Source: Actinocorallia populi (GTDB lineage Bacteria > Actinomycetota > Actinomycetes > Streptosporangiales > Streptosporangiaceae). Taken from it: DNA of 64,000 nucleotides. This document shows positions 1 to 64,000 of the stretch, piece by piece. The notes under the pieces were generated by a model. The model did not search any database. It was not told the origin of the DNA and was given only the letters and a program-made list of their open reading frames with translations. Both the position numbers and the translations under genes were made by a program. Each line of letters starts with the position of its first letter. Within the stretch, counting starts at the first letter, position 1. The DNA lies in contig NZ_PVZV01000005.1 of assembly GCF_002995495.1 (NCBI RefSeq), positions 248,001 through 312,000 on the forward strand, in the 5' to 3' direction.

Positions 1-278
1 CCGGTCGGCTCACCCGCGGCGTCGATGAGCCAGGCGCCGTCGCCCTGGGCGGTGACCGCCACGAAGTCGACGGTCTCGGCGCTCCCCAGGGCCTCGCGCG
101 CCTCGCGCACGGTCGCCGCGACGGCGGCCCAGACCTCGTGCATGTCCTGCTCGGCGCGGTCGGGGGCGGGCCGCCGGACCTCGGCCCGGCTGCGGGCGAC
201 GGCGGCCTCGGCGCCGTGGCGGTCGTAGCCGACCGCCTTGATCACCGAGGTGCCGGCGTCGACGCAGATCGCCCCCAC
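1..278 (-). CDS. FGGY-family carbohydrate kinase (N-terminal part)
   Basis: The first 92 residues of a kinase whose 3' part lies beyond the window start. The N-terminus reads VGAICVDAGTSVIKAVGYD, the phosphate-binding loop type of FGGY kinases, and the later QGDGAWLID matches the substrate-side segment of xylulo- and polyol kinases. These enzymes phosphorylate an imported sugar or polyol in the cytoplasm. The GTG start is one base after the permease stop, so it is the last visible gene of the transport operon. The substrate cannot be told. A SorC regulator plus FGGY kinase is also the arrangement of erythritol and pentitol loci, so a polyol is a fair guess (inference). Confidence 0.88.
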   Translation of the reverse strand, partial: MGAICVDAGTSVIKAVGYDRHGAEAAVARSRAEVRRPAPDRAEQDMHEVWAAVAATVREAREALGSAETVDFVAVTAQGDGAWLIDAAGEPT

Positions 279-279
279 G

Positions 280-1509
280 CTAGCCCCTGCCCGCGGAGGT
301 GCGGGACTTGCGCGCCGCCGAGTCGATGATCACCGCGAGCAGCAGGACCAGGCCGGTGACCATGAAGCGGATGGAGGAGTCGAGGCTGAGCAGGGTGAGC
401 CCGCTGGAGATCGACTGGATGACGATGATGCCCAGCAGCGCGCCCCACGCGCTGCCCCGCCCGCCGAAGAGGCTGACGCCGCCGATGACGGCGGCGGCGA
501 TGGCGTTGAGGTTGATGTCGCCGGTGCCGCTGCTCTGGTTGGCCGCGGCCAGCCGGGAGGCCATCAGGATGCCGCCGACCGCCGCGAAGGTGCTGCACGC
601 GACGAACACCGAGGTGTAGACGCGCCTGACGTTGATGCCCGCGCGCCGTGCCGCCTCGACGTTGCCGCCCACCGCGTAAACCGACTTGCCCCACTTGGTA
701 CGGGTGAGCAGGTAGTTCATGACCAGGACCAGGACCAGGAAGAGCACGAACATCCAGCCCACGCCGCGGGCCTGGTTGAGGTACCACACGGCGCCGCCCA
801 GGACCACCAGCAGCGCGACGCTGCGGGCGGCCAGGAAGCCGGCTCCGCTGGCCGACAGGCCGGCGGCGGTGCGGGCGCGGGCGTGCAGGAAGCCGCTGGC
901 GAACAGCCACAGGGCCGCGACCGCGACCAGCACGTAGGACAGCCACTCCGGCACGAAGGCCAGCTGCGCGAAGTGCACGATGCCCGAGTCGAACGGCAGG
1001 TTGATCGAGCCCTTGGTGCCCAGCACGTACAGCTGCAGGCCCAGCAGGCCCAGCAGGCCGCCCATGGAGATGACGAAGCTCGGCACCCCGAAGCGGTTGA
1101 ACACCTGCGCGTAGACCCAGCCGACGCCGACGCCCATCGCGATCGCGCCGAGCACCGCGACCGCCGCGGGCAGGCCCTGGTCGACGAACAGCACCGCCAG
1201 CAGCGCCGCCGACAGGCCGCTCACCGAGCCGACCGACAGGTCGATCTCGCCGACGAGCAGCACGCACACGATGCCGAGCGCCATGATGCCGACCGCGGCC
1301 GACTCCATGGTCAGGTTGACCAGGTTGGCGCTGGACAGGAACACGGGGTTCAGGACCTGCATCACCGTCCAGATGATGATCAGGCCCACGACCACCGGGA
1401 TCATGCCGAGCTCGCCCTGCCGGGCGCGGTCCACGACGGTGGCGAGCGCGCCGCGCAGCCCGTCGCGCGCCTGGAGGCGCTCGTCCAGAAGATCGGTGTT
1501 CACGCTCAC
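280..1509 (-). CDS. Sugar ABC transporter permease (XylH/RbsC-like)
   Basis: A 409-residue integral membrane permease of the BPD_transp_2 family, which forms the channel of ribose/xylose-type importers. About ten hydrophobic segments follow a roughly 40-residue cytoplasmic N-terminus. The segment GEIDLSVGSVSGLSAALLAV is the conserved EIDLSVG motif of this family, and GGVSLFGGRGS near the C-terminus is the second family signature. I chose the GTG start that overlaps the ATPase stop in a GTGA arrangement, which implies translational coupling. A longer in-frame reading upstream only shadows the ATPase gene. The length fits XylH-type permeases (about 390-430). Confidence 0.93.
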   Translation of the reverse strand: MSVNTDLLDERLQARDGLRGALATVVDRARQGELGMIPVVVGLIIIWTVMQVLNPVFLSSANLVNLTMESAAVGIMALGIVCVLLVGEIDLSVGSVSGLSAALLAVLFVDQGLPAAVAVLGAIAMGVGVGWVYAQVFNRFGVPSFVISMGGLLGLLGLQLYVLGTKGSINLPFDSGIVHFAQLAFVPEWLSYVLVAVAALWLFASGFLHARARTAAGLSASGAGFLAARSVALLVVLGGAVWYLNQARGVGWMFVLFLVLVLVMNYLLTRTKWGKSVYAVGGNVEAARRAGINVRRVYTSVFVACSTFAAVGGILMASRLAAANQSSGTGDINLNAIAAAVIGGVSLFGGRGSAWGALLGIIVIQSISSGLTLLSLDSSIRFMVTGLVLLLAVIIDSAARKSRTSAGRG

Positions 1510-2300
1510 GGGCGCGTTCCCTCCTTGCTCTGCCGCTTGGCGGCCCGCTGCGTGACCACGTTGTCGGTCGCGCCGGTGATGGCGGCGATGATGTCCTCGG
1601 GGGTGACCTCGTCCACGGCGAAGACCCCGTTGTTGCGGCCGAGCCGCAGCACGGCCACGCGGTCGGCGACCGCCTTCACGTCCGCCATGTTGTGGCTGAT
1701 CATGATCACGCCCAGGCCGTTCTCGCGCAGCCGCTCGATGAGGTTGAGCACCTCGGCGGTCTGCGCGACGCCCAGGGCGGCGGTCGGCTCGTCCAGAATG
1801 ATGATCTTGGGGTCGCCCAGCAGGGAGCGGGCGATGGCGACGGTCTGGCGCTGGCCGCCCGACAGGGAGGCGATCGGCACCCGCACGGTCGGGATCTTGG
1901 CCGAGAGCTGGCGCAGCAGCTCCCACGAGCGCGTCTCCATCGCCACGGTGTCCAGCCGCAGCGGGCGCAGCTCGTGGCCGAGGAAGAGGTTCTCGATGAC
2001 GTTGAGGTTCTCGCACAGGGCCAGGTCCTGGAAGACGGTGGCGATGCCCAGCTTCTGCGCGTCCTTGGGCGAGTTGATCTCCACCTGCCGCCCGGCGAAG
2101 GTGATCGTGCCGGAGTCCGCGGGGTGGACCCCCGAGAGGATCTTCACCAGGGTGGACTTGCCGGCGCCGTTGTCCCCGACCACCGCGACGACCTCGCCGG
2201 CCGCGACGTCGAGCTCGATGTCCGTCAGCGCCGCCACCGCGCCGAAGGACTTGTTGATTCCTCGCAGGGACAGCGCCTGCTCCGCGTTCTTCGCGGTCAT
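1506..2300 (-). CDS. Sugar ABC transporter ATP-binding protein
   Basis: A 264-residue single-domain ABC ATPase that energises the importer. Walker A is GDNGAGKST (about residues 38-46), the Q-loop lies in TVFQDLAL, the signature is LSGGQRQ, Walker B is IIILDEPTAAL and the switch histidine is in ISHNM. It has one nucleotide-binding domain, unlike the duplicated RbsA type, so it probably works as a homodimer. The ATG start is preceded by AAGGAG about seven bases upstream; an extension to 2363 adds an arginine/proline-rich stretch with no family counterpart. It lies 68 bp downstream of the binding-protein gene, across a strong hairpin, and overlaps the permease gene. Confidence 0.95.
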   Translation of the reverse strand: MTAKNAEQALSLRGINKSFGAVAALTDIELDVAAGEVVAVVGDNGAGKSTLVKILSGVHPADSGTITFAGRQVEINSPKDAQKLGIATVFQDLALCENLNVIENLFLGHELRPLRLDTVAMETRSWELLRQLSAKIPTVRVPIASLSGGQRQTVAIARSLLGDPKIIILDEPTAALGVAQTAEVLNLIERLRENGLGVIMISHNMADVKAVADRVAVLRLGRNNGVFAVDEVTPEDIIAAITGATDNVVTQRAAKRQSKEGTRP

Positions 2301-2329
2301 GGGAGGGCTCCTTGACGGGGTGAAGGGGA

Positions 2330-2361
2330 GGCGCGCGCCGCAGGGCACGGCGGCGCGCGCC
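2330..2361 (-). other. Perfect inverted repeat between binding-protein and ATPase genes
   Basis: Two 11-base arms (GGCGCGCGCCG and its exact complement) flank a 10-base loop in the 68-bp gap between the substrate-binding protein and ATPase genes. There is no T-run, so full termination is unlikely. Hairpins at this position in binding-protein operons usually protect the upstream message from 3' decay or cause partial termination, giving more binding protein than membrane components. That role here is inference. Confidence 0.75.
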
Positions 2362-2368
2362 ACGTGCG

Positions 2369-3442
2369 CTACTTGATGCCGAGCTCGGTGCAGGCCTTCT
2401 GGTACTCGGCGGTGCAGACGTCGGCGGCCTTCATGATCCCGCTGTCGAAGAGCACCTCCTTGACGTTCTCCCGGGTGACGACGGTCGGGACGAACAGCTC
2501 GGAGGGCGTGTCGTACAGGGTGGTCTTGGCCTGGGGCGTCTCGCCCTTGACGAAGGCGTGCGCGACGACCGCGGAGGCCTCGGCCACGATCTTGATCGGC
2601 TTGGAGATGGTGTTGTACTGGTCGCCGTTGATGATCCGCTGCGCGGCGGCGATCTCGGCGTCGTTGCCGGTGACCGGCGGGACGTCGGCGCCCGCGGCCT
2701 TGAACGCCGCGATCGTGCCGCCGCCGGTGCCGTCGTTGGCGGCGACCACGCCGGCGATCTCGTCCTTGAACTGCGCGATCTGGCCGCTCACCCAGTTCTG
2801 GGCCTTGGCCGGGTCCCAGTCGGGGGTGTCGTACTCGGCCAGCAGCTTGAAGCCGCTGTCGTCGACCGCGCTGTGGATGCCCTTCTTGATGAGCATGGCG
2901 GCGGCGTCGGTCGGGGAGCCGTTGACCTGGAGGATGCCGCCCTCGGCCTTCTCGGCCTTCAGGTGCTCGACCAGGGACTCGCCGATGAGGGAGCCGATCT
3001 TCTCGTTGTCGAAGGAGACGTAGTAGTCGGCGGGCGCGTCGGGGATGGGCCGGTCGTAGGCGATGACGGCGGCGTCCTGGGACTGCGCGGTCTTGACGAT
3101 GCTGGCGGCCGCGGCGGAGTCCACCGGGTCCAGGACGATGACCTTCGCGCCCTGCGCGAGCGCCGAGTTGGCCTGCTGCTGCTGCTTGGCGGCGTCGGAG
3201 TCGGCGTTCTGGTAGATCACTTCGCAGTCGGGGCAGAGTTCCTTCATCTTCGCCTCGAACAGCGGCTTGTCCTGCAGCTCGTAACGGGTGGAGGCGAGGT
3301 CGGGCATCAGGAAGGCGACCTTGGCGCCGTCGCCGCCACCGGTCGAACCGGAGTCCGACTCCGAGGAGCAGGCGGTCAGGGCGGCGCCGGCGACGAGCGC
3401 CGAGACGGCGAGGGCGGCGGCCCGCAGCTGAACTTTCTTCAC
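2369..3442 (-). CDS. Sugar ABC transporter substrate-binding lipoprotein
   Basis: A 357-residue periplasmic-binding protein of the ribose/xylose type (Peripla_BP_4). The GTG start gives a lipoprotein signal: VKKVQ, a hydrophobic stretch, then the lipobox LTAC with the modified cysteine near residue 26 and a Ser/Gly linker. The mature part has the expected core (KVAFLMPDLASTRYELQD; the VIVLDPVDS and AVIAYDRPI strands). It captures the ligand outside the membrane for the permease/ATPase pair. AAGGA lies about seven bases upstream of the start. A longer reading to 3571 would place residues before the signal peptide and is rejected. Two further cysteines (ELCPDCEV) lie near the N-terminus. Confidence 0.94.
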   Translation of the reverse strand: MKKVQLRAAALAVSALVAGAALTACSSESDSGSTGGGDGAKVAFLMPDLASTRYELQDKPLFEAKMKELCPDCEVIYQNADSDAAKQQQQANSALAQGAKVIVLDPVDSAAAASIVKTAQSQDAAVIAYDRPIPDAPADYYVSFDNEKIGSLIGESLVEHLKAEKAEGGILQVNGSPTDAAAMLIKKGIHSAVDDSGFKLLAEYDTPDWDPAKAQNWVSGQIAQFKDEIAGVVAANDGTGGGTIAAFKAAGADVPPVTGNDAEIAAAQRIINGDQYNTISKPIKIVAEASAVVAHAFVKGETPQAKTTLYDTPSELFVPTVVTRENVKEVLFDSGIMKAADVCTAEYQKACTELGIK

Positions 3443-3643
3443 GATGACTTCCTTACTTACTGGCGCCGGACGGGGCTTCCCGCGACGGACCAGCTCCGGG
3501 GTGGCACGGGCCTGAGGGTCGACCCGTGGTGCCCGACACCGTAGCGCCCGACCGGAACAAATGTCCAGCAAAAGTGTTCAGGCATGGCCCGTGGTTGGAA
3601 AAATCAGACAAAACGAGAGTATGTCCAGGTCAGAGTGCCGGGT
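3443..3643 (-). promoter_or_regulatory. Promoter region of the sugar operon with candidate operator
   Basis: A 200-bp gap between the regulator and the binding-protein gene. It is AT-richer than its surroundings (about 3555-3625). It holds GAACA-N15-TGTTC (3555-3579), a spaced inverted repeat, and runs of T on the coding strand. SorC regulators act on such promoters, so this is the natural control site, but no -10/-35 pair can be named with certainty. Confidence 0.4.
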
Positions 3644-4624
3644 TCAGCGGCCGCGGACGGCCGCCAGGATCCCCTCGGCGGTGGGCACGTCGCTCACGAG
3701 CACGTTGAAGTACCCGCCGCGGGCCCCCGCGACGATCGAGGGGATCTTCTCCTGGCCGACGGCGACGGCGACCGAGACCGGGATCCGGCGCAGGTCGGCC
3801 AGGCTGGTGGCGACGACGCGGTCGCTGCCCGGATAGGACACGGGCAGGCCGTCCTGGTCGTAGAAGCGCGAGCACACGTCGCCCACGGCGTTGCGCAGGC
3901 TGGGGGCGTCCGAGGGCACGAACGACGGGAGGACCTGGCGCATCAGCGGCGCCGCCCCCACCCCGACCAGGGCGCACTTGGCACGGCCCCACAGCTCGTT
4001 GATCCGCCGGAAGGACGGCTCGTCCTGCAGCGACCCGAACAGGGCGGGCCCCGGCAGGGCGGGGGCGTACAGGTAGCTGGGCACGCCCCCGAGCCGCTCG
4101 GCCAGGATGCGCGTGGTCTCGTTGGTCTGGAACCACGGCTGCGGCTCCTCCTGCCCGCCGACCGCGGGCGCGACCATGACGCCGGGGAAGTGGCCGAGGT
4201 CCTCCTGGGCGCACTCGTAGACCGTCGAGCCGGACGACACCACCACCACGTCGCCGGGCAGCAGCCCGACCGCGGCCAGCGCGCGCGCCACGCCGGGCGC
4301 CAGCCAGGGGCCCAGCCGGGCGCCCTCGGCCCTGGGCACCAGGTACACCTGGCGCAGGCCCACGGCCTCGGCGACCTCCGCGGCGAGCCTGCCCCCGTCG
4401 AGCCCGGCGGGCCGGCGCACCCGGATCTCCACGATGCCCTGCCGCCGCGCCTCGGTGAGCAGCCTGCTCACCGTCGCCCGGCTGACGCCGAGCCGCCTGG
4501 CGATGTCGGCCTGGTTGGCGTCCTCCAGGTAGTACTGGGTGGCCGCCGCGTACATCAGCTCCTGGGGGAACCGGGCGCTCCCCGCGCTCTCGGCCCCGAC
4601 CGCACCCGTGATGTCCGTGCCCAC
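3644..4624 (-). CDS. SorC/DeoR-family sugar-binding transcriptional regulator
   Basis: A 326-residue regulator. An N-terminal helix-turn-helix (NQADIARRLGVSRATVSRLL, about residues 35-54) is followed by the SorC effector domain. The motif VVVVSSGSTVYECAQ lies at the sugar-phosphate pocket, and PAVGG and VGVGA strands follow. SorC proteins usually bind a phosphorylated sugar or polyol and control the adjacent uptake operon; here that is the importer directly downstream on the same strand. I prefer the GTG at 4624 by family length. A TTG at 4660 in the same frame, perhaps leaderless, remains possible. CAGAAATTCTG, a short palindrome, sits just upstream (4640-4650). Confidence 0.9.
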   Translation of the reverse strand: MGTDITGAVGAESAGSARFPQELMYAAATQYYLEDANQADIARRLGVSRATVSRLLTEARRQGIVEIRVRRPAGLDGGRLAAEVAEAVGLRQVYLVPRAEGARLGPWLAPGVARALAAVGLLPGDVVVVSSGSTVYECAQEDLGHFPGVMVAPAVGGQEEPQPWFQTNETTRILAERLGGVPSYLYAPALPGPALFGSLQDEPSFRRINELWGRAKCALVGVGAAPLMRQVLPSFVPSDAPSLRNAVGDVCSRFYDQDGLPVSYPGSDRVVATSLADLRRIPVSVAVAVGQEKIPSIVAGARGGYFNVLVSDVPTAEGILAAVRGR

Positions 4625-4700
4625 CCGCCCGCCCCCATCCAGAAATTCTGTTCCGCACAAGTGTAAGCGACCGGGTTCAGCGGCCCGCTGGGGAGGATCC

Positions 4701-5001
4701 TAGGGCGTGTCTCAAAGTTCGGTGCAGGAAAGTTTGGCGACTCATTGCGTTTCGATGGTCACCCTGTGTGGTTTTCATGGTGGGGCTGCAAGGAGCCCCG
4801 GCCGGGTCAACCACCAACCGTCCCATCCCGCACTGGCGGGGGGAAGGACGGGGCGGCAGCCGCTCGCATCTGCGTGTGGCCTCTGCCCGGCCGATTCCGG
4901 AACGCCAGTGGCGCCGACCCCGGTCAGGGACCCGCAAGGGACCACACCGGACAGACACCACCGGGCACTGGACTGCTTCAGCAACTTTGAAACAGACCTT
5001 A
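4701..5001. mobile_element. MITE-like element with 17-bp imperfect terminal repeats and TA duplication
   Basis: The element proper is 4703-4999 (297 bp). Its left end is GGGCGTGTCTCAAAGTT and the complement of its right end is AGGTCTGTTTCAAAGTT, 13 of 17 identical. A TA dinucleotide flanks each side (4701-4702, 5000-5001), as expected for IS5-group insertions. No reading frame inside resembles a transposase, so this is a non-autonomous derivative. The right TA and the last element base together form the TAA stop codon (complement of 4999-5001) of the hotdog-protein gene. The interior is GC-rich and otherwise featureless. It fills most of the gap between the regulator and that gene. Confidence 0.72.
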
Positions 5002-5727
5002 GGCGGCGGGGGAGTCCCCGTGGGGGACGGCGATCCAGGTGGCGGCGGCGACGGCGAGGAGGACGCCGTCCCCGGTGTACAGGGAGGAGCGGCTGAAGAC
5101 CTTGCGGCCCTGCGGTTCGGTCGAGGAGGCGGTGATGACGTGGCGTTCGCCGATGGCGGGCAGGGAGTGGACCTGGACGGACAGGCGGCCCAGGACGCGG
5201 GTCTGGAGGGAGAGGTCCTCGGTCCAGCCGCCGGGGCAGTCCAGGGCGGCCCACACGAAGGCGGGGTCCAGGGAGCCGTCGGAGGCGGCCAAGGAGGGGT
5301 CGGGACGCCAGGTGCAGGCGACCTCGCGGGGACGGCCCGGCAGGGGGCCGGGGGTGAGGGCCAGGCCGTCGTGCCCGGGGCGGCCCAGGCCGCACACGAA
5401 GCACGTCGGGAAGGGATGGTAGGTGTGGCCCTGGTAGCGGGCGTGGCACTCCTCGGCGGTCTCCACCGGCACGGGAGGCACCGCGGGGATCGGGTCCGCG
5501 CCCGGGACGACGGTGGCGATCACGGCGTCGCCGTGCAGGACGCGGGACTCCTCGGCACCTCGCTCGACGGCCAGGGGGGTGTCCAGGGGAGGGGGGAGGC
5601 GGAGCGTGACGACGGATCTCGGGAAGTCGGGGTAACCCGCCGCCGCGGCGAAGACACCGGAGGCGTAACCGCCGTTCCCGCTTCCCGCGGGCCCGTTGTA
5701 GCGCCCCGGGATCACCAGCTCGTTCAT
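4999..5727 (-). CDS. Hotdog-fold (thioesterase-like) protein
   Basis: A 242-residue cytoplasmic protein resembling actinobacterial double-hotdog thioesterase-like proteins. The N-terminus (GRYNGPAGSGNGGYASGVFA) matches the usual start of the first hotdog, whose central helix follows GNGGYAS. The middle has the conserved FPTCFVCGLGRPGHDGLAL segment, and the second half has the ALDCPGGW helix of the other hotdog. No catalytic residue can be assigned, so acyl-CoA hydrolysis is only a family suggestion. GGAGGAGGG precedes the ATG. Its stop codon is made by the right end of the MITE, so the original C-terminus may have been changed by that insertion. Confidence 0.75.
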   Translation of the reverse strand: MNELVIPGRYNGPAGSGNGGYASGVFAAAAGYPDFPRSVVTLRLPPPLDTPLAVERGAEESRVLHGDAVIATVVPGADPIPAVPPVPVETAEECHARYQGHTYHPFPTCFVCGLGRPGHDGLALTPGPLPGRPREVACTWRPDPSLAASDGSLDPAFVWAALDCPGGWTEDLSLQTRVLGRLSVQVHSLPAIGERHVITASSTEPQGRKVFSRSSLYTGDGVLLAVAAATWIAVPHGDSPAA

Positions 5728-5792
5728 CAGTCCCTCCTCCGCGATCTGCGAGAAGCCTAACCACGCCGGGCGGAGAGGGGGCCGGGCAGGGT

Positions 5793-7766
5793 TCATCCGC
5801 CGGAAGGGGCGGTGCAGGGGGCGCCTTCGCAGACGTCCACGACCTGGCCGGTCTTGAGGAAGGTCGCCGCCTGGAGGCGGGCGGCGGCGGACCTGCGCGG
5901 GTCGGAGTGGGGGTCGCGGCCCTCGGTGGGCGGGGTGTTGGTGAGCGGTCCGTAGGGGGTGCCGCTGTCCCAGACGACCAGGGCCGAGCCGTCGTAGGGG
6001 GAGGAGCCGATGGAGGGAATGTCCCAGTACGGAACGGTGTCGGGGTGGCGGCCGGGGGCCACGGCGGGCCGGTGGACGCGGGCGCCGGCGGTGCGGGCCA
6101 GGACGTCGGCGGTGAGCGGGGAGACCTGGTGGTCGCCGAACGCCACGTGCAGCAGGACGCGGTGGTCGGGGGTGCCGGGGAGCGGGTCGGTGGTGAGGTG
6201 CCGGGCGTAGCCGTTCACCTCGCCGCGGTCCCAGAGCATCTGGGCCAGCGCCAGGATGAGCTGCTGCTCGAGCTCGTCGGGGTAGGTGAGGTTCATCACG
6301 ACGGCGTACTGGGTGAAGTCGACGCTGCGGTTGAGCAGCGTGCTGTAGTTCATGCCGGGAACGCCCAGCACGGCGCGGCGGATGTCGGTGGAGACGGCGG
6401 TGAGCGCGCCGCCCATGATCCCGCCCTGGCTGTTGCCGTAGTAGCCCAGGCCGTGCGAGACGTCGATGACGGGGTCGCCGCCGGCGTTCTGGAAGGCCTC
6501 GTGCTCGGGCAGCCCGGTGGTCATGGCGCGGCCCAGCCAGAGCTGGTTGAGGAAGCCCTGCTGCATCCGGTCGGCCATGGACGGGAAGTTGCCGAAGTCG
6601 GCGAGGGAGACGACGGCGTTCCCGATGTCGTCCTTGGACATGCCGGCCCATCTGGTGGCGCAGAAGACGAAGCCGTGCTCGGCGGCGAACGCCTTGACCG
6701 CGCCGGAGCCGACCTCCTCCTCGGTGCCCAGCAGGCCGTGCCCGTACAGTGCCGCGCGTCCCGGCTCCGTGAGCGCGCTCCGGGGGATCTCGCACTGGAA
6801 CGCGGCGACCTGGACGTTGCCGGGGAGCCGCGAGGGGAGCCCGTCCGGGCCGAGGCGGAAACGGGATCCGGGCGGCCCGCCGTAGACGTTCAGGTAGCTG
6901 GGGACGGTCATCCGGCCGCGCACCCTGCGGGCGATCGGGTCGTCCTCGGGGTTGTCGGTGACCTCGGTGACACGGAACGACGGGCTCCTGTCGCCGAGTC
7001 TCCCGAACGCGTCGTCCCGGATGTGCAGCATCCGCTCGGACAGGTTCCGCTCGCTGGCGACGGTGAAGTCCCAGGCCAGGTAGAGCCCGCCGGTGCCGAC
7101 GCCGTGCCGTTCCAGGTCGGCGACGACCTCCTTGGCCGCCCGCTGGCGCTCGTGCAGCGGATCGCCGTCCGGGAGCGCGGGGCCGAGCAGCGCACGGAAG
7201 ACGTCGGTGGGTTCGATGGCCGTTCCGGACGCGTCCTTCAGGTCGCGCAGCGCCACCGCGTACCGGTGGCCTTCCAGGAGGTTGCGCGCGGGCCGGATGA
7301 TGAGCGCCTGCCGGTCGGGCGAGGAGGCGTTGGCGTCCAGTTCGGCGAAGTACGGCCAGCGCTCGCCCGTGACGGTGTCCAGGAGGACGATCGGCGCGTC
7401 GGCGAGCAGGGAGCGCCCCATGTCCGTGACGGGGGCCGCGCCCGTCGTGCCGAGGTCCAGCCCCGGAACGCGGGCGAGGATCATCGAGCCGGGGGAGAAG
7501 CCGTCGTTCCGGTTCCATCCGGCCGGGTCGATGTGCTTGCGCAACCGGTTGCGGGGCATCGCGGCCCTGGCGAAGTCCACCCGCAGCCCCGTCGCCGTGC
7601 TCGCGTCCGGCACGGTGTACCAGTCGTTGGGGAAGGGCAGCAGGCAGGCCGCCGGATCGACCGGGTCGCAGGCCGCGGGGTCCGCGGCGGGCTCGGCCGA
7701 AGCCGCCGGCGGGAGCAGGACGCTCGCCGCGGTGAGGACCAGCAGAGCAGTGATGCGCCGGAGCAC
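5793..7766 (-). CDS. Secreted alpha/beta-hydrolase-like protein
   Basis: A 657-residue exported protein. A signal peptide (VLRRITALLVL..., cleavage near PPAASAEPAA) is followed by a mature start with CDPVDPAACLLPFPNDWYT, a motif shared by large secreted proteins of unknown role in actinomycetes and myxobacteria. A GNSQGG nucleophile elbow (GYYGNSQGGIMGG, about residues 440-450) and a downstream H in VAFGDHQV suggest an alpha/beta-hydrolase core. The substrate is unknown; a lipase/esterase-like activity is plausible. GTG start with GGAGGTGG upstream. It is transcribed divergently from the CBS-domain gene and lies 65 bp before the hotdog gene on the same strand. Confidence 0.72.
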   Translation of the reverse strand: MLRRITALLVLTAASVLLPPAASAEPAADPAACDPVDPAACLLPFPNDWYTVPDASTATGLRVDFARAAMPRNRLRKHIDPAGWNRNDGFSPGSMILARVPGLDLGTTGAAPVTDMGRSLLADAPIVLLDTVTGERWPYFAELDANASSPDRQALIIRPARNLLEGHRYAVALRDLKDASGTAIEPTDVFRALLGPALPDGDPLHERQRAAKEVVADLERHGVGTGGLYLAWDFTVASERNLSERMLHIRDDAFGRLGDRSPSFRVTEVTDNPEDDPIARRVRGRMTVPSYLNVYGGPPGSRFRLGPDGLPSRLPGNVQVAAFQCEIPRSALTEPGRAALYGHGLLGTEEEVGSGAVKAFAAEHGFVFCATRWAGMSKDDIGNAVVSLADFGNFPSMADRMQQGFLNQLWLGRAMTTGLPEHEAFQNAGGDPVIDVSHGLGYYGNSQGGIMGGALTAVSTDIRRAVLGVPGMNYSTLLNRSVDFTQYAVVMNLTYPDELEQQLILALAQMLWDRGEVNGYARHLTTDPLPGTPDHRVLLHVAFGDHQVSPLTADVLARTAGARVHRPAVAPGRHPDTVPYWDIPSIGSSPYDGSALVVWDSGTPYGPLTNTPPTEGRDPHSDPRRSAAARLQAATFLKTGQVVDVCEGAPCTAPSGG

Positions 7767-7913
7767 CCGCCACCTCCGTGACCTGAAACATCTTCATGTG
7801 CTACGCGCACCATCCGTCTTCCCGGTGCCGCGGTCAACCCCCGGATGCGGACGCGTCACCGGATCCGGGAGCGGGATGCCCTGAACGCGCCTTCGGCGGG
7901 TAGGAGTCCTGCG

Positions 7914-9203
7914 GTGGACGGTTACTGGGGGAACATCGCGCTGGTCCTGTTGCTGATCCTGGTCAACGCCCTGTTCGCGGGCAGCGAGATCGCGCTGGTC
8001 TCGTTGCGGGAGGGGCAGTTGCGACGGCTGGAGGGCGAGGGAGGGGGTGGGCGGAGGCTGGCCCGGCTGGCCCGGGATCCCAACCGGTTCATGGCGACCA
8101 TCCAGATCGGCATCACGCTCGCCGGGTTCCTCGCCTCCGCGACGGCCGCCGTCTCGCTGGCCGAGCCGCTGGTCGGGCCGCTGGGGTTCCTGGGCGGCGC
8201 GGCGCGTCCGGCGGCGGTGGCGCTGGTGACGGTGGTGATCGGCTTCTTCACGCTGGTGCTGGGCGAGCTGGCGCCCAAGCGGCTGGCGATGCAGTACGCG
8301 CGGCGCTGGGGGCTGGTGGTGGCGGCGCCGCTGGAGTGGCTGGCGGCGCTGTCCCGCCCGGCGGTGTGGGTGCTGGGCAGGGCCACCGACGGGGTGGTCC
8401 GGCTGTGCGGCGGGGATCCGGCGGTGGGGGAGGAGCCGGTCGGCCCCGACGAGCTGAAGGAGCTGGTGGCCGGGCACCAGGGGCTGAGCGCCGAGCAGCG
8501 CGTCGCGATCTCCGGCGCGCTGGACCTGCACGCGCGGAACCTGCGCGAGGTGCTCGTGCCGCGTCGCCTGGTCTTCTCGCTGCCGCACGACACGCCGGTC
8601 GGGCGGGCCCGGCTCGAGCTGGCCCGGTCCGGGCACTCCCGCGCCCCGGTGGTCACGGCCGGGCACGTGGACGAGGTCGTGGGGGTGGTGCACCTGCGCG
8701 ACCTCGTCGGGCAGGACGCGGGCCCGCCCGTCGGCTCCCGGGTCAGGCCGGCGATGGTGCTGCCGGACGTCATGCGGATCTCCGAGGCGCTGCGGGAGTT
8801 CAAGGAGCGGCGCCAGGGCTTCGCGCTGGTGGCGGACGAGAACGGCGCGCTCGCCGGCATCGTCACGGTGGACGACCTGCTGGAGGAGATCGTCGGGGAG
8901 TTCGCCGAAGGCACGGAACGGGAAATACGCGACGAACCGGAGGGGGCGGTGCTGCTGCCCGGCACCTTCCCCGTCCACGACCTGCCCGACCTCAACGTGT
9001 ACCTGGGCGGGATGCCGCACCGCGGGTACAACACCGTCGCGGGGCTGGTGCTCGCCCGGCTGGGGCGCCTGCCCGAACGGCCGGGCGACCGCGTCGAGGT
9101 CTCGGGATGGGACTTCGAGGTCGCCGAGATCGAACGCCGCGCCATCACGTCCGTACGGCTCCGTCCGGCGCGCCGCGGGAGGCAGCCGCAGGAGCAGGGC
9201 TGA
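7914..9203 (+). CDS. CNNM/hemolysin-C-type CBS-domain membrane transporter
   Basis: A 429-residue protein with the standard order of the family: an N-terminal DUF21/CNNM domain of three to four membrane helices (residues 5-190, with the LVNALFAGSEIALVSL and LGELAPKRLA motifs), two CBS domains (about 205-330; VLVPRRLVFSL, GFALVADENGALAGIVTVDD) and a C-terminal CorC_HlyC domain (about 345-420; GTFPVHDLPDLN, GYNTVAGLVL). These proteins are implicated in Mg2+ or Co2+ efflux. AGGAG lies seven bases before the GTG. A degenerate copy of part of its CorC_HlyC coding sequence lies just downstream. Confidence 0.92.
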   Translation: MDGYWGNIALVLLLILVNALFAGSEIALVSLREGQLRRLEGEGGGGRRLARLARDPNRFMATIQIGITLAGFLASATAAVSLAEPLVGPLGFLGGAARPAAVALVTVVIGFFTLVLGELAPKRLAMQYARRWGLVVAAPLEWLAALSRPAVWVLGRATDGVVRLCGGDPAVGEEPVGPDELKELVAGHQGLSAEQRVAISGALDLHARNLREVLVPRRLVFSLPHDTPVGRARLELARSGHSRAPVVTAGHVDEVVGVVHLRDLVGQDAGPPVGSRVRPAMVLPDVMRISEALREFKERRQGFALVADENGALAGIVTVDDLLEEIVGEFAEGTEREIRDEPEGAVLLPGTFPVHDLPDLNVYLGGMPHRGYNTVAGLVLARLGRLPERPGDRVEVSGWDFEVAEIERRAITSVRLRPARRGRQPQEQG

Positions 9204-9240
9204 AGCCCGAGCCGGAGCGGCTCCGAAAAGCGGAGGCCGG

Positions 9241-9290
9241 GGCGCCGCGCAACGGGTACGACACCGTTGTGGGGCCGGTGCTCGCCAGAC
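9241..9290 (+). repeat. Degenerate copy of the 3' part of the CBS-domain gene
   Basis: Bases 9241-9290 align without gaps to 9011-9060 inside the CBS-domain gene, with about 39 of 50 identical. The copy translates as GAPRNGYDTVVGPVLAR against GMPHRGYNTVAGLVLAR in the gene. It lies between that gene's stop and the GH29 start. It looks like the remnant of a tandem duplication of the CorC_HlyC end, with the rest lost. Confidence 0.7.
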
Positions 9291-9319
9291 CGTGCTCCGC
9301 CTCGAGCGGCCGGAGCACG

Positions 9320-10909
9320 ATGGAAACCGAGATGAAGAAGATCCGGAAAGCCGTCCTCAGGGCTCTGATCTGGACGGTCGGAGCGTTCCTCTCGGCGGCC
9401 ATCGTGTTCACGGCCGCCTCGGAGGCCTGGATGTGGCGCGACGGCTCACGGGCGCGCATGACCACGGAAGGCCCGTTCACCGCGACGGAGAAGTCCCTGG
9501 ACCGGCACGGGCTCCCGTCCTGGTTCGCCGACGCGAAGTTCGGGATCATGCTGCGCTGGGGGCTGTACTCGGTACCGGCCTTCGCCCCGGCGGGCAGGAC
9601 CTTCGCCGAGCGCATGGCCGGGGACTACGACCGGGCGATGACGCGCAACCCCTACGCCGAGGACTACGCCAACGCGATGAAGGACCCGTCGTCGCCCACC
9701 GCCGAGTACCACCGGCGGCATTACGGGACGGCCCCCTACTCCGGTTTCGCACCCGAATTCGAGGCCGGGCTGGAGAAATGGGACCCGGAGGGCTGGGCGG
9801 CCGCCTTCCACGCGGCGGGGGCTTCCTATGTCGTGATCACCGCCAAGTACGCCGACGGATACGCCCTGTGGCCGACCTCGGTGCGCAACCCGCACGCCCC
9901 CGGTTTCCACTCCGAGCGCGACCTGGTGGGCGAGCTGGCGAAAGCGGTGCGGGCGAAGGGGATGAGGTTCGGCGTCTACTACTCCGGCGGCGCCGACTGG
10001 ACGTTCCGCCCCGGAGTGGTGCGGACGTTCGGGGACCACGCCTACCAGCCCTACGGCGAGGACTACCGCGCTTACGCCGTCGCCCAGATGCGGGAGCTGA
10101 TCGAGCGCTACGAGCCCGACATCCTGTGGAACGACGTCTTCTGGCCGACGGGACACAAAAGGCTCTTCTCCCTGCTGGCCGACTACTACAACACCGTCCC
10201 CGAAGGCGTCGTCAACGACCGCTGGGAGACGGTCACGCTGGGCCGCCAGATCCTGGGCTGGGAACCGGTGCGCGGAGTGTTCGACGCCTTCCTGAAGCGG
10301 GCCCTGCCGGATCCGGAGGCGGTGGACGGGCTCGGCACCCGCAAAGACGTTCCGCACAGCGATTTCCGTACCTTCGAACACGGGTCGCACGACACCGTTC
10401 AAGAGAAATTCTGGCAGCGGGACAGGGGAATCGGCGGCTCCTTCGGATGGAATCGCGCCGAGACGGACGCCGATTACGCCTCTTTCGAGGAAATCCTGAA
10501 CGACCTGGTGAACGCGGCGGCCAACAACGGCGCCCTGATGCTGAACATCGGGCCGGGCGGAGGCGAGGGGGTCATCCCCCCGGGGCAGCGGGACCGGCTG
10601 AAGGCGATCGGCGCCTGGATGAGGGTGAACCGCGAGGCGCTCGACGGCACCCGCCCCTGGAGGCGTTCGGTCACGGCCACCCGGGACGGGGCGAAGGTCG
10701 CCTTCACCCGCAAGGGGGACGTCCTGTACGCGACGGTCCTGGGCCGCCCCGAAGGCTCCGTCGTGCTGGAGGACGTCGTCCTGCGGGGCACCGCCACCCA
10801 TCTGGGCACCGGTGAGCGTGCCGCGCTGTCGGCTTCGGAGGGCGGCACCCGGATCGCGGCCGAGGCGCTGGACGGTTCCTACGCACCGGTCTTTCGGATG
10901 ACTCCCTGA
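9320..10909 (+). CDS. GH29 (alpha-L-fucosidase-like) membrane-anchored protein with altered pocket
   Basis: A 529-residue protein with one N-terminal membrane helix (about residues 10-33), so probably anchored and facing outward, then a GH29 catalytic barrel. FGIMLRWGLYSVPAF, YVVITAKYADGYALW and PDILWNDVFWP correspond to fucosidase motifs usually read as FGIFIHWG, KHHDGF and DxxWxD. The nucleophile aspartate (in LWND) is present, but the pocket histidines of HWG and HHDGF are replaced by R, Y and A. A C-terminal beta domain follows (about 430-529). The substrate may therefore not be fucose. Start: ATG with GGAG four bases upstream; the next ATG at 9332 is an alternative. Confidence 0.85.
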   Translation: METEMKKIRKAVLRALIWTVGAFLSAAIVFTAASEAWMWRDGSRARMTTEGPFTATEKSLDRHGLPSWFADAKFGIMLRWGLYSVPAFAPAGRTFAERMAGDYDRAMTRNPYAEDYANAMKDPSSPTAEYHRRHYGTAPYSGFAPEFEAGLEKWDPEGWAAAFHAAGASYVVITAKYADGYALWPTSVRNPHAPGFHSERDLVGELAKAVRAKGMRFGVYYSGGADWTFRPGVVRTFGDHAYQPYGEDYRAYAVAQMRELIERYEPDILWNDVFWPTGHKRLFSLLADYYNTVPEGVVNDRWETVTLGRQILGWEPVRGVFDAFLKRALPDPEAVDGLGTRKDVPHSDFRTFEHGSHDTVQEKFWQRDRGIGGSFGWNRAETDADYASFEEILNDLVNAAANNGALMLNIGPGGGEGVIPPGQRDRLKAIGAWMRVNREALDGTRPWRRSVTATRDGAKVAFTRKGDVLYATVLGRPEGSVVLEDVVLRGTATHLGTGERAALSASEGGTRIAAEALDGSYAPVFRMTP

Positions 10910-10913
10910 CCCG

Positions 10914-10930
10914 CCTTTTGTGAGAAAAGG
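10914..10930 (+). terminator. Weak hairpin after the GH29 gene
   Basis: CCTTTT-GTGAG-AAAAGG forms a 6-bp stem five bases past the GH29 stop. A T-poor tail follows, so termination would be weak. Confidence 0.35.
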
Positions 10931-10983
10931 GGCGTTTAAGTCGTTTCATGTTTGTGGTGCGAAACGGGTGGTAGCTGAATGTA

Positions 10984-11634
10984 GTGGACATGTTTCGGTT
11001 GCCGGGGGTGTACCGGCCACAAGGAGATACCAGCCTGCTCTGTGAGGCGCTGAAGGAATCGGGCGTACGCGGCGCGAGGGCGCTGGACGTGTGCACCGGC
11101 ACCGGGCGCGTGGCCCTGGCCGCGGCGCTCGGCGGCGCGGCCAGGGTGACGGCCGTCGACCTCTCCTGGCGGGCCGTGCTGTCCGCGCGGGCCAACGCGC
11201 TGCTGCGCGGGGTGCGCATCCGGGTCCGCCAGGGAGACCTCTTCGCCCCGGTGCGCAAGGAGAAGTTCGACGTCATCACCGTCAACCCGCCGTACGTGCC
11301 GAACCTGAACGGCGAGCCGGCCCGGCACGGCAGGGAGCGCGCCTGGGACGCCGGACCGGCGGGCCGGGCCACCGTGGACCGCATCTGCGACCAGGCCCCC
11401 AGGCTGCTGGCGTCCGGAGGGGTCCTGCTGATGGTGCACTCGGCGCTGTGCGGGGTGGAGACGACGCTCGGCGCGCTGCGGACCGCGGGGATGAAGGCGT
11501 CCGTGCTGCTGCGGCACGAGGAGCCCTTCGGCCCCGTCATGCGGAGCCGGGCCCGTGAACTCGCTTCGTCCGGGATCATCCACCCGGAACAGGACCGCGA
11601 GGAACTGGTGGTGATCCGTGCGGAAAGAGCCTGA
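10984..11634 (+). CDS. SAM-dependent methyltransferase (HemK/PrmC/MTQ2-like)
   Basis: A 216-residue class I methyltransferase. Motif I is LDVCTGTGRVALAAAL (about residues 36-51), the acidic end of strand 2 is in VTAVDLS, and motif IV is NPPYVPN (about 102-108), the signature of enzymes that methylate planar nitrogens such as glutamine in release factors or nucleobases. It lacks the N-terminal helical domain of PrmC, so it is closer to the short MTQ2 type. GTG at 10984; an ATG two codons later is possible. The end overlaps the CDGSH gene by 17 bp, implying joint translation. The target is unknown. Confidence 0.85.
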   Translation: MDMFRLPGVYRPQGDTSLLCEALKESGVRGARALDVCTGTGRVALAAALGGAARVTAVDLSWRAVLSARANALLRGVRIRVRQGDLFAPVRKEKFDVITVNPPYVPNLNGEPARHGRERAWDAGPAGRATVDRICDQAPRLLASGGVLLMVHSALCGVETTLGALRTAGMKASVLLRHEEPFGPVMRSRARELASSGIIHPEQDREELVVIRAERA

Positions 11635-11848
11635 GACGCGCCGTGTGGTCCTCGACCCCGAAGGCCCCGTCCTGGTGGAGGGGCCCGTCGAGATCGTGCT
11701 GGAGGACGGCTCGACCGTCTTCTCCGACCGTTTCATGGTGGCCCTGTGCACCTGCCGCCGCAGCCGCCGCTATCCCCTGTGCGACACCAGCCACCGCGGG
11801 AAGAAGCGGAGCGGCGGCTCAGCGCCGGGGAAGGCCGGCGAGGAGTGA
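11618..11848 (+). CDS. CDGSH iron-sulfur domain protein
   Basis: A 76-residue protein with the [2Fe-2S]-binding pattern CTCRRSRRYPLCDTSH (about residues 48-63), matching C-x-C-x2-S-x3-P-x-C-D-x2-H of the mitoNEET/CDGSH family; the usual glycine after D is threonine here. Such proteins carry a labile cluster for electron or cluster transfer. The GTG start lies inside the end of the methyltransferase gene. Its 3' end overlaps the convergent diiron-protein gene by 30 bp. It may supply electrons to that neighbour (inference). Confidence 0.88.
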   Translation: MRKEPETRRVVLDPEGPVLVEGPVEIVLEDGSTVFSDRFMVALCTCRRSRRYPLCDTSHRGKKRSGGSAPGKAGEE

Positions 11849-12850
11849 GCCGTGCCCGGCCCGCCAGCTCCCCAGCAGGCGGTCGCCGAGCCGCTCCTCC
11901 AGCAGCTCGGTCGCCTGGACGCCGAAGACGACGTCCGGGGCCAGGCCGGGTTCGCGGTCCAGCATGTCGCCGACCACGTCGCGCCGGAGCACCTGCTCGT
12001 GCACGGCGTCGGCCTCGATGTGCTCGGTGAAGAAGACCGTGGCGTACCGGCCTGCACCGAACCGCTCCAGCGCCTGCGCCATGCGGCGGGCGCTCGGCGC
12101 GGTGGTGATCTCGGCGGCGGCGAAGTGGCCGACGAGGGCGCCGCGCAGCGCCCGGTGCAGGCCGAACATCGACATCATGTTGACGGGCGCGAGCGCGACG
12201 GCCGGGGCGATCTCCAGGTAGTAGAGGTAGGACGGGTCGAGGCCCGCCTCCTCCATCAGCCCGGCGAAGAGCCGGGAGTGCATGCGGTCGGCGCGCCCGC
12301 CGCCGAACTCGTCGAACTCCACCGCGACCAGCGACGCCTTGGCCTGGCCCTGCAGGCGCGGGATCACCCAGGCATGCGGGTCTGCCTCCTTCAGGTGGTA
12401 GATCGAGCGGTGGACGAGGTACTCGCGCAGCTGCCACCACTCGCCGCGGTCCTTGAGGTGGTGGGAGACGCCGGGCGCGTCGAGGTCCTCGACCAGGAGC
12501 CCCTCCAGCGCGGCGTGCACGTCGTCGCCGCCGGGCACGCCCGCCCGCAGCGCGGCGAGGAAGACCTCCTCCATGTCGCGGCGCAGCCGCAGGAGGCCGG
12601 GGTCCCACTCCCAGGTGGGATCGACGCCGGCGAAGCCCCGGTAGTGCAGTTCGTAGCAGACGTACAGCGCGAGCTGGAGGTCCTCGCCGAACGGGTCGGC
12701 GCCGGACAGGCCCTGGGCGCGGCCGGACGGGAAGGAGCCCGGCGGCTCCTCCAGCGCGCGGACGACGAGCGCCGACAGCGGGCCTCGGGGACGGGGCAGC
12801 CGCGCCTCGAAGAAGCCGGTCTGCGCGGTGGGTGCGGTGGTGATGGTCAT
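11819..12850 (-). CDS. Haem-oxygenase-like iron-containing redox enzyme
   Basis: A 343-residue protein of the haem-oxygenase-like diiron oxidase group (annotated in actinomycetes as iron-containing redox enzyme). Candidate metal ligands are seen in order: ELHYR (about residue 67), EFDEFGGG (about 178), and EHIEADAVHE (about 268) with its glutamate, aspartate and histidine. Relatives use two irons and O2 to cleave C-C bonds or oxidise amino-acid side chains. The ATG overlaps the stop of the GCS2-like gene (ATGA), so the two are co-translated. The substrate is unknown; an amide or peptide made by the ligase is an obvious hypothesis. Confidence 0.85.
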   Translation of the reverse strand: MTITTAPTAQTGFFEARLPRPRGPLSALVVRALEEPPGSFPSGRAQGLSGADPFGEDLQLALYVCYELHYRGFAGVDPTWEWDPGLLRLRRDMEEVFLAALRAGVPGGDDVHAALEGLLVEDLDAPGVSHHLKDRGEWWQLREYLVHRSIYHLKEADPHAWVIPRLQGQAKASLVAVEFDEFGGGRADRMHSRLFAGLMEEAGLDPSYLYYLEIAPAVALAPVNMMSMFGLHRALRGALVGHFAAAEITTAPSARRMAQALERFGAGRYATVFFTEHIEADAVHEQVLRRDVVGDMLDREPGLAPDVVFGVQATELLEERLGDRLLGSWRAGHGSLLAGLPRR

Positions 12851-13962
12851 GATGCCCCATTCGCTGAGAGAAGTGGGGTGGGGGCCGTGTGCTCCGCGAG
12901 CACGTCCACGACGGCGCGCAGGCCGCCGGACGCCGCCGCGCGCTGGCGGGAGGCGCCGGTGCCCTCCTCGAGGAGGCGGCCGAACGCCGCCCGTACCCCG
13001 GCGAGGTCGCCGTTCTGCTCGAGGAACGGACGGGCGACGGCGAACAGTTCCGACACGAGCTCGCTCGCCGGGACCGGATGTTCCTTCCGCAGGTCCACGC
13101 CCTGGCCGTCCAGGCCGTAACGGGCGGCCGACCACACGGCGGCGGCGCACAGCTGCTCGTTCAGCCGCGGCGCCTCCCGGCCCGCGGCCAGCTCGGCCAG
13201 CGCGTGGTCCACCAGCGCGCGGGTGAGCGCGGCCTGCAGGACGGCGTCGTCGACCCTGGTCCCGACGTCCGCGACCCGGATCTCCACCGTCGGGTACGTG
13301 GGGGAGAGGCGGGCCAGCCAGAACGTCATGCGCTCGTCGACCAGCGCGCCGCACTCCACCAGCCGTTCGATCCGCCGGTCGTACTCGGCGGCGGAGCGGA
13401 AGTACGGCATGATGCCGGAGCCGGGGAACCGTGTCTGCTCGACCATCCGCCAGCTCGCGTAGCCGGTGTCGCGGCCCTGGTGGAAGGGCGAGTTCGCGGA
13501 CAGGGCCAGGAGCGTGGGCAGCCACGGGGCGAGGTGGTTGAGCACCGCGACGGCGGTCTCCCGGTCGGGGACGCCCACGTGCACATGGCAGCCGCAGCAC
13601 TGGTAGCCGCGCACGACCGCGGCGTACATGTCGGTGATCCGGGTGAAACGCGAGCCTTCGGCGGCCGGCGGGTCGGGGGAGGGCAGGACGGCGGTGCCGG
13701 AGGCCACCAGCCGCAGGCCCTCGGCCCGCGCGGCGGCGGCCAGGGCGAGGCGGCCTTCGGTGAGCTGGCGCCGCAGCTCGTCCAGCCCGGTGCAGACCCC
13801 GGTGGCGGACTCGACCTGCGTGGCCAGCAGCTCGCGGTGGAAGCCGGCGCCCGTGGCGGCGTCCGCCGGCCTGAGGCGGCCCAGCACGGACGAGGCCCGT
13901 GCGGCGGTGCCGCCGGACGCGGAGTCCACGAGCAGGAACTCCTCTTCGACCCCGACCGTCAT
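12847..13962 (-). CDS. GCS2-type carboxylate-amine (glutamate-cysteine) ligase
   Basis: A 371-residue ATP-dependent ligase of the YbdK/GCS2 family. It starts MTVGVEEEFLLVD, the conserved GVEEEF strand at the active site, and has the CGCHVHVGVPD metal/ATP segment (about residues 125-135), LSANSPFHQGRDTGYASWR and PTVEIRVADVGTRVDDA. Length is typical. Family members join glutamate (or another carboxylate) to an amine such as cysteine; the actual product is unknown. GGAGGGGG lies seven bases before the ATG. First gene of a two-gene operon with the diiron protein. Confidence 0.9.
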   Translation of the reverse strand: MTVGVEEEFLLVDSASGGTAARASSVLGRLRPADAATGAGFHRELLATQVESATGVCTGLDELRRQLTEGRLALAAAARAEGLRLVASGTAVLPSPDPPAAEGSRFTRITDMYAAVVRGYQCCGCHVHVGVPDRETAVAVLNHLAPWLPTLLALSANSPFHQGRDTGYASWRMVEQTRFPGSGIMPYFRSAAEYDRRIERLVECGALVDERMTFWLARLSPTYPTVEIRVADVGTRVDDAVLQAALTRALVDHALAELAAGREAPRLNEQLCAAAVWSAARYGLDGQGVDLRKEHPVPASELVSELFAVARPFLEQNGDLAGVRAAFGRLLEEGTGASRQRAAASGGLRAVVDVLAEHTAPTPLLSANGAS

Positions 13963-14082
13963 CGCAGACCCCCTCCATCCCGCCGTGCCCGGCGCTTCGG
14001 TCACCGAAACACACCCATGTTCCATTCGGGCTGTTTCGCGGGGTTTTGTATTGTCCCCCCACCTTTGCTGAGGTTTGACTAC

Positions 14083-14106
14083 TTACCCAGAAGTCCCGCG
14101 AAAATC
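14083..14106 (-). promoter_or_regulatory. Candidate sigma-B-type promoter for the GCS2-diiron operon
   Basis: On the minus strand GATT is followed after 14 bases by GGGTAA, close to the actinobacterial sigma-B/F pattern GNNT-N14-16-GGGTAY, about 120 bp upstream of the ligase start. The last base of the -10 differs from consensus. The whole region 13963-14211 is unusually AT-rich and serves two divergent genes. Confidence 0.4.
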
Positions 14107-14211
14107 GGCGATAAGTAAAAAAGTGATTTATCGCACGATGGGTTCATTGCCTAATAAAAGGGGCATCTTCTCTGTTTCGGTAAGCGAAGTCCGACCGCCA
14201 GCGAGGTGATC

Positions 14212-14472
14212 ATGTCCCGCAAGCACCTGTCCCGAGCCGGCCTGGATCCCAGCACGGCCGGAGGGCATCTCCCGCCCGCCCGCAGCGCCCTGACCCTCCG
14301 GCTGGTCCTGGCGTCCTTCGGACTGGTCAGCTCCCTCCTGGGTCTGGCCATCGTCCTGCTCCTCGGGCTCCCCTGGGGCTTGGTCCTCCTCTTCGCGCTG
14401 ATCGCCCTGACCGCGGCCGTCGACCTTTTCGTCGTCACCCGCCGCAGGCGCCGCGAACGCGCACTGCCGTGA
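14212..14472 (+). CDS. Small two-helix membrane protein (DUF6343-like)
   Basis: An 86-residue protein: a hydrophilic N-terminus, two membrane helices (about residues 29-50 and 54-74) and an Arg-rich cytoplasmic end (RRRRRERALP). It resembles short actinomycete membrane proteins of the DUF6343 kind, which begin the helix with RSALTLRLVLA. No function is known. The ATG is preceded by GAGG at a good distance; a GTG two codons earlier overlaps that site and is less likely. Divergent from the ligase operon; its end lies 6 bp from the convergent FMN-reductase gene. Confidence 0.75.
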   Translation: MSRKHLSRAGLDPSTAGGHLPPARSALTLRLVLASFGLVSSLLGLAIVLLLGLPWGLVLLFALIALTAAVDLFVVTRRRRRERALP

Positions 14473-14478
14473 GGCTCC

Positions 14479-15105
14479 TCAGCCGGGTGGAGGGGGGACG
14501 GGGCGGGAGTCCAGCGCGCGGGCGACCGCGACGAGGTTGGACGCCATGGCGCGGGCGGTCTTGGCCGACCAGTCGTGGCCGCGCGGGTCGTCGAGGTAGT
14601 CGGGCCCCGGACCCGGCCCCAGGTGCCAGTACGTCCACGCCTGGCCGGGAACGGTGTAGCCGATGTCCGCCAGAGCCCCGTTGATCTCGCTGATCACGTG
14701 GTGCGCGCCGTCCTCGTTGCCGGTGACGACCACGCCCGCCACCCGGTTGTAGGCGACGGGCCTCTCCTCGTCGTCGGTCTCCGACAACATCGCGTCCATC
14801 CGCTCCAGCACCCGCTGCGCCAGCGAGGAGGGCCGCCCCACCCAGGTGGGCGAGGCCACGACGAGGATCTGCGCGTTCAGCAGCATCTCGTGGACGCGGG
14901 GCCACTCGTCCCCCTCGCCCATCTCGGTCTTCACCCCCGGCGGCACGTTCAGGTCGGCCATCCGCACGAACTCGACGGACACCCCGCGTTCGCGCAGCCC
15001 GTCCGCGACGACCTCGGCCAGCGCCTGCGTGTTCGACGGCTCGGGAGACGGCTTCAACGTGCAGTTCAGGAACACCGCGCGCAGGGAGGATTCACTCTCG
15101 GACAT
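14479..15105 (-). CDS. Flavodoxin-fold NAD(P)H-dependent FMN reductase
   Basis: A 208-residue protein of the FMN_red/flavodoxin fold. An N-terminal strand (LRAVFLNCTLKPSPEPSNT) forms the phosphate-binding loop, and ILVVASPTWVGRPSSLAQRVLERMD is the flavin-contact segment found in WrbA- and SsuE-like enzymes. It probably reduces FMN or quinones in the cytoplasm. It is divergent from a TetR regulator with a clear operator between them, so it is likely that regulator's target. The C-terminus is proline-rich. Confidence 0.86.
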   Translation of the reverse strand: MSESESSLRAVFLNCTLKPSPEPSNTQALAEVVADGLRERGVSVEFVRMADLNVPPGVKTEMGEGDEWPRVHEMLLNAQILVVASPTWVGRPSSLAQRVLERMDAMLSETDDEERPVAYNRVAGVVVTGNEDGAHHVISEINGALADIGYTVPGQAWTYWHLGPGPGPDYLDDPRGHDWSAKTARAMASNLVAVARALDSRPVPPPPG

Positions 15106-15197
15106 GCCCTGGCCCCTGCCCCCGCTCCCGCACCCGAAACGCACGGCCCGGAGCGGCGCGCCTCACGAAACCCCCCCTTGAAAGGGCTTGATGGCTG

Positions 15198-15211
15198 AGT
15201 TGAACTCAACT
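15198..15211. promoter_or_regulatory. Operator palindrome for the TetR/FMN-reductase pair
   Basis: AGTTGA-AC-TCAACT, a perfect 6+6 dyad, lies 13 bp before the TetR start and about 93 bp before the divergent reductase. This is the usual place and form of a TetR-family operator controlling both genes. Confidence 0.65.
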
Positions 15212-15223
15212 TAATCTCGGGGC

Positions 15224-15850
15224 ATGTCGTCTCTGTCAGAACGCGGGACCCGGACCCGCCGGCGGTTGCTGGACGCCGCGGCCGAGGAGCTGATCCGCAC
15301 CGGTGAGGTCGAGGTGGCCGCGGTCGCCCGGCGGGCGGGAGTGAGCGTGGGGCTGCCCTACCGCTACTTCGGCACGCAGAGCGGCCTGGTCAGCGCACTG
15401 CTGGCGCGCTTCTACTACGGCGTCGACGCGCAGGTGTTCCGGAGCTTCCCGGGGACGACCTGGGCCGAGCGCGAACAGGCCAGGATGGCCGCACTCGTGC
15501 GGCACCTGTACGCCGACGCGATGGCGCCGGTGATCCTGGGCCAGCTGAGCCGGGACGTCCAGGCCGCCGAGGTCGAGGCCCGCTACATGCGCCTGGTCAT
15601 CGACCGCGCCGCCCGCAACCTCGCGGGCGCGCGCAGCCGGGGCGAGGCCGCCTGCGGCGGCGACCTGGAGCTCCTGGCGGCCAACCTCATGGGCGGCCTG
15701 CGCTCGGCCATCGGCCTGGCCCTCAACCGCACTCCCCGGCCCGATCCCGCGGCCCTGACCGACCACCTGTGGGGGTTCATGCGGGACATCACCCACCCGG
15801 TCCGAGTGCGCCGGGGCCCGGCTCATCCGGGCGCGGCGGACTCCTCGTAG
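15224..15850 (+). CDS. TetR-family transcriptional regulator
   Basis: A 208-residue regulator with an N-terminal TetR helix-turn-helix (RRRLLDAAAEELI..., VAAVARRAGVSVGLPYRYFG, about residues 12-55) and an effector-binding helical domain. It likely represses itself and the divergent flavin reductase through the AGTTGA dyad just upstream. The 3' end overlaps the convergent DUF1918 gene by 28 bp. The ligand is unknown. Confidence 0.9.
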   Translation: MSSLSERGTRTRRRLLDAAAEELIRTGEVEVAAVARRAGVSVGLPYRYFGTQSGLVSALLARFYYGVDAQVFRSFPGTTWAEREQARMAALVRHLYADAMAPVILGQLSRDVQAAEVEARYMRLVIDRAARNLAGARSRGEAACGGDLELLAANLMGGLRSAIGLALNRTPRPDPAALTDHLWGFMRDITHPVRVRRGPAHPGAADSS

Positions 15851-16029
15851 TGCCTCACCCTGGCGTCCGGGCCCGGGAAGAACAACGAGACGTGCCCGTT
15901 GTCGGACCAGCGCACGTAGTAGGGCGGCTCGCCCCGCGGGTCCGGCACCTCGATGATCTTCCCATCCCGGAAGACCCCGTGCTCGTCGTGCCGCAGAATG
16001 TCGATCCGATCCCCGACAGAGGCCTTCAC
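15823..16029 (-). CDS. DUF1918 small protein
   Basis: A 68-residue protein with the DUF1918 pattern: VGDRIDILRH, then GKIIEV, PPYYVRWSDNGH and FPGPDARV. This SH3-like small family is common in actinomycetes; function unknown. The GTG start has a purine-rich GAGAGGAGAG upstream. Longer in-frame starts lack family residues. Its 3' end runs into the TetR gene (tail to tail). Confidence 0.88.
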   Translation of the reverse strand: MKASVGDRIDILRHDEHGVFRDGKIIEVPDPRGEPPYYVRWSDNGHVSLFFPGPDARVRHYEESAAPG

Positions 16030-16171
16030 GGCTCTCTCCTCTCCGAGACTCCGCTGTCCTTCGAGGGGTTCCTTCCAAGGTACGCCGCCGTGCCGGGGCC
16101 GGGGGGTCCGGCCGTTCCGTTGAGCGGGAGGAGGTGTGGCCTCCGGCACACGGCGGCACTAGAAATCACTG

Positions 16172-16579
16172 ATGGACGACCGGCATCAGATCATCGAGGC
16201 GCTCGCGCGGTTCGCCGCGGGGCTGGACCGCAAGGACTGGGACGCGCTCCGGGAGATCCTCCTCCCCGACGCGTTCGCTTACGGGAGCAGCGGCAGGGAG
16301 GAGGCGGTCGCGACGGTCCGGCGGCACCTCGGCGGTTGCGGCCCGACCCAGCATCTCCTGGGCAACCACCGGGTGGAGGTGGACGGCGACCGGGCCCGCT
16401 CCCTCACCTACGCCCGCGTCTACCACCAGGGCGCCGGGGAGCGGGAGGGCGCCTTCTACGAGTGCCTCGGCGAGTACGAGGACCACTGGACGCGCACCGC
16501 GGACGGCTGGCGGCTGGCCCGGCGCAGGTTCGAGATCATGATCCAGCTCGGTGACTTCTCCGTGCTGCGGCCGGGCTGA
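16172..16579 (+). CDS. SnoaL-like (NTF2-fold) protein
   Basis: A 135-residue protein with the SnoaL_4 pattern: an N-terminal helix IIEALARFAAGLDRKDWDAL, LLPDAFAYG, a strand with HLLGNHRVEVDGDRA, and ...EDHWTRTADGWRLARRRFEI. NTF2-fold proteins bind small hydrophobic molecules and some are isomerases, hydratases or dehydratases; no catalytic residue can be assigned here. It stands alone, convergent with the DHFR-like gene 6 bp away. Confidence 0.82.
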   Translation: MDDRHQIIEALARFAAGLDRKDWDALREILLPDAFAYGSSGREEAVATVRRHLGGCGPTQHLLGNHRVEVDGDRARSLTYARVYHQGAGEREGAFYECLGEYEDHWTRTADGWRLARRRFEIMIQLGDFSVLRPG

Positions 16580-16585
16580 GGGGGC

Positions 16586-17155
16586 TCAGCCGGGCAGGTA
16601 GCGCAGCAGCACGACCCCGTTGCCGAACGTCCTGGTCTCCACCAGGCGCAGGTCGAGCTCGACGTCCCCGGGGAAGAGGGGGCGGCCGCGGCCCAGCACG
16701 ACGGGGTTGACGTACAGGGAGTACTCGTCGACCAGGCCGTGGCGCATGAAGTGCGCGGCCAGGTCGGCGCCGCCCAGCGCGATGTCGCCGCCGACGCGCT
16801 CCTTGAGCTCCCGGACGCCCTCGGGGGAGAACTCGGGGATGACCGTGGTGTTCCAGGCGGCGGACTCCATCGTCCGGGAGTAGACGTACTTGGGCACCTC
16901 CCGCCAGATCTTGGCGAACTCGGCGGTGGGCCCGGCGTTCGCCGGGTCGGCGTCGGCCGTCGGCCAGTAGTCCGCCATCAGCTCGTAGGTGACGCGCCCG
17001 TCCACGAAGGCCGCCACCTCGGAGAGCCGCTCGTTGAAGTGGGCGTGCACCTCCTCGTCGACCCGGTGCCAGCCGATCTCGCGGTCCGGCCCCTCGAAGA
17101 ACCCGTCGAGGGACACCGACATCATCAGGAAGATCTTTCCCGTCGTCTCGCTCAT
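16586..17155 (-). CDS. Dihydrofolate-reductase-like (RibD C-terminal) protein
   Basis: A 189-residue protein of the RibD_C/DHFR-like superfamily: FLMMSVSLDGFFEGPD at the N-terminus, VDGRVTYELMADYWP, KYVYSRTME, and GGDIALGGADLAAHFMRHGLVDEY, which ends in the conserved LvDEy element. Such proteins bind NADPH; their reactions are mostly unproven. The ATG at 17155 fits family length; upstream in-frame extension is low-quality. Function beyond the fold is unknown. Confidence 0.88.
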   Translation of the reverse strand: MSETTGKIFLMMSVSLDGFFEGPDREIGWHRVDEEVHAHFNERLSEVAAFVDGRVTYELMADYWPTADADPANAGPTAEFAKIWREVPKYVYSRTMESAAWNTTVIPEFSPEGVRELKERVGGDIALGGADLAAHFMRHGLVDEYSLYVNPVVLGRGRPLFPGDVELDLRLVETRTFGNGVVLLRYLPG

Positions 17156-17321
17156 GCCCGCGACGATAGACGCCCGGTACGACGTTCCCCGGCGCCGGAC
17201 GGCCTTGGGCGGCTCTTTCCGGCCCGTCGGGCGATTTGTGGAGTTATCGGGCTCTTGTTCGGGCATGGGGTTATGAGCGGTATGACGTCGCGGTTGTATC
17301 TCCTCGGGGGAAGGAAAGACC

Positions 17322-18125
17322 ATGCCATCCCGGAAACTGATCTCGATGCTGAACACACCCGAAGGGCTGGCCCGGGCCCACGGGATCTTCAACATCGTCG
17401 GCGGCGCGTGGCCGCTGGCGCACCGGCGGAGCTTCGAGGCGCTCTTCGGCCCCAAGCAGGACGAGTGGCTCCAACAGACCACCGGCGCACTCCTGGTCTC
17501 CGCGGGCTGCTCCCAGGTCCTGGCCGCCCGCTCCCCGGACGGCCACGTCCACGCCTGCCGCACCGGCCTGGGCACGGCGGCGACCCTCCTGGCCATCGAC
17601 CTGATGTACGTCCCCACCGGCCGCATCCGCTGGACCTACCTCCTGGACGGGGCCCTGGAGGCGGCCTGGATCGCCGCCTGGCTCCGCATGGCCCGCAGGA
17701 CCCGCCCGTCCACGACCCTGGAGTCCGGCCACATGGCGTCGGAGGACGCGACGTCCGGCCGTACGGCGTCGGGGGGCGCGCAGGACGGCCGCGCCGAGCC
17801 GGAAGGCATGGCGTCCGGCCGTGCCGTGCCGGGTGACGTGGCGGTCGCCGGCGCCGGGGTGGGGGCCGCGGCCCGGACCGGCGCTTCGAACATGGTCACC
17901 GTGGAGCACGTCGAGCAGCTGCTGCGCACCGACGATCCCGGGGCCGCCCTGGTGGCCGTCGGCGGCCGGGTCGAGGTCGTCTCGTCCGGCGAGGCCTCCG
18001 GCGGGCTGGTCGTCGCCGAGCGCGAGGACGTCCTGCGCACCCTTCCCGAGGGCGACCGCTCCCCGGACGCCCTCGAGAAGGTCGCCCGCGCCCTGGACAC
18101 CGCCGTCTCGGAGCTGGGCGGCTGA
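17322..18125 (+). CDS. Membrane protein with low-complexity linker and soluble C-terminal domain
   Basis: A 267-residue protein of unknown function. The first roughly 130 residues hold three or four weakly hydrophobic helices (GIFNIVGGAWPL, GALLVSAGCSQVLAA, LGTAATLLAIDLMYV, LLDGALEAAWIAAWL). Residues about 131-190 are a Gly/Ala/Ser-rich linker with degenerate repeats (GHMASEDATSGRTASGG...). The last 75 residues (MVTVEHVEQLLRTDDPGAAL...) form a separate small domain. It looks like a fusion of two short proteins. GAAGGAAAG precedes the ATG. A strong terminator follows. Confidence 0.72.
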   Translation: MPSRKLISMLNTPEGLARAHGIFNIVGGAWPLAHRRSFEALFGPKQDEWLQQTTGALLVSAGCSQVLAARSPDGHVHACRTGLGTAATLLAIDLMYVPTGRIRWTYLLDGALEAAWIAAWLRMARRTRPSTTLESGHMASEDATSGRTASGGAQDGRAEPEGMASGRAVPGDVAVAGAGVGAAARTGASNMVTVEHVEQLLRTDDPGAALVAVGGRVEVVSSGEASGGLVVAEREDVLRTLPEGDRSPDALEKVARALDTAVSELGG

Positions 18126-18143
18126 CCCCGCGGGACGGCTCCG

Positions 18144-18171
18144 GCGGACGCCGCGTGCCCGCGGCGTCCGC
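18144..18171 (+). terminator. Strong intrinsic terminator
   Basis: A perfect 12-bp stem (GCGGACGCCGCG with its complement) and a TGCC loop, 18 bp after the preceding stop, followed by a T-rich tract (TTCCCTTTTC). Confidence 0.82.
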
Positions 18172-18323
18172 TCCATTCCCTTTTCGGTTCCATGGGACGG
18201 GCGCGGGCTCGGTCCCGCCTCCCGGCCCGGCCCGTCCCGCGTTCCGCTCCGGTGACGGCCCGCGCCCTCCGGCGGGCCCGGCGAACGCCGCCGGACCGTC
18301 TCGGACGCCGATCCTGACTCCGG

Positions 18324-18341
18324 ATACCTACCGGTAGGAAT
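18324..18341. promoter_or_regulatory. Operator-like dyad upstream of the roadblock operon
   Basis: ATACCTACC-GGTAGGAAT is an 18-bp dyad with eight of nine positions matched, containing the perfect 12-bp palindrome CCTACCGGTAGG. It lies about 60 bp before the first gene of the roadblock group, in an AT-rich promoter stretch (18335-18399) after the upstream terminator. Confidence 0.55.
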
Positions 18342-18399
18342 TCTCTTTCGAGTAGCGAATATTCCTCTTCAGCTATTTTCTGTATTTTTCGCGAAGTGT

Positions 18400-19305
18400 A
18401 TGACCGCGGCTGATAGAAATGCGTTTCCACCTGTCCGTCGCGCATCGGGAGAAGAACTGTCCGAACGGTTCTCTGGCGGGGCCGGGCACCGGCTGCTCTA
18501 CGGCGCGCTCGCCAGATGCGGAGAGACCCGGATGACCGGGACGCTGCACGTCATGGGAAGGCCCGGCGGGGTCTTCCACTGCCGAGAGGGCCTCGTCGTG
18601 GCGGTGCGGACGCCCGGCGCCCCCGGCCCCGAGACGCTGCTGATGCGCTCCGGCCGGATCGCCTCGGCGGGGACGGAGGCGCCCGAGGCCGGGACCAGGG
18701 TGATCGGCGCCGCCGAGTTCGAGGTCGTGCGGGTGGTCTCGGCCTATGACTCCGCCTTCGCGATCATGGTAGGAACCGTGGACGACTGCGTGCTGCGCAC
18801 CGGCGGCGAAACCGAACCCGCCGGACGGGGGGAGGAGCCCGAACGGCTGGTGCGGGAGGCGCTGCGGCGGGTGGACGCGCTGCGGGCGCTGCCGGACGCC
18901 GTCCTGCCGCACGACGACCGGATGGCGGTGGCGGCGGGCGCCGACCGGGAGACCGGCGGGGGGCTCCCGATCCGGCGGGAGATCCTCCTTCTGGCGGACG
19001 GGCGGCGCACCTGCCGGGACATCGCCTACGCAACGGCCCACGGCGTCTACGCGGTGGCCGTGGAGGTCTCCCGGATGCTGGAAGCCGGGTTGCTGGAACG
19101 CGCTGAGCCGCAGGAGCCCGAAGAGGGCGCGCCCGCGAAGCCGATCCTGGCCAGGGCGCCCGAACCGGTGGTGAAGGCGGCCGTGGGGCCCCCGCGGTCA
19201 CTTCCCCGCAGGACGCCGGGCGGCAACGAGCCCTCTTCCGCGCGGCCGGAGAGACGCGCCAAGGACTGGGCGGACTTCGCCAGGCTCCGTGATCCGGCGG
19301 GGTGA
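18400..19305 (+). CDS. DUF4388-like protein with winged-helix segment
   Basis: A 301-residue cytoplasmic protein. Residues about 30-75 (TGTLHVMGRPGGVFHCREGLVVAV) resemble DUF4388-type domains, which have a G-x-L strand and then a glycine turn with A at the end. Residues about 190-230 (RREILLLADGRRTCRDIAYA, then VSRMLEAGLLE) look like the winged-helix that often accompanies them. The C-terminal 60 residues are Pro/Arg-rich and probably disordered. DUF4388 proteins act in signalling with small GTPases and roadblock proteins, which fits the two genes downstream. Assignment is tentative. Confidence 0.6.
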   Translation: MTAADRNAFPPVRRASGEELSERFSGGAGHRLLYGALARCGETRMTGTLHVMGRPGGVFHCREGLVVAVRTPGAPGPETLLMRSGRIASAGTEAPEAGTRVIGAAEFEVVRVVSAYDSAFAIMVGTVDDCVLRTGGETEPAGRGEEPERLVREALRRVDALRALPDAVLPHDDRMAVAAGADRETGGGLPIRREILLLADGRRTCRDIAYATAHGVYAVAVEVSRMLEAGLLERAEPQEPEEGAPAKPILARAPEPVVKAAVGPPRSLPRRTPGGNEPSSARPERRAKDWADFARLRDPAG

Positions 19306-19358
19306 CGCCGCGCCTTTGACGACGAACCGACTGCAGGGCGCACTTCCAGGAGGAACAG

Positions 19359-19733
19359 ATGATGCACAACGCGCTGACCGCGGAGATGCTGGGCCTGCGC
19401 CGGAGGGTCGTCGGGGTCACCGGCTCCCTGGTCGCGACGATCGACGGCCTGCTGGTCGCCTCGGACACCGAAGAGCACGTCGAGGCCGACCACCTCGCGG
19501 CCGTCGCGGCGGCCGGCCTGAGCATCGCCCGCCGCACGGTGGAGGTCACCGACCGCGGTGCCCTCCTCCAGACCATGATCCAGGGCCGCAAGGGCTGCAC
19601 CGCCGTCTACGCCGTCGGCGACATGGCGCTCATGGTGGTGCTGGGCGACGAGGGGCTCGACATCGGCAGCCTGCACGGCCACTCGCGCCCCGCGCTCGAA
19701 CGCATCGGCTCCATCCTGGACGAGGGGGAGTGA
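19359..19733 (+). CDS. Roadblock/LC7-domain protein
   Basis: A 124-residue roadblock protein: VTGSLVATIDGLLVASDTEE is the conserved strand-turn-strand, followed by the helix AAVAAAGLSIAR and the strands LLQTMIQGRKGCTAVYAVGDMALMVVLGDE. These proteins scaffold or regulate small GTPases. AGGAGG lies upstream of two adjacent ATGs (19359, 19362). Its stop overlaps the next start (TGATG). No GTPase gene is adjacent, unlike the conservon elsewhere in this window. Confidence 0.88.
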   Translation: MMHNALTAEMLGLRRRVVGVTGSLVATIDGLLVASDTEEHVEADHLAAVAAAGLSIARRTVEVTDRGALLQTMIQGRKGCTAVYAVGDMALMVVLGDEGLDIGSLHGHSRPALERIGSILDEGE

Positions 19734-20164
19734 TGCGGGAGCCGCGCCCGGCGGGCGACTTCTCCGAGCGGATCCAGGGCATGGTCAAGGAGCTGCGCGC
19801 GCAGGCCCCCGACTGCGTCGCGGCGGGCGTCGTCGACATGGCCACGGGGATGCTGCTCGCCTACGAGACCCTCGAAGAACACCCGTCCGAGGTGCTGGAC
19901 CTGCTGGCCGGCGCCACCCTCGACCTCTTCCAGGGCCGCACCGTCGTGATGATCGAGGACGTCTTCAAGGAGCGCCGCGGCGTCCGGTCCGACCGGCACT
20001 ACTTCCAGGAGGTCCTGATCAACAGCGAGCACGTGACGCACCTCTTCCTGCGCATGCTCTCCCAGCAGGACGTCGTCGCGGTCATCGTGTGCCGCAAGTC
20101 CGTCAACGTCGGCATGCTCTTCGCCCAGAGCCGCCGGGTCGTCGCCGGGTACGCGGCGACCTGA
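19733..20164 (+). CDS. Roadblock-like partner protein
   Basis: A 143-residue protein with a roadblock-like build: a helix (FSERIQGMVKELRAQA), strand VAAGVVDMATGMLLAYET, helix, strand RTVVMIEDVFK, and a final VTHLFLRMLSQQDVVAVIVCRKS. It is translationally coupled to the preceding roadblock gene, so the two probably form a heterodimer. Function unknown. Confidence 0.75.
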   Translation: MREPRPAGDFSERIQGMVKELRAQAPDCVAAGVVDMATGMLLAYETLEEHPSEVLDLLAGATLDLFQGRTVVMIEDVFKERRGVRSDRHYFQEVLINSEHVTHLFLRMLSQQDVVAVIVCRKSVNVGMLFAQSRRVVAGYAAT

Positions 20165-20407
20165 CGCGGGCGCGGCCCCGTGGCCCCTATGTCCGGGATG
20201 TCGGGCCGGGGTGCAACGAGTGCCCCACGATGCGGAGAAACCCGTGGCCGGAGCGGTCACGGTGGGTAGGCATGGCCGTGGGTCGTCCGAACGGTCGCCG
20301 GGGGACGCGGCCCGGAGACCGGTGCGGGCAGCCGCCGCGCCGGCGCGGGCCGGCGGCGGCGGTGCGGACGCGGCGGATCGTGGGGTGCCTGGGTAAGGGG
20401 AGTCGGG
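20165..20407 (+). promoter_or_regulatory. Leader region of the Mrp operon
   Basis: 243 bp without a supported gene. It holds a long GC hairpin at 20331-20360 (GCCGCCGCGCCGGC against GCCGGCGGCGGC with a two-base bulge) that could end roadblock transcription or act in the Mrp leader. No T-run follows. The Mrp promoter is presumably here, but I cannot name a -10/-35. Confidence 0.35.
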
Positions 20408-23128
20408 GTGGTCCTCCTCATCGCGTTGGCCCTGATGGGCGGGCTGACTCTGGCCGCCCCGCCGGTGAGCCGCAGGCTCGGGCGGGACGCGGGCTACGTG
20501 CTGGCCGCGGGTTTCGCCGCGGTGGCGCTGGTGCTTTCCACGGCGTCCTCGACGGTGCTGGCGGGGGGCGTGGTGTCGGTCTCCTGGTCGTGGATCCCCT
20601 CACTGGGCGTGTCGTTCACGCTCCGGATGGACGGGCTGTCGGCGCTCTTCTGCGTGCTGATCCTGGGGGTCGGCGCGCTGATCATGGCGTACTCGGCGCG
20701 TTACCTGCCCGAGGGAGGGCCGCACGGCGCCGTCTACTGCCTGATCACCGCTTTCGGCGGGTCGATGCTGGGGCTGGTGCTGGCCGGGGATCTGGTGCTG
20801 CTCTACGTGTTCTGGGAGCTGACGACCGTCGTCTCCTTCCTGCTGATCGGCATGTCCGGGGGCAAGGGGACGCGCCCGGCGGCCCGCGCGCTGCTGGTGA
20901 CGGGGGCGGGCGGGCTCGCCCTGCTGGGGGCGGTGGTGCTGCTGGTGGCCGTCGTGGGCAGCTCCGACCTCACGGCGGTGCTGGGGGCGCGGGAGGAGGT
21001 CGCGGCCTCCCCGCTGGGGCCTGCCATCGCGGCCCTGGTGATCATGGCCGCGTTCACCAAGTCGGGGCAGGTGCCCTTCCACTTCTGGCTGCCCGGCGCG
21101 ATGGTGGCGATCACTCCGGTGAGCGCCTACCTGCACGCGGCGACCATGGTGAAGGCCGGCATCTACCTGCTGATGCGGTTCTCGACGCTGTTCGCGGGGG
21201 AACCCGGCTGGACGCTGGTCCTGATGGGCTCCGGGCTGCTGACGGCGTTGCTGGCGTCGGTGTGGGCCCTGCTGGAACGCGACCTCAAGGCGCTGCTGGC
21301 CTACTCCACGGTGAGCCAGCTGGGGCTGCTGACCGCGTCGATCGGGGTGGGGACGTCGGTGGCGCTGGCGGCCGCCGTGCTGCACACCTTCGCCCACGCG
21401 CTGTTCAAGGCGACCCTGTTCATGCTGGTGGGCGTCATCGACCGGGAGGCGGGCAACCGCGACATCCACCAGCTGTCGGGGCTGATGCGCGTCATGCCGG
21501 TCACCGCCGCGCTGACCGGCCTGGCGGGGTTGTCGCTGGCGGGGGTGATCCCGATGATCGGCTTCGTCAGCAAGGAGTCGCTGTTCCAGGGGTTCACCGG
21601 GGCGCGGGTGGTGCCGGGCGCGGGCGCGGTGGCCGGGGTGCTCGCGGTGGTGATCTCGGCGTTGACCTTCGCCTACGCGATGCGGATCTGCTACGGGGTG
21701 TTCGCCGGGCCGACGCTGCAGCCGCGGTTGCGGGAGCCGTCGTGGTCCTTCCTGGCACCGGCCGCGGTGGCCGCGGTGGCGGGGCTGGTACTGGGACCGG
21801 CGGTGACGGTGCTGAACCCGCTGGTGCGGCAGGCGAGCCTGGACATCGAACCCTGGGCCGAACCGCCCCTCTTCGTGTTCTGGCACGGCTTCAGCATCGA
21901 ACTGTTCATGTCCGCCGCGACGATCGGGCTCGGGCTGGTGCTGTTCCTGACCCGGGACCGTGTCGACCGTGTGCTGCGCCGCTCCTCCTCGCTGGAGGGC
22001 GGGGAGCAGTTCGACCGGGGGTACGGGGCCCTGCTGAAGGCCGGCTCCGCGGTCGCCGCCTCCACGCACCGCGACTCGGCGGCGCCCTTCCTGGCGCGCC
22101 CTGTGGCGGGGGTGGTGCTCCTCGGCGGGGTGGGGGTCGTGACCTACGCGGGGTGGGGCGGGGCGCGGCCGCCGTCGGGACCGGCGGACTGGATCGTCCT
22201 GGCGCTGGTGGCGATGGTGGTCGCGGGGCTGGTGACGGCGCGTTCGGTGCTGGGCACGGTGGTGCTGGGCGGGACGGTGGGACTGCTCATGACGGTCTGG
22301 TTCCTGCGGGCCGGGGCGGTGGACGTGGCGTTGACGCTGCTGCTGGCGGAGATCATGACCGCGATCGTCGCGGCGTTCGTGTTGGGCCGGGAGCCGCGGT
22401 CCCTTCCCCGGACGGGCCGCCGCGGCGCCCTCGCGGCCGGGGGGCTGGCGGTGCTGGCGGGAGCCACGGCCGCGGCCGGGACCGCCGCGTTGACGGGGCG
22501 GCGCGAGATCTCGGAGGCCGGCGCGTTCTTCCTGCGGGCGGCGGAGCCGGAGACCGGCGGCCACAACGTCGTCAACACGGTGCTGGTCGACTTCCGGGGT
22601 TTCGACACCCTGGGGGAGATCAGCGTGCTGGCGGTGGTGGCGCTCGGGCTCTCCTCGGTGCGGGCGGGGCGGATGCGCAGCGGGAGCCGGGCGGAGCCGT
22701 ACCGCAGTCCGGTGCTGACACCTGCCTACCGGGTGCTGGCGCCGTTCATCGGGGTCCTCTCCGGCTACCTGTTCCTGCGCGGGCACCAGGAGCCCGGCGG
22801 CGGGTTCATCGCGGCCCTCGTCTCGGGGATCCTGGTGGCCTTCGGGGTGCTGATCGGCAGGGTGGGGGCGGCGGCGGGGACGGTGCGTCCGGGCGCCGCC
22901 TGGCTGCCGGGCTGGGGCCTGGCGGTCGCGGTGGCGGCGGGGTTGGCGGCCGCGGTGGCGGGAAGGGCCTTTCTCACTCCGCTCAAGGCGTCCTGGTCGG
23001 TGCCGCTGCTGGGTGTCCTGGAGTTCTCCTCTTCACTGCTGTTCGATTTCGGGGTGTATCTGGTGGTGCTGGGATTGATGGTCACCGCAGTCATCCGGCT
23101 GGGCGCCGAGGAAGAGCCCGTGGGATGA
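20408..23128 (+). CDS. mnhA: Mrp antiporter subunit A (fused A/B)
   Basis: A 906-residue polytopic protein, the largest Mrp Na+(K+)/H+ antiporter subunit and a homologue of complex I NuoL. The proton_antipo_M core (about residues 95-400) has FWELTTVVSFLLIG, GAMVAITPVSAYLHAATMVKAGIYLL and ALLAYSTVSQLGLL. A DUF4040 part (about 575-700) has LVDFRGFDTLGEISVL. The C-terminal about 150 residues are the MnhB domain (PFIGVLSGYLFLRGHQEPGGGFIAALVSG), fused as in many actinobacteria. GTG start with AGGGGAG upstream. First of six overlapping genes. Confidence 0.95.
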   Translation: MVLLIALALMGGLTLAAPPVSRRLGRDAGYVLAAGFAAVALVLSTASSTVLAGGVVSVSWSWIPSLGVSFTLRMDGLSALFCVLILGVGALIMAYSARYLPEGGPHGAVYCLITAFGGSMLGLVLAGDLVLLYVFWELTTVVSFLLIGMSGGKGTRPAARALLVTGAGGLALLGAVVLLVAVVGSSDLTAVLGAREEVAASPLGPAIAALVIMAAFTKSGQVPFHFWLPGAMVAITPVSAYLHAATMVKAGIYLLMRFSTLFAGEPGWTLVLMGSGLLTALLASVWALLERDLKALLAYSTVSQLGLLTASIGVGTSVALAAAVLHTFAHALFKATLFMLVGVIDREAGNRDIHQLSGLMRVMPVTAALTGLAGLSLAGVIPMIGFVSKESLFQGFTGARVVPGAGAVAGVLAVVISALTFAYAMRICYGVFAGPTLQPRLREPSWSFLAPAAVAAVAGLVLGPAVTVLNPLVRQASLDIEPWAEPPLFVFWHGFSIELFMSAATIGLGLVLFLTRDRVDRVLRRSSSLEGGEQFDRGYGALLKAGSAVAASTHRDSAAPFLARPVAGVVLLGGVGVVTYAGWGGARPPSGPADWIVLALVAMVVAGLVTARSVLGTVVLGGTVGLLMTVWFLRAGAVDVALTLLLAEIMTAIVAAFVLGREPRSLPRTGRRGALAAGGLAVLAGATAAAGTAALTGRREISEAGAFFLRAAEPETGGHNVVNTVLVDFRGFDTLGEISVLAVVALGLSSVRAGRMRSGSRAEPYRSPVLTPAYRVLAPFIGVLSGYLFLRGHQEPGGGFIAALVSGILVAFGVLIGRVGAAAGTVRPGAAWLPGWGLAVAVAAGLAAAVAGRAFLTPLKASWSVPLLGVLEFSSSLLFDFGVYLVVLGLMVTAVIRLGAEEEPVG

Positions 23129-23439
23129 GCGCCCCGCTGCTCGTGGGGGTGCTCGTGGCGGGCGGCGTCTTCCTCGTCCTGCTGCCCGGGATGGTGCGGA
23201 TCGTCTTCGGCTTCGTGCTGCTGGGGCACGCGGTGAACGTGCTGCTGGTGACCGCCGGAGGGACGGGCCGCACGCGGGCGCCGCTGATCGGCGAGGAGGA
23301 CCCCGCCCGGATGGCGGACCCCCTGCCGCAGGCGTTCGTGCTCACCGCGATCGTCATCACGTTCGGGACCACGGTGTACCTGCTGTCGATGATCCGCGCC
23401 CGGAGTCCGGGCGGGCGGTCCGAGGAGCCTTCCGGGTGA
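23125..23439 (+). CDS. mnhC: Mrp antiporter subunit C
   Basis: A 104-residue NuoK-like subunit with three membrane helices: LLVGVLVAGGVFLVLL, VFGFVLLGHAVNVLLVTAGG and PLPQAFVLTAIVITFGTTVYLL. The last contains the conserved PLPQALVLTAIVI element of MnhC. Its ATG overlaps the mnhA stop (ATGA) and its stop overlaps the mnhD start. Confidence 0.95.
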   Translation: MSAPLLVGVLVAGGVFLVLLPGMVRIVFGFVLLGHAVNVLLVTAGGTGRTRAPLIGEEDPARMADPLPQAFVLTAIVITFGTTVYLLSMIRARSPGGRSEEPSG

Positions 23440-24899
23440 GCGGCGTGGTGCTGGTCCTCCCGGTGGCGGTGCCGCTGCTGGCGGCGGGGCTGCTCTCGCT
23501 CCTGCCGGGCAAGTGGCCGCACCGCCTGGTCGGGGCGGGCGTCAACGCGGGGGTCCTGCTGGTGGGCGGGGTGCTGCTGGTGCGGGGCCTGGACGGCGGC
23601 ATCCCCACCGAGCGCATAGGGGGCTGGCCGGCGGGTTTCGCCATCGTGCTGGCGGCCGACCCCTTCAGCGCGCTCATGGTGTGCGCCAGCGCGGTGCTGG
23701 TGACGGCGGCCCTGTGCTTCGCCGCGGTGTGCGGCCAGGACGGGGACCGGCGGTTCACGCCCCTGGTGCTGGTCCTGGCGGCGGGGGTGTACGGAGCCCT
23801 GCTGACCGCCGACCTGTTCAACTTCTTCGTGTTCGTCGAGGTCATGCTGGTGCCGTCGTACGTGCTGCTGGTGCTGGGCAGCGGGCGGGACGCGGCGGCG
23901 GGCCGCATCTACGTCACGGTCGGCCTGCTGGCCTCGTCGGTGTTCCTGGCCGGGGTGGCGCTGGTGTACGGGGTGGCCGGGACCGTGAACCTCGGCGAAC
24001 TGGCGGGGGCGGCGGAACGGGGCCCGGCCTTCGCCCTGGCGGGGGCGGTGGTGCTGCTGGGGATGGCGGTGAAGGCGGCGGTGGTGCCCTTCCACGGCTG
24101 GCTGCCGCGCACGTACCCGCGGGCTCCGGCGGCGGTGTCGGTGCTGTTCGCGGGCCTGCTGACCAAGGTCGGCGTGTACGCGATCATACGGATCTACGCG
24201 GTGTTCTTCGGAGGGGCGCCGCAGTTCCGCTGGGTGGTCATGGCGGCGGCGCTGCTGACCATGGCGGTCGGGGTGCTGGGGGCGCTCGGCGAGCGGACCA
24301 TGCGGGACGTCCTGTCGTTCGACCTGGTGAGCCAGATCGGCTACGCCCTGTTCGGCCTGGCGCTGTTCACCGGCCTCGGGCTGACCGCGGCCGTCTTCTT
24401 CATGGTGCAGTACGTGCTGGTCAAGACCGTGCTGTTCATGTGCGCCGGGGCGGTGGAGCACGTCTACGGCTCGGACCGGCTCGACCTGCTGGGGGGCCTG
24501 CTGCGCAAGGAGCCGCTGCTCGCCGGGGTGTTCCTGGTGGCGGCCCTGTCGCTGGCCGGCATCCCCCCGCTGTCGGGCTTCGTGGCGAAGCTGGGACTGC
24601 TCCGGGCGGCGGTGGCGGAGGAGGAGTACCTGCCGGCGGCCGTCGCGGTCGTGACCAGCCTGCTCACGCTGGCCGCCATGCTCAAGGTGTGGAGCCGGGT
24701 CTTCTGGAGCAGGCCGTCGCCGGTGAGCGCGCTGCCCGGGTGGGCGGGGCCGCGGCCGGTGCTGCTGGCGCCCGCCGTGGTGCTGGCCGTTCCGTCGGTG
24801 GCCTTCGGGTTGGGGGCGGAACCCCTGTGGCGGGTGGCGGAGACGGCGGCCGGGGGGCTGCTGGACGTCTCGGCGTACGTGCGGGCGGTGACCCGGTGA
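23436..24899 (+). CDS. mnhD: Mrp antiporter subunit D
   Basis: A 487-residue antiporter-like subunit homologous to NuoM/NuoN with about 14 helices. Key segments are LFNFFVFVEVMLVPSYVLLV (with the conserved glutamate), MAVKAAVVPFHGWLPRTYPR with the channel lysine, and FDLVSQIGYALFGLALF. It is thought to carry protons in exchange with Na+ or K+. GTG start overlapping the mnhC stop (GTGA). Confidence 0.95.
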   Translation: MSGVVLVLPVAVPLLAAGLLSLLPGKWPHRLVGAGVNAGVLLVGGVLLVRGLDGGIPTERIGGWPAGFAIVLAADPFSALMVCASAVLVTAALCFAAVCGQDGDRRFTPLVLVLAAGVYGALLTADLFNFFVFVEVMLVPSYVLLVLGSGRDAAAGRIYVTVGLLASSVFLAGVALVYGVAGTVNLGELAGAAERGPAFALAGAVVLLGMAVKAAVVPFHGWLPRTYPRAPAAVSVLFAGLLTKVGVYAIIRIYAVFFGGAPQFRWVVMAAALLTMAVGVLGALGERTMRDVLSFDLVSQIGYALFGLALFTGLGLTAAVFFMVQYVLVKTVLFMCAGAVEHVYGSDRLDLLGGLLRKEPLLAGVFLVAALSLAGIPPLSGFVAKLGLLRAAVAEEEYLPAAVAVVTSLLTLAAMLKVWSRVFWSRPSPVSALPGWAGPRPVLLAPAVVLAVPSVAFGLGAEPLWRVAETAAGGLLDVSAYVRAVTR

Positions 24900-25270
24900 A
24901 GGCGGGGGGCCTGCTGCGGCGGACGGTGCTGCGCGGACGGCGGACGGCGGCGTTCGCCTTCTTCTACGCCCGGTTCTTCCTCCGGTCGAACGTGGAGGTC
25001 GTGGTGGAGGTCATCACCCCGGGCAGCGGGCTGGCACCGGCGGTCGTGGAGCTGCGGTTGCGGGCGCGCACGGTGCTGGAGGTCGCGACGATGGCGCACC
25101 TGATCACCCTGTCGCCCGGCGCGCTGGTGCTGGAGGCGCGCGCCGATCCGCCGGTGCTGTACGTGCACGGGATGCACCTGGCCGATCCGGAGGCCTTCCT
25201 GGCCGAGCTCGGTGAACTGGAGGAACGGCTGCTCCGGGTGATGCGGCCGGTGGGAGAGGAGGTCCCGTGA
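24896..25270 (+). CDS. mnhE: Mrp antiporter subunit E (short form)
   Basis: A 124-residue MnhE. The family core is clear: FFYARFFLRSNVEVVVEVITPG, VATMAHLITLSPGALVLE and PPVLYVHGMHLADPEAF. Family members usually have about 160 residues with two N-terminal membrane helices; here that part is missing and the GTG start, overlapping the mnhD stop, leaves only a basic N-terminus (VKAGGLLRRTVLRGRRTA). The shortening is not caused by a visible frameshift. Confidence 0.88.
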   Translation: MKAGGLLRRTVLRGRRTAAFAFFYARFFLRSNVEVVVEVITPGSGLAPAVVELRLRARTVLEVATMAHLITLSPGALVLEARADPPVLYVHGMHLADPEAFLAELGELEERLLRVMRPVGEEVP

Positions 25271-25524
25271 TGGTGGTCGACGCCATGCTCGTGGTGCTCG
25301 CGGTGGTGGCGGCCGTGGTCGTCTGGCGCCTGGCGGCCGGGCCGACCGACGCCGACCGGCTGGTCGCCCTGGACCTGGGGTTCGTGGTGTTCGTGGCGGT
25401 GGTCGCGCTGCTGGCGGTGCGGTTGCGCACTCCCGCGATGTTCGTGCTGGTCCTGTGCGCGACGCTGGTGGGCTTCCTGGCCACGGTGGCGGCCTCCCAC
25501 CTGCTGGAACGGTCGTCGTCATGA
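25270..25524 (+). CDS. mnhF: Mrp antiporter subunit F
   Basis: An 84-residue subunit with three helices and the conserved GPTDADRLVALDL element after the first. It resembles MrpF, which also moves bile salts in some bacteria. ATG overlaps the mnhE stop (TGATG); a GTG one codon earlier is possible. Confidence 0.93.
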   Translation: MVVDAMLVVLAVVAAVVVWRLAAGPTDADRLVALDLGFVVFVAVVALLAVRLRTPAMFVLVLCATLVGFLATVAASHLLERSSS

Positions 25525-25868
25525 CGGTGCTGACGGTGGCGGGGAACGTTCTGGTGGTGCTGGGGACGGGGCTGATCGCGATAGGGACGCTGGGCCTGGT
25601 GCGGCTGCCCGACTCCTACAACCGGGCCAACGCGACGGCCAAGGCCGCGGCCACGGGAGTGGTGTGCGTGCTCCTGGGCGCCCTGGCGCTGATGCCCGGC
25701 CCGCTGACCGCCTGTTTCCTGCTCCTGGGAGTGGCGCTGCAACTGCTGACCACACCGTTCGGGGCGTACACGGTGGGCCATGCGGCTTACCGTTCCGGTG
25801 CTCCGCTGGCCGCCTCCACGCACCGTGACGACCTGCGTGAGGCGCTGCGTGAACGCGGTGAGGAGTGA
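25521..25868 (+). CDS. mnhG: Mrp antiporter subunit G
   Basis: A 115-residue subunit with three helices and the family element GLVRLPDSYNRANATAKAAA after the first. It completes the A/B-C-D-E-F-G set, so the operon should form a working antiporter for pH and Na+ homeostasis. ATG overlaps the mnhF stop. Its end is 5 bp from a convergent TetR gene. Confidence 0.93.
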   Translation: MTVLTVAGNVLVVLGTGLIAIGTLGLVRLPDSYNRANATAKAAATGVVCVLLGALALMPGPLTACFLLLGVALQLLTTPFGAYTVGHAAYRSGAPLAASTHRDDLREALRERGEE

Positions 25869-25873
25869 GGCCG

Positions 25874-26419
25874 TCAGGCGGACGCGTCGAGGATCAGCCG
25901 CAGCGAGGCGAGCGTGCCGGCGCGGACCTGCTCCGGCGCGTCGAGCGCCCCGCCGACGGCCACCCCGTCCCGCAGCAGCAGGAGCTGGCGGGCCGCGGTC
26001 TCGGGGGCGGGATGCCCGGCCTCGGTGAGGAGCTCGCGCATGAAGCCGGTGAACCAGGCGCGGTAGTCCGCGACGACGGCCCGGACGGGATGGGCGGGAT
26101 CGGCGAACTCGGCGGCGGTGTTGAGGAACGGGCAGCCGCGGAAGCCGGGTCCCTCGCTCGCCTCCACGATCCGCAGGAAGACGTCCTCCAGCTTGGCGCG
26201 CCCCTGTCCGGGCAGGGCGGGCAGGGACGCGCGCTGCAGTTCGTACTGCTCGGCCAGGTAGGCGCGGACCAGCGCGTCCTTGGCCTTGAAGTGGTGGTAG
26301 AAGGTGGCCTTCGCCACCCCCGCCTCCGCGATGATCCGGTCGATGCCCACCGTGTGCACGCCCTCCGCGTAGAAGAGGAGGGTCGCGGTGTCGAGGATCC
26401 GGCGCCGGGCGTCTCTCAT
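25874..26419 (-). CDS. TetR-family transcriptional regulator
   Basis: A 181-residue regulator. The helix-turn-helix is DTATLLFYAEGVHTVGIDRI, then EAGVAKATFYHHFKAKDALV (about residues 9-50). The C-terminal half (FRGCPFLNTAAEF, AAEFADPAHPVRAVV) is the TetR_C_33-like type of regulators near oxidoreductases or efflux genes. A perfect palindrome just upstream is its likely own operator. No obvious target gene is adjacent; the downstream ECF genes are separate. Confidence 0.9.
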   Translation of the reverse strand: MRDARRRILDTATLLFYAEGVHTVGIDRIIAEAGVAKATFYHHFKAKDALVRAYLAEQYELQRASLPALPGQGRAKLEDVFLRIVEASEGPGFRGCPFLNTAAEFADPAHPVRAVVADYRAWFTGFMRELLTEAGHPAPETAARQLLLLRDGVAVGGALDAPEQVRAGTLASLRLILDASA

Positions 26420-26435
26420 GCCCCCGAGCCTACCG

Positions 26436-26447
26436 GACAGATCTGTC
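26436..26447. promoter_or_regulatory. TetR operator palindrome
   Basis: GACAGATCTGTC, a perfect 12-bp palindrome, lies 17-28 bp upstream of the TetR start, flanked by TAC on the right. It is the form seen in many TetR auto-operators. Confidence 0.65.
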
Positions 26448-26482
26448 TACTTCGGGTGCCCCGGCGGCGGGCCCGGCCGCGC

Positions 26483-27649
26483 CTACTCCTGGAAAGGAGC
26501 CGTGCTCCACTTCGCGACCGGGCCGTCGATGAGCGTCATCCGCCGCAGCAGCCCCGACAGGCCGCCGGACGCCTTGAGCAGCTCCGACGCCCAGTCGGGG
26601 CCGGGCGTCACCACGTCGATGTCGACCGTCGGATCGATCGGCACCTGCGCCTCGGTGGACAGGCACACGTCGTGCCCCTGGAACCCGTAGACGCAGAGCC
26701 TCTCCGAACCGACCAGCCGCTCCTGGCGCCGGTCGAGCCGCTGCCAGTCGACCGGTGCCTCGTCCCTCCGCCCGCTCACCGCCTCGAGCCGGGTCCCGCT
26801 CCCCGCGAAGTGGTAGGCGGGGAGCCCGGCCACGGTCGTGTTCGGCGCGGGTTCGTCACGGGTCCACCCGGGGACGATCTCGATGCGGAGGCCGCTGCGC
26901 AAGGAGAGGGAGACCTTCCTCCGGGCGGGGTCGTGCGGGTCGGTGATGTCCCCGTCCAGCACCCAGAAGTCGGCGGGCAGGCCGGTGATCTCGAACGGCA
27001 GGGCCACCGGCCGCTCGGTGAGGTCCAGCCGCGCGGCGACCTCGCCGAGGAGCGCGGCGGGATCGGCGGACGCCCCGCCGCCCCGGCGGGCGACGAGCTG
27101 CGCCCACCTGTCCTCGGCGTACTGGAAGTGCAGCTCGGCGAGGCGGGGCCGGGACGTCACCCAGTACGCGGACCTACCTCCCACGGGGTCGGCGGGCGAG
27201 GTCTCGTCCTTCTTCTCCAGGATCCACTCCCACGGCCGGTCCACCGACCTCTCGTGGTAGACCGTCAGATGGATGGGGGCCTCCTCGGGCCCGGAGGGGC
27301 GGGCCACCATGGTGTACAAGCCGTCGCGCTCAGATTCCAGCGCCGCGGTGAAACCCTCGGGGAGCCAGCCGAACGACACCGGTACCGTCCACCGGCTCGG
27401 CTGCTGCCTGGTCTGCGCGGGCGCCACTGTCTCCGGCCGGTCGGGCAGCGCCAGGCTCACCCCGGCGACCGCCACCGCCGCCGCGGTCAGCGGCGCGGCG
27501 ATCCGCGCGGCGCGGCGGCGGCGGATCGCGCGGCGGCCCCGGTCGCGGGCGCGGGCGAGGTCGGCTCCGGGCGCGGCGTCGTCCGCGCCCGCCAGCAGCC
27601 GCAGCGCCGTGCGCAGCTCGTCCTCCAGGACTTCGGTCGGGTCGGTCAT
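26483..27649 (-). CDS. Membrane-anchored protein co-encoded with an ECF sigma factor
   Basis: A 388-residue protein. It has an acidic cytoplasmic N-terminus (about residues 1-45), an Arg-rich stretch (RGRRAIRRRRAARI), one membrane helix (about 48-68) and a large outer domain with several FEITGLP- and VPVSFGWLPEGF-type strands. It is coupled to the ECF sigma gene by an ATGA overlap, the usual position of an anti-sigma factor. The N-terminal segment lacks a clear zinc HxxxCxxC motif, so the anti-sigma role is inferred from context and topology. Confidence 0.68.
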   Translation of the reverse strand: MTDPTEVLEDELRTALRLLAGADDAAPGADLARARDRGRRAIRRRRAARIAAPLTAAAVAVAGVSLALPDRPETVAPAQTRQQPSRWTVPVSFGWLPEGFTAALESERDGLYTMVARPSGPEEAPIHLTVYHERSVDRPWEWILEKKDETSPADPVGGRSAYWVTSRPRLAELHFQYAEDRWAQLVARRGGGASADPAALLGEVAARLDLTERPVALPFEITGLPADFWVLDGDITDPHDPARRKVSLSLRSGLRIEIVPGWTRDEPAPNTTVAGLPAYHFAGSGTRLEAVSGRRDEAPVDWQRLDRRQERLVGSERLCVYGFQGHDVCLSTEAQVPIDPTVDIDVVTPGPDWASELLKASGGLSGLLRRMTLIDGPVAKWSTAPFQE

Positions 27650-28143
27650 GCGCGGTTCCCTTCGAGGCGGGGTTCCAGGAGGCGGCGGAGGGAGGCGAGG
27701 GCCCGCGAGGTCTGGCTCTTGACGGTGCCCTCGGAGCAGCCGAGCACGGCGGCGGTCTCGCCCACGGAGAGGTCGCAGTAGAAGCGCAGCACCACGGCCG
27801 CCCGCTGCCGCGGGGGAAGCCCGGCGAGCGCGGCGCGCAGGTCCTCGGCCTGGTCGAGGTCGTCGGCGGGACGGGCGGTCTCGGGCGGCTCGCGGGTCAC
27901 CGTGACACGGCGCCACCAGGCGGTGCGCTGCTCGCCGAGATACACCCGGACGAGCACCGTCCGGGCGTACCCGTCGAGGTTCTCGACCTTGGAGACACGC
28001 GCCCAGCGCACGTACAGGCGGGTGATGGCCGTCTGGACCAGATCGTCGGCGCGCGTCCTGTCCTGGCACAACAGGAACGCCACCCTGGTCAGCCAGGACA
28101 GGCGTGACGAGACGTAGGCGGTGTATTCGTCGTCGGAACTCAC
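27646..28143 (-). CDS. SigE-family ECF RNA polymerase sigma factor
   Basis: A 165-residue group IV sigma factor. Region 2 includes CQDRTRADDLVQTAITRLYVRW (about residues 27-48); region 4 is LPPRQRAAVVLRFYCDLSVGETAAVLGCSEGTVKSQTSRAL (about 105-145), the form of the actinobacterial SigE/SigM-like 70-residue-region family. It directs transcription of an unknown regulon and is probably controlled by the coupled membrane protein. GTG start with GGGCAGGT upstream. A TTAA-containing gap separates it from the upstream terminator. Confidence 0.92.
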   Translation of the reverse strand: MSSDDEYTAYVSSRLSWLTRVAFLLCQDRTRADDLVQTAITRLYVRWARVSKVENLDGYARTVLVRVYLGEQRTAWWRRVTVTREPPETARPADDLDQAEDLRAALAGLPPRQRAAVVLRFYCDLSVGETAAVLGCSEGTVKSQTSRALASLRRLLEPRLEGNRA

Positions 28144-28217
28144 ACCTGCCCTTTCCGTTGGGGGGTCATGCCCCCTTAATGCCGCCGGCCTGCGCCGAGG
28201 TTGCACCGGAAAGGGAA

Positions 28218-28242
28218 AGGCCGCGCGGAGTCCGCGCGGCCT
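28218..28242 (-). terminator. Intrinsic terminator of the enoyl-CoA hydratase gene
   Basis: AGGCCGCGCGG-AGT-CCGCGCGGCCT forms a perfect 11-bp stem starting four bases after the hydratase stop. On the minus strand a TTTCCCTTTCC tract follows. It also insulates the sigma-factor gene. Confidence 0.85.
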
Positions 28243-28245
28243 GAG

Positions 28246-29046
28246 TCACTGGGAGGGCTGTCCGCTGGGGAACTGCGGAGGCCGCTTCTCGAGGAAGGCG
28301 GCGACGCCCTCCCGGCCGTCCGGAGAGGCGGCGCAGCTGCGGATCGACAGCGTCTCCTTGCGCAGTGTGCCCTCGGCGAGCGGTGTGGCCTGCTCGCGCA
28401 GCAGCCGCTTGGTCGCCACCTGCGCGGTGCGCGAACCGGCCAGCAGCGTGGAGACGACCTTCTCGACGGCCGCGGGCAGTTCGTCATCAGGATGCACCTC
28501 GGCGACGAGTCCCGCCGCCTGCGCCTCCTCGGCCGAGAGCCTGGGGTTGAGCAGCGCCATGTGCAGGGTCCGGTGCAGTCCGAGGGAGGAGGTCAGCAGC
28601 GACGTTCCGCCGTCGGGGGAGAAGCCGATGCCGGTGTAGGCGAGGGTGAACTTCGCCGACTGGGCGGCCAGCACGATGTCAGCCGCGGCGGAGAGCGCGA
28701 CTCCAGCTCCCGCGGCCACCCCCGCGACGGCCGAGACGACGATCGCGTCCATCCGGTACAGCTCGCTGACGAAGTGGTGCAGGTCCTCGGCGAGGTCGTC
28801 CAGGAAGACTTCCACGTCGTCGGTGGAGCTGAAGGCCCGGATGTCACCGCCGACGCAGAACGCACGGCCCTCCGCGGCCAGCACGACCACCCGCGCGTCG
28901 TCGGCCTTGGCGCGCCGCGCCGCGGCCAGCAGTTCGGCGGCCATCTGCGGGTTGATGGCGTTGCCGTCACCCGGCGAGCACAGGGTGATGCGGGCGGTGC
29001 CGTCCGCCGCCTCGTAGCGGACCTTGGTTCCCAACGCTGCCTCCAT
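28246..29046 (-). CDS. Enoyl-CoA hydratase/isomerase family protein
   Basis: A 266-residue crotonase-fold protein. It has the first oxyanion-hole segment GRAFCVGGDIRAF (about residues 62-74), and the second oxyanion-hole segment AVAGVAAGAGVALSAAADIV (about 108-127), with FTLAYTGIGFSPDGGTSLL. The hydratase glutamates are not clearly placed; the aspartate in SPDGG resembles PaaG-type isomerases. It probably acts on enoyl-CoAs in acid degradation. It is single, ended by a strong terminator. Confidence 0.88.
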   Translation of the reverse strand: MEAALGTKVRYEAADGTARITLCSPGDGNAINPQMAAELLAAARRAKADDARVVVLAAEGRAFCVGGDIRAFSSTDDVEVFLDDLAEDLHHFVSELYRMDAIVVSAVAGVAAGAGVALSAAADIVLAAQSAKFTLAYTGIGFSPDGGTSLLTSSLGLHRTLHMALLNPRLSAEEAQAAGLVAEVHPDDELPAAVEKVVSTLLAGSRTAQVATKRLLREQATPLAEGTLRKETLSIRSCAASPDGREGVAAFLEKRPPQFPSGQPSQ

Positions 29047-29094
29047 ATGCCTCTTCGAACGCGCTGCCCACCGTAGCCGACGGCGGTTTCCGGC

Positions 29095-29685
29095 CTAGCG
29101 CCGGGAGGGCCGGGCGCGGACGTGCATGCGTTCGCCCTGGGCGCCGAAGATGCTGAGGAACTCCACCGGCTCGGGACCGGCGCTGCACCAGCTGTGCGGG
29201 GTGCGCGTGTCGAACTCGGCGGCCTCGCCGGGACCGAGGACGAAGTCGTGTTCGCCCAGCCGCATGCGCAGCCGCCCGGAGAGGATGTAGAGCCACTCGT
29301 ATCCCTCGTGGACGCGCTGTTCGGGAGGCGTGCCGTCGGCGCTGCCCGGAAGGATCTGCTTGTACGTCTGCAGCCCGCCCAGGTGCCGGGTCAGCGGGAT
29401 GTAGGTCGCCCCGTGCCGGGTGAAGGGCCGGAGCCGGACCCGCGGGTCGCCGGCAGGCGGCGCCCCGACGAGGTCGTCCAGCGGCACGTCGTAGACCCTG
29501 GCCAGCGGCAGCAGCAGCTCCAGTGTCGGCTTCCGCTGCCCGGACTCCAGCCGGGAAAGGGTGCTGAGAGAGATCCCGGTGGTCTCGCTCAGCCCGGACA
29601 GGGTGAGGCCGCGCTGCTTCCGGATCGTCCGCAGCCGGGGGCCGACCTCGTCGAGCACTCCGCTCAGGTCTTCTTCTTCCGTCAT
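29095..29685 (-). CDS. XRE-cupin transcriptional regulator
   Basis: A 196-residue regulator with an N-terminal XRE helix-turn-helix (LRTIRKQRGLTLSGLSETTG..., SLSTLSRLESGQRKPT, about residues 17-55) and a C-terminal cupin (about 120-185; HEGYEWLYILSGRLRMRLGE, HSWCSAGPEPVEFLSIFG). This class senses small molecules and controls the neighbouring enzyme gene. A perfect dyad lies 9-23 bp upstream of its ATG, between it and the divergent flavoprotein. Confidence 0.92.
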   Translation of the reverse strand: MTEEEDLSGVLDEVGPRLRTIRKQRGLTLSGLSETTGISLSTLSRLESGQRKPTLELLLPLARVYDVPLDDLVGAPPAGDPRVRLRPFTRHGATYIPLTRHLGGLQTYKQILPGSADGTPPEQRVHEGYEWLYILSGRLRMRLGEHDFVLGPGEAAEFDTRTPHSWCSAGPEPVEFLSIFGAQGERMHVRARPSRR

Positions 29686-29693
29686 GCCTCTAT

Positions 29694-29708
29694 TTGCTGA
29701 TACAGCAA
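29694..29708. promoter_or_regulatory. Operator dyad TTGCTG-ATA-CAGCAA
   Basis: A perfect 6+6 dyad with a 3-bp centre between the divergent XRE-cupin and flavoprotein genes, so it can control both. It starts 9 bp from the regulator's start codon and ends 57 bp before the flavoprotein. Confidence 0.7.
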
Positions 29709-29765
29709 GAAACTTTGTCAAATCGCGGAGTCTGGCGCACTCTTTCCCCGAGAGGGAGGAACAAG

Positions 29766-30818
29766 ATGAACGCACAGGTGAAGCAGGTCTCCCCCGAGGG
29801 GGAGAAGCGGTACGACGTCGTGGTGGTCGGCGGGGGAGCCGCCGGGTTGAGCGGGGCGCTGACCCTGGGCCGGGCGCGCCGCTCCGTTCTCGTGGTCGAT
29901 GCGGGGGAGCCGCGCAACGCTCCGGCGGAACACGTCCACACCTACCTGACCAGGGAGGGCACCCCGCCCGCTGAGCTGCTGGAGATCGGCCGGGCGGAGG
30001 TGGCGTCCTATGGGGGCGAGTTCGTCGCGGGGGAGGCCGTGAAGGCCGAACGGCTGCCCGACGGGGAGTTCCGCATCGGGCTCGCGGACGGGACCGCCGT
30101 GACGGCGCGCAGGCTGCTGGTGACCACAGGCCTGGTCGACGAGCTGCCGCCGGTGCCCGGAGTGCGGGAACGCTGGGGCCGCGAGGTCCTGCACTGCCCG
30201 TACTGCCACGGCTGGGAGGTGCGCGACCAGGCCGTCGGCATCCTCGCCACCGGGCCCTTGGCCGTCCACCAGGCGCTGATGTGGCGGCAGTGGACCTCGA
30301 AGGTGACGCTCTTCCAGCACACCGCCCCCGACTTCGAGGACGAGGACTACGAGCGGCTCGCCGCGCGCGGGGTCGAACTGGTGCTCGGCGAGGTGGCGGG
30401 ACTGGAGGTCGAGGACGACCGGCTCCAAGGGGTGCGGCTGGCCGGCGGCCGCCTCGTCCCCTGCCGGGCCGTGGTCGTCTCGGCCCGCCTCACCGCCCGC
30501 TCCGGCCTGCTCGACGGCCTGGGACTGGAAGCCGTCGAGCAGGAGATGCTCGGCCACGTGGTGGGGACGCACATCCCCGCCGACGCGACGGGGGCGACCT
30601 CCGTCCCCGGCGTCTGGGCCGCCGGCAACGTCACGGAGCTGAACGCCCAGGTCGTCGCCGCGGCGGCGGGCGGCGTCCGGGCGGGCGCCGCGATCAACGC
30701 CGACCTCACCGCCGAGGAGACCCGCAGCGCGCTCGCCGAGCGCCGGGGCCTCTTCTCCGGCGGGCTGGAGAGCGAGGTCGGCGAGCGGGTCCTCGGCGAC
30801 CGCCGCCACGGTCTCTGA
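29766..30818 (+). CDS. Thioredoxin-reductase-like FAD/NAD(P) oxidoreductase
   Basis: A 350-residue flavoprotein. It has the FAD dinucleotide-binding loop YDVVVVGGGAAGLSGALTLG (about residues 16-35), a CPYCHG dithiol motif (about 140-145) where thioredoxin reductases have CxxC, and the second FAD motif GVWAAGNVTE (about 285). This is the form of single-protein bacterial TrxB-like reductases of unknown partner. GGAGG lies upstream of the ATG. Divergent from the XRE-cupin regulator, which is its probable controller. The C-terminal 35 residues extend past the family core. Confidence 0.9.
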   Translation: MNAQVKQVSPEGEKRYDVVVVGGGAAGLSGALTLGRARRSVLVVDAGEPRNAPAEHVHTYLTREGTPPAELLEIGRAEVASYGGEFVAGEAVKAERLPDGEFRIGLADGTAVTARRLLVTTGLVDELPPVPGVRERWGREVLHCPYCHGWEVRDQAVGILATGPLAVHQALMWRQWTSKVTLFQHTAPDFEDEDYERLAARGVELVLGEVAGLEVEDDRLQGVRLAGGRLVPCRAVVVSARLTARSGLLDGLGLEAVEQEMLGHVVGTHIPADATGATSVPGVWAAGNVTELNAQVVAAAAGGVRAGAAINADLTAEETRSALAERRGLFSGGLESEVGERVLGDRRHGL

Positions 30819-30824
30819 ACCGGC

Positions 30825-31556
30825 CTACGGGACGGGCAGCGGCGAGCGGGCGGTCAGCTCCACGGTGACGGTGATCGCCAGGGACTGGGCGGCCAGCAGG
30901 CCGAGGAGCACGACCAGCTGGACCGCCGCGGCCTGCTGGGGGGAGGCCCCGCCCAGCAGCATGCCGACGAAGGCGCCCGGGAGGGTGACCAGGCCGACGG
31001 TCCTGGTCTGGTCGAGGGCGGGCAGCAGGGCCTCGGCCGCGCCCGGGAGGCAGATCTCCAGCGCGGCCTGGCGGTCGGTGAAACCGATCGCCAGCGCCGC
31101 CTCCACCTCGCCGCGCCGGGCGCGCAGCTCGTCGAGGCAGCGGCGGCCCGACAGGACCGTCGCGCTCATCGTGCCGCCGATGAGGATGCCCGCCACCGGG
31201 ATCAGCGCGAGCCCCTGCGCGGGCAGCAGCCCGGTGGCCAGCAGCAGGGCGAGCACCGGCAGGGTGCCGGCCAGGAGGGGAACCACCGCCCAGCCCGGCC
31301 GGCCCAGCCGGAACTCCGACGTCCAGGCCGCGACGGCGTACATGCCGGCGACGAACAGGGCGGTGCCCCACAGCCGCTCCATCGCCAGCGCGATGACGAA
31401 CGAGACGGCGGCGAGCTGGACGGCCGCCCGGACACCGGCCGTGAGGATCGCCTTGCCGTGCCCCAGCCGCGCCGCCGTCGCGACCCCCGCCGCCAGCAGG
31501 AGGAGGAACACGGTGACCGCGATGAGCACGGGACCGAAGGGGAACAGGTCTTGCAC
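30825..31556 (-). CDS. FetB/UPF0014-type ABC transporter permease
   Basis: A 243-residue membrane protein with about six to seven helices. AGVRAAVQLAAVSFVIALAM and IPVAGILIGGTMSATVLSGRR, and QTRTVGLVTLPGAFVGMLLGG, are the hallmarks of UPF0014 (E. coli FetB), the permease of an iron-related exporter. Its usual ATPase partner (FetA) is not adjacent in this window, so it must come from elsewhere. The GTG at 31556 fits family length. Divergent from the ADP-ribosylglycohydrolase gene. Confidence 0.88.
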   Translation of the reverse strand: MQDLFPFGPVLIAVTVFLLLLAAGVATAARLGHGKAILTAGVRAAVQLAAVSFVIALAMERLWGTALFVAGMYAVAAWTSEFRLGRPGWAVVPLLAGTLPVLALLLATGLLPAQGLALIPVAGILIGGTMSATVLSGRRCLDELRARRGEVEAALAIGFTDRQAALEICLPGAAEALLPALDQTRTVGLVTLPGAFVGMLLGGASPQQAAAVQLVVLLGLLAAQSLAITVTVELTARSPLPVP

Positions 31557-31687
31557 ACCCCGATCCTGGCGCACCCCGTGTCGTGCCGGAGTCAACGGGG
31601 AGGCGGAAAGGGCCGGACGGCGTCACCGAACGTACAGATTCCCTTCCATCTCCGGCGGATAGGCTGCCGGGGACGGAAGGCGGCGAG

Positions 31688-32698
31688 ATGAAGCGAGCGG
31701 CGACCGGGGCCCTGCTGGGGCTGGCGATCGGGGACGCCATGGGGTTCCCCACGGAGTTCGACGACATGGCGCGGATCGCCGCCAAGGTCGGCCCCTGGCG
31801 GGAGATGCCGCTGCCGCTGGCCTCGGGCCGCGCGTACGTCACCGATGACACGCAGATGACGCTGGCGCTGGGGGAGGGCCTCGTCGAGGCGCTGGCGGCG
31901 GGACCGCTGACGGCGGCCCGGATGGAACCGCCGGTGCGCGAGCACTTCGTCCGCTGGTGGCGGTCGCCGGAGAACAACCGGGCGCCGGGGATGACGTGCC
32001 TGCGGGCCTGCGAGGGCCTGAGCCGCGGCGGCGACTGGCGGGCGGCGAGCCAGGTCGGCTCCAAGGGCTGCGGGGCGAACATGCGGGTCGCGCCGCTGGG
32101 GCTGATCCCGGGGCTGGACCCCGACCAGCGCGCGGGGGCGTCGCAGCTGCAGTCGGCCCTCACCCACGGGCATCCCACCGCGCTGGCCGCCAGCGACCTG
32201 ACTGCCTACACCGTCCGGCTGCTGGCCGAAGGCACGGACCTGTCCGGGCTGCTCGGAAGGCTCCGCGCATACGCGCACGAGAACCGCCGGGTCTACCGGG
32301 CGGACTGGCTCGGCGGCCTGGCGGAGCGCGCGCACGACCACGACCGCGTCTCCTTCATCGCCCGCGGCTGGGACGAGTGCCTGGCCGTGCTGGACCGCCT
32401 CGAGGCCGCGCTGGCGGCGCCCGACGTCGAGGCCGACCCGTGCCTGGCGACGGGCGCGGGCTGGATCGCCGAGGAGGCCTTCGCCACCGGCCTGTACTGC
32501 TTCCTCCTGCTGCCCGGCGACCCTCCGGCGGCGGTGCGCCGCGCGGCCTGCTCCTCGGGGGACTCCGACTCCATCGCCGCCCTGGCCGGAGCCTTCGCCG
32601 GCGCCCACCACGGCGCGGCCGCCTGGCCCGGGGAGTGGGCGGAGCGCATCGAGTACCGCGACCGCCTGCTCGCCCTCGGCACCGCCTGGGATGGCTGA
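31688..32698 (+). CDS. ADP-ribosylglycohydrolase family protein
   Basis: A 336-residue protein of the ARH/DraG family, which removes ADP-ribose from proteins, nucleotides or other targets. It has the metal-binding segments GDAMGFPTEF (about residues 16-25), YVTDDTQMTLAL (about 54-65) and GDSDSIAALAGAFAGA (about 290-305), with all key Asp/Thr residues present. It lies 56 bp upstream of the Wadjet-like genes on the same strand, so they may be co-transcribed. Confidence 0.9.
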   Translation: MKRAATGALLGLAIGDAMGFPTEFDDMARIAAKVGPWREMPLPLASGRAYVTDDTQMTLALGEGLVEALAAGPLTAARMEPPVREHFVRWWRSPENNRAPGMTCLRACEGLSRGGDWRAASQVGSKGCGANMRVAPLGLIPGLDPDQRAGASQLQSALTHGHPTALAASDLTAYTVRLLAEGTDLSGLLGRLRAYAHENRRVYRADWLGGLAERAHDHDRVSFIARGWDECLAVLDRLEAALAAPDVEADPCLATGAGWIAEEAFATGLYCFLLLPGDPPAAVRRAACSSGDSDSIAALAGAFAGAHHGAAAWPGEWAERIEYRDRLLALGTAWDG

Positions 32699-32754
32699 AT
32701 TCTGGGGTTTTGTTGGCGTAGCATTTCGGGCTGGCGGCGGGGAGGGGAAGCGCG

Positions 32755-34287
32755 GTGGCAGGGTTGCCTCGGGTGCCGGGCGAGATGTTCCGGTTCACCA
32801 CCACGGAGAAGGCCGAGCTGCACACCGCCGTGTTGTGGCTCTTCGGGGAGACCGGCGAGCGGATGCCCACGGCCCTGACCGTCGAGCAGGTGCTGGAGCG
32901 GCTGCGGGCGGCGGGGTGGTACCTCGCGCTGGAGGCCGGAGAGCTGAGCGGCGTCCTCGACGGGCTGGCGCAGTGGGGACTGCTGGACGTGGTGTTCAAC
33001 CACTCCGGCCACTTCGCGACGGCCGAGGAGTACGAACGCAAGAACCTGCAGTACTCGCTGACCAAGCGCGGAGAAGCCGCGTTCGCGGGAGTGCAGCACG
33101 CCCTGTCGGTGCTGAGCTCTTCTGGAGCGTTGCAGACGGCGGTTCTGACCGCGATCGCAGACCGGCTCAACGAGCTCGGGACGCTGCTGGACGACGCCGA
33201 CAGAAGCCGGGACCGGCGCATCTTCGCAGCACTGCAAGAGCTCGAAGGCCACCTGGACGCGCTGCGGACGAACACCCGCGGCTTCAACGGCGAGCTGCAA
33301 CGGCTGATGCGCGTGGAAGGAACGGACCTCGCGACCTTCCACGAGGTGAAACGTGCGACCGTCGGCTACCTCCAAGAGTTCGTCACCGACCTGGAAGCCC
33401 GCGCCGACACCGTCGTCCGAGCGCTGGAGACCGTAGACGCGCACGGCGTCAACACCCTGCACAGACGCGCCCTCGCGGGAGCCGAACTTCCTCCCGTACA
33501 CGGAACCGACCCGTCTGCGGCCTGGCTCAACGCACGCGCCGCCCAATGGAAGCGCCTGCGTGACTGGTTCGCCCCCGAAAGCGGCGACACCCCGTATGTG
33601 ATGCAGCTGCACGACGTGGCTCGGCACGCGATCGTCTCGCTGCTCCAGGTGCTCGAGCGCATCACCGACTCGCGGCGGCACTCTTCGAGCATGGCGGGCG
33701 ACTTCCGGACGCTCGCGCGCCGCTTCGCCGCCGCGCCCTCCGAAGCCGAAGCCCACCGGCTGTGGGCCGTGGCGTTCGGGCTCGGCGCCTCCCAGCACGC
33801 CCACCTCGGCCACGAGGACGCCGAGGCCATCCCCGCCGGCATCCCGTGGGGGCAGGCGGCTCCCGTCCGCGTGTCGGCCCTGCTGCGCGAAAAAGGCAAG
33901 ACCGAGCGCATGGGAAGGCCCGGACGCGTCCGCGACGTCACCGCGATACGGGCCGCGCGAAGAGCACGCGCCGAACAGGAACGCGCAGAGCTCGAAGCGG
34001 CCTGGACGATGCTCTCCACCCAGGGGCCCGTCCGCCTGTCGTCCTTCGGCCGCCTCGACCACGGCACCTTCGGGCGGCTGCTGGAGCTCCTGGGACGCGC
34101 CCTGGCCGAACGCGCGGACTCCGCAGGAGTGCGTTGCGCCGTCACGTCCGACGGGAGGACCGAGATCATCCTGTACCCGCCCGCAGACGGGGCGACGGCC
34201 GAGCTGCGCACGTCCGAAGGGCGGCTCCTCGGACCGGACTACGCCGTCGACATCCGGGTCTCCGGCAGGACGGCGGCGAGCGCGTGA
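32755..34287 (+). CDS. Wadjet-like JetA subunit (DUF2397, TIGR02677)
   Basis: A 510-residue helical protein of the TIGR02677/DUF2397 family, the kleisin-like component of the SbcC-type Wadjet systems that restrict plasmids. It starts MFRFTTTEKAELHTAVLWLF (family start), with winged-helix and coiled regions (NELGTLLDDADRSRDRRIF). Region 33120-33220 has slightly lower GC than its surroundings. GTG with GGAGGGGAAG upstream. The next gene overlaps (GTGA). Assignment to the DUF2397/2398/2399 (type III) branch is from family knowledge. Confidence 0.85.
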   Translation: MAGLPRVPGEMFRFTTTEKAELHTAVLWLFGETGERMPTALTVEQVLERLRAAGWYLALEAGELSGVLDGLAQWGLLDVVFNHSGHFATAEEYERKNLQYSLTKRGEAAFAGVQHALSVLSSSGALQTAVLTAIADRLNELGTLLDDADRSRDRRIFAALQELEGHLDALRTNTRGFNGELQRLMRVEGTDLATFHEVKRATVGYLQEFVTDLEARADTVVRALETVDAHGVNTLHRRALAGAELPPVHGTDPSAAWLNARAAQWKRLRDWFAPESGDTPYVMQLHDVARHAIVSLLQVLERITDSRRHSSSMAGDFRTLARRFAAAPSEAEAHRLWAVAFGLGASQHAHLGHEDAEAIPAGIPWGQAAPVRVSALLREKGKTERMGRPGRVRDVTAIRAARRARAEQERAELEAAWTMLSTQGPVRLSSFGRLDHGTFGRLLELLGRALAERADSAGVRCAVTSDGRTEIILYPPADGATAELRTSEGRLLGPDYAVDIRVSGRTAASA

Positions 34288-35477
34288 GCCGATCCGGTAA
34301 CCAGCTCGCACGCCGGGAACGGGAGGAGATCGCCCGCGCGATCAGGCTGCTGCTGCGCGACCCGCTGATCTCCGTCCACCTCGACCCGGCGGGGTTCGAC
34401 CTGGTGCGCAAACGCCGCCAGCCGCTCGCCGCGTGGTTCGACTACTACTGCGGCTGGCGGCTCGTCGTGGAGCCCCGGCACGGCTACGCGCGCCTCATCA
34501 AGGTCCGCGGGGACGCCGGCTCCGCGCGCCCCGCCATGCGCCGCAGAGGCGGCCGCATCCCCTTCGACCGCCGCCGCTACACCCTGTTCTGCCTGGCCTG
34601 CGCCGAACTGCTCGCCACTCCCGTCACGACCATCGGGATGCTCGCCCGCAGCGTCGTGCAGGCCGCCGCGGCCGAACCGGACGTCCCGGAGTTCGACCCG
34701 CTCCGCGCCGACGAGCGCTCGGCCTTCGTGGACGCGCTGAAGCTCCTGGAGCACTACGGCGTGATCGCCGCGACGGACGGCATGACCGACGCCTATCTCA
34801 AGGACGCCGAGGCCAAGGTCCTCTACCGGGTGGACACCAGCCGGATCACCCGCCTCCTCGCCACCCCCGTCCCCCCGTCGCGGACCGGGGACGCCGACGA
34901 CGGCTGGCCCGACCCCGCCGACCTGGCCGTGGAGAGCCGCTACGGCGACACGGACGGCGGCGAGCGCACCGGCACGCAGCGCGCCCTGTGGACCCGCCAC
35001 TCCCTCATCCGCAGGCTGCTGGACGACCCCGTCGTCTACCGCAAGGAGCTCACCTCCGCCCAGCGGGAGTACCTGGCCTCGCCCACCGGACGCAGAACCG
35101 CCCGCGAGGCCGCCGAACGGGCCGGTTTCGTGCTGGAGGAACGCGCCGAGGGCCTGCTGCTGGTCGACCCCGAGGGACTGTCCACCGGGGAGAGGTTCCC
35201 CGACGACGGCAGCCCCGCCAAGGTCGCCGCACTCCTGCTCCTTGACCTCCTGGCCACGCACGGGCCCCTGTCGTCGATCCGCCTCAAGCAGGAGATCGAC
35301 GGCATCCTCGAGCGTTTCCCCGGCTGGGCCAAGGCCTACCAGTCCACGGGCGGCCCGGCCCGCCTCCTCGACGACGCCCTCGACGTCCTGACGCTCTTCG
35401 GCCTCGTCCACCGCTCCGAGGGCATGACCCTCTCCCTGCCCGCAGCCGCCCGCTACCGCGTAGCCCTGGAAACCTGA
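34284..35477 (+). CDS. Wadjet-like JetB subunit (DUF2398, TIGR02678)
   Basis: A 397-residue protein of TIGR02678/DUF2398, the second SMC-associated winged-helix subunit. It starts with AIRLLLRDPLISVHLDPAGFDLVRKRRQPLAAWF and has IPFDRRRYTLFCLACAELL and LALLLLDLLA-type helices. GTG overlaps the jetA stop; its own stop overlaps the next start in a TGATG. Expected to bridge JetA and the ATPase. Confidence 0.85.
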   Translation: MSRSGNQLARREREEIARAIRLLLRDPLISVHLDPAGFDLVRKRRQPLAAWFDYYCGWRLVVEPRHGYARLIKVRGDAGSARPAMRRRGGRIPFDRRRYTLFCLACAELLATPVTTIGMLARSVVQAAAAEPDVPEFDPLRADERSAFVDALKLLEHYGVIAATDGMTDAYLKDAEAKVLYRVDTSRITRLLATPVPPSRTGDADDGWPDPADLAVESRYGDTDGGERTGTQRALWTRHSLIRRLLDDPVVYRKELTSAQREYLASPTGRRTAREAAERAGFVLEERAEGLLLVDPEGLSTGERFPDDGSPAKVAALLLLDLLATHGPLSSIRLKQEIDGILERFPGWAKAYQSTGGPARLLDDALDVLTLFGLVHRSEGMTLSLPAAARYRVALET

Positions 35478-38400
35478 TGACAGAACCCCGCTGGATGCCG
35501 ACCCGCGCCGGAATTCTCAACGTCTGGCGCTACTACGACGAGGTCTTCGAGTTCCACAAGGGGCGGCTGCTGCTGCGCGGCCCCAACGGGAGCGGCAAGT
35601 CCAAGATGCTGGAGCTGCTGCTGCCCTTCGTGCTGGACGGGAGCCTCAAGGCGAGCCGTCTGTCGACGTTCGGGGGGACCGAACGCACGATGCACTGGAA
35701 CCTCATGGGGGACGGGGCGACGGGCACGACCCGTGCGGGTTACGTCTGGGTGGAGTTCGGGCACACGGACGGGCGCTGGTTCACCTGCGGGGTGCGCCTT
35801 CAGGCCACCGCGCACACCACCACCGTCACGCCGACGTACTTCATCACCGGACTGAGGGTCGGGGACGGGCTCTCCCTGACCACCGAGACCCAGCAGCCGC
35901 TCACCCGCGCGCAGCTGGAGGCCGCGATCGGTGTGCACGGGGCCGTTTACAGCGCGGCCGACGACTACCGGACGCGGGTGCGGCAGACGCTCTACCAGGA
36001 GCTCAGCGAAGCGCGTTACGACTCCCTCCTGGCCGCGCTGCGCCAGCTCCGGACACCGAAACTCTCCGAGCGGCTCGACCCGGGTCTGCTGTCGGAGCTG
36101 CTGTCCAGCGCGCTGCCGCCACTCGGCGAGGGAGAGATCCACGAGATAGCCGAGGGTTTCGAACGGCTCGACCGGCAGCGCACCGACTTGCGCGACCTGG
36201 ACGAACACGTGGAAGAGGCCGCGAGGCTCGCAGCCAGACAGAAGACCTACGCCCAGCGGGTTCTGCGCGCCGCCTCGCAGACCGTTCTCGGTGCCGTCGC
36301 GACCACGGAGACCGCCGAGAACGAGCTGAAGGCCGGACGCGAGGCCCTGCGAGCGGCGGAGGAGGAACTGGAGAAGGTCACCGCCGCGCACGTCGAGACC
36401 GACAACCTCGTCAAACGGCTCGACGCCAAAGTCGAAGGGCTCAAGGAGAGCGAGGCCTACCGGGCGGGCCACGACCTGTCACGGCTTCGGGCCGAGGCGG
36501 TCGAAGTGGCGCGGCTGGCGGATGAGCAGCACAGGAGAGCCGAGGAAGCGGCCCGGGAGGCGGCGGAGAAGGAGAAGGCAGCCGAGCAGGCCCGCCAGGA
36601 GCTGTCCGAGGCCGAGAACCTGCTCACGCAGGCCGAGGACGATGCCGCGCGCATAGCCCAGCACTCCGGCCTGGAGACCGTCTACGAGGAACTCCGCAGA
36701 ACTCCGGGCGTAGCGCAGGCGCGGACGCTCCTGCGCGCGGCGATCAGCACCCGCGCCACCCGGATCCGCGAGGCGGGAGCCCAGGTCCGGGCGCACGCGC
36801 ACACCGTCAGGCTGCGTACCGAGGCCGAACACGACCGCGACGAGGCGCTGGAACGCCTGGCCTCCGCCAAGGAGATCGTCGCCCTGGCCCGGACGGCACG
36901 CGACGAGCTGGGCAACGACCTGGCCGCCGCCTACGCCGTCTGGGCGGAGAAGTGCACGCTGCTGGAGCTCGACGGACCCGCGCTCACCGCCGCGGCCGAG
37001 GACGCCGCCGCCGTGGAGGCACTCGTCGGAGCCGCACGCGACAGCGCGCTGGACCGCCTGGCCACCGGCAGGATCGACACGTTCCTCGCCGCGGCGAAGA
37101 CGGGGCCCGTCTCCTTCTCCCTGGCCGACGAGCGCAAGTCCTGTGACGTCGAGCTGGCCGTCCGGCCCGACCGGGGACCGTTCGAAGCGGCGGTACGGGA
37201 ACTCGATCGGGCCGAGCACACGCTGGCCGACCGCGAGGACGCCGTCAGCGCCCGACAGGAGCGCGTCAAGGCACGCGAGAAGGAAGTCGCGGCGGCCTTC
37301 CGCAAGCTCGGCTACGTCGGCGCCAAACTCGGCCTGCCCACCTCGCAGTTCGAGCTCGACCTGCTGGACGCGGCCCGCAACAAGGCAGACGAGGCACTGA
37401 ACGTCTGGCTCGACGCGCGGGAGCGCGCCCGTGCCGCCGCCGGGCACCGGGACACCGCGCAGCAGACCGCAGAGGCCTACCGCGCCCTGGCCGAGCGGGC
37501 CGCGGCCGAAGCCGAGGAGACGGCCGCCAGGGCCGAGGCGCTGGCGGAACGCCATGCCGCCGTCGACACCGCGCTGAACGCCTCCCACCGGGAGATCCTG
37601 CAGAGCATCCAGGAGTCGCTGGAAGAGCGCCGCGCCGGCCGCGCGCGGCTGAAGGAACTGGCCGAGCGCCGGACCGCGCTCAGGGTCTCCCTCGGGGTGC
37701 TGTCCAACGAGGCCGCCGCCCTGGAGGCCCGCCGCGCCGAGACCGCGCGGGCACGCGACCGGGCCGTGGCGCGCTTCCACCGCCTGACCCGGGGCCACCT
37801 GCTCACCGACGCCCGCCTCGACGTGTCGCCGCCCGGCACGGACCCCGTGGCGGTCGCGGCGGCGGCGCGGAGCGTCGTCGAACGGCTGCCGGGGACACCG
37901 CACGAGCCCAGGAGCGTCCGCGAGGCCGAGACCGCGCTCCAGGAGGCCTACCACCACGCCAGGGACGCCCTGCAGACCCGCGCCGACCTGGAGTTGACCC
38001 CCGACGACGACGTGCGGATCCTCACCGCCTCGGTCGGCGGCATCCGGCTCGGCGTCGCCGCCTTCGAGCAGGCCCTGCGCGCCGAGCGCGACGAGCGCAG
38101 CGCCGACATCAACGAATCCGAGCACGAGCTGTTCGACCGGACCCTGGCCGGGGACGTCCGCAGGCACCTGGCCGACCGGATCCGGCAGGCCGCCGAGCTG
38201 GTGGCGGGCATGAACGAGCGGCTGCGCCGGGTGCGCACGGCCTCCCGGGTCGCGGTCGAGCTGGTCTGGCAGGTCGATCCGCGCCGGGCCGCCGACACCC
38301 TGGAGGCGCGCGGGCTGCTGCTGCGCGACCCGGGGGAGCTGGACGAGAAGGGCCGCGCCGTCCTGCACCGCTTCTTCCGCGGCCTGCTCGACGAGGCGCG

Positions 38401-38854
38401 GGCCGACGACACCGCGGCGTCCTGGGAGGAGCAGCTCCTGAAGGTGCTGGACTACACCGCCTGGCACCAGTTCGTCGTCCGGCTCGACCGGGGCGACGGC
38501 AGGGGCTGGCACGAGCTCACCCGCAAGCTGCACGGCGCGCTGTCGGGCGGGGAGAAGGCCATCGCCCTGCACCTCCCGCTGTTCGCGGCGGTGGCGGCCC
38601 ACTACCGGAGCGATCCGGGCTGCCCCCGCTTCATCCTGCTCGACGAGGTCTTCGTCGGCGTCGACCGCGCCAACCGGGGCCAGGTCTTCCAGCTGCTGGT
38701 GGACCTCGGCCTGGACCTGGTGCTCACCTCCGACCACGAGTGGTGCGAGTACCGCGAGCTCGACGGCATCGCCGTCCACGTCCTGCAGACCGGAGACGGC
38801 GACGACGCCGTCACCACCACCAGGTTCGTCTGGGACGGCGAGCGGACGGGATGA
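35477..38854 (+). CDS. Wadjet-like JetC SMC/SbcC ATPase (TIGR02680)
   Basis: A 1125-residue SMC-like ATPase. Walker A is GPNGSGKSK (about residues 35-43), the signature LSGGEKAIALHLP is near 1020, and Walker B with catalytic glutamate is FILLDEVFVGVD (about 1050). Between them lies a long Ala/Glu/Arg-rich coiled coil (about 260-950). Intact ATPase motifs suggest a working loop-extruding motor like other Wadjet JetC proteins. It ends 2 bp from a convergent small gene. The usual JetD nuclease gene does not follow. Confidence 0.92.
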   Translation: MTEPRWMPTRAGILNVWRYYDEVFEFHKGRLLLRGPNGSGKSKMLELLLPFVLDGSLKASRLSTFGGTERTMHWNLMGDGATGTTRAGYVWVEFGHTDGRWFTCGVRLQATAHTTTVTPTYFITGLRVGDGLSLTTETQQPLTRAQLEAAIGVHGAVYSAADDYRTRVRQTLYQELSEARYDSLLAALRQLRTPKLSERLDPGLLSELLSSALPPLGEGEIHEIAEGFERLDRQRTDLRDLDEHVEEAARLAARQKTYAQRVLRAASQTVLGAVATTETAENELKAGREALRAAEEELEKVTAAHVETDNLVKRLDAKVEGLKESEAYRAGHDLSRLRAEAVEVARLADEQHRRAEEAAREAAEKEKAAEQARQELSEAENLLTQAEDDAARIAQHSGLETVYEELRRTPGVAQARTLLRAAISTRATRIREAGAQVRAHAHTVRLRTEAEHDRDEALERLASAKEIVALARTARDELGNDLAAAYAVWAEKCTLLELDGPALTAAAEDAAAVEALVGAARDSALDRLATGRIDTFLAAAKTGPVSFSLADERKSCDVELAVRPDRGPFEAAVRELDRAEHTLADREDAVSARQERVKAREKEVAAAFRKLGYVGAKLGLPTSQFELDLLDAARNKADEALNVWLDARERARAAAGHRDTAQQTAEAYRALAERAAAEAEETAARAEALAERHAAVDTALNASHREILQSIQESLEERRAGRARLKELAERRTALRVSLGVLSNEAAALEARRAETARARDRAVARFHRLTRGHLLTDARLDVSPPGTDPVAVAAAARSVVERLPGTPHEPRSVREAETALQEAYHHARDALQTRADLELTPDDDVRILTASVGGIRLGVAAFEQALRAERDERSADINESEHELFDRTLAGDVRRHLADRIRQAAELVAGMNERLRRVRTASRVAVELVWQVDPRRAADTLEARGLLLRDPGELDEKGRAVLHRFFRGLLDEARADDTAASWEEQLLKVLDYTAWHQFVVRLDRGDGRGWHELTRKLHGALSGGEKAIALHLPLFAAVAAHYRSDPGCPRFILLDEVFVGVDRANRGQVFQLLVDLGLDLVLTSDHEWCEYRELDGIAVHVLQTGDGDDAVTTTRFVWDGERTG

Positions 38855-38855
38855 C

Positions 38856-39047
38856 TCAAGGCCCCGAGTAAGGGGGTTCCAGCTGGTCGTCGGCCCAGAA
38901 CTCCACCAGTTCGGCGGCGCTGAGCTCGCCGACGGGCACGCGCCGCAGGGTCCGCCCCGTCCGGGCGGACCAGGTGGTGATCAGCAGGAGCGCCGTCAGC
39001 TCCGCGTCGGTCGGCGCAGATGCGGGAGGCGGATCGAGCACCGGCAC
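38856..39047 (-). CDS. Small protein of unknown function
   Basis: A 63-residue acidic protein with the sequence VPVLDPPPASAPTDAELTAL followed by a helix and ending DQLEPPYSGP. The GTG start has GCGAGG upstream. It is divergent from the DUF5753 regulator, the place where DUF397 proteins often occur, but it does not have the DUF397 pattern. Its end abuts the SMC gene. No function can be assigned. Confidence 0.55.
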   Translation of the reverse strand: MPVLDPPPASAPTDAELTALLLITTWSARTGRTLRRVPVGELSAAELVEFWADDQLEPPYSGP

Positions 39048-39059
39048 GGTACCTCGCTT

Positions 39060-39229
39060 CCGGGAGAGGGAGAACGTGCGTCCACTGTGGCGGAATGGTC
39101 CTTCCGGCGGGAACCCGGTGGAACGAGTTCGGACACCGTCGGACGATCCCGGAAGCGGAGAACACTTATTCCGCTCACTCTCCACAACCTGTCGGACACG
39201 GTCCGGAGGAAGTGAGAACATGTTTCCAC
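39060..39229. promoter_or_regulatory. Intergenic region with three related repeats (candidate operators)
   Basis: Three copies of a roughly 26-bp pattern lie between the divergent genes: 39060-39085, 39149-39174 and 39203-39229. They share CCGG near the start, AG, the core GAGAAC and a TCC-x-C ending. Copy one sits by the small gene's start, copies two and three upstream of the regulator. They are plausible binding sites for the DUF5753 regulator. Confidence 0.5.
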
Positions 39230-39266
39230 GACGACTCAGGGCCGTCCCAGAGAACGGACGTGAACG

Positions 39267-40307
39267 ATGACTGAGCGGGAACGGGAACGCATCATCAGGG
39301 AATTCCGGACAGCCCTGAACACGGCGTGGCTGGCCTCGGGGGTGAGCAGTTACGGGGAGGCGGAGAAGGCGTCGCGGGAACTGGCGCAGCGGATGGCCGC
39401 CGAGGGCAGGCAGATCCAGCTCCTGCACGACTCGACGATCTGCGACCACCTCAGGGGGCCGCGGCTGCGCCTGCCGCGCTGGCCGTTCGTGTTGTCGCTC
39501 ATCACCGTCCTGCGGGCGGTGGCCGAGCGCAACGGCGTCGATCCCGCGCGGGTGGGCGGCATCGCCCACTGGAAGGGCCTGCACGAGAAGGCCGAGCGGG
39601 CGCTGGCGGCGGCCCGCCTCGGTGTGGGTGCGGCGGCGGGCCGGGGCGCCGGGCGCGGGGCGCGGGGCGCCGCCGTGGCGGTCGCCGAGGCCGGGCCCGC
39701 GGTGTGGTGGGCGGGATACGAGGACCTCGTGCCCGGCTGGCTGGAGCCGTACCTGACGGCGGAGCCCGCGGCGACGCTGGTCCGCGTCTACGACACCAGG
39801 ACGGTCCCGGAGCTGCTGCAGACCCCGGCGTACGCGCGGGCCGCCCTGCGGGCCCGCCGCCCGCACCTGCCGGCGGAGGACCTGCACCGGCACGTGGAGC
39901 TGCGGACGAGGCGGCAGCGCATCCTGGCCGGCGTGCGGCCGCCCCGGTTGTGGGCGCTCCTGGACGAGGTGGCGCTGCACCGCCCGCCGGGCGGCGGCAC
40001 GGTGCTGCGCGAGCAGATCGGGCACCTGCTCGAGCTGACCGAGGAGCGGCACGTCACCGTGCAGATCGTGCCGCCCGACGGGAACGGGCAGCCGCAGGGC
40101 GGGGGGCCGGTGACGCTGCTGAGGTTCGCCGAGAGCGAGCGCCCGGATCTGGTCTACCTTCCGCAACCGGATTACGCCCTCTACCCGGGCAGCGAGGCGG
40201 ATGTCTCCTATTTCTCCATGGAATTCAGCAAGCTCGCCATCATGGCGCTCTCTCCGGCGGAGAGCCGCGGTCTTCTCGAACGGCGGTATTCCCGCCGGGG
40301 AATCTGA
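39267..40307 (+). CDS. XRE/DUF5753 transcriptional regulator
   Basis: A 346-residue regulator: a divergent N-terminal DNA-binding region (about residues 1-100) and a DUF5753 domain (about 150-335; WWAGYEDLVPGWLEPYLTAE, TVPELLQTPAYARAAL, SYFSMEFSKLAIMALSP). This class is very common in actinomycetes. The N-terminal half is atypical of the usual HTH_31 and has an Ala/Gly-rich linker (about 110-135). It probably binds the three repeats upstream. Confidence 0.85.
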   Translation: MTERERERIIREFRTALNTAWLASGVSSYGEAEKASRELAQRMAAEGRQIQLLHDSTICDHLRGPRLRLPRWPFVLSLITVLRAVAERNGVDPARVGGIAHWKGLHEKAERALAAARLGVGAAAGRGAGRGARGAAVAVAEAGPAVWWAGYEDLVPGWLEPYLTAEPAATLVRVYDTRTVPELLQTPAYARAALRARRPHLPAEDLHRHVELRTRRQRILAGVRPPRLWALLDEVALHRPPGGGTVLREQIGHLLELTEERHVTVQIVPPDGNGQPQGGGPVTLLRFAESERPDLVYLPQPDYALYPGSEADVSYFSMEFSKLAIMALSPAESRGLLERRYSRRGI

Positions 40308-40357
40308 GAGTCCGCACTAAATAATTTTCCTATTTTTCCCGGCAAATAAGGATGAAT

Positions 40358-40389
40358 CGGCCGGACGGGGGCGGCCCCCCGTCCGGCCG
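40358..40389 (-). terminator. Strong terminator hairpin after the Rho_N-like gene
   Basis: A 14-bp perfect stem (CGGCCGGACGGGGG with its complement) and a four-base loop, between the convergent DUF5753 and Rho_N-like genes. The flanking sequence on the minus strand is T-rich. It can stop transcription from both sides. Confidence 0.8.
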
Positions 40390-40396
40390 CGGCGGC

Positions 40397-40729
40397 TCAC
40401 CGGTTGTCGAGCGCCTTCTCGAGTTCGGACTTGGTCATGTTGGAGCGCCCCGGGATGTCCCGGCGCTTGGCCTCCTCGTAGAGCTGGTCCCTGGTGCGTC
40501 CCCGCCCGCCGGAGGAGCCGCCCGAGTGCTTGCCGCCCCGCCGCTGGGGCGACTCGCCCTCCAGGGAGGACCTGCTGGCCTCGCGGGCCTCGCCGGACCG
40601 GGCCCGGTTCTTGTTCACGGTGCGCGCGGCGATCTCCTTGGCGCGCCTCTCCCCGGTGCCCCGCTCCTCCTGGGACTGCTTGATGTGCTCGTACTGCCGT
40701 TCCCGCTTGTCGTTCCATGCCTGGGGCAT
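40397..40729 (-). CDS. Rho_N-like small basic protein (plasmid-stabilisation type)
   Basis: A 110-residue basic protein: MPQAWNDKRERQYEHIKQSQ, then KEIAARTVNKNRARSGE, a Gly/Ser/Arg-rich linker, and a C-terminal 30-residue Rho-N-like helix pair (RTRDQLYEEAKRRDIPGRS, MTKSELEKAL). Close relatives in actinomycetes are annotated as plasmid stabilisation proteins but their role is not shown. AAGGAGAAG precedes the ATG. It is 43 bp downstream of the catalase gene, probably in one operon. Confidence 0.8.
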   Translation of the reverse strand: MPQAWNDKRERQYEHIKQSQEERGTGERRAKEIAARTVNKNRARSGEAREASRSSLEGESPQRRGGKHSGGSSGGRGRTRDQLYEEAKRRDIPGRSNMTKSELEKALDNR

Positions 40730-40772
40730 CTCTTCTCCTTCTCTTCCATCGGCGGTGTCCCGAGCGGCCCGT

Positions 40773-42839
40773 TCAGGCCGGTACGTGCTCGGAATCGCGG
40801 TTGAAGTGGCGGTGGGAGGCGACGGCCTCGGTGAAGGCGTCGGTGAACTCCGAGGCCGCCGCGTCCCCGGTGACCACGCCCTCGGCGGGGACGGCCACCC
40901 CGGCGCGTTCGAGCAGCGCCTGGGCCGCGGCGCCGGAACCGGCGACGGCCTTGCCGTGCTTGTACGCCTCGGTGATGAAGTGCAAGGCGTCACCGTCCTC
41001 GCCGAGCGTCGCGACGCTCTTGTCGCCGCCCGGCACGTAGACGGCGTCGTAGAGCACCGACCCGGTGGTCGTGAGCGCCTTGGCGACCTCCACCCGCTCG
41101 CCGCCCGCGCCCTGGACGGCGCCGTCGCGGGCGGCGAGCACCTCGCAGACCGCGCCCCGCCCGCCGAGGGACTCGGTCACCAGCATCACGTCGGAGGCGT
41201 CGACGCCGTCGGCCGCCAGAATGGCGATCTTCCGGGTGGCCACGCCCCGCACCGGGTCGGTGGCCTGGCTGAGCGCGGGCGAACTCCGCTTGTGCGTCTC
41301 CTCGGCCCGCTCGGGCGGGGCGACGCCGATGCCCTCGGCGACCGCCACGGCCAGGTGGTGGTCGACGTGCGCGAGGTTGCGGACGACGCCCTCCCGGATG
41401 TGGCTGCGGGTGACCTTGCCCAGCTCGAAGCGGAACGCGGCGACGATGTGCTTCTTCTCCCAGACCGACATGCTGTTCCAGAACAGGGTCGCCTGGCTGT
41501 AGTGGTCGCCGAAGCTCTCGGCGCGTTTGCGGATCGTCCTCCCGTCGACCTGCTGCGGGTAGAAGGTGTAGGCCGAGCCGTCGGTGGCCAGGGCGGGGCA
41601 GCCGCCGAGCACGGTGCTGGGGTGCTGGGCGGCCTCCCCCTGGTGGATGAACATCTGGTGGTAGCCGTCGCGGTGGTGGTTGGCGATCGGCGCCACCGGC
41701 CGGTTCACCGGGATCTGGTGGAAGTTGGGGCCGCCCAGGCGGATGAGCTGGGTGTCCAGGTAGGAGAACAGCCTGGCCTGCAGCAGCGGGTCGTTGGTGA
41801 CGTCGATGCCGGGCACGACGTTGGCGATGTGGAACGCGGCCTGCTCGGTCTCGGCGAAGAAGTTGTCCGGGTTGCGGTCGAGCACCAGCCTGCCCACCGG
41901 CCGGAGCGGCACCTCCTCCTCCGGGATGATCTTGGTGGAGTCGAGCAGGTCGAAGTCGAATTTATGCTCGTCCTCCTCGGGTACCAGCTGGACGCCGAGC
42001 TCCCACTCGGGGAAGTCGCCGCCCTCGATCGCCTCCCACAGGTCGCGCCGGTTGTAGTCGGGGTCCTTCCCGGCGATCTTCTGGGTCTCGTCCCACACCA
42101 GGGAGTGGATGCCGAGCTTGGGCTTCCAGTGGAACTTCACGAACGTGCTCCGGCCGCCGGCGTCGACGAACCGGAAGGTGTGGACGCCGAACCCCTGCAT
42201 CATCCGGTAGCTGCGCGGGATGGCCCGGTCGGACATCAGCCACATCATCATGTGCATGGTCTCGGGCTGGAGCTGCACGAAGTCCCAGAGCGTGTCGTGC
42301 GCCGACGCGGCCTGGGGTATCTCGTTGTGCGGCTCGGGCTTCACCGCGTGGACGAAGTCGGGGAACTTGATGCCGTCCTGGATGAAGAAGACCGGCATGT
42401 TGTTGCCGACGAGGTCGAAGTTGCCCTCGTCGGTGTAGAACTTCGTGGCGAAGCCCCGCACGTCCCGCACCGTGTCGGCCGAGCCGCGCGAGCCCGCCAC
42501 CGTGGAGAACCGGACGAACACCGGGGTCCGCAGGCCCGGCGTCGTCAGGAAGCGCGCCTTGGTGAACTCCGAGAGCGAGCCGTCGTAGGGCTCGAAGTAG
42601 CCGTACGCGCCCGCGCCCCGGGCGTGCACCACCCGTTCGGGGATGCGCTCGTGGTCGAAATGGGTGATCTTCTCGCGGAAGTGGAAGTCCTGGAGCAGAC
42701 TCGGCCCGCGCTCGCCGGGGCGCAGCGTGTTGTCGGTGTCGTCGACGCGGATGCCCTGGTCCGTGGTGAGGTTTCCTTCATCGGCCTTCACCCGGAAATT
42801 AGCGAGCTGTTGGTCTTTGGCCGTACCTTCGCTGGTCAT
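40773..42839 (-). CDS. katE: KatE/HPII-type large-subunit catalase
   Basis: A 688-residue haem catalase. The catalytic histidine is in VVHARGAG (about residue 71), the asparagine in [12 protein letters not shown] and the haem-ligand tyrosine in [16 protein letters not shown]-terminal DJ-1/PfpI-like domain (about 535-688; [15 protein letters not shown]) is typical of clade 2 catalases. It disproportionates H2O2 in the cytoplasm, often in stationary phase or under stress. AAGGTGG lies before the ATG. It is co-directional with the Rho_N-like gene downstream and the DUF6328 gene upstream. Confidence 0.95.
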
Positions 42840-42936
42840 GCCTGTTCCACCTTGTATGTCGTGCAGAGTCCGATGTATCGCGACCTGCCCTGACAGCCTC
42901 GGCTGAATCCGTCACTTGCTGTTTATTTACCGTGAC

Positions 42937-43449
42937 TCAGCCCTTGCGCGAGCGGTAGAGCATCGGGCCGAGGAACCACATCCACAACGCCATGCCGGCG
43001 AGGGCGATCGCGCTGGCGAGCGCGAGGTCCCACCGGAAGATGTAGTCGACGACCAGCAGCGTCGCGGAGGTGATGGAGACCGCGAGGGCGAGCGTGCCGA
43101 GCATGGCGTACCGGTTGGACCGGTGCACCAGCGGCTCCTTCAGGCCCTGGCGGAACAGGATGCGGTGCTGGGCCGCGGGGGCGATGAAGAAGATGGAGGC
43201 GATCGCCGCGGACACCAGCGCCACGTAGTACATGGTGCGCTGGGCGTCGGTCACCTCCTCGAAGCCGGGGGAGAACGGCACGGTGAGCAGGAAGGCGAAG
43301 AGCACCTGCACACCGGTGACGGCGACCCTCAGCCCCTGCAGCAGTTCCACGAAGTTGCGGTCGGCACGGGCGGCGGGGGACTCGCCGGGCACGCCGCTGG
43401 GGGATCCGTCCATGCCCGGGGGCTCTTCCACGCTCAAGATCTGTTTCAT
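42937..43449 (-). CDS. DUF6328 membrane protein
   Basis: A 170-residue protein with four membrane helices (about residues 43-60, 75-97, 115-135, 140-160) and the FVELLQGLRVAVTGVQVLFAFLL start typical of DUF6328, sometimes annotated as a sodium:proton antiporter without proof. An ATG at 43449 has an A/G-rich stretch very close upstream. A sigma-B-type promoter motif about 200 bp upstream and the catalase gene downstream suggest a general-stress role. Confidence 0.78.
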   Translation of the reverse strand: MKQILSVEEPPGMDGSPSGVPGESPAARADRNFVELLQGLRVAVTGVQVLFAFLLTVPFSPGFEEVTDAQRTMYYVALVSAAIASIFFIAPAAQHRILFRQGLKEPLVHRSNRYAMLGTLALAVSITSATLLVVDYIFRWDLALASAIALAGMALWMWFLGPMLYRSRKG

Positions 43450-43646
43450 CCTTCCACGTTGGTGGTGTGATGGGGGGTTCCGACGGGCTTGGACTCGGGG
43501 GAGCCCCGCTGCCGGAGGCGGATGGACGGGAGGCCATCGACGCCACCGCCTCGCCGCCCTCCGGCGGCGGCCCGTGCCTGGGGGCAGCGGCCCGCCAGGG
43601 GGGCCGCCGTCGGCAATAGCACAGTCCGTCTCCACATGGGTCCCTT

Positions 43647-43670
43647 TTACCCATGATCATTCAAAAAAAC
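43647..43670 (-). promoter_or_regulatory. Candidate sigma-B/F-type promoter
   Basis: On the minus strand GTTT is followed after 14 bases by GGGTAA, close to the actinobacterial sigma-B/F pattern, upstream of the DUF6328-catalase-Rho_N group. The region 43450-43646 between it and the DUF6328 start has no supported gene. Confidence 0.5.
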
Positions 43671-43705
43671 GCGGATACCCGTGGGCCCGCGGAGTGAGCT
43701 GGGAC

Positions 43706-45076
43706 TCAGGCGGCCGGGTGCAGCGCGGTGCGCAGGTACTCCCGCCACTCCCGGACGGCGGGGGAGTCGCCGTGCGGTGCGAGCTCCGCGGCGAAGGACC
43801 TGAGCAGGGCGCGGGCCCGGCGGGAGGTGAGGCCGTTGGCCATGGGGACGGCACGGCGGGCGACCGCCACCGCCTCGTCGATCTCGCCGAGCCGGGCCAG
43901 CGCCTGCGCCTGGTGCACCACGTTGAACTGGACGGAGCGGGGGTAGGCGGCGCCGAACCCGGCCAGCGCCTCCCGGGCGCAGGCGGCGGCGCGCCGGGCG
44001 TCGCCGATCATGCGCCAGGCGCAGCCCGCCTCCGCGGCGATCTCGGCGGGCCCGAGGTCGCTGATCCAGTCGGGTTCCTCGTCGCCCGGCGACGCCTGCG
44101 CGAAGGCGGTCTCCACCTCGCCCAGCAGCCGCCGGACCCGGCGGGCGGTGTGCTCGTCGGGCGTGCCGGCGAGCTCGACCCGCAGCGCGGTGGCGCGTGC
44201 CTCGCGCAGCGCCAGCGCGGCGCGCACCCGGGGCGGCGCGGCGGCCGTCCGGCCCGCCCCGCGGGCGGCCCTGGCCAGCCGGACGGCCCAGACGGGCAGG
44301 CCCAGGTCGATGGCCTGCTGGGACATGACCGTCAGCACCCAGGCGGAGGTCATCGGGTCGCCCGCGGCCTTGGCCAGCCGCAGCGCCTGCCCGTAGTGCC
44401 GCTGGGCCAGGCCGTCCAGCCGCAGGTCGTAGGCCTCCCAGCCGGCCAGTCCCGTCATCGCGGCGGCGGCGGCCAGCAGGGCCGCGCCGATCCGGTCGGG
44501 ATAGGTCCCGGCGAGCAGCGGGGCGACCCTGGTGTGCAGGTGGTCCACGACGGCGGGGCGGACCAGGCCGCCGCCGTGGCGGCGGTCCATCGCGGCGAAC
44601 GCCCGGGTGGCCTCCTGGACGCGCCGCACGTCCGGCATGCCGACCCTGCGGCGCCGCCCGGTGTGCTCGCGCGACTCGGGGTCGGCGTCCAGGCCCCAGC
44701 CGAGCAGGAGCTCGGGCCAGGTCTCGGGGGAGAAGGGCAGGGCCCGCAGCGCGTCGCGCCGCCCGACGTCCGCGTCGGAGGCCCACAGTTCGAGGGCGTC
44801 GCGCACGGTGTCCCCGACGCGGCCGCTCCGGCCGCCCTCCGGGGCCGGCGCGGGCCGCGCGCCGAACCAGCGGGAGACCTCCTGGACCGTGGTGCCGAAG
44901 ACCTCGGCGAGCCGGGCGCGGTGGGCGGGGCGCACGTCCTGCACCCCGCGCTCCCAGCGCGACCAGGTGGAGACCGACACCCGCATCGCCTCCGCCGCCT
45001 GCTCCTGCCCCCAGCCGAGCCGGTCCCGGGCGTCCTTCAGCTCGGTCCGGTGGTTGTGGTCCTGCTCGACGTCCAC
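43706..45076 (-). CDS. XRE-family regulator with helical repeat domain
   Basis: A 456-residue protein. The N-terminal helix-turn-helix (LKDARDRLGWGQEQAAEAMRVSV..., about residues 12-60) is XRE-like. The long C-terminal part (about 100-450) is alpha-helical with Ala/Leu-rich repeats (AAEAGCAWRMIGDARRAAAC, QALARLGEIDEAVAVARRAV) of the TPR kind. Such proteins are numerous in actinomycetes and often control development or antibiotic genes. GTG start. Divergent from the conservon, so it may control it. Confidence 0.85.
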   Translation of the reverse strand: MDVEQDHNHRTELKDARDRLGWGQEQAAEAMRVSVSTWSRWERGVQDVRPAHRARLAEVFGTTVQEVSRWFGARPAPAPEGGRSGRVGDTVRDALELWASDADVGRRDALRALPFSPETWPELLLGWGLDADPESREHTGRRRRVGMPDVRRVQEATRAFAAMDRRHGGGLVRPAVVDHLHTRVAPLLAGTYPDRIGAALLAAAAAMTGLAGWEAYDLRLDGLAQRHYGQALRLAKAAGDPMTSAWVLTVMSQQAIDLGLPVWAVRLARAARGAGRTAAAPPRVRAALALREARATALRVELAGTPDEHTARRVRRLLGEVETAFAQASPGDEEPDWISDLGPAEIAAEAGCAWRMIGDARRAAACAREALAGFGAAYPRSVQFNVVHQAQALARLGEIDEAVAVARRAVPMANGLTSRRARALLRSFAAELAPHGDSPAVREWREYLRTALHPAA

Positions 45077-45152
45077 GGTCAGCCTCGGTCTCGGAGCCTC
45101 TTTCCTAGCTGATTGTGGTGGTTTCTTACGGGCGGTTCATTGTGTTTGGTAA

Positions 45153-45224
45153 TAAACGCCCAGTAAACGCCCGGTCGGTGAAACGCCGGGTGCAACGCTC
45201 TTCCCCCGCCGCCGGACGGTCCGG
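45153..45224. promoter_or_regulatory. Iteron-like repeats and dyad between XRE regulator and conservon
   Basis: TAAACGCCC occurs exactly at 45153-45161 and 45164-45172, with a variant GAAACGCCG at 45180-45188; the first two are 11 bp apart, one helical turn. CCGGAC-G-GTCCGG (45212-45224) is a palindrome nearer the conservon start. These are the candidate control sites for the divergent genes. Confidence 0.55.
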
Positions 45225-45267
45225 TCTCCTAAGGCGCTGTGATCAAGCGTCCTGGAGGTGAACGCCG

Positions 45268-46206
45268 GTGACCCGGTGGAGACGGCGGCGGGAACCGGCT
45301 CCCCCGGCGGCGGTCCCCGCCGCACCGGCCGCACCGCCGCCCTGGCCCCCGCAGGTGGCCTCGGCGCTGACGCTGCGCCTGCTCGGCCTCACCGAGCAGC
45401 AGCGGGAGGTCCTCGACACCCTGCAGCGGGCCGAGGACGACCCGCGCACCCTCGAACTGCTCTACCGGCTCGACCACGGCAACGCCCAGGTGCGGCGCCT
45501 GTCGCGGGGGCTGCAGATCCTCGCCGGGGAGCCCGCCGGGTACGGCGGGGGGCATCCCGCGACGGTGTTCGACGTGGTCGGCATGGCCACCGCCATGGTC
45601 GGCCAGTACCAGCGCGTCCGCGTCGCCGAGCTCGTCGAGGGGGTCGCCCCGCCGCACTTCGCCGAGGACCTGGGCCTCCTGCTCGCCGAGCTGCTCGACA
45701 ACGGCACCCGCTACGGCGACCGGGCCACCGTCGGCGCCCACCGGATGGAGAGCGGAACCGTCGTGTTCCACGTGCGGGACGGCGGAGCCGGCTGCTCCCC
45801 GGACTGGATGGCCCGGGTCAACGCCTGGCTGGCCGGAACGATCCAGCCGGTGACCGTGCAGACCGGGCGGCACAGCGGCCTGACGGTCGTGCACCACCTG
45901 GCCCGCAGGCACGGGCTGCAGGTCAACCTCGCCGCGTCCCCGCCGGGGGAGGACGGGAGCGGCACGCTCGTGACCGTCTACGTCCCCGCGCGGCTCCTGC
46001 CCGGACCCCGGCCGGAACCGGAGGTCCCGGAGCCGCCGCACCCGGCGGAGGCGGAGGCGGCCGACCTGCCGCGGCGGGTCCCCGGCAGCGCCTACACCGG
46101 AGGCGAGGACCCGGCGCCGCCCGTCCAGCCCGTCCAGCCCCCGGGCGGAGGCACGCTGGCCGACCTGGCCGCCGCCTTCTCCCCCGATCCCGAGCACCAG
46201 GAGTGA
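45268..46206 (+). CDS. Conservon sensor kinase-like protein CvnA (short form)
   Basis: A 312-residue cytoplasmic protein. The CvnA-type dimerisation helix LYRLDHGNAQVRRLSRGLQI (about residues 70-90) is followed by a HATPase_c domain with the N-box LLLAELLDNGTRYGDR (about 135-150) and the G-box SGLTVVHHLARRHGL. Usual CvnA proteins also have membrane helices and an outer nitrate/nitrite-sensing domain; here the N-terminus is only a Pro/Ala-rich stretch, so the signal must be internal. The tail (about 245-312) is Pro-rich. First gene of the conservon. Confidence 0.87.
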   Translation: MTRWRRRREPAPPAAVPAAPAAPPPWPPQVASALTLRLLGLTEQQREVLDTLQRAEDDPRTLELLYRLDHGNAQVRRLSRGLQILAGEPAGYGGGHPATVFDVVGMATAMVGQYQRVRVAELVEGVAPPHFAEDLGLLLAELLDNGTRYGDRATVGAHRMESGTVVFHVRDGGAGCSPDWMARVNAWLAGTIQPVTVQTGRHSGLTVVHHLARRHGLQVNLAASPPGEDGSGTLVTVYVPARLLPGPRPEPEVPEPPHPAEAEAADLPRRVPGSAYTGGEDPAPPVQPVQPPGGGTLADLAAAFSPDPEHQE

Positions 46207-46634
46207 CCGTGACCGCACCGCCCCGACCGACCGGCGGCGACCTGCGCTACCTGCTCAACGACTTCGCCCGCACCCCCGGGGTCCGGCACGTGGTGCTGCT
46301 GTCCATGGACGGGCTGGCGATGACGTGGTCCGACGGGCTCGGCCGCGACACCGCCGAGCGGCTCGCCGCCCTGACCTGCTCGGCCCTGGGCACCGGGCGG
46401 GCGCTGGCCAAGGAGATCGGCGAGACCGACCGGCGCGGCGGGCAGATGATCTGCCAGTTCCCCTCCGGCGGCCACTACGTGGTCGGCGCGGTCGGCACGA
46501 CCGCCGGCGTCGGCGTCGCGGTCGAGCCGGGCGCGAACCTGCCGGCGGTCGTGGGCGAGCTGCAGCGGCTCATCGGCGGCGTCGGCCCCCGGCTGGCGCC
46601 CCAGCCCCTGTACCACCAGGGCGGCCCGGCATGA
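46203..46634 (+). CDS. Conservon roadblock protein CvnB
   Basis: A 143-residue roadblock/LC7 protein. LLNDFARTPGVRHVVLLSMDG (about residues 14-34) is the family strand-helix, followed by AERLAALTCSALGTGRAL and VAVEPGANLPAVVGEL. It acts with the GTPase CvnD as regulator or guanine-nucleotide factor at the membrane. GTG overlaps the CvnA stop (GTGA). Confidence 0.93.
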   Translation: MTVTAPPRPTGGDLRYLLNDFARTPGVRHVVLLSMDGLAMTWSDGLGRDTAERLAALTCSALGTGRALAKEIGETDRRGGQMICQFPSGGHYVVGAVGTTAGVGVAVEPGANLPAVVGELQRLIGGVGPRLAPQPLYHQGGPA

Positions 46635-46975
46635 GTCCGCCGCCCCGCCACCCGTGGGCCCGCGGCTTCGTGCTCGTCGGCGGGCGGACCACCACCCGGT
46701 GGCGCATGCTGGTGCACACCCTGGTCAGCAGCACCGGAGAGCACCCGCCCGCCGCCGCGGGGCCGCATCCCGAGGCGCGCGCCCTGTACCTGCGGGTCCT
46801 GGCCGGGCCACAGTCGGTGGCGGAGCTGTCCGCCTCCTGCGGGGTGCCGCTGGGCGTCACCCGGGTGCTGCTGGGCGACCTGGCGGGGCGCGGCCTGGTC
46901 ACCCTGCACGCCGACACCGACCCCTTCAGCCCGCACATCCTGGAAAGGCTGCTCGATGGCCTTCGCGCACTCTGA
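46631..46975 (+). CDS. Conservon protein CvnC (DUF742)
   Basis: A 114-residue DUF742 protein. It has FVLVGGRTTTRWRMLVHTLV near the N-terminus, and the winged-helix SVAELSASCGVPLGVTRVLL (about residues 69-88) with the LGDLAGRGLVTLH end. It is a member of the GTPase complex. ATG overlaps the CvnB stop (ATGA). Confidence 0.93.
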   Translation: MSPPPRHPWARGFVLVGGRTTTRWRMLVHTLVSSTGEHPPAAAGPHPEARALYLRVLAGPQSVAELSASCGVPLGVTRVLLGDLAGRGLVTLHADTDPFSPHILERLLDGLRAL

Positions 46976-47546
46976 CCGGCCGGCGGACACCGCCAAGATC
47001 GTCGTCGCCGGCGGGTTCGGAGTCGGCAAGACCACCTTCGTGGGATCGGTCAGCGAGATCGAACCCGTCGACACCGACGCGTGGATGACCGCCGAGTCCC
47101 GCGGCGTCGACCGGGAGCGGCCGGGCAAGGTCCGCACCACCGTCGCGATGGACTTCGGCCGCATCTCCCTGCCGACCGGGCTGGTGCTGTACCTCTTCGG
47201 CACGCCCGGCCAGCCGCGCTTCTGGCACATGTGGGACGACATCGCGCGGGGCGCCAGCGCCGCGCTCGTCCTGGTCGACACCCGCGACCTGGAGTCGTCC
47301 TTCGCCGCCGTCGACTACTTCGAGCAGAACCGGCGGCTGCCGTTCGTCGTCCTGGTCAACCTCTTCGACGGGGTGGCCACCCACGCGCTGGACAAGGTGC
47401 GGGACGCGCTGCAGATCTCCCCCCACGTGCCGCTGATGGCCGCGGACGTGCGGGACCGCAGGCAGACGCTCAGCGCCCTGGTGGCCTCCGTGCAGCACAC
47501 GATCCGCACCACGCGACCCGCCGCGGCACGCGCGGCGGACCTCTGA
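46956..47546 (+). CDS. Conservon small GTPase CvnD
   Basis: A 196-residue Ras-like/MglA-type GTPase. P-loop GGFGVGKTTFVG (about residues 19-30), switch II FGTPGQPRFW, and the G4 variant VLVNLFDG in place of NKxD. It switches between GTP and GDP forms with CvnA-C. It starts 20 bp inside the end of CvnC. Confidence 0.95.
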   Translation: MAFAHSDRPADTAKIVVAGGFGVGKTTFVGSVSEIEPVDTDAWMTAESRGVDRERPGKVRTTVAMDFGRISLPTGLVLYLFGTPGQPRFWHMWDDIARGASAALVLVDTRDLESSFAAVDYFEQNRRLPFVVLVNLFDGVATHALDKVRDALQISPHVPLMAADVRDRRQTLSALVASVQHTIRTTRPAAARAADL

Positions 47547-47562
47547 CCCACCGGGAGCACGG

Positions 47563-48795
47563 ATGCGCAGAATCCTCATCGTCGGCGCGGGGCAGGCCGG
47601 GCTGCAGCTCGCCCTCACCCTGCTCGGGCACGGCGGTTACGACGTCACCGTCATGACCGCGCAGACGCCCGAGGAGATCCTCAACGGGCGGATCAGCTCC
47701 ACCCAGTGCATGTTCTACCCCGCCCTGCAGATCGAGCGGGATGCAGGCCTGAACCACTGGGAGGAGCCCGCCCCCTGGATCGAGGGGCAGCGGGTGACGC
47801 TGGCCGGGCCGGGCGGCCACAAGCTGCTGGAGACCTACGGGATCTGGGACGCCCCCGCCCAGTCGGTGGACCAGCGGGTCAAGATGGCCGGCTGGCTGGA
47901 GCGGGTGGAGAAGGCCGGCGGGCGGGTCGTCCTGCACCCGGTCGTCACCTCCGACCTGGAGTCCCTCAGCCGCATGTACGACCTGACGCTGATCGCGGCG
48001 GGCAAGGGCGCGCTGGTCGAGCTGTTCGACCGCGACGCGTCCCGCTCGCCCTACGACGCCCCGCAGCGCAACCTCGCCGCGATCTACGTGCACGGGGTGA
48101 GGCCCTACCCGCCGCGCCCGGTGCCGCACGTGCGGATCAACGCGGTCCCCGGCGTGGGGGAGACGTTCCTGATGCCCGCGCTGACCAGGAGCGGGGTGTG
48201 CGACGCGGTGCTGGTCGAGGCGGTGCCGGGCGGGCCGTTCGACGTCTTCGGCGACCGGCGGATCACCCCCGACGAGCACCTGCGCCGGCTCCGCGCCCTC
48301 TACGCCGAGTGGGCGCCCTGGGAGCACGAGCTGTACACCGAGGCCCGCCCGACCGACGAGTTCTCCACCCTCTACGGGGGCTACGCGCCGGTCGTGCGGC
48401 ACCCCGTGGGCAGGGTCGGCGACGGGCACGTCCTGGGCATGGGCGACGTCGTGGTCCTCAACGACCCCGGCTGCGGGCAGGGCGCCAACAACGCGGCGCA
48501 CTGCGCGTCGATCTACCACCGGGCGATCGTGGAGCACGGCGACCGGCCCTTCACGCCCGAGTGGATGCACCGGACGTTCGAGCGGTACTGGGACTACGCC
48601 CAGTGGCCGACGGCGCTGACCAACACCATGATCGGCCCGCTGCCCGAGCACGTCCAGCAGATCCTGGGCACGGCGGCGGTGGACGACGAGACGGCGCGGC
48701 GGTTCGCGGGCGGCTACGCGGTGCCGCCGTCGATGGCCGACTGGTTCTTCGACGCGGGGAAGGCCGGCGCGTACCTGGCGACCCGGATGGGGTGA
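47563..48795 (+). CDS. Styrene/indole monooxygenase-like FAD protein
   Basis: A 410-residue flavoprotein of the StyA family. It begins with the FAD loop RRILIVGAGQAGLQLALTLL and has SSTQCMFYPALQIERDA and GHVLGMGDVVVLNDPGCGQGANNA, the GD motif of group E monooxygenases. It would oxygenate an aromatic or alkene substrate with FADH2 from a separate reductase, which is not adjacent. It follows CvnD by 16 bp, so it is in the conservon operon, where a cytochrome P450 is often found instead. The StyB reductase may be the FMN reductase at 14479 or another gene (inference). Confidence 0.88.
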   Translation: MRRILIVGAGQAGLQLALTLLGHGGYDVTVMTAQTPEEILNGRISSTQCMFYPALQIERDAGLNHWEEPAPWIEGQRVTLAGPGGHKLLETYGIWDAPAQSVDQRVKMAGWLERVEKAGGRVVLHPVVTSDLESLSRMYDLTLIAAGKGALVELFDRDASRSPYDAPQRNLAAIYVHGVRPYPPRPVPHVRINAVPGVGETFLMPALTRSGVCDAVLVEAVPGGPFDVFGDRRITPDEHLRRLRALYAEWAPWEHELYTEARPTDEFSTLYGGYAPVVRHPVGRVGDGHVLGMGDVVVLNDPGCGQGANNAAHCASIYHRAIVEHGDRPFTPEWMHRTFERYWDYAQWPTALTNTMIGPLPEHVQQILGTAAVDDETARRFAGGYAVPPSMADWFFDAGKAGAYLATRMG

Positions 48796-48806
48796 CCGGC
48801 GTCTCA

Positions 48807-48843
48807 CCGGGCGCGCCCCGCTCGTCCGGCGGGGTGCGCCCGG
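48807..48843 (+). terminator. Terminator of the conservon operon
   Basis: A 14-bp stem (CCGGGCGCGCCCCG against CGGGGTGCGCCCGG, one G-T pair) with a 9-base loop, 11 bp after the monooxygenase stop. It is followed by a short A/T stretch (ACTTGTAAAAT). Confidence 0.75.
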
Positions 48844-48907
48844 CACTTGTAAAATGGGCTGATCCGCTGGTCACGGCGGTTCCCGGCACCCTTTCAGGAA
48901 GCGGTCC

Positions 48908-49903
48908 ATGCCCACGCTCTCGGTTACCAAGACCCACGGTTCGCGCAACGAGATCTTCGTGATCGACGGCGCGCCGGACGCCCTGCTGCCCGCCGGGGAC
49001 GTGGCCCGCGCCGTCGAACGGCTGTGCGACCGGGAGCTCGGGCTCGGCGGCGACGGCGCCTACTTCGTCGAGGACGGGGGGGACGGGACGGCCCAGGCCT
49101 GGTTCTTCAACCCCGACGGCTCGCCGTCCCTGCTGTGCGGCAACGGCATGCGCGCCGTGGGGCGGCTGCTGCTGGACCGGCACGGCGCCGACGGGGTCCT
49201 GGTGCGCACCGGGCCCTACGCCTTCGCCGTCCGGCACGTCGAGCCGACCCCGCACGGGGTGCGCCAGGTGTCGGTGGAGCTGCCGCCGGTGGACTTCGCC
49301 CCGGCCGAGCCGATCGTGGCCGGTGTCGCGTACCCGTTCGTGGACCGGGAGCTGCCCGCCTACCACCCGTCCCGGACGGTGACGGCCGTCGCGGTCCCCA
49401 ACTCCCACCTGATCACCGTCGTCGACGCCTACGACGAGAACGAGCTGGTCGCCACCGGGCGGCGCGTGGCGGCGGACACCGCGGCGTTCCCGATCGGGGC
49501 GAACGCCAGCTTCGTCCTGCCGCTGGCGGAGGAGGAGGTGTTCGTGCACACCTTCGAGCGCGGCGCCGGCCTCACCCCGTCCTGCGGCTCGGGGATCGCC
49601 GCCTCACGCTCGGCCCTGTCCCGGCTGGGCCTGGTCGAGCCGGACCGGCCGGTGCTGGTCCGCAACCCCGGGGGCCCCGCGCGCAGCCGGCTGCAGGAGC
49701 GCGACGGCCGCTGGCAGCCGCTGCTCGAGGGCAACGCCACCATCGTCTACCGCACCGAGCTGGAGCCGTCGGCGCTGCTGGGCGAGGGCGCGCTGAAGTG
49801 GGAGGAGGAGAGCGACCCGGCGGAGGCCGCGGCGTTCTCCGCCCTGTATGAGGAGAATGCCGAGATTCTGCGCTCTCGAGGAGTCCATCCTTCTTCGTTG
49901 TGA
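48908..49903 (+). CDS. Diaminopimelate-epimerase-like protein
   Basis: A 331-residue protein with the DapF fold in two halves. The two catalytic cysteines are in LLCGNGMRAVGR (about residues 76-87) and TPSCGSGIAASR (about 224-235). KTHGSRNEIFVID and FERGAG are also conserved. DapF makes meso-DAP for the cell wall; the local context has no lysine-pathway genes, and ERGAGLTPS differs from the usual ERGVGETLA, so this may be a paralogue acting on another amino acid. Confidence in the family is high, in the substrate low. Confidence 0.85.
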   Translation: MPTLSVTKTHGSRNEIFVIDGAPDALLPAGDVARAVERLCDRELGLGGDGAYFVEDGGDGTAQAWFFNPDGSPSLLCGNGMRAVGRLLLDRHGADGVLVRTGPYAFAVRHVEPTPHGVRQVSVELPPVDFAPAEPIVAGVAYPFVDRELPAYHPSRTVTAVAVPNSHLITVVDAYDENELVATGRRVAADTAAFPIGANASFVLPLAEEEVFVHTFERGAGLTPSCGSGIAASRSALSRLGLVEPDRPVLVRNPGGPARSRLQERDGRWQPLLEGNATIVYRTELEPSALLGEGALKWEEESDPAEAAAFSALYEENAEILRSRGVHPSSL

Positions 49904-49980
49904 TCGGCGAAGGGCTTGGCAGCCCCTCCGGCAGCGGTGATGATCGGGGTCCGTGATCCGGCGCCGAACGGAGTGACCTC

Positions 49981-51267
49981 ATGACCGCTTCCTATCTGCA
50001 GGGAGACTTCGCACCCGTCCCCGACGAGATCGAGACGGGGGAGCTGGCCGTCGAGGGCGTGCTCCCCGCGGAGCTGGAGGGGCGCTACCTCCGCAACGGG
50101 CCCAACCCGCCGCCCGGCCGGGACCCGGGGAACTGGTTCATGGGCGACGGGATGCTCCACGGGATACGGCTGCGCGACGGGCGGGCGCAGTGGTACCGCA
50201 ACCGGTGGGTGCGCACCGGACGGCTCGCGGGGAGGCCGTTCATCGGCCGGTCGGGGATCGACCTGTCGGCCGTCGCGGCGAACACCAATGTCGTCCGCCA
50301 CGCGGGGAGGATCCTCGCGCTGGTCGAGAGCGGGTTCCCGTACGAGGTGGATCGTGAACTGGGGACGGTGGGGCCCTGCGATTTCGGCGGCAGGCTCACC
50401 ACGGCGATGACCGCGCACCCCAAGGAGGACCCGCTCACCGGGGAGCTGCACTCCTTCGGCTACGGTTTCACCCCGCCTTACCTCACCTACCACCGGATGG
50501 ACGCGTCCGGCGAGCTGGTGGAGAGCCGGGAGATCCGGGTGCCGGGGCCCACGATGATGCACGACTTCGCCATCACCGAGAACCACGTCGTCTGGCTGGA
50601 CCTGCCGGTGGTGTTCGACCTGGAGATGATCCGCAGCGGCCTTCCGTACCGCTGGGACGACGCGTACGGGGCGCGCATCGGTCTCATGTCGCGCCGCGGC
50701 GACGGCGCCGTCCGCTGGTTCGACATCGATCCCTGCTACGTCTTCCACGTCGGCAACGCGTGGGAAGACGCCTCCGGGCGGGTCGTCGTCGACGCAGTCC
50801 ACTACCCGCGCGACGTCTTCGTGAAAGTGCTGGAGGGCATCGGCGGGGCTTCCGACCCCGCGGCGCAGGCGGGCGGCTCGGGCCTGCACCGCTGGACGCT
50901 CGATCCCGTCGCCGGTACGGCGAAGGAGGGGCTCCTGGACGACTGCCCCGTGGAGTTCCCCACCATCGACGACCGCCGTACGGGGCTGCCCTACACCCGC
51001 CTCTACACGGTGAACCGCGGGGAGATCGTCAAGTACGACACCGCCACGGGCTCCGCGACCGTCCACCGGACGCAGGGCATGCCCGGTGAGGCCGTCTTCG
51101 TCCCGCGGAGTCCCGACGGGGCCGAGGACGACGGCTGGCTGCTCTCGCTGATCGGCTCCCGCGCCGAACTGCGCGTCCTCGACGCCCGGGATCTCTCGCA
51201 CGTCGCGTCCGTCCGGCTGCCCCGCCGGGTTCCGGAAGGCTTCCACGGCGCCTGGATCGGCGACTGA
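49981..51267 (+). CDS. Carotenoid cleavage oxygenase (RPE65 family)
   Basis: A 428-residue non-haem iron dioxygenase that cleaves carotenoid double bonds. The four iron-binding histidines are visible in TAHPKEDP (about residue 140), MMHDFAIT (about 195), YVFHVGNAWE (about 255) and GFHGAWIG near the C-terminus (about 422). The start, LEGRYLRNGPNPPPGRDP, is the family's N-terminal element. The substrate is unknown; no carotenoid-synthesis genes are close. Convergent with a small membrane protein gene. Confidence 0.93.
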   Translation: MTASYLQGDFAPVPDEIETGELAVEGVLPAELEGRYLRNGPNPPPGRDPGNWFMGDGMLHGIRLRDGRAQWYRNRWVRTGRLAGRPFIGRSGIDLSAVAANTNVVRHAGRILALVESGFPYEVDRELGTVGPCDFGGRLTTAMTAHPKEDPLTGELHSFGYGFTPPYLTYHRMDASGELVESREIRVPGPTMMHDFAITENHVVWLDLPVVFDLEMIRSGLPYRWDDAYGARIGLMSRRGDGAVRWFDIDPCYVFHVGNAWEDASGRVVVDAVHYPRDVFVKVLEGIGGASDPAAQAGGSGLHRWTLDPVAGTAKEGLLDDCPVEFPTIDDRRTGLPYTRLYTVNRGEIVKYDTATGSATVHRTQGMPGEAVFVPRSPDGAEDDGWLLSLIGSRAELRVLDARDLSHVASVRLPRRVPEGFHGAWIGD

Positions 51268-51271
51268 CGGA

Positions 51272-51532
51272 TCAGAACTCCTTCGGTGCCCGGTCCGAAG
51301 GCACCAGAATCCGCATCCTCTCCGTCTGCTCACCCCGTGACGTCTCCTGCGGCGGCGAGGAGTCCGCGGGGCGCACCCCCGACGGCAACGCGTCACCCGG
51401 GGGCGACCCCAGCGCCCACCCGGTCATCGCCACCGCCCCCGTCACCGCGATGGCGGCCAGCATCACGCGCCACCGCCCCCGAAGATCCCTTCGCACCGGC
51501 TCCTGGTCTTCGCCGGTCTCCGAACTGCTCAT
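51272..51532 (-). CDS. Small membrane-anchored protein
   Basis: An 86-residue protein with an acidic start, Arg-rich stretch (RRDLRGRWR), one helix (MLAAIAVTGAVAMTGWALG, about residues 24-42) and a Pro/Ser-rich outer tail. ATG with GGGGG upstream. No family recognised. Convergent with the carotenoid oxygenase gene with a 4-bp gap. Confidence 0.6.
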   Translation of the reverse strand: MSSSETGEDQEPVRRDLRGRWRVMLAAIAVTGAVAMTGWALGSPPGDALPSGVRPADSSPPQETSRGEQTERMRILVPSDRAPKEF

Positions 51533-51670
51533 ACGGCCCCCGATTACCTGCAAGTCACGATGGCCTTATTCCCGGAAAACCGTCCTATATCACCAGGCAT
51601 CGTGCGGCAGTGTCCGGACGAGGCGGCACGGCGGCCGGAAAGTGCGCCTTCTGGCGCGTTCCAAGGAGGG

Positions 51671-52345
51671 TCACAGGGAGCGGGCCAGGCGGAAGCCCAG
51701 GTCGTCTATGCGGAAGGTGGGGTGGCTCTTGCGGCGGGTGCCGGCGCGGCAGCTCCACGAGGGGTCGTGGGCGCCCCCGCCCCGGAAGACGCGGTAGGGG
51801 CCGTAGACGGCGGGGTCGTAGACGTCCCAGCACCACTCCCAGACGTTGCCGAGCATGTCGTGCAGCCCCCAGGGGTTGGGGTCCTTGGCGGCGACCTCGT
51901 GCAGCACGCCGCGGGAGTTGGTGCGGTACCAGGCGATGCCGTCCAGGGGGGCGTAGTGGGGGCCGGGGGTGCCGGCGCGGCACGCGTGCTCCCATTCGGC
52001 CTCGGTGGGCAGGCGGTAGCCGTCGGCGCGCCAGTCGCAGACCACGTCCTGGGCGTTGGGGTCGTCGGTGAGGGTGTAGCAGGGGGTGAGGTCCGACGCC
52101 TCGGACAGCAGGTTGCAGAAGCGGACGGCCTCCAGCCAGGAGACCTCGGTGACGGGGGTGCGCGGGGTGGCGGGGGCGCCGGGGACGCCTCCGGTGAGGG
52201 CGAGGTGGAGCTCGCGGGTGACGGGGGTGGCCGACAGGAGGAAGGGCGCGACCTGCGCCGTCCAGGTCGCCTTGGTGCTCTCGTCGCGCAGGGCGACCTC
52301 GCCGCCCGGGATCTCGAGCAGGGCCGGGCCGGGGATGCGGTTCAT
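51671..52345 (-). CDS. SUMF1/FGE-sulfatase-domain protein
   Basis: A 224-residue protein with the formylglycine-generating-enzyme fold: PVTEVSWLEAVRFCNLLSE, YRLPTEAEWEHACRAGT, NPWGLHDMLGNVWEWCWDVY and VFRGGGAHDPSWSCRAGTRR, ending GFRLARS. Active FGEs have two copper-binding cysteines near the last segment; only one (SWSC) is seen here, so this is probably not an FGE but a related enzyme or binding protein, as in EgtB- or PvdO-like branches. I take the ATG at 52345; an ATG at 52387 is in frame. Confidence 0.82.
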   Translation of the reverse strand: MNRIPGPALLEIPGGEVALRDESTKATWTAQVAPFLLSATPVTRELHLALTGGVPGAPATPRTPVTEVSWLEAVRFCNLLSEASDLTPCYTLTDDPNAQDVVCDWRADGYRLPTEAEWEHACRAGTPGPHYAPLDGIAWYRTNSRGVLHEVAAKDPNPWGLHDMLGNVWEWCWDVYDPAVYGPYRVFRGGGAHDPSWSCRAGTRRKSHPTFRIDDLGFRLARSL

Positions 52346-52387
52346 CGGCGGGTCGTGTCTCGCGTCATCTGTTTGCGTCAACAACAT

Positions 52388-52713
52388 ATCTCGGGCTCGG
52401 GCCGCAAGGCGGTGTCGGTCGGGTGCGGGTGAGGCTCCAGGGGCCGTCGGCGTCGGTGGTGATCGGGGAGGCGGCGGAGGGCCCGCCGCGACAGGTGCCT
52501 CTGTGATGGACGAGCAGAACGGGGTGGGAGTTCGCGATGAAGTTGGATCTGTCCCGATATGTCGCCTTCGCCGTGGCGAGGGCGCGGGACGCGGGAGACG
52601 TGGGGCGGTGTCCCCCGGCCTTGATCTTACGGGCCTTCCGGCGCCGCGCGGTGGAAGGGCGGGCGTCCGTCCCGATCGGGGAACTCGTCTCCGGCACGGG
52701 GCGTTCGGGAGGC
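52388..52713 (+). other. Gene-poor gap before the DUF6191 gene
   Basis: About 325 bp. An in-frame extension of the DUF6191 gene starts at 52537 (ATG with GGTGGGAG upstream), but its codons include TTA, TTG, GAT and TAT unlike the rest. Either it is a longer N-terminus or non-coding leader. The part 52388-52500 holds nothing I can support. Confidence 0.35.
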
Positions 52714-53025
52714 ATGGCCGTTCTCCTCTTCCTGACCGTTCCCGGACTGGTGCTGCTCCTCGTCCTGTTCGCGGCGGTCGACAGGCTGGGCCTGGCGGCG
52801 AACCGGCGGGTGCGGCTCCCCTGGCGCAGGGAGGAGGAGGGGCGGCCCGTCTCGGCCGTCGGCCTCGACGAGATGCACGCCCTCTTCTACGCCACCAAGC
52901 GCCACGAGCTGGACCAGCGCCGCACCTCGCTGGTGTTGCGGGACGAGGAGGGCGACGCCGCGCCGCCGCGCAGCCGGGTCGACCTGGAGGGCGGCACGGC
53001 CGTCCTCCAGGTCCCGCGGGGCTGA
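52714..53025 (+). CDS. DUF6191 small membrane protein
   Basis: A 103-residue protein with one N-terminal helix (MAVLLFLTVPGLVLLLVLFA) and the family's LDEMHALFYATKRHELDQRR, LVLRDEEGDAAPPRSRVDLEGG and AVLQVPRG elements. Function unknown. Chosen by family length; GGGAGG is only one base upstream, so the start at 52537, which has a better-spaced ribosome site and a TTA (bldA-type) codon, is a real alternative. Ends 4 bp from the convergent DUF6194 gene. Confidence 0.68.
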   Translation: MAVLLFLTVPGLVLLLVLFAAVDRLGLAANRRVRLPWRREEEGRPVSAVGLDEMHALFYATKRHELDQRRTSLVLRDEEGDAAPPRSRVDLEGGTAVLQVPRG

Positions 53026-53029
53026 CCCC

Positions 53030-53503
53030 TCAGGAGCGCGGGCGGTGGCGCCGGGCCGCACGGTCCCGCGCCTCCTCCAGGAGCTCCAGGGTCCGCCGCC
53101 CGGACTCCTCTCCCGGGTTCAGGACGCAGGCCCACCCCTGGGCGGCGTACACCGGATGGGGGAGGACCCGGTCCAGCACGGCGTGGTCGACGTCGGCGCG
53201 GTGTTCGGCGTGCGCGGCGGGCGGATGGCCGAACAGCCGCCGGAACCCCTCGCGCCCGACGGCGATGTTCACCCGGAACACCCCGGCCCGGTCCAGCGCC
53301 GAGGCCTCGTCGAACCCCGGGTAGTCCTTGGTGACGATCGTGGCGAAGGGGAACCGCCGGTCGTCCGGCGTGTCCCCCCGCGGGTCGTAGAAGAAGAACG
53401 AGTCGCCCCAGGCGATCTCCGGGGCCCCGCCGTCCGCCCCGGCGGTCTCGGCCACGACCCCCGGCAGCCCGGCCGCGAACCGGATGACGTCTTCCTCGGT
53501 CAT
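53030..53503 (-). CDS. DUF6194 protein
   Basis: A 157-residue protein with the DUF6194 pattern: a start with MTEEDVIRFAAGLPGVV, WGDSFFFYDPRGDTPDDRRFP, FATIVTKDYPGFDEASALDR, HAEHRADVDHAVLDRVLPHP and VYAAQGWACVLNPG. MmcQ/YjbR-like fold is possible. Function unknown. The RNA-like element lies 66-119 bp upstream. Confidence 0.85.
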   Translation of the reverse strand: MTEEDVIRFAAGLPGVVAETAGADGGAPEIAWGDSFFFYDPRGDTPDDRRFPFATIVTKDYPGFDEASALDRAGVFRVNIAVGREGFRRLFGHPPAAHAEHRADVDHAVLDRVLPHPVYAAQGWACVLNPGEESGRRTLELLEEARDRAARRHRPRS

Positions 53504-53568
53504 CGAAAGGAACCTCCTTGGTTTCGGCTGTTCCTTCGACTATGTCATTGCACCACCCTGTGAGACTT

Positions 53569-53622
53569 GGATCGGCTTTGCCTGGAAACAGGGGAGTAAA
53601 CCCTCAAAGCAGGTGAAGATCC
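53569..53622. other. Structured element with nested stems (candidate RNA or transposon end)
   Basis: Nested complementary parts: GGATC (53569-53573) with GATCC (53618-53622), GCTTTG (53575-53580) with CAAAGC (53605-53610), and an inner CCTG-GAAA-CAGG hairpin (53581-53592) closed by a GNRA-type loop. An alternative inner hairpin is AGGG-GAGTAAA-CCCT. The stretch 53530-53625 is near 50% GC in a region over 70%. It lies downstream of the formate dehydrogenase operon and upstream of the DUF6194 gene on the minus strand. It matches no RNA family I know. Confidence 0.5.
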
Positions 53623-53661
53623 TCGCTTCCCGGGCGCGGCCGGGGCGAGCGTGAGGCGGGA

Positions 53662-54672
53662 TCAGGTGGCGGGCGGGGGGAGGGCCTTGGTCTGCTGCTG
53701 CTTGCGGAGGCGCTGGGGGATGACGGTGTACTGCGGGTCGGCGGCCGAGGCGCGGCCGGCCTCGAAGACGGAGAGGCGGGTGAGGGCGGAGCCCAGGAGG
53801 AGGGCGGAGCCGCAGAGGAGGCCGGCGCGGCGGGTGCGGACGAAGGGGGCGGTGAGGGAGGCCGCGGCGGTGAGGGTCTCGGCCGCCCTGGTGAGCAGGG
53901 CCGCGCGGCCCTGGCGGTAGGGGTCGGCGAGGAAGCCGAGGCCGCGGCGCATGCGGCGGGCGGCGGTCAGTTCCAGGAGGCCGCCCAGGAAGGCGGTGAC
54001 GCGGACGGAGGCGTGGCGGGACGGGGAGAGCACGGTCAGGGCCAGGCCCGCGGCGGCGCACGCGGAGGAGCCCGCGAAGACGAAGGGGAGCTCGCGGTAG
54101 GCCTCGTGCCAGACGGGGACGGCGGTGTCGGCGAGGAGCACGGCCGTGTAGGTGGCGACGGCGGGGCCGGTGAGGGCGGCCAGGGCGGTGGACGTCGCGC
54201 CGAGCCGGGGGAACAGGCGGGTGACATGGGTGGCGGCGGCGACGCCCGCGGAGGGGCCGTAGACGGCCAGGATCCAGGAGCCCATGCTCATCGGCGACGT
54301 CGGTTTGAAGACGCGGAGCATGTTGGGGAAGCGGGACGGCACGCCCAGGTCGTGGATGAGCAGGACGGTGGACATGCCGATGGCGCCCAGCGCGCCGACC
54401 TTGCTCACCGTGGCGAGGGAGCGGCGGCCCGCGGCGTCGGCGCCCGCCGCGATCACCGAGGACGCTCCGGCCAGGCCGCCGAGGAAGAGATATCCGGCGA
54501 TGTCGGAGGCCGCCCACGGCGCCTCCTTGAGGATCGGACGGCCGTAGTAGGAGGTGAACTCCGCATCCGGGACGACGGAGCCCTTGCCGCCGCGCAGCGC
54601 GGCGGGGCTCGCCTCGCGGCCGGGGCGCTGGCCGCGAGGCGAGCCCTCCCTGGTGACGACTGACTCGCTCAT
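53662..54672 (-). CDS. NrfD-type membrane subunit of formate dehydrogenase
   Basis: A 336-residue integral membrane subunit with about eight or nine helices (AASDIAGYLFLGGLAGASSV, LIHDLGVPSRFPNMLRVF, SWILAVYGPSAG). NrfD/PsrC-type subunits pass electrons from iron-sulfur subunits to quinone. The ATG overlaps the iron-sulfur subunit stop (ATGA). Last gene of the operon; the structured element follows. Confidence 0.88.
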   Translation of the reverse strand: MSESVVTREGSPRGQRPGREASPAALRGGKGSVVPDAEFTSYYGRPILKEAPWAASDIAGYLFLGGLAGASSVIAAGADAAGRRSLATVSKVGALGAIGMSTVLLIHDLGVPSRFPNMLRVFKPTSPMSMGSWILAVYGPSAGVAAATHVTRLFPRLGATSTALAALTGPAVATYTAVLLADTAVPVWHEAYRELPFVFAGSSACAAAGLALTVLSPSRHASVRVTAFLGGLLELTAARRMRRGLGFLADPYRQGRAALLTRAAETLTAAASLTAPFVRTRRAGLLCGSALLLGSALTRLSVFEAGRASAADPQYTVIPQRLRKQQQTKALPPPAT

Positions 54673-55499
54673 CGGCGTCTCCCGAACATCGCGACGGCGG
54701 TGATCCCGCCGAAAAGGGTGAGGGCGGCCATGCCCGCGTAACGCCACATGGCGGGCAGGTCGCGGGTGGTGACGACGGGGTCGGGCGGCAGCCCGTAGGT
54801 CTCGGGGGTGTCCAGCAGCAGGAAGAACGCGCCGTCCCCGCCCACCCCGTCGGCCGGGTCGTCCCCGTACAGGCGGGCGTCGGCGACCCCCGCGACGTGC
54901 AGCTGCGCCAGCCGGGTCGCCGCCCGGGTGCGCAGTTCCTCGAGGGGGCCGAACTGGATGGATTCGGTGGGGCACGCCTTGGCGCAGGCCGGCTCCATCC
55001 CGCCGCCGATCCGGTCGTAGCACATCGTGCACTTCCAGGCCCGCCCGTCGTCCTCCCGCTTCTCGATGACGCCGTACGGGCAGGCGGGCACGCAGTAACC
55101 GCACCCGTTGCAGATGTCCTCCTGCACCACGACGGTGCCGAACTCGGTGCGGAACAGCGACCCCGTGGGGCAGACGTCCAGGCAGGCCGCGTGCGTGCAG
55201 TGCTTGCACACGTCCGAGGCCATCAGCCACCGGATGCCGCCGTCGCCGTCGGACGCGGGCTGCTCGACGAACGCCACGTGCCGCCAGGAATCGGCCCCCA
55301 GCGCCTGCGTGTTGTCGTACGACCAGCCCGTGAACTCCAGCCCGTCCTCGGGGATGGCGTTCCACTCCTTGCACGCCACCTCGCACGCCTTGCAGCCGAT
55401 GCAGACGGACGTGTCGGTGAAGAACCCCACCCGCGGCGGCGGGCCGGCGTGCCCGGCGTCGGCGGCGACGTCCGGTTCGGGTCCGCTGAGCAGCCCCAT
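54669..55499 (-). CDS. Iron-sulfur (beta) subunit of formate dehydrogenase
   Basis: A 276-residue ferredoxin-like subunit. Four cysteine clusters are seen: CIGCKACEVACKEW, CKHCTHAACLDVCPTGSL, CNGCGYCVPACPYGVI and CTMCYDRI with CAKACP, enough for four [4Fe-4S] clusters. One membrane helix closes the C-terminus (about residues 250-270). It carries electrons from the catalytic subunit to the membrane subunit. It starts 1 bp after the alpha-subunit stop. Confidence 0.95.
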   Translation of the reverse strand: MGLLSGPEPDVAADAGHAGPPPRVGFFTDTSVCIGCKACEVACKEWNAIPEDGLEFTGWSYDNTQALGADSWRHVAFVEQPASDGDGGIRWLMASDVCKHCTHAACLDVCPTGSLFRTEFGTVVVQEDICNGCGYCVPACPYGVIEKREDDGRAWKCTMCYDRIGGGMEPACAKACPTESIQFGPLEELRTRAATRLAQLHVAGVADARLYGDDPADGVGGDGAFFLLLDTPETYGLPPDPVVTTRDLPAMWRYAGMAALTLFGGITAVAMFGRRR

Positions 55500-55500
55500 C

Positions 55501-58500
55501 TCACCTCTCCGTTCCGGTCGACGCGGTGATGCCCGCCCGCTCCCGGTACTCGCGCACCAGGGACGTCAGGGCGGCTCCGCGCGGACGCCGCCCTGGACGG
55601 ATGTCGGCGCTGAACGCCTTGACCTCCTGGATGTGCACGTTCGGGTCCAGCGAGACGGACGCCAGCTCGTTCGCCGCGTCCCCGGTGCTGTACCCGTTCG
55701 GCCCCCAGTGGTAGGGCAGCCCGATCTGGTGCACGACCTGCCCGTTCAGCCGCAGCGGGCGCACCCGCCTGGTCACCATGACCCGCACCTCGATGGCGTT
55801 GCGGGCCGTGACGACGGTCGCCCACCCGCTGTGCTCGAGCCCCTTCTCGGCGGCGAGCTCGGGGGAGACCTCGCAGAACGCCTCCGGCTGGAGCTCCGAC
55901 AGGTAGGGCGACCAGCGGCTCATCCCGCCGGCCGTGAAGTGCTCGGTGAGCCGGTAGGTGGTGACCACGTACGGGAAGACCTCCGCCCCCGGCTCGGACC
56001 CGCTGGGGTGGTACCGGTTGTACGGGTGGGAGAACACCTGGCGGACGGGGTTGCGCCGCTGCCGGTAGAGCGGGTTGTCGAACGGCGAGTCCTGCGGCTC
56101 GTAGTGCGTCGGCATCGGCCCGTCCACCATGCCGGTGGGCGCGAACAGCCAGCCCTTCCCGTCGGCCTGGAGGATGAACGGGTCGGTGCCCCGCAGCCCC
56201 TCCGGTCCCGTGGCGCCGGCGGAGGGGCGGTACGAGGGCGGCATGTCGAGCTTGAAGTCCGGCACGTCGTGCCCCGTCCAGCGGCCCGCCTCGCCGTCCC
56301 ACCACACCAGCGCCTTGCGGTCGCTCCACGGTGTCCCGTCGGGCGCGGCGGACGCCCGGTTGTAGAGGATGCGCCGGTTCTCCGGCCACGCCCACGCCCA
56401 CTCCGGCGCGATCCAGCTCTGCTCGCCGCCCGGTCTGCGGCGGGCCGCCTGGTTGACCCCGTCCCTGTACACCCCGCAGTAGATCCAGCAGCCGCAGCTG
56501 GTCGTCCCGTCGTCCCGCAGCTGGGAGGACGTCGCCAGGTGCGCGCCGTCCGGCCCGAAGCCGTTGACCTCCGCCAGGACCGCCGCCGCGCTGGGCTCGG
56601 CCGACGGACCCTCCACCGGGTAGTCCCAGGTCAGGTCGAGGACCGGCCGGTCGCGTTCCGCGGTGGAGCCCGCCAGCCGCTCCCGGATGATCCGCCCCAG
56701 GTGGTACATGAACCACAGGTCGCTCCGCGCGTCCCCGGCGGGCTCGACGGCCTGGTCGTGCCACTGCAGCCAGCGGTTGGTGTTGGTGAAGCTGCCGTTC
56801 TTCTCGGTGTGCGAGGCGGCGGGGAAGAAGAACACCTCGGTCTCGATGTCGCGGGTGCGCAGCTCGCCGGTCTCGATCTCCGGCCCGTCCTTCCACCACG
56901 TCGCGCTCTCGATCAGCGAGAAGTCCCGCACCACGAGCCAGTCCAGCTTCGCCATCCCGAGCCGCTGCAACCGCGCGTTGGCCGAGCCGACCGCCGGGTT
57001 CTCGCCCATCAGGAAGTAGCCGCGGCACTCGCCCTTCAGCTGGGCCATGACGGTCTCGTACGTGCTGTGCCCGCCGGTCAGCCGCGGCAGGTAGTCGAAG
57101 CAGAAGTCGTTCTCCGCCCGTGCGGCCTCGCCCCACCACGCCTTGAGCAGGCTGACGACGTAGGAGCGCATGTTCCCCCAGTAGCCCTTCTGCGCGGCGT
57201 CCGCCGCGACGAAGGCGTCCAGGTTCTGGTGGGCGTGCGCGTGCGGCATCGGGATGTATCCCGGCAGCAGGTCGAAGAGGGTGGGGATGTCGCTGGAGCC
57301 CTGGATGCTGGCGTGCCCCCGCAGCGCCTGGATCCCGCCGCCGGGGCGGCCGATGTTGCCCAGCAGCAGCTGCAGGATCGACGCCGTCCTGATGTACTGC
57401 GAGCCGACGGTGTGCTGGGTCCAGCCGACGGCGTAGGCGAACGCGCTCGTGCGGTCCGGGCCGGAGTTGCGCACCAGCGCGGCGCAGACCCGGGCGAACA
57501 GCTCAGGGGTGATGCCGCAGACCCGCTGCACCATCTCGGGCGTGTAGCGGGCGTAGTGCCGCCTGAGGATCTGCAGGACGCACCGCGGATGCCGCAGCGT
57601 CGGGTCGGTCTCGGGCGTGCCCGGCCCGAGCGAAGGGCCGCCCGCGCCGTGGCTCTCCGCATGCCCGGATTCGCGGATCTTCTGCGTCCGCTCGTCGTAC
57701 GCCTCGTCCCGCGGGCCGGAAGCGGGGACGAGGGGACCCATCCCCGCGTACCGCCAGGTGTCGAAGGTGTAGTGGCGGTGTTCGGGGTCCAGTCCGGAGA
57801 ACACCCCGTCGAGGTCCTCGGTGTCCTGGAAGTCGTCGTTGACGATGGTCGAAGCGTTGGTGTAGTTGGCGACGTACTCGTGGAAGTAGGCGTCGTTCTG
57901 CAGCACGTGGTTGATGATCCCGCCGAGGAAGGCGATGTCCGATCCGGCGCGGATCGGCACGTGCAGGTCGGCGAGCGCGCTGGTGCGGGTGAACCGGGGG
58001 TCGACGTGGATGACCGTCGCCCCGCGCGCCTTGGCCTCCATCACCCACTGGAAGCCCACGGGATGCGCCTCGGCGAAGTTGGACCCCTGGATGACGATGC
58101 AGTCCGAGTGCTGCAGGTCCTGCAGGAACATGGTCGCGCCGCCCCGCCCGAAGGACGTGCCCAGGCCCGAGACGGTCGAGCTGTGGCACAGCCGCGCCTG
58201 GTTCTCCACCTGGATGACGCCCAGCGCGGTGAACAGCTTCTTGATGAGGTAGTTCTCCTCGTTGTCGAGGGTCGCCCCGCCCAGGCTGGCGATGCCGAGC
58301 GTCCGGCGCACCCTGACGCCGTCGGCCTCGTCCTGCCAGGTGTCCTCCCGGGCGGCGATGACGCGGTCGGCGACCATCTCCATCGCCGTCGCCAGGTCCA
58401 GCTCCTCCCAATGGGCGGAGCGGGGCCGCCGGTACAGCACCCGGTGCTCGCGGGACGGGCCCGTGGTGAGCTGCAGGGACGCCGACCCCTTGGGGCACAA

Positions 58501-58740
58501 CCGCCCCCGGCTGACGGGGGAGTCCGGATTGCCCTCGATCTGGACGACCTTCTCGTCCTTGACGTAGACGTTCTGCGCGCAGCCGACCGCGCAGTACGGG
58601 CACACCGACTTCACGACCCGGTCGGCGGTCGCGGTGCGCGGGCGCAGGTCCGCGGTCTCCTCCGAGCGCGCCGCCGCGCCCCGGCCGAGCCGGTCGCCTC
58701 CGGTGAGCTGCCGGTAGACCGGCCATCTCCGTAGGTCCAT
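55501..58740 (-). CDS. Formate dehydrogenase catalytic (alpha) subunit
   Basis: A 1079-residue Mo/W-bis-MGD oxidoreductase. An N-terminal [4Fe-4S] site is CPYCAVGCAQNVYVKDEK and GRLCPKG (about residues 49-85). The molybdenum ligand is Cys in ARLCHSSTVSGLGTSFGRG, where E. coli FdnG has selenocysteine; so it is a Cys form. It oxidises formate to CO2. No twin-arginine signal is visible at the N-terminus (MDLRRWPVYRQLTGG), so the enzyme probably faces the cytoplasm. GGGGGG precedes the ATG. The beta subunit follows at once. Confidence 0.95.
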   Translation of the reverse strand: MDLRRWPVYRQLTGGDRLGRGAAARSEETADLRPRTATADRVVKSVCPYCAVGCAQNVYVKDEKVVQIEGNPDSPVSRGRLCPKGSASLQLTTGPSREHRVLYRRPRSAHWEELDLATAMEMVADRVIAAREDTWQDEADGVRVRRTLGIASLGGATLDNEENYLIKKLFTALGVIQVENQARLCHSSTVSGLGTSFGRGGATMFLQDLQHSDCIVIQGSNFAEAHPVGFQWVMEAKARGATVIHVDPRFTRTSALADLHVPIRAGSDIAFLGGIINHVLQNDAYFHEYVANYTNASTIVNDDFQDTEDLDGVFSGLDPEHRHYTFDTWRYAGMGPLVPASGPRDEAYDERTQKIRESGHAESHGAGGPSLGPGTPETDPTLRHPRCVLQILRRHYARYTPEMVQRVCGITPELFARVCAALVRNSGPDRTSAFAYAVGWTQHTVGSQYIRTASILQLLLGNIGRPGGGIQALRGHASIQGSSDIPTLFDLLPGYIPMPHAHAHQNLDAFVAADAAQKGYWGNMRSYVVSLLKAWWGEAARAENDFCFDYLPRLTGGHSTYETVMAQLKGECRGYFLMGENPAVGSANARLQRLGMAKLDWLVVRDFSLIESATWWKDGPEIETGELRTRDIETEVFFFPAASHTEKNGSFTNTNRWLQWHDQAVEPAGDARSDLWFMYHLGRIIRERLAGSTAERDRPVLDLTWDYPVEGPSAEPSAAAVLAEVNGFGPDGAHLATSSQLRDDGTTSCGCWIYCGVYRDGVNQAARRRPGGEQSWIAPEWAWAWPENRRILYNRASAAPDGTPWSDRKALVWWDGEAGRWTGHDVPDFKLDMPPSYRPSAGATGPEGLRGTDPFILQADGKGWLFAPTGMVDGPMPTHYEPQDSPFDNPLYRQRRNPVRQVFSHPYNRYHPSGSEPGAEVFPYVVTTYRLTEHFTAGGMSRWSPYLSELQPEAFCEVSPELAAEKGLEHSGWATVVTARNAIEVRVMVTRRVRPLRLNGQVVHQIGLPYHWGPNGYSTGDAANELASVSLDPNVHIQEVKAFSADIRPGRRPRGAALTSLVREYRERAGITASTGTER

Positions 58741-58817
58741 GACATCCCCCCGCGGGCGTCGCGAGCCGTCGTCGGAAGAGGGGAGGCCGGACGCCCGTCG
58801 CGCCCGGCCTCCGGTGG

Positions 58818-59510
58818 TCAGCGTCCGCGACCCATCGTGTCCTTGGGCTTCTCCCGGCCCCGGGACTGCTCCTGCTCCTGCTCCTGTTCCTGGTGGCGGT
58901 TCTGCTGGTTCTGCTGCTGGCCCCGCTTCTGGTTCTGCTGCCCCTGCTGCCCCTGCTGACGCGGGGAGCCGCCGCCCGAGCTCCGCGCCTGGGCGGTGCC
59001 CTTGAGCGCGCCGGGCCGCGGTGCGGCGTGCGGGCGGGCCCGGCCCTCGGCCGCCGCCTGCTTGCGCTGGGCGATCTGCGCGCCGATCTGCTGGGCCCGC
59101 TGCGGGTCCATGACCTTGCGCAGCGCCGGCAGCACCTGCTGCTCCTCGAAGTCGATGTGCGCCTTGATCTCCTGGGCGGCGGTGCGCAGCTGCTCCTCGA
59201 ACTTCTGCTCCTGCGGGTCGATGTTCCGCAGGTCGGCCATGGTCTGCTGCGCGGACTGCTCCTGCCGGACGCCCTGCTCGGCCATTTGCGCGCCGTTCGC
59301 CATGAGCTCGCGGACGGCGGGCCAGAAGCACTCCTGCTCGGCCGACTCGTGCTGGGAGTGCTCCATGATGAGCCGGTCGACCAGCTGCCTGCGCCGGGCC
59401 AGCGCCGCCTGGTTCGCTCCGTTGGCGCTGTTCGGCGAGCTCTCCAGTTCGCGGAGCATCCGCCTGATCTCCCGGTGGCCGTTCTCCAGAACGGTGAACA
59501 CGTCGTCCAT
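58818..59510 (-). CDS. Hemerythrin-domain protein with Gln-rich tail
   Basis: A 230-residue protein. The hemerythrin-like four-helix part (about residues 1-145) has candidate iron ligands: NGHREIRRML, MEHSQHESAEQE and AHIDFEEQQVLPAL. The C-terminal about 75 residues are Gln/Arg/Gly-rich and of low complexity (QQGQQGQQNQKRGQQQNQQN), probably disordered. It may bind O2 or NO or sense redox state. It lies 77 bp upstream of the formate dehydrogenase alpha subunit on the same strand, so it is likely first in the operon. A GTCACC-GTC-GGTGAC dyad (59532-59546) is just upstream of its start. Confidence 0.85.
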   Translation of the reverse strand: MDDVFTVLENGHREIRRMLRELESSPNSANGANQAALARRRQLVDRLIMEHSQHESAEQECFWPAVRELMANGAQMAEQGVRQEQSAQQTMADLRNIDPQEQKFEEQLRTAAQEIKAHIDFEEQQVLPALRKVMDPQRAQQIGAQIAQRKQAAAEGRARPHAAPRPGALKGTAQARSSGGGSPRQQGQQGQQNQKRGQQQNQQNRHQEQEQEQEQSRGREKPKDTMGRGR

Positions 59511-59801
59511 GCTTCCCCCCGTTGTATCTGCGTCACCGTCGGTGACACCCGCACAGGACCTCCCCCTGCCGCGTCCGGCAAATCCCCGGTATGCGCAGTT
59601 CAGAGCGTTTCTGGTGATCCCTTTCCCGGGCTTTCCTGTGTTTTGCCGGAAGTGCGTTCAGCCCATGAGGGTGCCGCGACATGTTCCGTGCCGTCGGATG
59701 TCCTACGCGACGTGCGGCGAACCGGAGATATTGAACTCTGTTCTAGTTTGGCCGTCTGTGGCATTGTCGGCCCACACCCCTGGTCGAGGAGGAGCGCCCG
59801 C
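59511..59801. promoter_or_regulatory. Divergent promoter region of the hemerythrin/formate dehydrogenase operon
   Basis: 290 bp between divergent genes. It holds GTCACC-GTC-GGTGAC at 59532-59546, 22 bp from the hemerythrin start, and AT-richer parts near 59590-59640 and 59720-59760. The dyad is a candidate operator or leader hairpin. No clear -10/-35 is visible. Confidence 0.4.
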
Positions 59802-60788
59802 ATGGCGAGGATCGTGGAGCACGGGACCTGGAAGCCGACGGAGAAGGACGAGTCCCGGCATGCCCCCGGTGAGGGGACATTGTGGAACGAGTCCTACTAT
59901 TTCGACTTCGTTACCGAGGACGGGAAGCTCGGCGGCTACGTCCGGCTCGGGCTGTACCCGAACTGGGACCGGGCCTGGTACTGGGCCTGCGTGACAGGAC
60001 CCGGCCGTCCGCTCGTCATCGTCGCCGACAACGACGCGCCGCTGCCCGCATCCGGTGGGACGACGGTCGAGGCGGACTCCTACCGGGCCGCGCAGGAGAT
60101 CCCGGAGCCGTTCGGCCCGGCGCGCGTGACCCTGGACGGCACCGCGCACGTCCTCCCCGACGCGGCACAGGCCTACGGCGACCTCGGCACGGCCGAGACC
60201 ACCCGGCTCGTCCTCGACCTGGAATGGCACACCGTCGGCGGCGTCTACCCGTACAAGGACCTGCCGCGCTACGAGATCCCGTGCACGGTCTCGGGAACGG
60301 TCCGAATCGGCGACGAGACGTTCACCGTCACCGCCTCGGGAGAGCGGGACCACTCCTGGGGCGAGCGCGACTGGTGGTCGGTGTCGTGGTTGTGGACGTC
60401 GGGAAGGCTCCAGGACGACACCTGGTTCCACGGCATGCAGGCCAACATCGGGTTCCCGCTGGACTGGCCGTCGTTCGCCGTCACGCCGCCGGAGGCGCCC
60501 GTACACCTCGACGGCTTCTGCGCCGAGACGGTGTTCGGCGGCGACGACATGCCGGAGCTCTCACGGCTCCGGTTGAAGGGCGCGCCGATGACGGCGACGC
60601 CGGTGGCGTTCGCGCCCGTCGCGATGACCTCCCCGGACGGTGCGACCGCCCGCTTCCCGCGTGCCCTGTGCCGGTTCGAGACCGAGGACGGCCGCACCGG
60701 GTACGGCTGGACCGAGTGGCACCAGCCGCCCGGCTGGCGCGACCACGGCTGGTCGTACCTCGCCGAGACCCCGGAGGCCCACCAGTGA
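59802..60788 (+). CDS. Lipocalin-like/CrtC-type fold protein (DUF7064/7065)
   Basis: A 328-residue protein: LWNESYYFDFVTEDGKLGGYVRLGLYPN at the N-terminus, GERDHSWGERDWWSVSWLW (about residues 181-199) and GYGWTEWHQPPGW at the end. This is the beta-rich pattern of the hydroxyneurosporene-synthase/CrtC-like proteins now labelled DUF7064/7065. The activity is unknown; neighbours of this family are usually in hydrophobic-compound degradation. GGAGGAGC before the ATG. The next gene overlaps (GTGA). Confidence 0.75.
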   Translation: MARIVEHGTWKPTEKDESRHAPGEGTLWNESYYFDFVTEDGKLGGYVRLGLYPNWDRAWYWACVTGPGRPLVIVADNDAPLPASGGTTVEADSYRAAQEIPEPFGPARVTLDGTAHVLPDAAQAYGDLGTAETTRLVLDLEWHTVGGVYPYKDLPRYEIPCTVSGTVRIGDETFTVTASGERDHSWGERDWWSVSWLWTSGRLQDDTWFHGMQANIGFPLDWPSFAVTPPEAPVHLDGFCAETVFGGDDMPELSRLRLKGAPMTATPVAFAPVAMTSPDGATARFPRALCRFETEDGRTGYGWTEWHQPPGWRDHGWSYLAETPEAHQ

Positions 60789-61843
60789 GCGCCGCCGCCC
60801 TCCCCGACGCCTCCGGGCTGACCGCCGACTGGCTGACCGAGGCGCTCGCCCCCCGGCTCGCGGGCGTGAAGGTCACCGGCGTCGAGGCCGCCCCCGTCGG
60901 CACCGGCCAGGTCTCCGACACCTTCCGCCTCACCCTGGCCTACGACCGCCCCGCCGACCTGCCCGCCACCCTGATCGCCAAGGTCCCGGCCCTGGACCCG
61001 GCGAGCCGCGCGGCCGCCAGGGCCATCCGCACCTACGAGATCGAGGCGGGCTTCTACACCCATCTGGCCACGGGGCTGGCCGCCGCCGTCCCCGTCTGCC
61101 ACTTCAGCGCCCATGAGGCGGAGAACGACGACTACACCGTCCTCCTGGAGGACCTCGCCCCGGCCCGCCCCGGCGACCAGCTCGCCGGCATCACCGTCGA
61201 GGAGGCGGCGGCCGCCGCGGACGAGCTGGCGCTCCTGCACGCGGCGGGCTGGGACTCACCCGACCTGGCGGCCCTGCCCTGGCTGAACCGCCACGACACG
61301 GCCTCCGCCGAGTTCACCGCCGCCATGATCACCGGCCTGTACGAGGGCTTCCGCGAACGCTACGCCGACCGACTCTCCGCCGAGGTCCTGACCCTCCTGG
61401 AGGACTTCGTCCCGCGCCTCGGCGCCTACCTGACGCCCGGCTCCGGCCCGTCCACCCTCGTCCACGGCGACTTCCGCGCCGACAACCTCCTGTTCGGCCG
61501 CCCCCGTCCCGTCATCCTGGACTGGCAGACCTGCGCCTACGGCTCCCCGCTGTCCGACCTGGCCTACCTCCTGGGCTCCAGCCTCCCCGTCGAGACCCGC
61601 CGCGCCCACGAACGGACCCTCGTCCGGCGCTACCACGCGGCCCTCACCTCGAGCGGCGTCCCCCTCGGCTGGGACGACTGCTGGACGTCCTACCGCGAAC
61701 ACGTCTTCCACGGCATAGCCATGGCCGTCGGCGCCTCCATGCTCGTGGAACGCACCGACCGAGGCGACGAGATGTTCTGCACCATGACCACCCGCCACGC
61801 CCACCACGCCCTGGACCTGGACTCCCTGTCCCTGCTCGGTTGA
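60785..61843 (+). CDS. Aminoglycoside phosphotransferase-like kinase
   Basis: A 352-residue protein of the APH/ecdysteroid-kinase-like group. It has the Brenner motif LVHGDFRADNLLFGR (about residues 228-242), where H, D and N are catalytic, followed by VILDWQTCAYGSPLSDLAYLLG with the DFG-like aspartate. The nucleotide lysine is in LIAKVP. It may phosphorylate a small alcohol or acyl-type substrate; resistance is not implied. Translationally coupled to the preceding gene, so they act in one pathway. Confidence 0.9.
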   Translation: MSAAALPDASGLTADWLTEALAPRLAGVKVTGVEAAPVGTGQVSDTFRLTLAYDRPADLPATLIAKVPALDPASRAAARAIRTYEIEAGFYTHLATGLAAAVPVCHFSAHEAENDDYTVLLEDLAPARPGDQLAGITVEEAAAAADELALLHAAGWDSPDLAALPWLNRHDTASAEFTAAMITGLYEGFRERYADRLSAEVLTLLEDFVPRLGAYLTPGSGPSTLVHGDFRADNLLFGRPRPVILDWQTCAYGSPLSDLAYLLGSSLPVETRRAHERTLVRRYHAALTSSGVPLGWDDCWTSYREHVFHGIAMAVGASMLVERTDRGDEMFCTMTTRHAHHALDLDSLSLLG

Positions 61844-61964
61844 CCGCCGATGGCGGCTGGAAAAGCCTGCGGGTCCTGCCCGACGGAAGGGAGGCCAGGA
61901 CGTGGGGGCCGTCCGGCGGGAAGTTCCCCTGCCCGTGGCAGGAGTGATCGGCCCGCCGCCGGCG

Positions 61965-62360
61965 TCAGCCGAGCTGGACGCCGAAGAAGAGGGCGAGGAG
62001 GGCGGTGACGACGCCGATGGCGCCCCAGGCGGCGAGGCCGGCCTTGGAGGTGGCGCGGCTGTGCAGGAAGGCGGCGACGCCGGAGAGGATCGCGAAGCCC
62101 ATCTTCACGTGCAGGGTGGTCGACTGGGCGTCGGAGTAGTGGTCGCTCACCTCGAGCATGTTCCACACGCCGGTGAGGAGCAGCACGGCGAAGGCGGGCC
62201 AGGCGACCTGGTTGAAGCGGCGGGCCGCGACCTTGGTGACCCCGTCGAAGCCGCGGATGGCGGGCACCAGGGCGCCGAGGGTGATCTGCCCGCCCACCCA
62301 GATGGTGGCGGCGAGCACGTGCAGGAAGACGCGCATGTTTTCGACGGTGATGGCGAGCAT
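61965..62360 (-). CDS. CopD-like small membrane protein
   Basis: A 131-residue protein with four membrane helices (VFLHVLAATIWVGGQITLGA, FNQVAWPAFAVLLLTGVW, KMGFAILSGVAAFLHS, AWGAIGVVTALLALFFGV). The H-x10-GG-like first helix and W-x-A pattern are those of CopD/DUF2269-like proteins, thought to handle copper or haem. AGGAGG precedes the ATG. Stands alone. Confidence 0.8.
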   Translation of the reverse strand: MLAITVENMRVFLHVLAATIWVGGQITLGALVPAIRGFDGVTKVAARRFNQVAWPAFAVLLLTGVWNMLEVSDHYSDAQSTTLHVKMGFAILSGVAAFLHSRATSKAGLAAWGAIGVVTALLALFFGVQLG

Positions 62361-62484
62361 GGAGGGGCCTCCTGGATTGTTCTGGACGCGCCCAGTATGC
62401 CGCCGATCAAGGGACGGGCCGATCCGGGTCGCCGGGTTCGGGTTTCGGGGTGCGGACGGCCGTCCGAGGAAGCAGGATGGAGGT

Positions 62485-62856
62485 GTGGAAGATCTTGTGG
62501 CGTTCCTCCGGGCGAGACTCGACCGGGACGAGGCGGTGGCGCGGGCCTGCATGAGCGCCGCGTGGAAGGTGGCGGCGGGCGGGACGGTCAGGGTCGATCC
62601 CGCGGGAGAGGCGGCGCCGGAGCGCGCCTTCGTGGCGACGGCGGAGAACGAGGCGTACGCCGAGCACATCGCCCGCATGGACCCGCACAGGGTGCTGCGG
62701 CAGGCCGGGGCGCAGCGGCGGTTGATCGCGCTCTACGAGAAGGAGCGGTGGGCGCGGCAGCGGGGCGTGCCGGGCGGCGGCGTGCTGGAGGACGTGCTCA
62801 GGGGCCTGGCCTCGCAGTACTCCGACCACCCCGCCTACCGGCCGGAATGGGCGTGA
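62485..62856 (+). CDS. DUF6221 protein
   Basis: A 123-residue protein with the DUF6221 pattern: VEDLVAFLRARLDRDEAVA near the start, HIARMDPHRVLRQAGAQRR in the middle and LRGLASQYSDHPAYRPEWA at the end. Function unknown; common in actinomycete accessory regions. GTG start with GGATGGAGG closely upstream. Ends 6 bp before the convergent hydrolase gene. Confidence 0.86.
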   Translation: MEDLVAFLRARLDRDEAVARACMSAAWKVAAGGTVRVDPAGEAAPERAFVATAENEAYAEHIARMDPHRVLRQAGAQRRLIALYEKERWARQRGVPGGGVLEDVLRGLASQYSDHPAYRPEWA

Positions 62857-62862
62857 GGCCCC

Positions 62863-64000
62863 TCAGGGGACGACGGGCAGGGTGATCCAGGACGGCCGCG
62901 CCGCGTCGTGGAAGACGGTCTGCTCGGCCTTCTCCAGCGCGGGGTGGCGGTCGAAGCGCGGGTGGTTCGACCCGGCGACCTCGACGCGGATGCGGTGGCC
63001 CGCCTTGAAGACCTGGCTCGTGGCCACCAGGTCCACCTCGTGCACCGCCCGCGAGGCGGGGGAGCGGACGATGCCGTCGGCGACGTTCAGGGCGCGGCCG
63101 TCCGGGTGCACGTCGACGAGCTTGACCGTCCAGTCGGCGCCGGAGGCGGTGGTGGCGCCGTGCAGGGTCGCGGTCAGCTCACCGGTGACCTCCAGGTCGT
63201 GCTCGAGCGGCTCGGTGGTGAAGCACGCCACGCCGGGGTGCCCCTCGACCTCCCGCTGGTCGCGGGGGCCGACGTTGAGGGGATCGGGCAGGAGCAGCCC
63301 GCCGCCGTGGGTCGGCACGGGGTCGGCGGGGTCGTGCGGGAAGACGGACGGCGTGGCGCCCTCGGCCGGGGCGTCCGTGGAGAGCACGCCGCCGGAGTGC
63401 AGGTGGAAGCGGGTGGGGACGGCGCGGGCCAAAGGCCACGACTCCTCCTCGCGCCAGACGTTCGCGCCCATGATGAAGATCCGCACGGCGGGCCCGTCCT
63501 GGTTCCCGGCCAGGAACGCGACCTGGGTCTGCTCCAGGGCGGCCATCTGGGCCGCCGCGGACGCGCCGAAGAACACCTCGCCGGCCGCCGATCCCTGGCT
63601 GAGGTGGGTCCAGGGGCCGATGATGAGCCGTCCGCCGGGAATGCGCCTGTGGTTCTCCAGGGTGCCCTTGAGGAAGACGTCGAACCAGCCCGCCGTGTGC
63701 AGGACGGGGACGTCGATGTCCTCGTGCCGCAGGGTCGTCGCGAGCGCCTCCCAGTAGGCGTCGCGCTCGGGGTGCTCCACCCACTCGCGCCAGGCCGGGA
63801 AGTTCTCGGCGACCCGCGCCTCGGTCAGCGGGTGGTCCTCGGTCGGCGAAGGGTTCTCGCCCATGAGCGAGAACTGCTTCAGGAGCCTTCCGAGGGCCTC
63901 GGGGTCTCCGCCGCGCATGTCATGGAGCGCGCCGAGCATGCCCTGCAGCGCGCTCCAGTGGAAGGCGGATCCGACGGCCAGCGCACCGCCGTTGTAGTTG
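62863..64000 (-). CDS. CocE/NonD-family hydrolase (C-terminal part)
   Basis: The last about 379 residues of a larger enzyme cut by the window end. IDVPVLHTAGWFDVFLKGTL (with the acid-residue D in GWFD), RRIPGGRLIIGPWTHLSQGS (with the catalytic H) and a C-terminal jelly-roll domain (PADPVPTHGGG to SNHPRFDRHP) are typical of the X-Pro dipeptidyl-peptidase/CocE family. The nucleophile part lies before the window edge. Likely an acyl-ester or amide hydrolase. Confidence 0.9.
   Translation of the reverse strand, partial: NYNGGALAVGSAFHWSALQGMLGALHDMRGGDPEALGRLLKQFSLMGENPSPTEDHPLTEARVAENFPAWREWVEHPERDAYWEALATTLRHEDIDVPVLHTAGWFDVFLKGTLENHRRIPGGRLIIGPWTHLSQGSAAGEVFFGASAAAQMAALEQTQVAFLAGNQDGPAVRIFIMGANVWREEESWPLARAVPTRFHLHSGGVLSTDAPAEGATPSVFPHDPADPVPTHGGGLLLPDPLNVGPRDQREVEGHPGVACFTTEPLEHDLEVTGELTATLHGATTASGADWTVKLVDVHPDGRALNVADGIVRSPASRAVHEVDLVATSQVFKAGHRIRVEVAGSNHPRFDRHPALEKAEQTVFHDAARPSWITLPVVP

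Follow-up and report, generated by a model that had tools for sequence, protein, structure and literature searches.

The 64-kb stretch of Actinocorallia populi DNA that we analyzed (64,000 nucleotides, referred to here as the window) carries a compact gene cluster, jetABC, that consists of three overlapping open frames extending over 6.1 kb (positions 32755-38854) and is preceded by a gene of a different kind. A sequence-only reading of this region had taken the three overlapping genes for components of a Wadjet-type plasmid-restriction system. The genes are arranged as follows.

31688..32698, plus strand: ADP-ribosylglycohydrolase (PF03747, 218.5 bits), ending 56 bp upstream of jetA
32755..34287, plus strand: JetA (kleisin), DUF2397/TIGR02677, 510 aa (TIGR02677 462.2 bits; PF09660 454.6 bits; PADLOC JetA2 737.4 bits)
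34284..35477, plus strand: JetB (KITE), DUF2398/TIGR02678, 397 aa (TIGR02678 299.1 bits; PF09661 329.7 bits; PADLOC JetB2 403.6 bits)
35477..38854, plus strand: JetC (SMC ATPase), TIGR02680, 1125 aa, hinge absent (TIGR02680 792.8 bits; PADLOC JetC2 995.2 bits)

JetA, JetB and JetC all pass the curated NCBIfam cut-offs (165.85 for TIGR02677, 124.65 for TIGR02678 and 462.85 for TIGR02680) by a wide margin, and the assignment to Wadjet-type components is thereby upheld. The jetB frame starts with a GTG codon that overlaps the jetA stop, and JetC also matches the Pfam SbcC-like Walker B domain. The best PADLOC models are JetA2, JetB2 and JetC2, i.e., the type II Wadjet set, and they score far above their type I counterparts (JetC2 995.2 versus JetC1 52.3 bits; JetB2 403.6 versus JetB1 23.7 bits). 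The JetC residues that we take to be the Walker A, signature and Walker B motifs do not vary across 24 aligned rows, the window protein among them, and the earlier description of these motifs as intact is thus correct. Outside a deletion in JetC described below, the window proteins retain 95-96% of the sites that are invariant in all other rows (123 of 129 in JetA, 94 of 98 in JetB and 275 of 287 in JetC, with 38 gapped JetC sites uncounted); in this comparison, the partial loci L076 and L083, whose JetD state is unjudgeable, are labelled as JetD-carrying. Unique changes are about twice as numerous in the window lineage as in its relatives from Nonomuraea.

A kleisin-KITE-SMC layout without a nuclease is also that of the MukBEF/MksBEF line, to which the operon could belong instead of being a Wadjet derivative. 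While the nuclease-free layout agrees, membership in the MukB/MksB line is not borne out by the model scores just given, which place the type II Wadjet models far ahead, nor by the many nearest relatives that carry JetD; the best fold match of JetC, the Wadjet-II JetC protein of Neobacillus vireti, points in the same direction. We regard a MukBEF/MksBEF origin as extremely improbable. The SMC complex MksBEF of Pseudomonas aeruginosa possesses a hinge.

The ADP-ribosylglycohydrolase gene had been placed 56 bp ahead of the operon, and both its identity and this distance are confirmed. A tblastn search (E 1e-6) detected no counterpart in 47 related loci, six of which lack JetA and the DNA upstream of it. 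Owing to this absence from related loci, we treat the gene as a neighbor of the operon; its candidacy as a new subunit was rejected, and it probably lies outside the system. At the other end, the ATPase gene had been described as abutting an unrelated gene. An open frame does lie 1 bp past jetC (low end at 38856), but it is convergent and was not chosen by a GC3-based gene caller; the next family-matched gene begins at 39267 (DUF5753). Neither an Rfam family at gathering score nor a tRNA is present in the window. Elsewhere in it, positions 20408-25868 show a strong AT skew (down to -0.38), and the genes in this part resemble antiporter-type membrane genes when their translations are read by eye; the skew probably reflects the codon bias of hydrophobic proteins.

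The sequence-only reading had also noted that the JetD nuclease is missing beside the ATPase gene, and a JetD model run against all six frames detected none in the entire window. Across the source genome (8.25 Mb in 25 contigs, rated 100% complete), neither TIGR02679 nor JetD_C/DUF2220 gave a match at E<=1, and the single match of DUF2399 (E 1.74) is not credible; hence, no JetD was found elsewhere in this genome. The 2.5 kb behind the window jetC contain no JetD remnant at E 0.05 with filters off; the same search conducted with 22 sets yielded a sole match, in L147 (E 0.0067). Two genomes of the same genus each contain one JetC and one JetD adjoining it. On its contig C1, the source genome harbors another JetABC set of type II, with matches to DUF2397, DUF2398 and the SbcC Walker B domain; the SMC gene of this set is located as follows.

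L009 (G000:C1:134000-153000), 8464-12993, minus strand: JetC of the second set, about 1509 aa, hinge present

No JetD was detected in the 19 kb surrounding this second set. A convergent open frame of 130 aa without a Pfam match is present 43 bp behind its jetC.

We surveyed 297 sampled genomes of the family and found TIGR02680 (E<=1e-30) in 211 and DUF2399 (E<=1e-5) in 162 of them; both were present in 149 genomes, and JetC only in 62. The latter number should not be read as the number of losses within the window's type, since in at least 12 of these genomes (G012, G019, G024, G041, G043, G044, G055, G057, G064, G080, G102, and G131) a JetC match comes from a different, chromosomal JetABC set. 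TIGR02679 exceeded its cut-off in none of the 19 JetD-less genomes tested among the 62, versus all five JetD-carrying controls; weak matches below the cut-off were seen in G097, G147, and G268.

A search with the window JetC recovered 47 loci, 26 with JetD and 15 without, while six that end in or right after JetC were unjudgeable. All 15 JetD-less loci have sequence past JetC, although upstream sequence is short or lacking in five; among the 26 JetD-carrying loci, three have JetD at a position other than directly behind JetC. JetABC without JetD therefore recurs in 15 of 41 judgeable loci, and this state is not rare among relatives, a point that the sequence-only reading had missed. Thirteen of the 15 JetD-less loci belong to Nonomuraea or to the Nonomuraea-nested [Actinomadura] parvosata, and 12 of these 13 loci have their next called gene no more than about 215 bp past the end of the JetC match. 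In several of them, it is one of the sugar-kinase or ABC-transporter genes found after JetD in relatives. No common replacement gene for JetD was seen behind JetC in those JetD-less relatives whose gene calls were read; Pfam searches covered the L067 ABC transporter, the L147 GMC oxidoreductase and the L153 protein. The last of these is encoded by a gene of 256 aa (L153:3962-4732, minus strand) that has no Pfam match and stands at the JetD position; the rest of the locus is for the most part 94-96% identical to L162, which carries JetD.

On a JetC tree of 68 rows, the JetD state requires 14 changes, at least 12 of which are forced by well supported branches; this is a quick tree with long-branch warnings, and its JetD-less rows L127, L138, and L146 are not closely related to the window's type. 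Near-identical neighbors differ in JetD (L147/L158, L153/L162, L150 and L151 versus L159 and L161, and L049/L058). In the last of these pairs, about 1.4 kb including JetD are gone from L049 relative to L058, with 85 bp in their place. Two relatives retain broken pieces of the nuclease gene.

L167:10334-10673 and L168:2080-2196: fragmentary JetD downstream of JetC; in one of the two loci the distance is about 10 kb

In G097, three JetD pieces (69-94% identity) are found about 10 kb behind JetC, beyond DNA that is not shared by L159, and G023 contains a piece resembling the first 41 residues of JetD (39 aligned, 82% identity). The patchy distribution of JetD on the tree and the remnants in two relatives support the loss of JetD, one of the possibilities that the sequence-only reading had listed. 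In L080 (positions 14047-15655; Protofrankia coriariae), JetD matches occur in two overlapping frames, possibly the result of a frameshift or a sequencing error.

Are the remaining three genes maintained once the nuclease is gone? We calculated pairwise dN/dS values (Nei-Gojobori) for JetD-less and JetD-carrying pairs; these pairs are partly non-independent, and in some JetD-less pairs the two members possibly lost JetD separately. For the JetD-less pairs, the values were 0.07-0.51 for JetA (n=7), 0.17-0.43 for JetB (n=9) and 0.25-0.45 for JetC (n=9), and 18 of these 25 values fall between 0.20 and 0.35; the pair L064-L072 is high (0.43-0.51). The JetD-carrying pairs (12 for each protein) gave 0.08-0.25, 0.12-0.31 and 0.20-0.31, respectively. 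Mean values for JetD-less versus JetD-carrying pairs were 0.27 versus 0.16 for JetA, 0.30 versus 0.21 for JetB and 0.31 versus 0.26 for JetC, a sign of a certain general relaxation in the JetD-less relatives. A colinear post-JetC junction is shown only for L067-L070 and L051-L068. In the first of these pairs, the junction sequence is common over 350 nt, which indicates one loss, so that the divergence of the two loci postdates it. Their dN/dS values are 0.27 (JetA), 0.25 (JetB) and 0.34 (JetC). At the neutral rate, each lineage should have collected about 22 nonsense changes, yet jetABC consists of single open frames in both; the genes compared were chosen as open frames, so that the absence of stops is partly by construction and their full length shows intactness. 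For L051-L068, the value is 0.15 for the C-terminal part of JetC. Low dN/dS values and frames that stayed open after the loss indicate that JetABC is under purifying selection without JetD in these lineages. The suggestion that the set works without cutting is thus supported for the relatives; this support does not extend to the window copy.

Selection has not remained equally strict on the three subunits. At sites fixed in JetD carriers, the JetD-less rows depart from the fixed residue at 89 of 1488 JetA cells, 26 of 928 JetB cells and 51 of 3600 JetC cells (counts that omit the partial loci L076 and L083), whereas JetD-carrying Nonomuraea treated by the same measure in a leave-one-out manner do so at 1 of 1675, 6 of 1050 and 4 of 3244, respectively. 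L064 and L072 supply about half of the changed JetA cells (21 and 27 substitutions); L062, L063, L067, and L070 contribute 6-16 each, L047 two and L065 one. Among JetD-carrying rows, the deep branch L075 has 21 JetA substitutions and L071 has five. The kleisin JetA is the most relaxed subunit in the JetD-less relatives. In Corynebacterium glutamicum, the nuclease is bound by the kleisin subunit (PMC10123090), and a relaxation centered on JetA fits the real loss of a partner. The changes in the window proteins overlap with sites changed in JetD-less kin, weakly in JetA (P 0.084) and JetB (P 0.064) and more strongly in JetC (8 of 20, P 1.4e-4), an overlap on which we do not lean since mutable sites would give the same pattern.

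These data also bear on the proposal that the set borrows a nuclease. Our sequence searches recognise JetD families only, and an unrelated TOPRIM protein or another enzyme could in principle replace JetD in trans. However, TIGR02679 and DUF2220 remain without a match at E<=1 in the source genome and DUF2399 without a credible one, the JetD-less relatives examined show no common replacement behind JetC, and JetA has changed at positions that are fixed in relatives with JetD. The relaxation of JetA favors a real loss over a borrowed JetD, and we consider a nuclease acting in trans to be very improbable.

Even apart from its missing JetD, the set is not intact, a point that the sequence-only reading had missed. 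The motifs of the ATPase head are present, but JetC as a whole is incomplete and comprises 1125 aa compared with at least 1328 aligned residues in the other JetC frames that span the model. The TIGR02680 match on the window JetC falls into two stretches that leave profile positions 523-771 unmatched, and an alignment with 33 relatives shows that residues 545-755 of the relative L057 are absent from it. The deletion is in frame; about 211 residues, corresponding to the hinge and flanking coiled coil, are replaced by a short linker.

37067..37129, plus strand: linker in JetC, about 21 codons (residues ~531-551) in place of about 211 residues (from alignment and models; limits approximate)

An AlphaFold2 model of L057 residues 480-820 (mean pLDDT 88.8) places a globular hinge at about 572-715 between two arm helices; the deletion thus removes the hinge together with about 27 and about 40 arm residues. 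In the AlphaFold2 model of the window JetC (mean pLDDT 80.5, pTM 0.47), a helix stops at residue 530, the pLDDT falls below 50 at 532-547, and a long helix resumes at 549, with no domain between the two helices that flank the linker. A cysteine is found at residue 556 in the helix after the linker. Among solved structures, this model is matched best by Wadjet-II JetC of N. vireti (E 1e-48; TM 0.41 relative to the query).

We built a hinge HMM from 33 relatives; it matches 112 of 114 unique JetC frames, and both misses are the window gene. Hinge loss as a feature of a clade was rejected on this result, and among the JetC frames compared no relative has the same deletion. A hinge remnant in the linker was rejected as well, its score being not clearly above that of shuffled sequences (108 of 2000 score as high). 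In 26 genomes chosen mostly for two JetC matches or weak best matches, the profile match mostly breaks at about 973-1038 and not at the hinge; the exceptions are G107 (503-659), G167 (702-1037) and G111 (at 883), along with contig ends in G005 and G013.

The deletion rests on one assembly and lies in a GC-rich region where no relative shows the same, as would be the case if it were an assembly error and JetC were in truth full length, with JetD still missing. However, no such gap occurs in the other JetC frames, which come from many assemblies. Moreover, the junction contains about 21 residues of other sequence in place of a plain end-to-end join, and these residues do not score clearly above shuffles as hinge. 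We judge an assembly error to be improbable. The window set thus comprises JetA, JetB and JetC with an ATPase head, while both JetD and the JetC hinge are absent; for this reason, we call it a derivative of Wadjet type II, not a member.

We consider it fairly probable that the window carries a type II Wadjet operon that lost JetD, in one of many apparently independent losses, and whose JetC further lost its hinge. In the absence of JetD, the complex should not be able to cut plasmids. In the JetD-less relatives, a non-cutting role of JetABC is likely; the complex may be kept as a DNA motor or clamp that engages in chromosome work in the manner of MksBEF/MukBEF, or in the compaction and silencing of plasmids. 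In the window copy, JetA, JetB and the JetC heads might still assemble and hydrolyse ATP. With the two JetC arms no longer joined at the hinge, loop extrusion by a closed ring would be unlikely, and the complex would represent either a DNA clamp made of heads and kleisin or an early stage of decay. For this copy, we rate the two readings, reduced clamp and decaying relic, as about equally likely.

There is close to an even chance that the operon is a dying relic, in which JetD was lost first, constraint fell, the hinge was lost, and the three genes are now drifting. The hinge is missing from the window copy alone, and the hinge loss and the doubled number of unique changes imply that this copy may be non-functional. 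The other JetABC set of the genome is likewise JetD-less, and decay is visible in other JetD-less sets: L093, one of the 15 JetD-less loci above, contains JetB and JetC in pieces, while L155 (G107), one of ten judgeable JetD-less C1-type loci (L147, L148, and L150-L157), retains a JetC, with neither JetA nor JetB matched anywhere in 15.3 kb. Yet the three overlapping frames of the window operon are open over their entire length, nearly all otherwise invariant sites outside the deletion are kept, and the deletion itself preserved the frame while it removed the hinge with adjoining arm residues. A farther-reaching proposition, namely that type II systems repeatedly yield nuclease-free SMC complexes kept for a non-cutting job and that the window operon encodes a natural hingeless, core-only clamp or motor, is rather unlikely as a whole.

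The closest solved system is nvJET of Neobacillus vireti (type II JetABCD; PDB 9QE0/9QE1). The window JetC is homologous to its SMC subunit over the head and adjoining arms, and 9QE0 is the best match of the window JetC model; homology of JetA to 9QE0 was established via the relative L057. Unlike the situation for nvJET, no JetD was found in the source genome, and the window JetC is without the hinge and about 200 residues. MksBEF of P. aeruginosa, which is related to type I Wadjet, likewise combines kleisin, KITE and SMC subunits without a nuclease (PMC7083940); it belongs to a different subfamily, whereas the loss reported here is seen many times in type II.

Nuclease loss is already known for type I Wadjet. 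In Stenotrophomonas maltophilia, Wadjet I is present in 82% of the strains studied, and the commoner variant is without jetD; its JetA, JetB and JetC proteins are more than 95% alike, and it was judged probably inactive (PMC11680222, in the passages available). This case concerns type I, and the same passages contain neither a selection test nor a hinge loss (PMC11680222). An SMC without a hinge was met in print, as far as the sources could be seen, only as the engineered Wadjet-I core ecJET(core), which has no elbow-to-hinge segment: it cut DNA only when its arms were held by a disulfide, and reduction abolished cutting (PMC12647877). While ecJET(core) was built in the laboratory, with JetD present and a disulfide engineered in, the window protein occurs naturally, retains more of the arm and has no JetD. 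Since the engineered core cut only with cross-linked arms, the window complex should not extrude unless its arms are otherwise joined. In the literature searched, with subscription papers mostly outside its reach, we found no report of type II JetD loss or of a natural hingeless SMC; as far as these searches reach, the recurrent loss of JetD in type II systems with measured selection and a natural hingeless SMC are new.

These observations bear on how SMC motors shift between chromosome upkeep and plasmid defence. The step of nuclease loss is visible many times, with near-identical pairs that differ in JetD; the measurable relaxation of JetA marks a candidate docking surface for JetD, and relatives that keep the motor without the cutter suggest that the motor may serve some purpose independent of cleavage. 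With a natural hingeless SMC, it could be tested whether the hinge is needed beyond obstacle bypass and ring closure.

The chromosomal JetABC set mentioned above was observed, with similar surroundings, in 18 stretches belonging to other genera of the family (L127-L137 and L139-L145). As judged from gene calls and matches, it consists of a short JetA, JetB and a JetC of about 1450 aa (e.g., L140:3767-12548), and most copies have a gene of about 700 aa behind JetC, followed by MaoC-type genes and a probable murB; no JetD match was found in any of the 18 stretches. L140, the only stretch whose families were checked, gives matches to DUF2397 (C-terminal part), DUF2398 and JetC2 as well as to a RecF/SMC-like ATPase. 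This chromosomal set has the appearance of a type II derivative that is free of a nuclease and has been maintained by descent. A further locus, L146:2667-10154, contains a full-length JetA (DUF2397 over 64-543), JetB and JetC together with a RecF-like ATPase gene on the opposite strand, and is possibly an intermediate of the chromosomal set.
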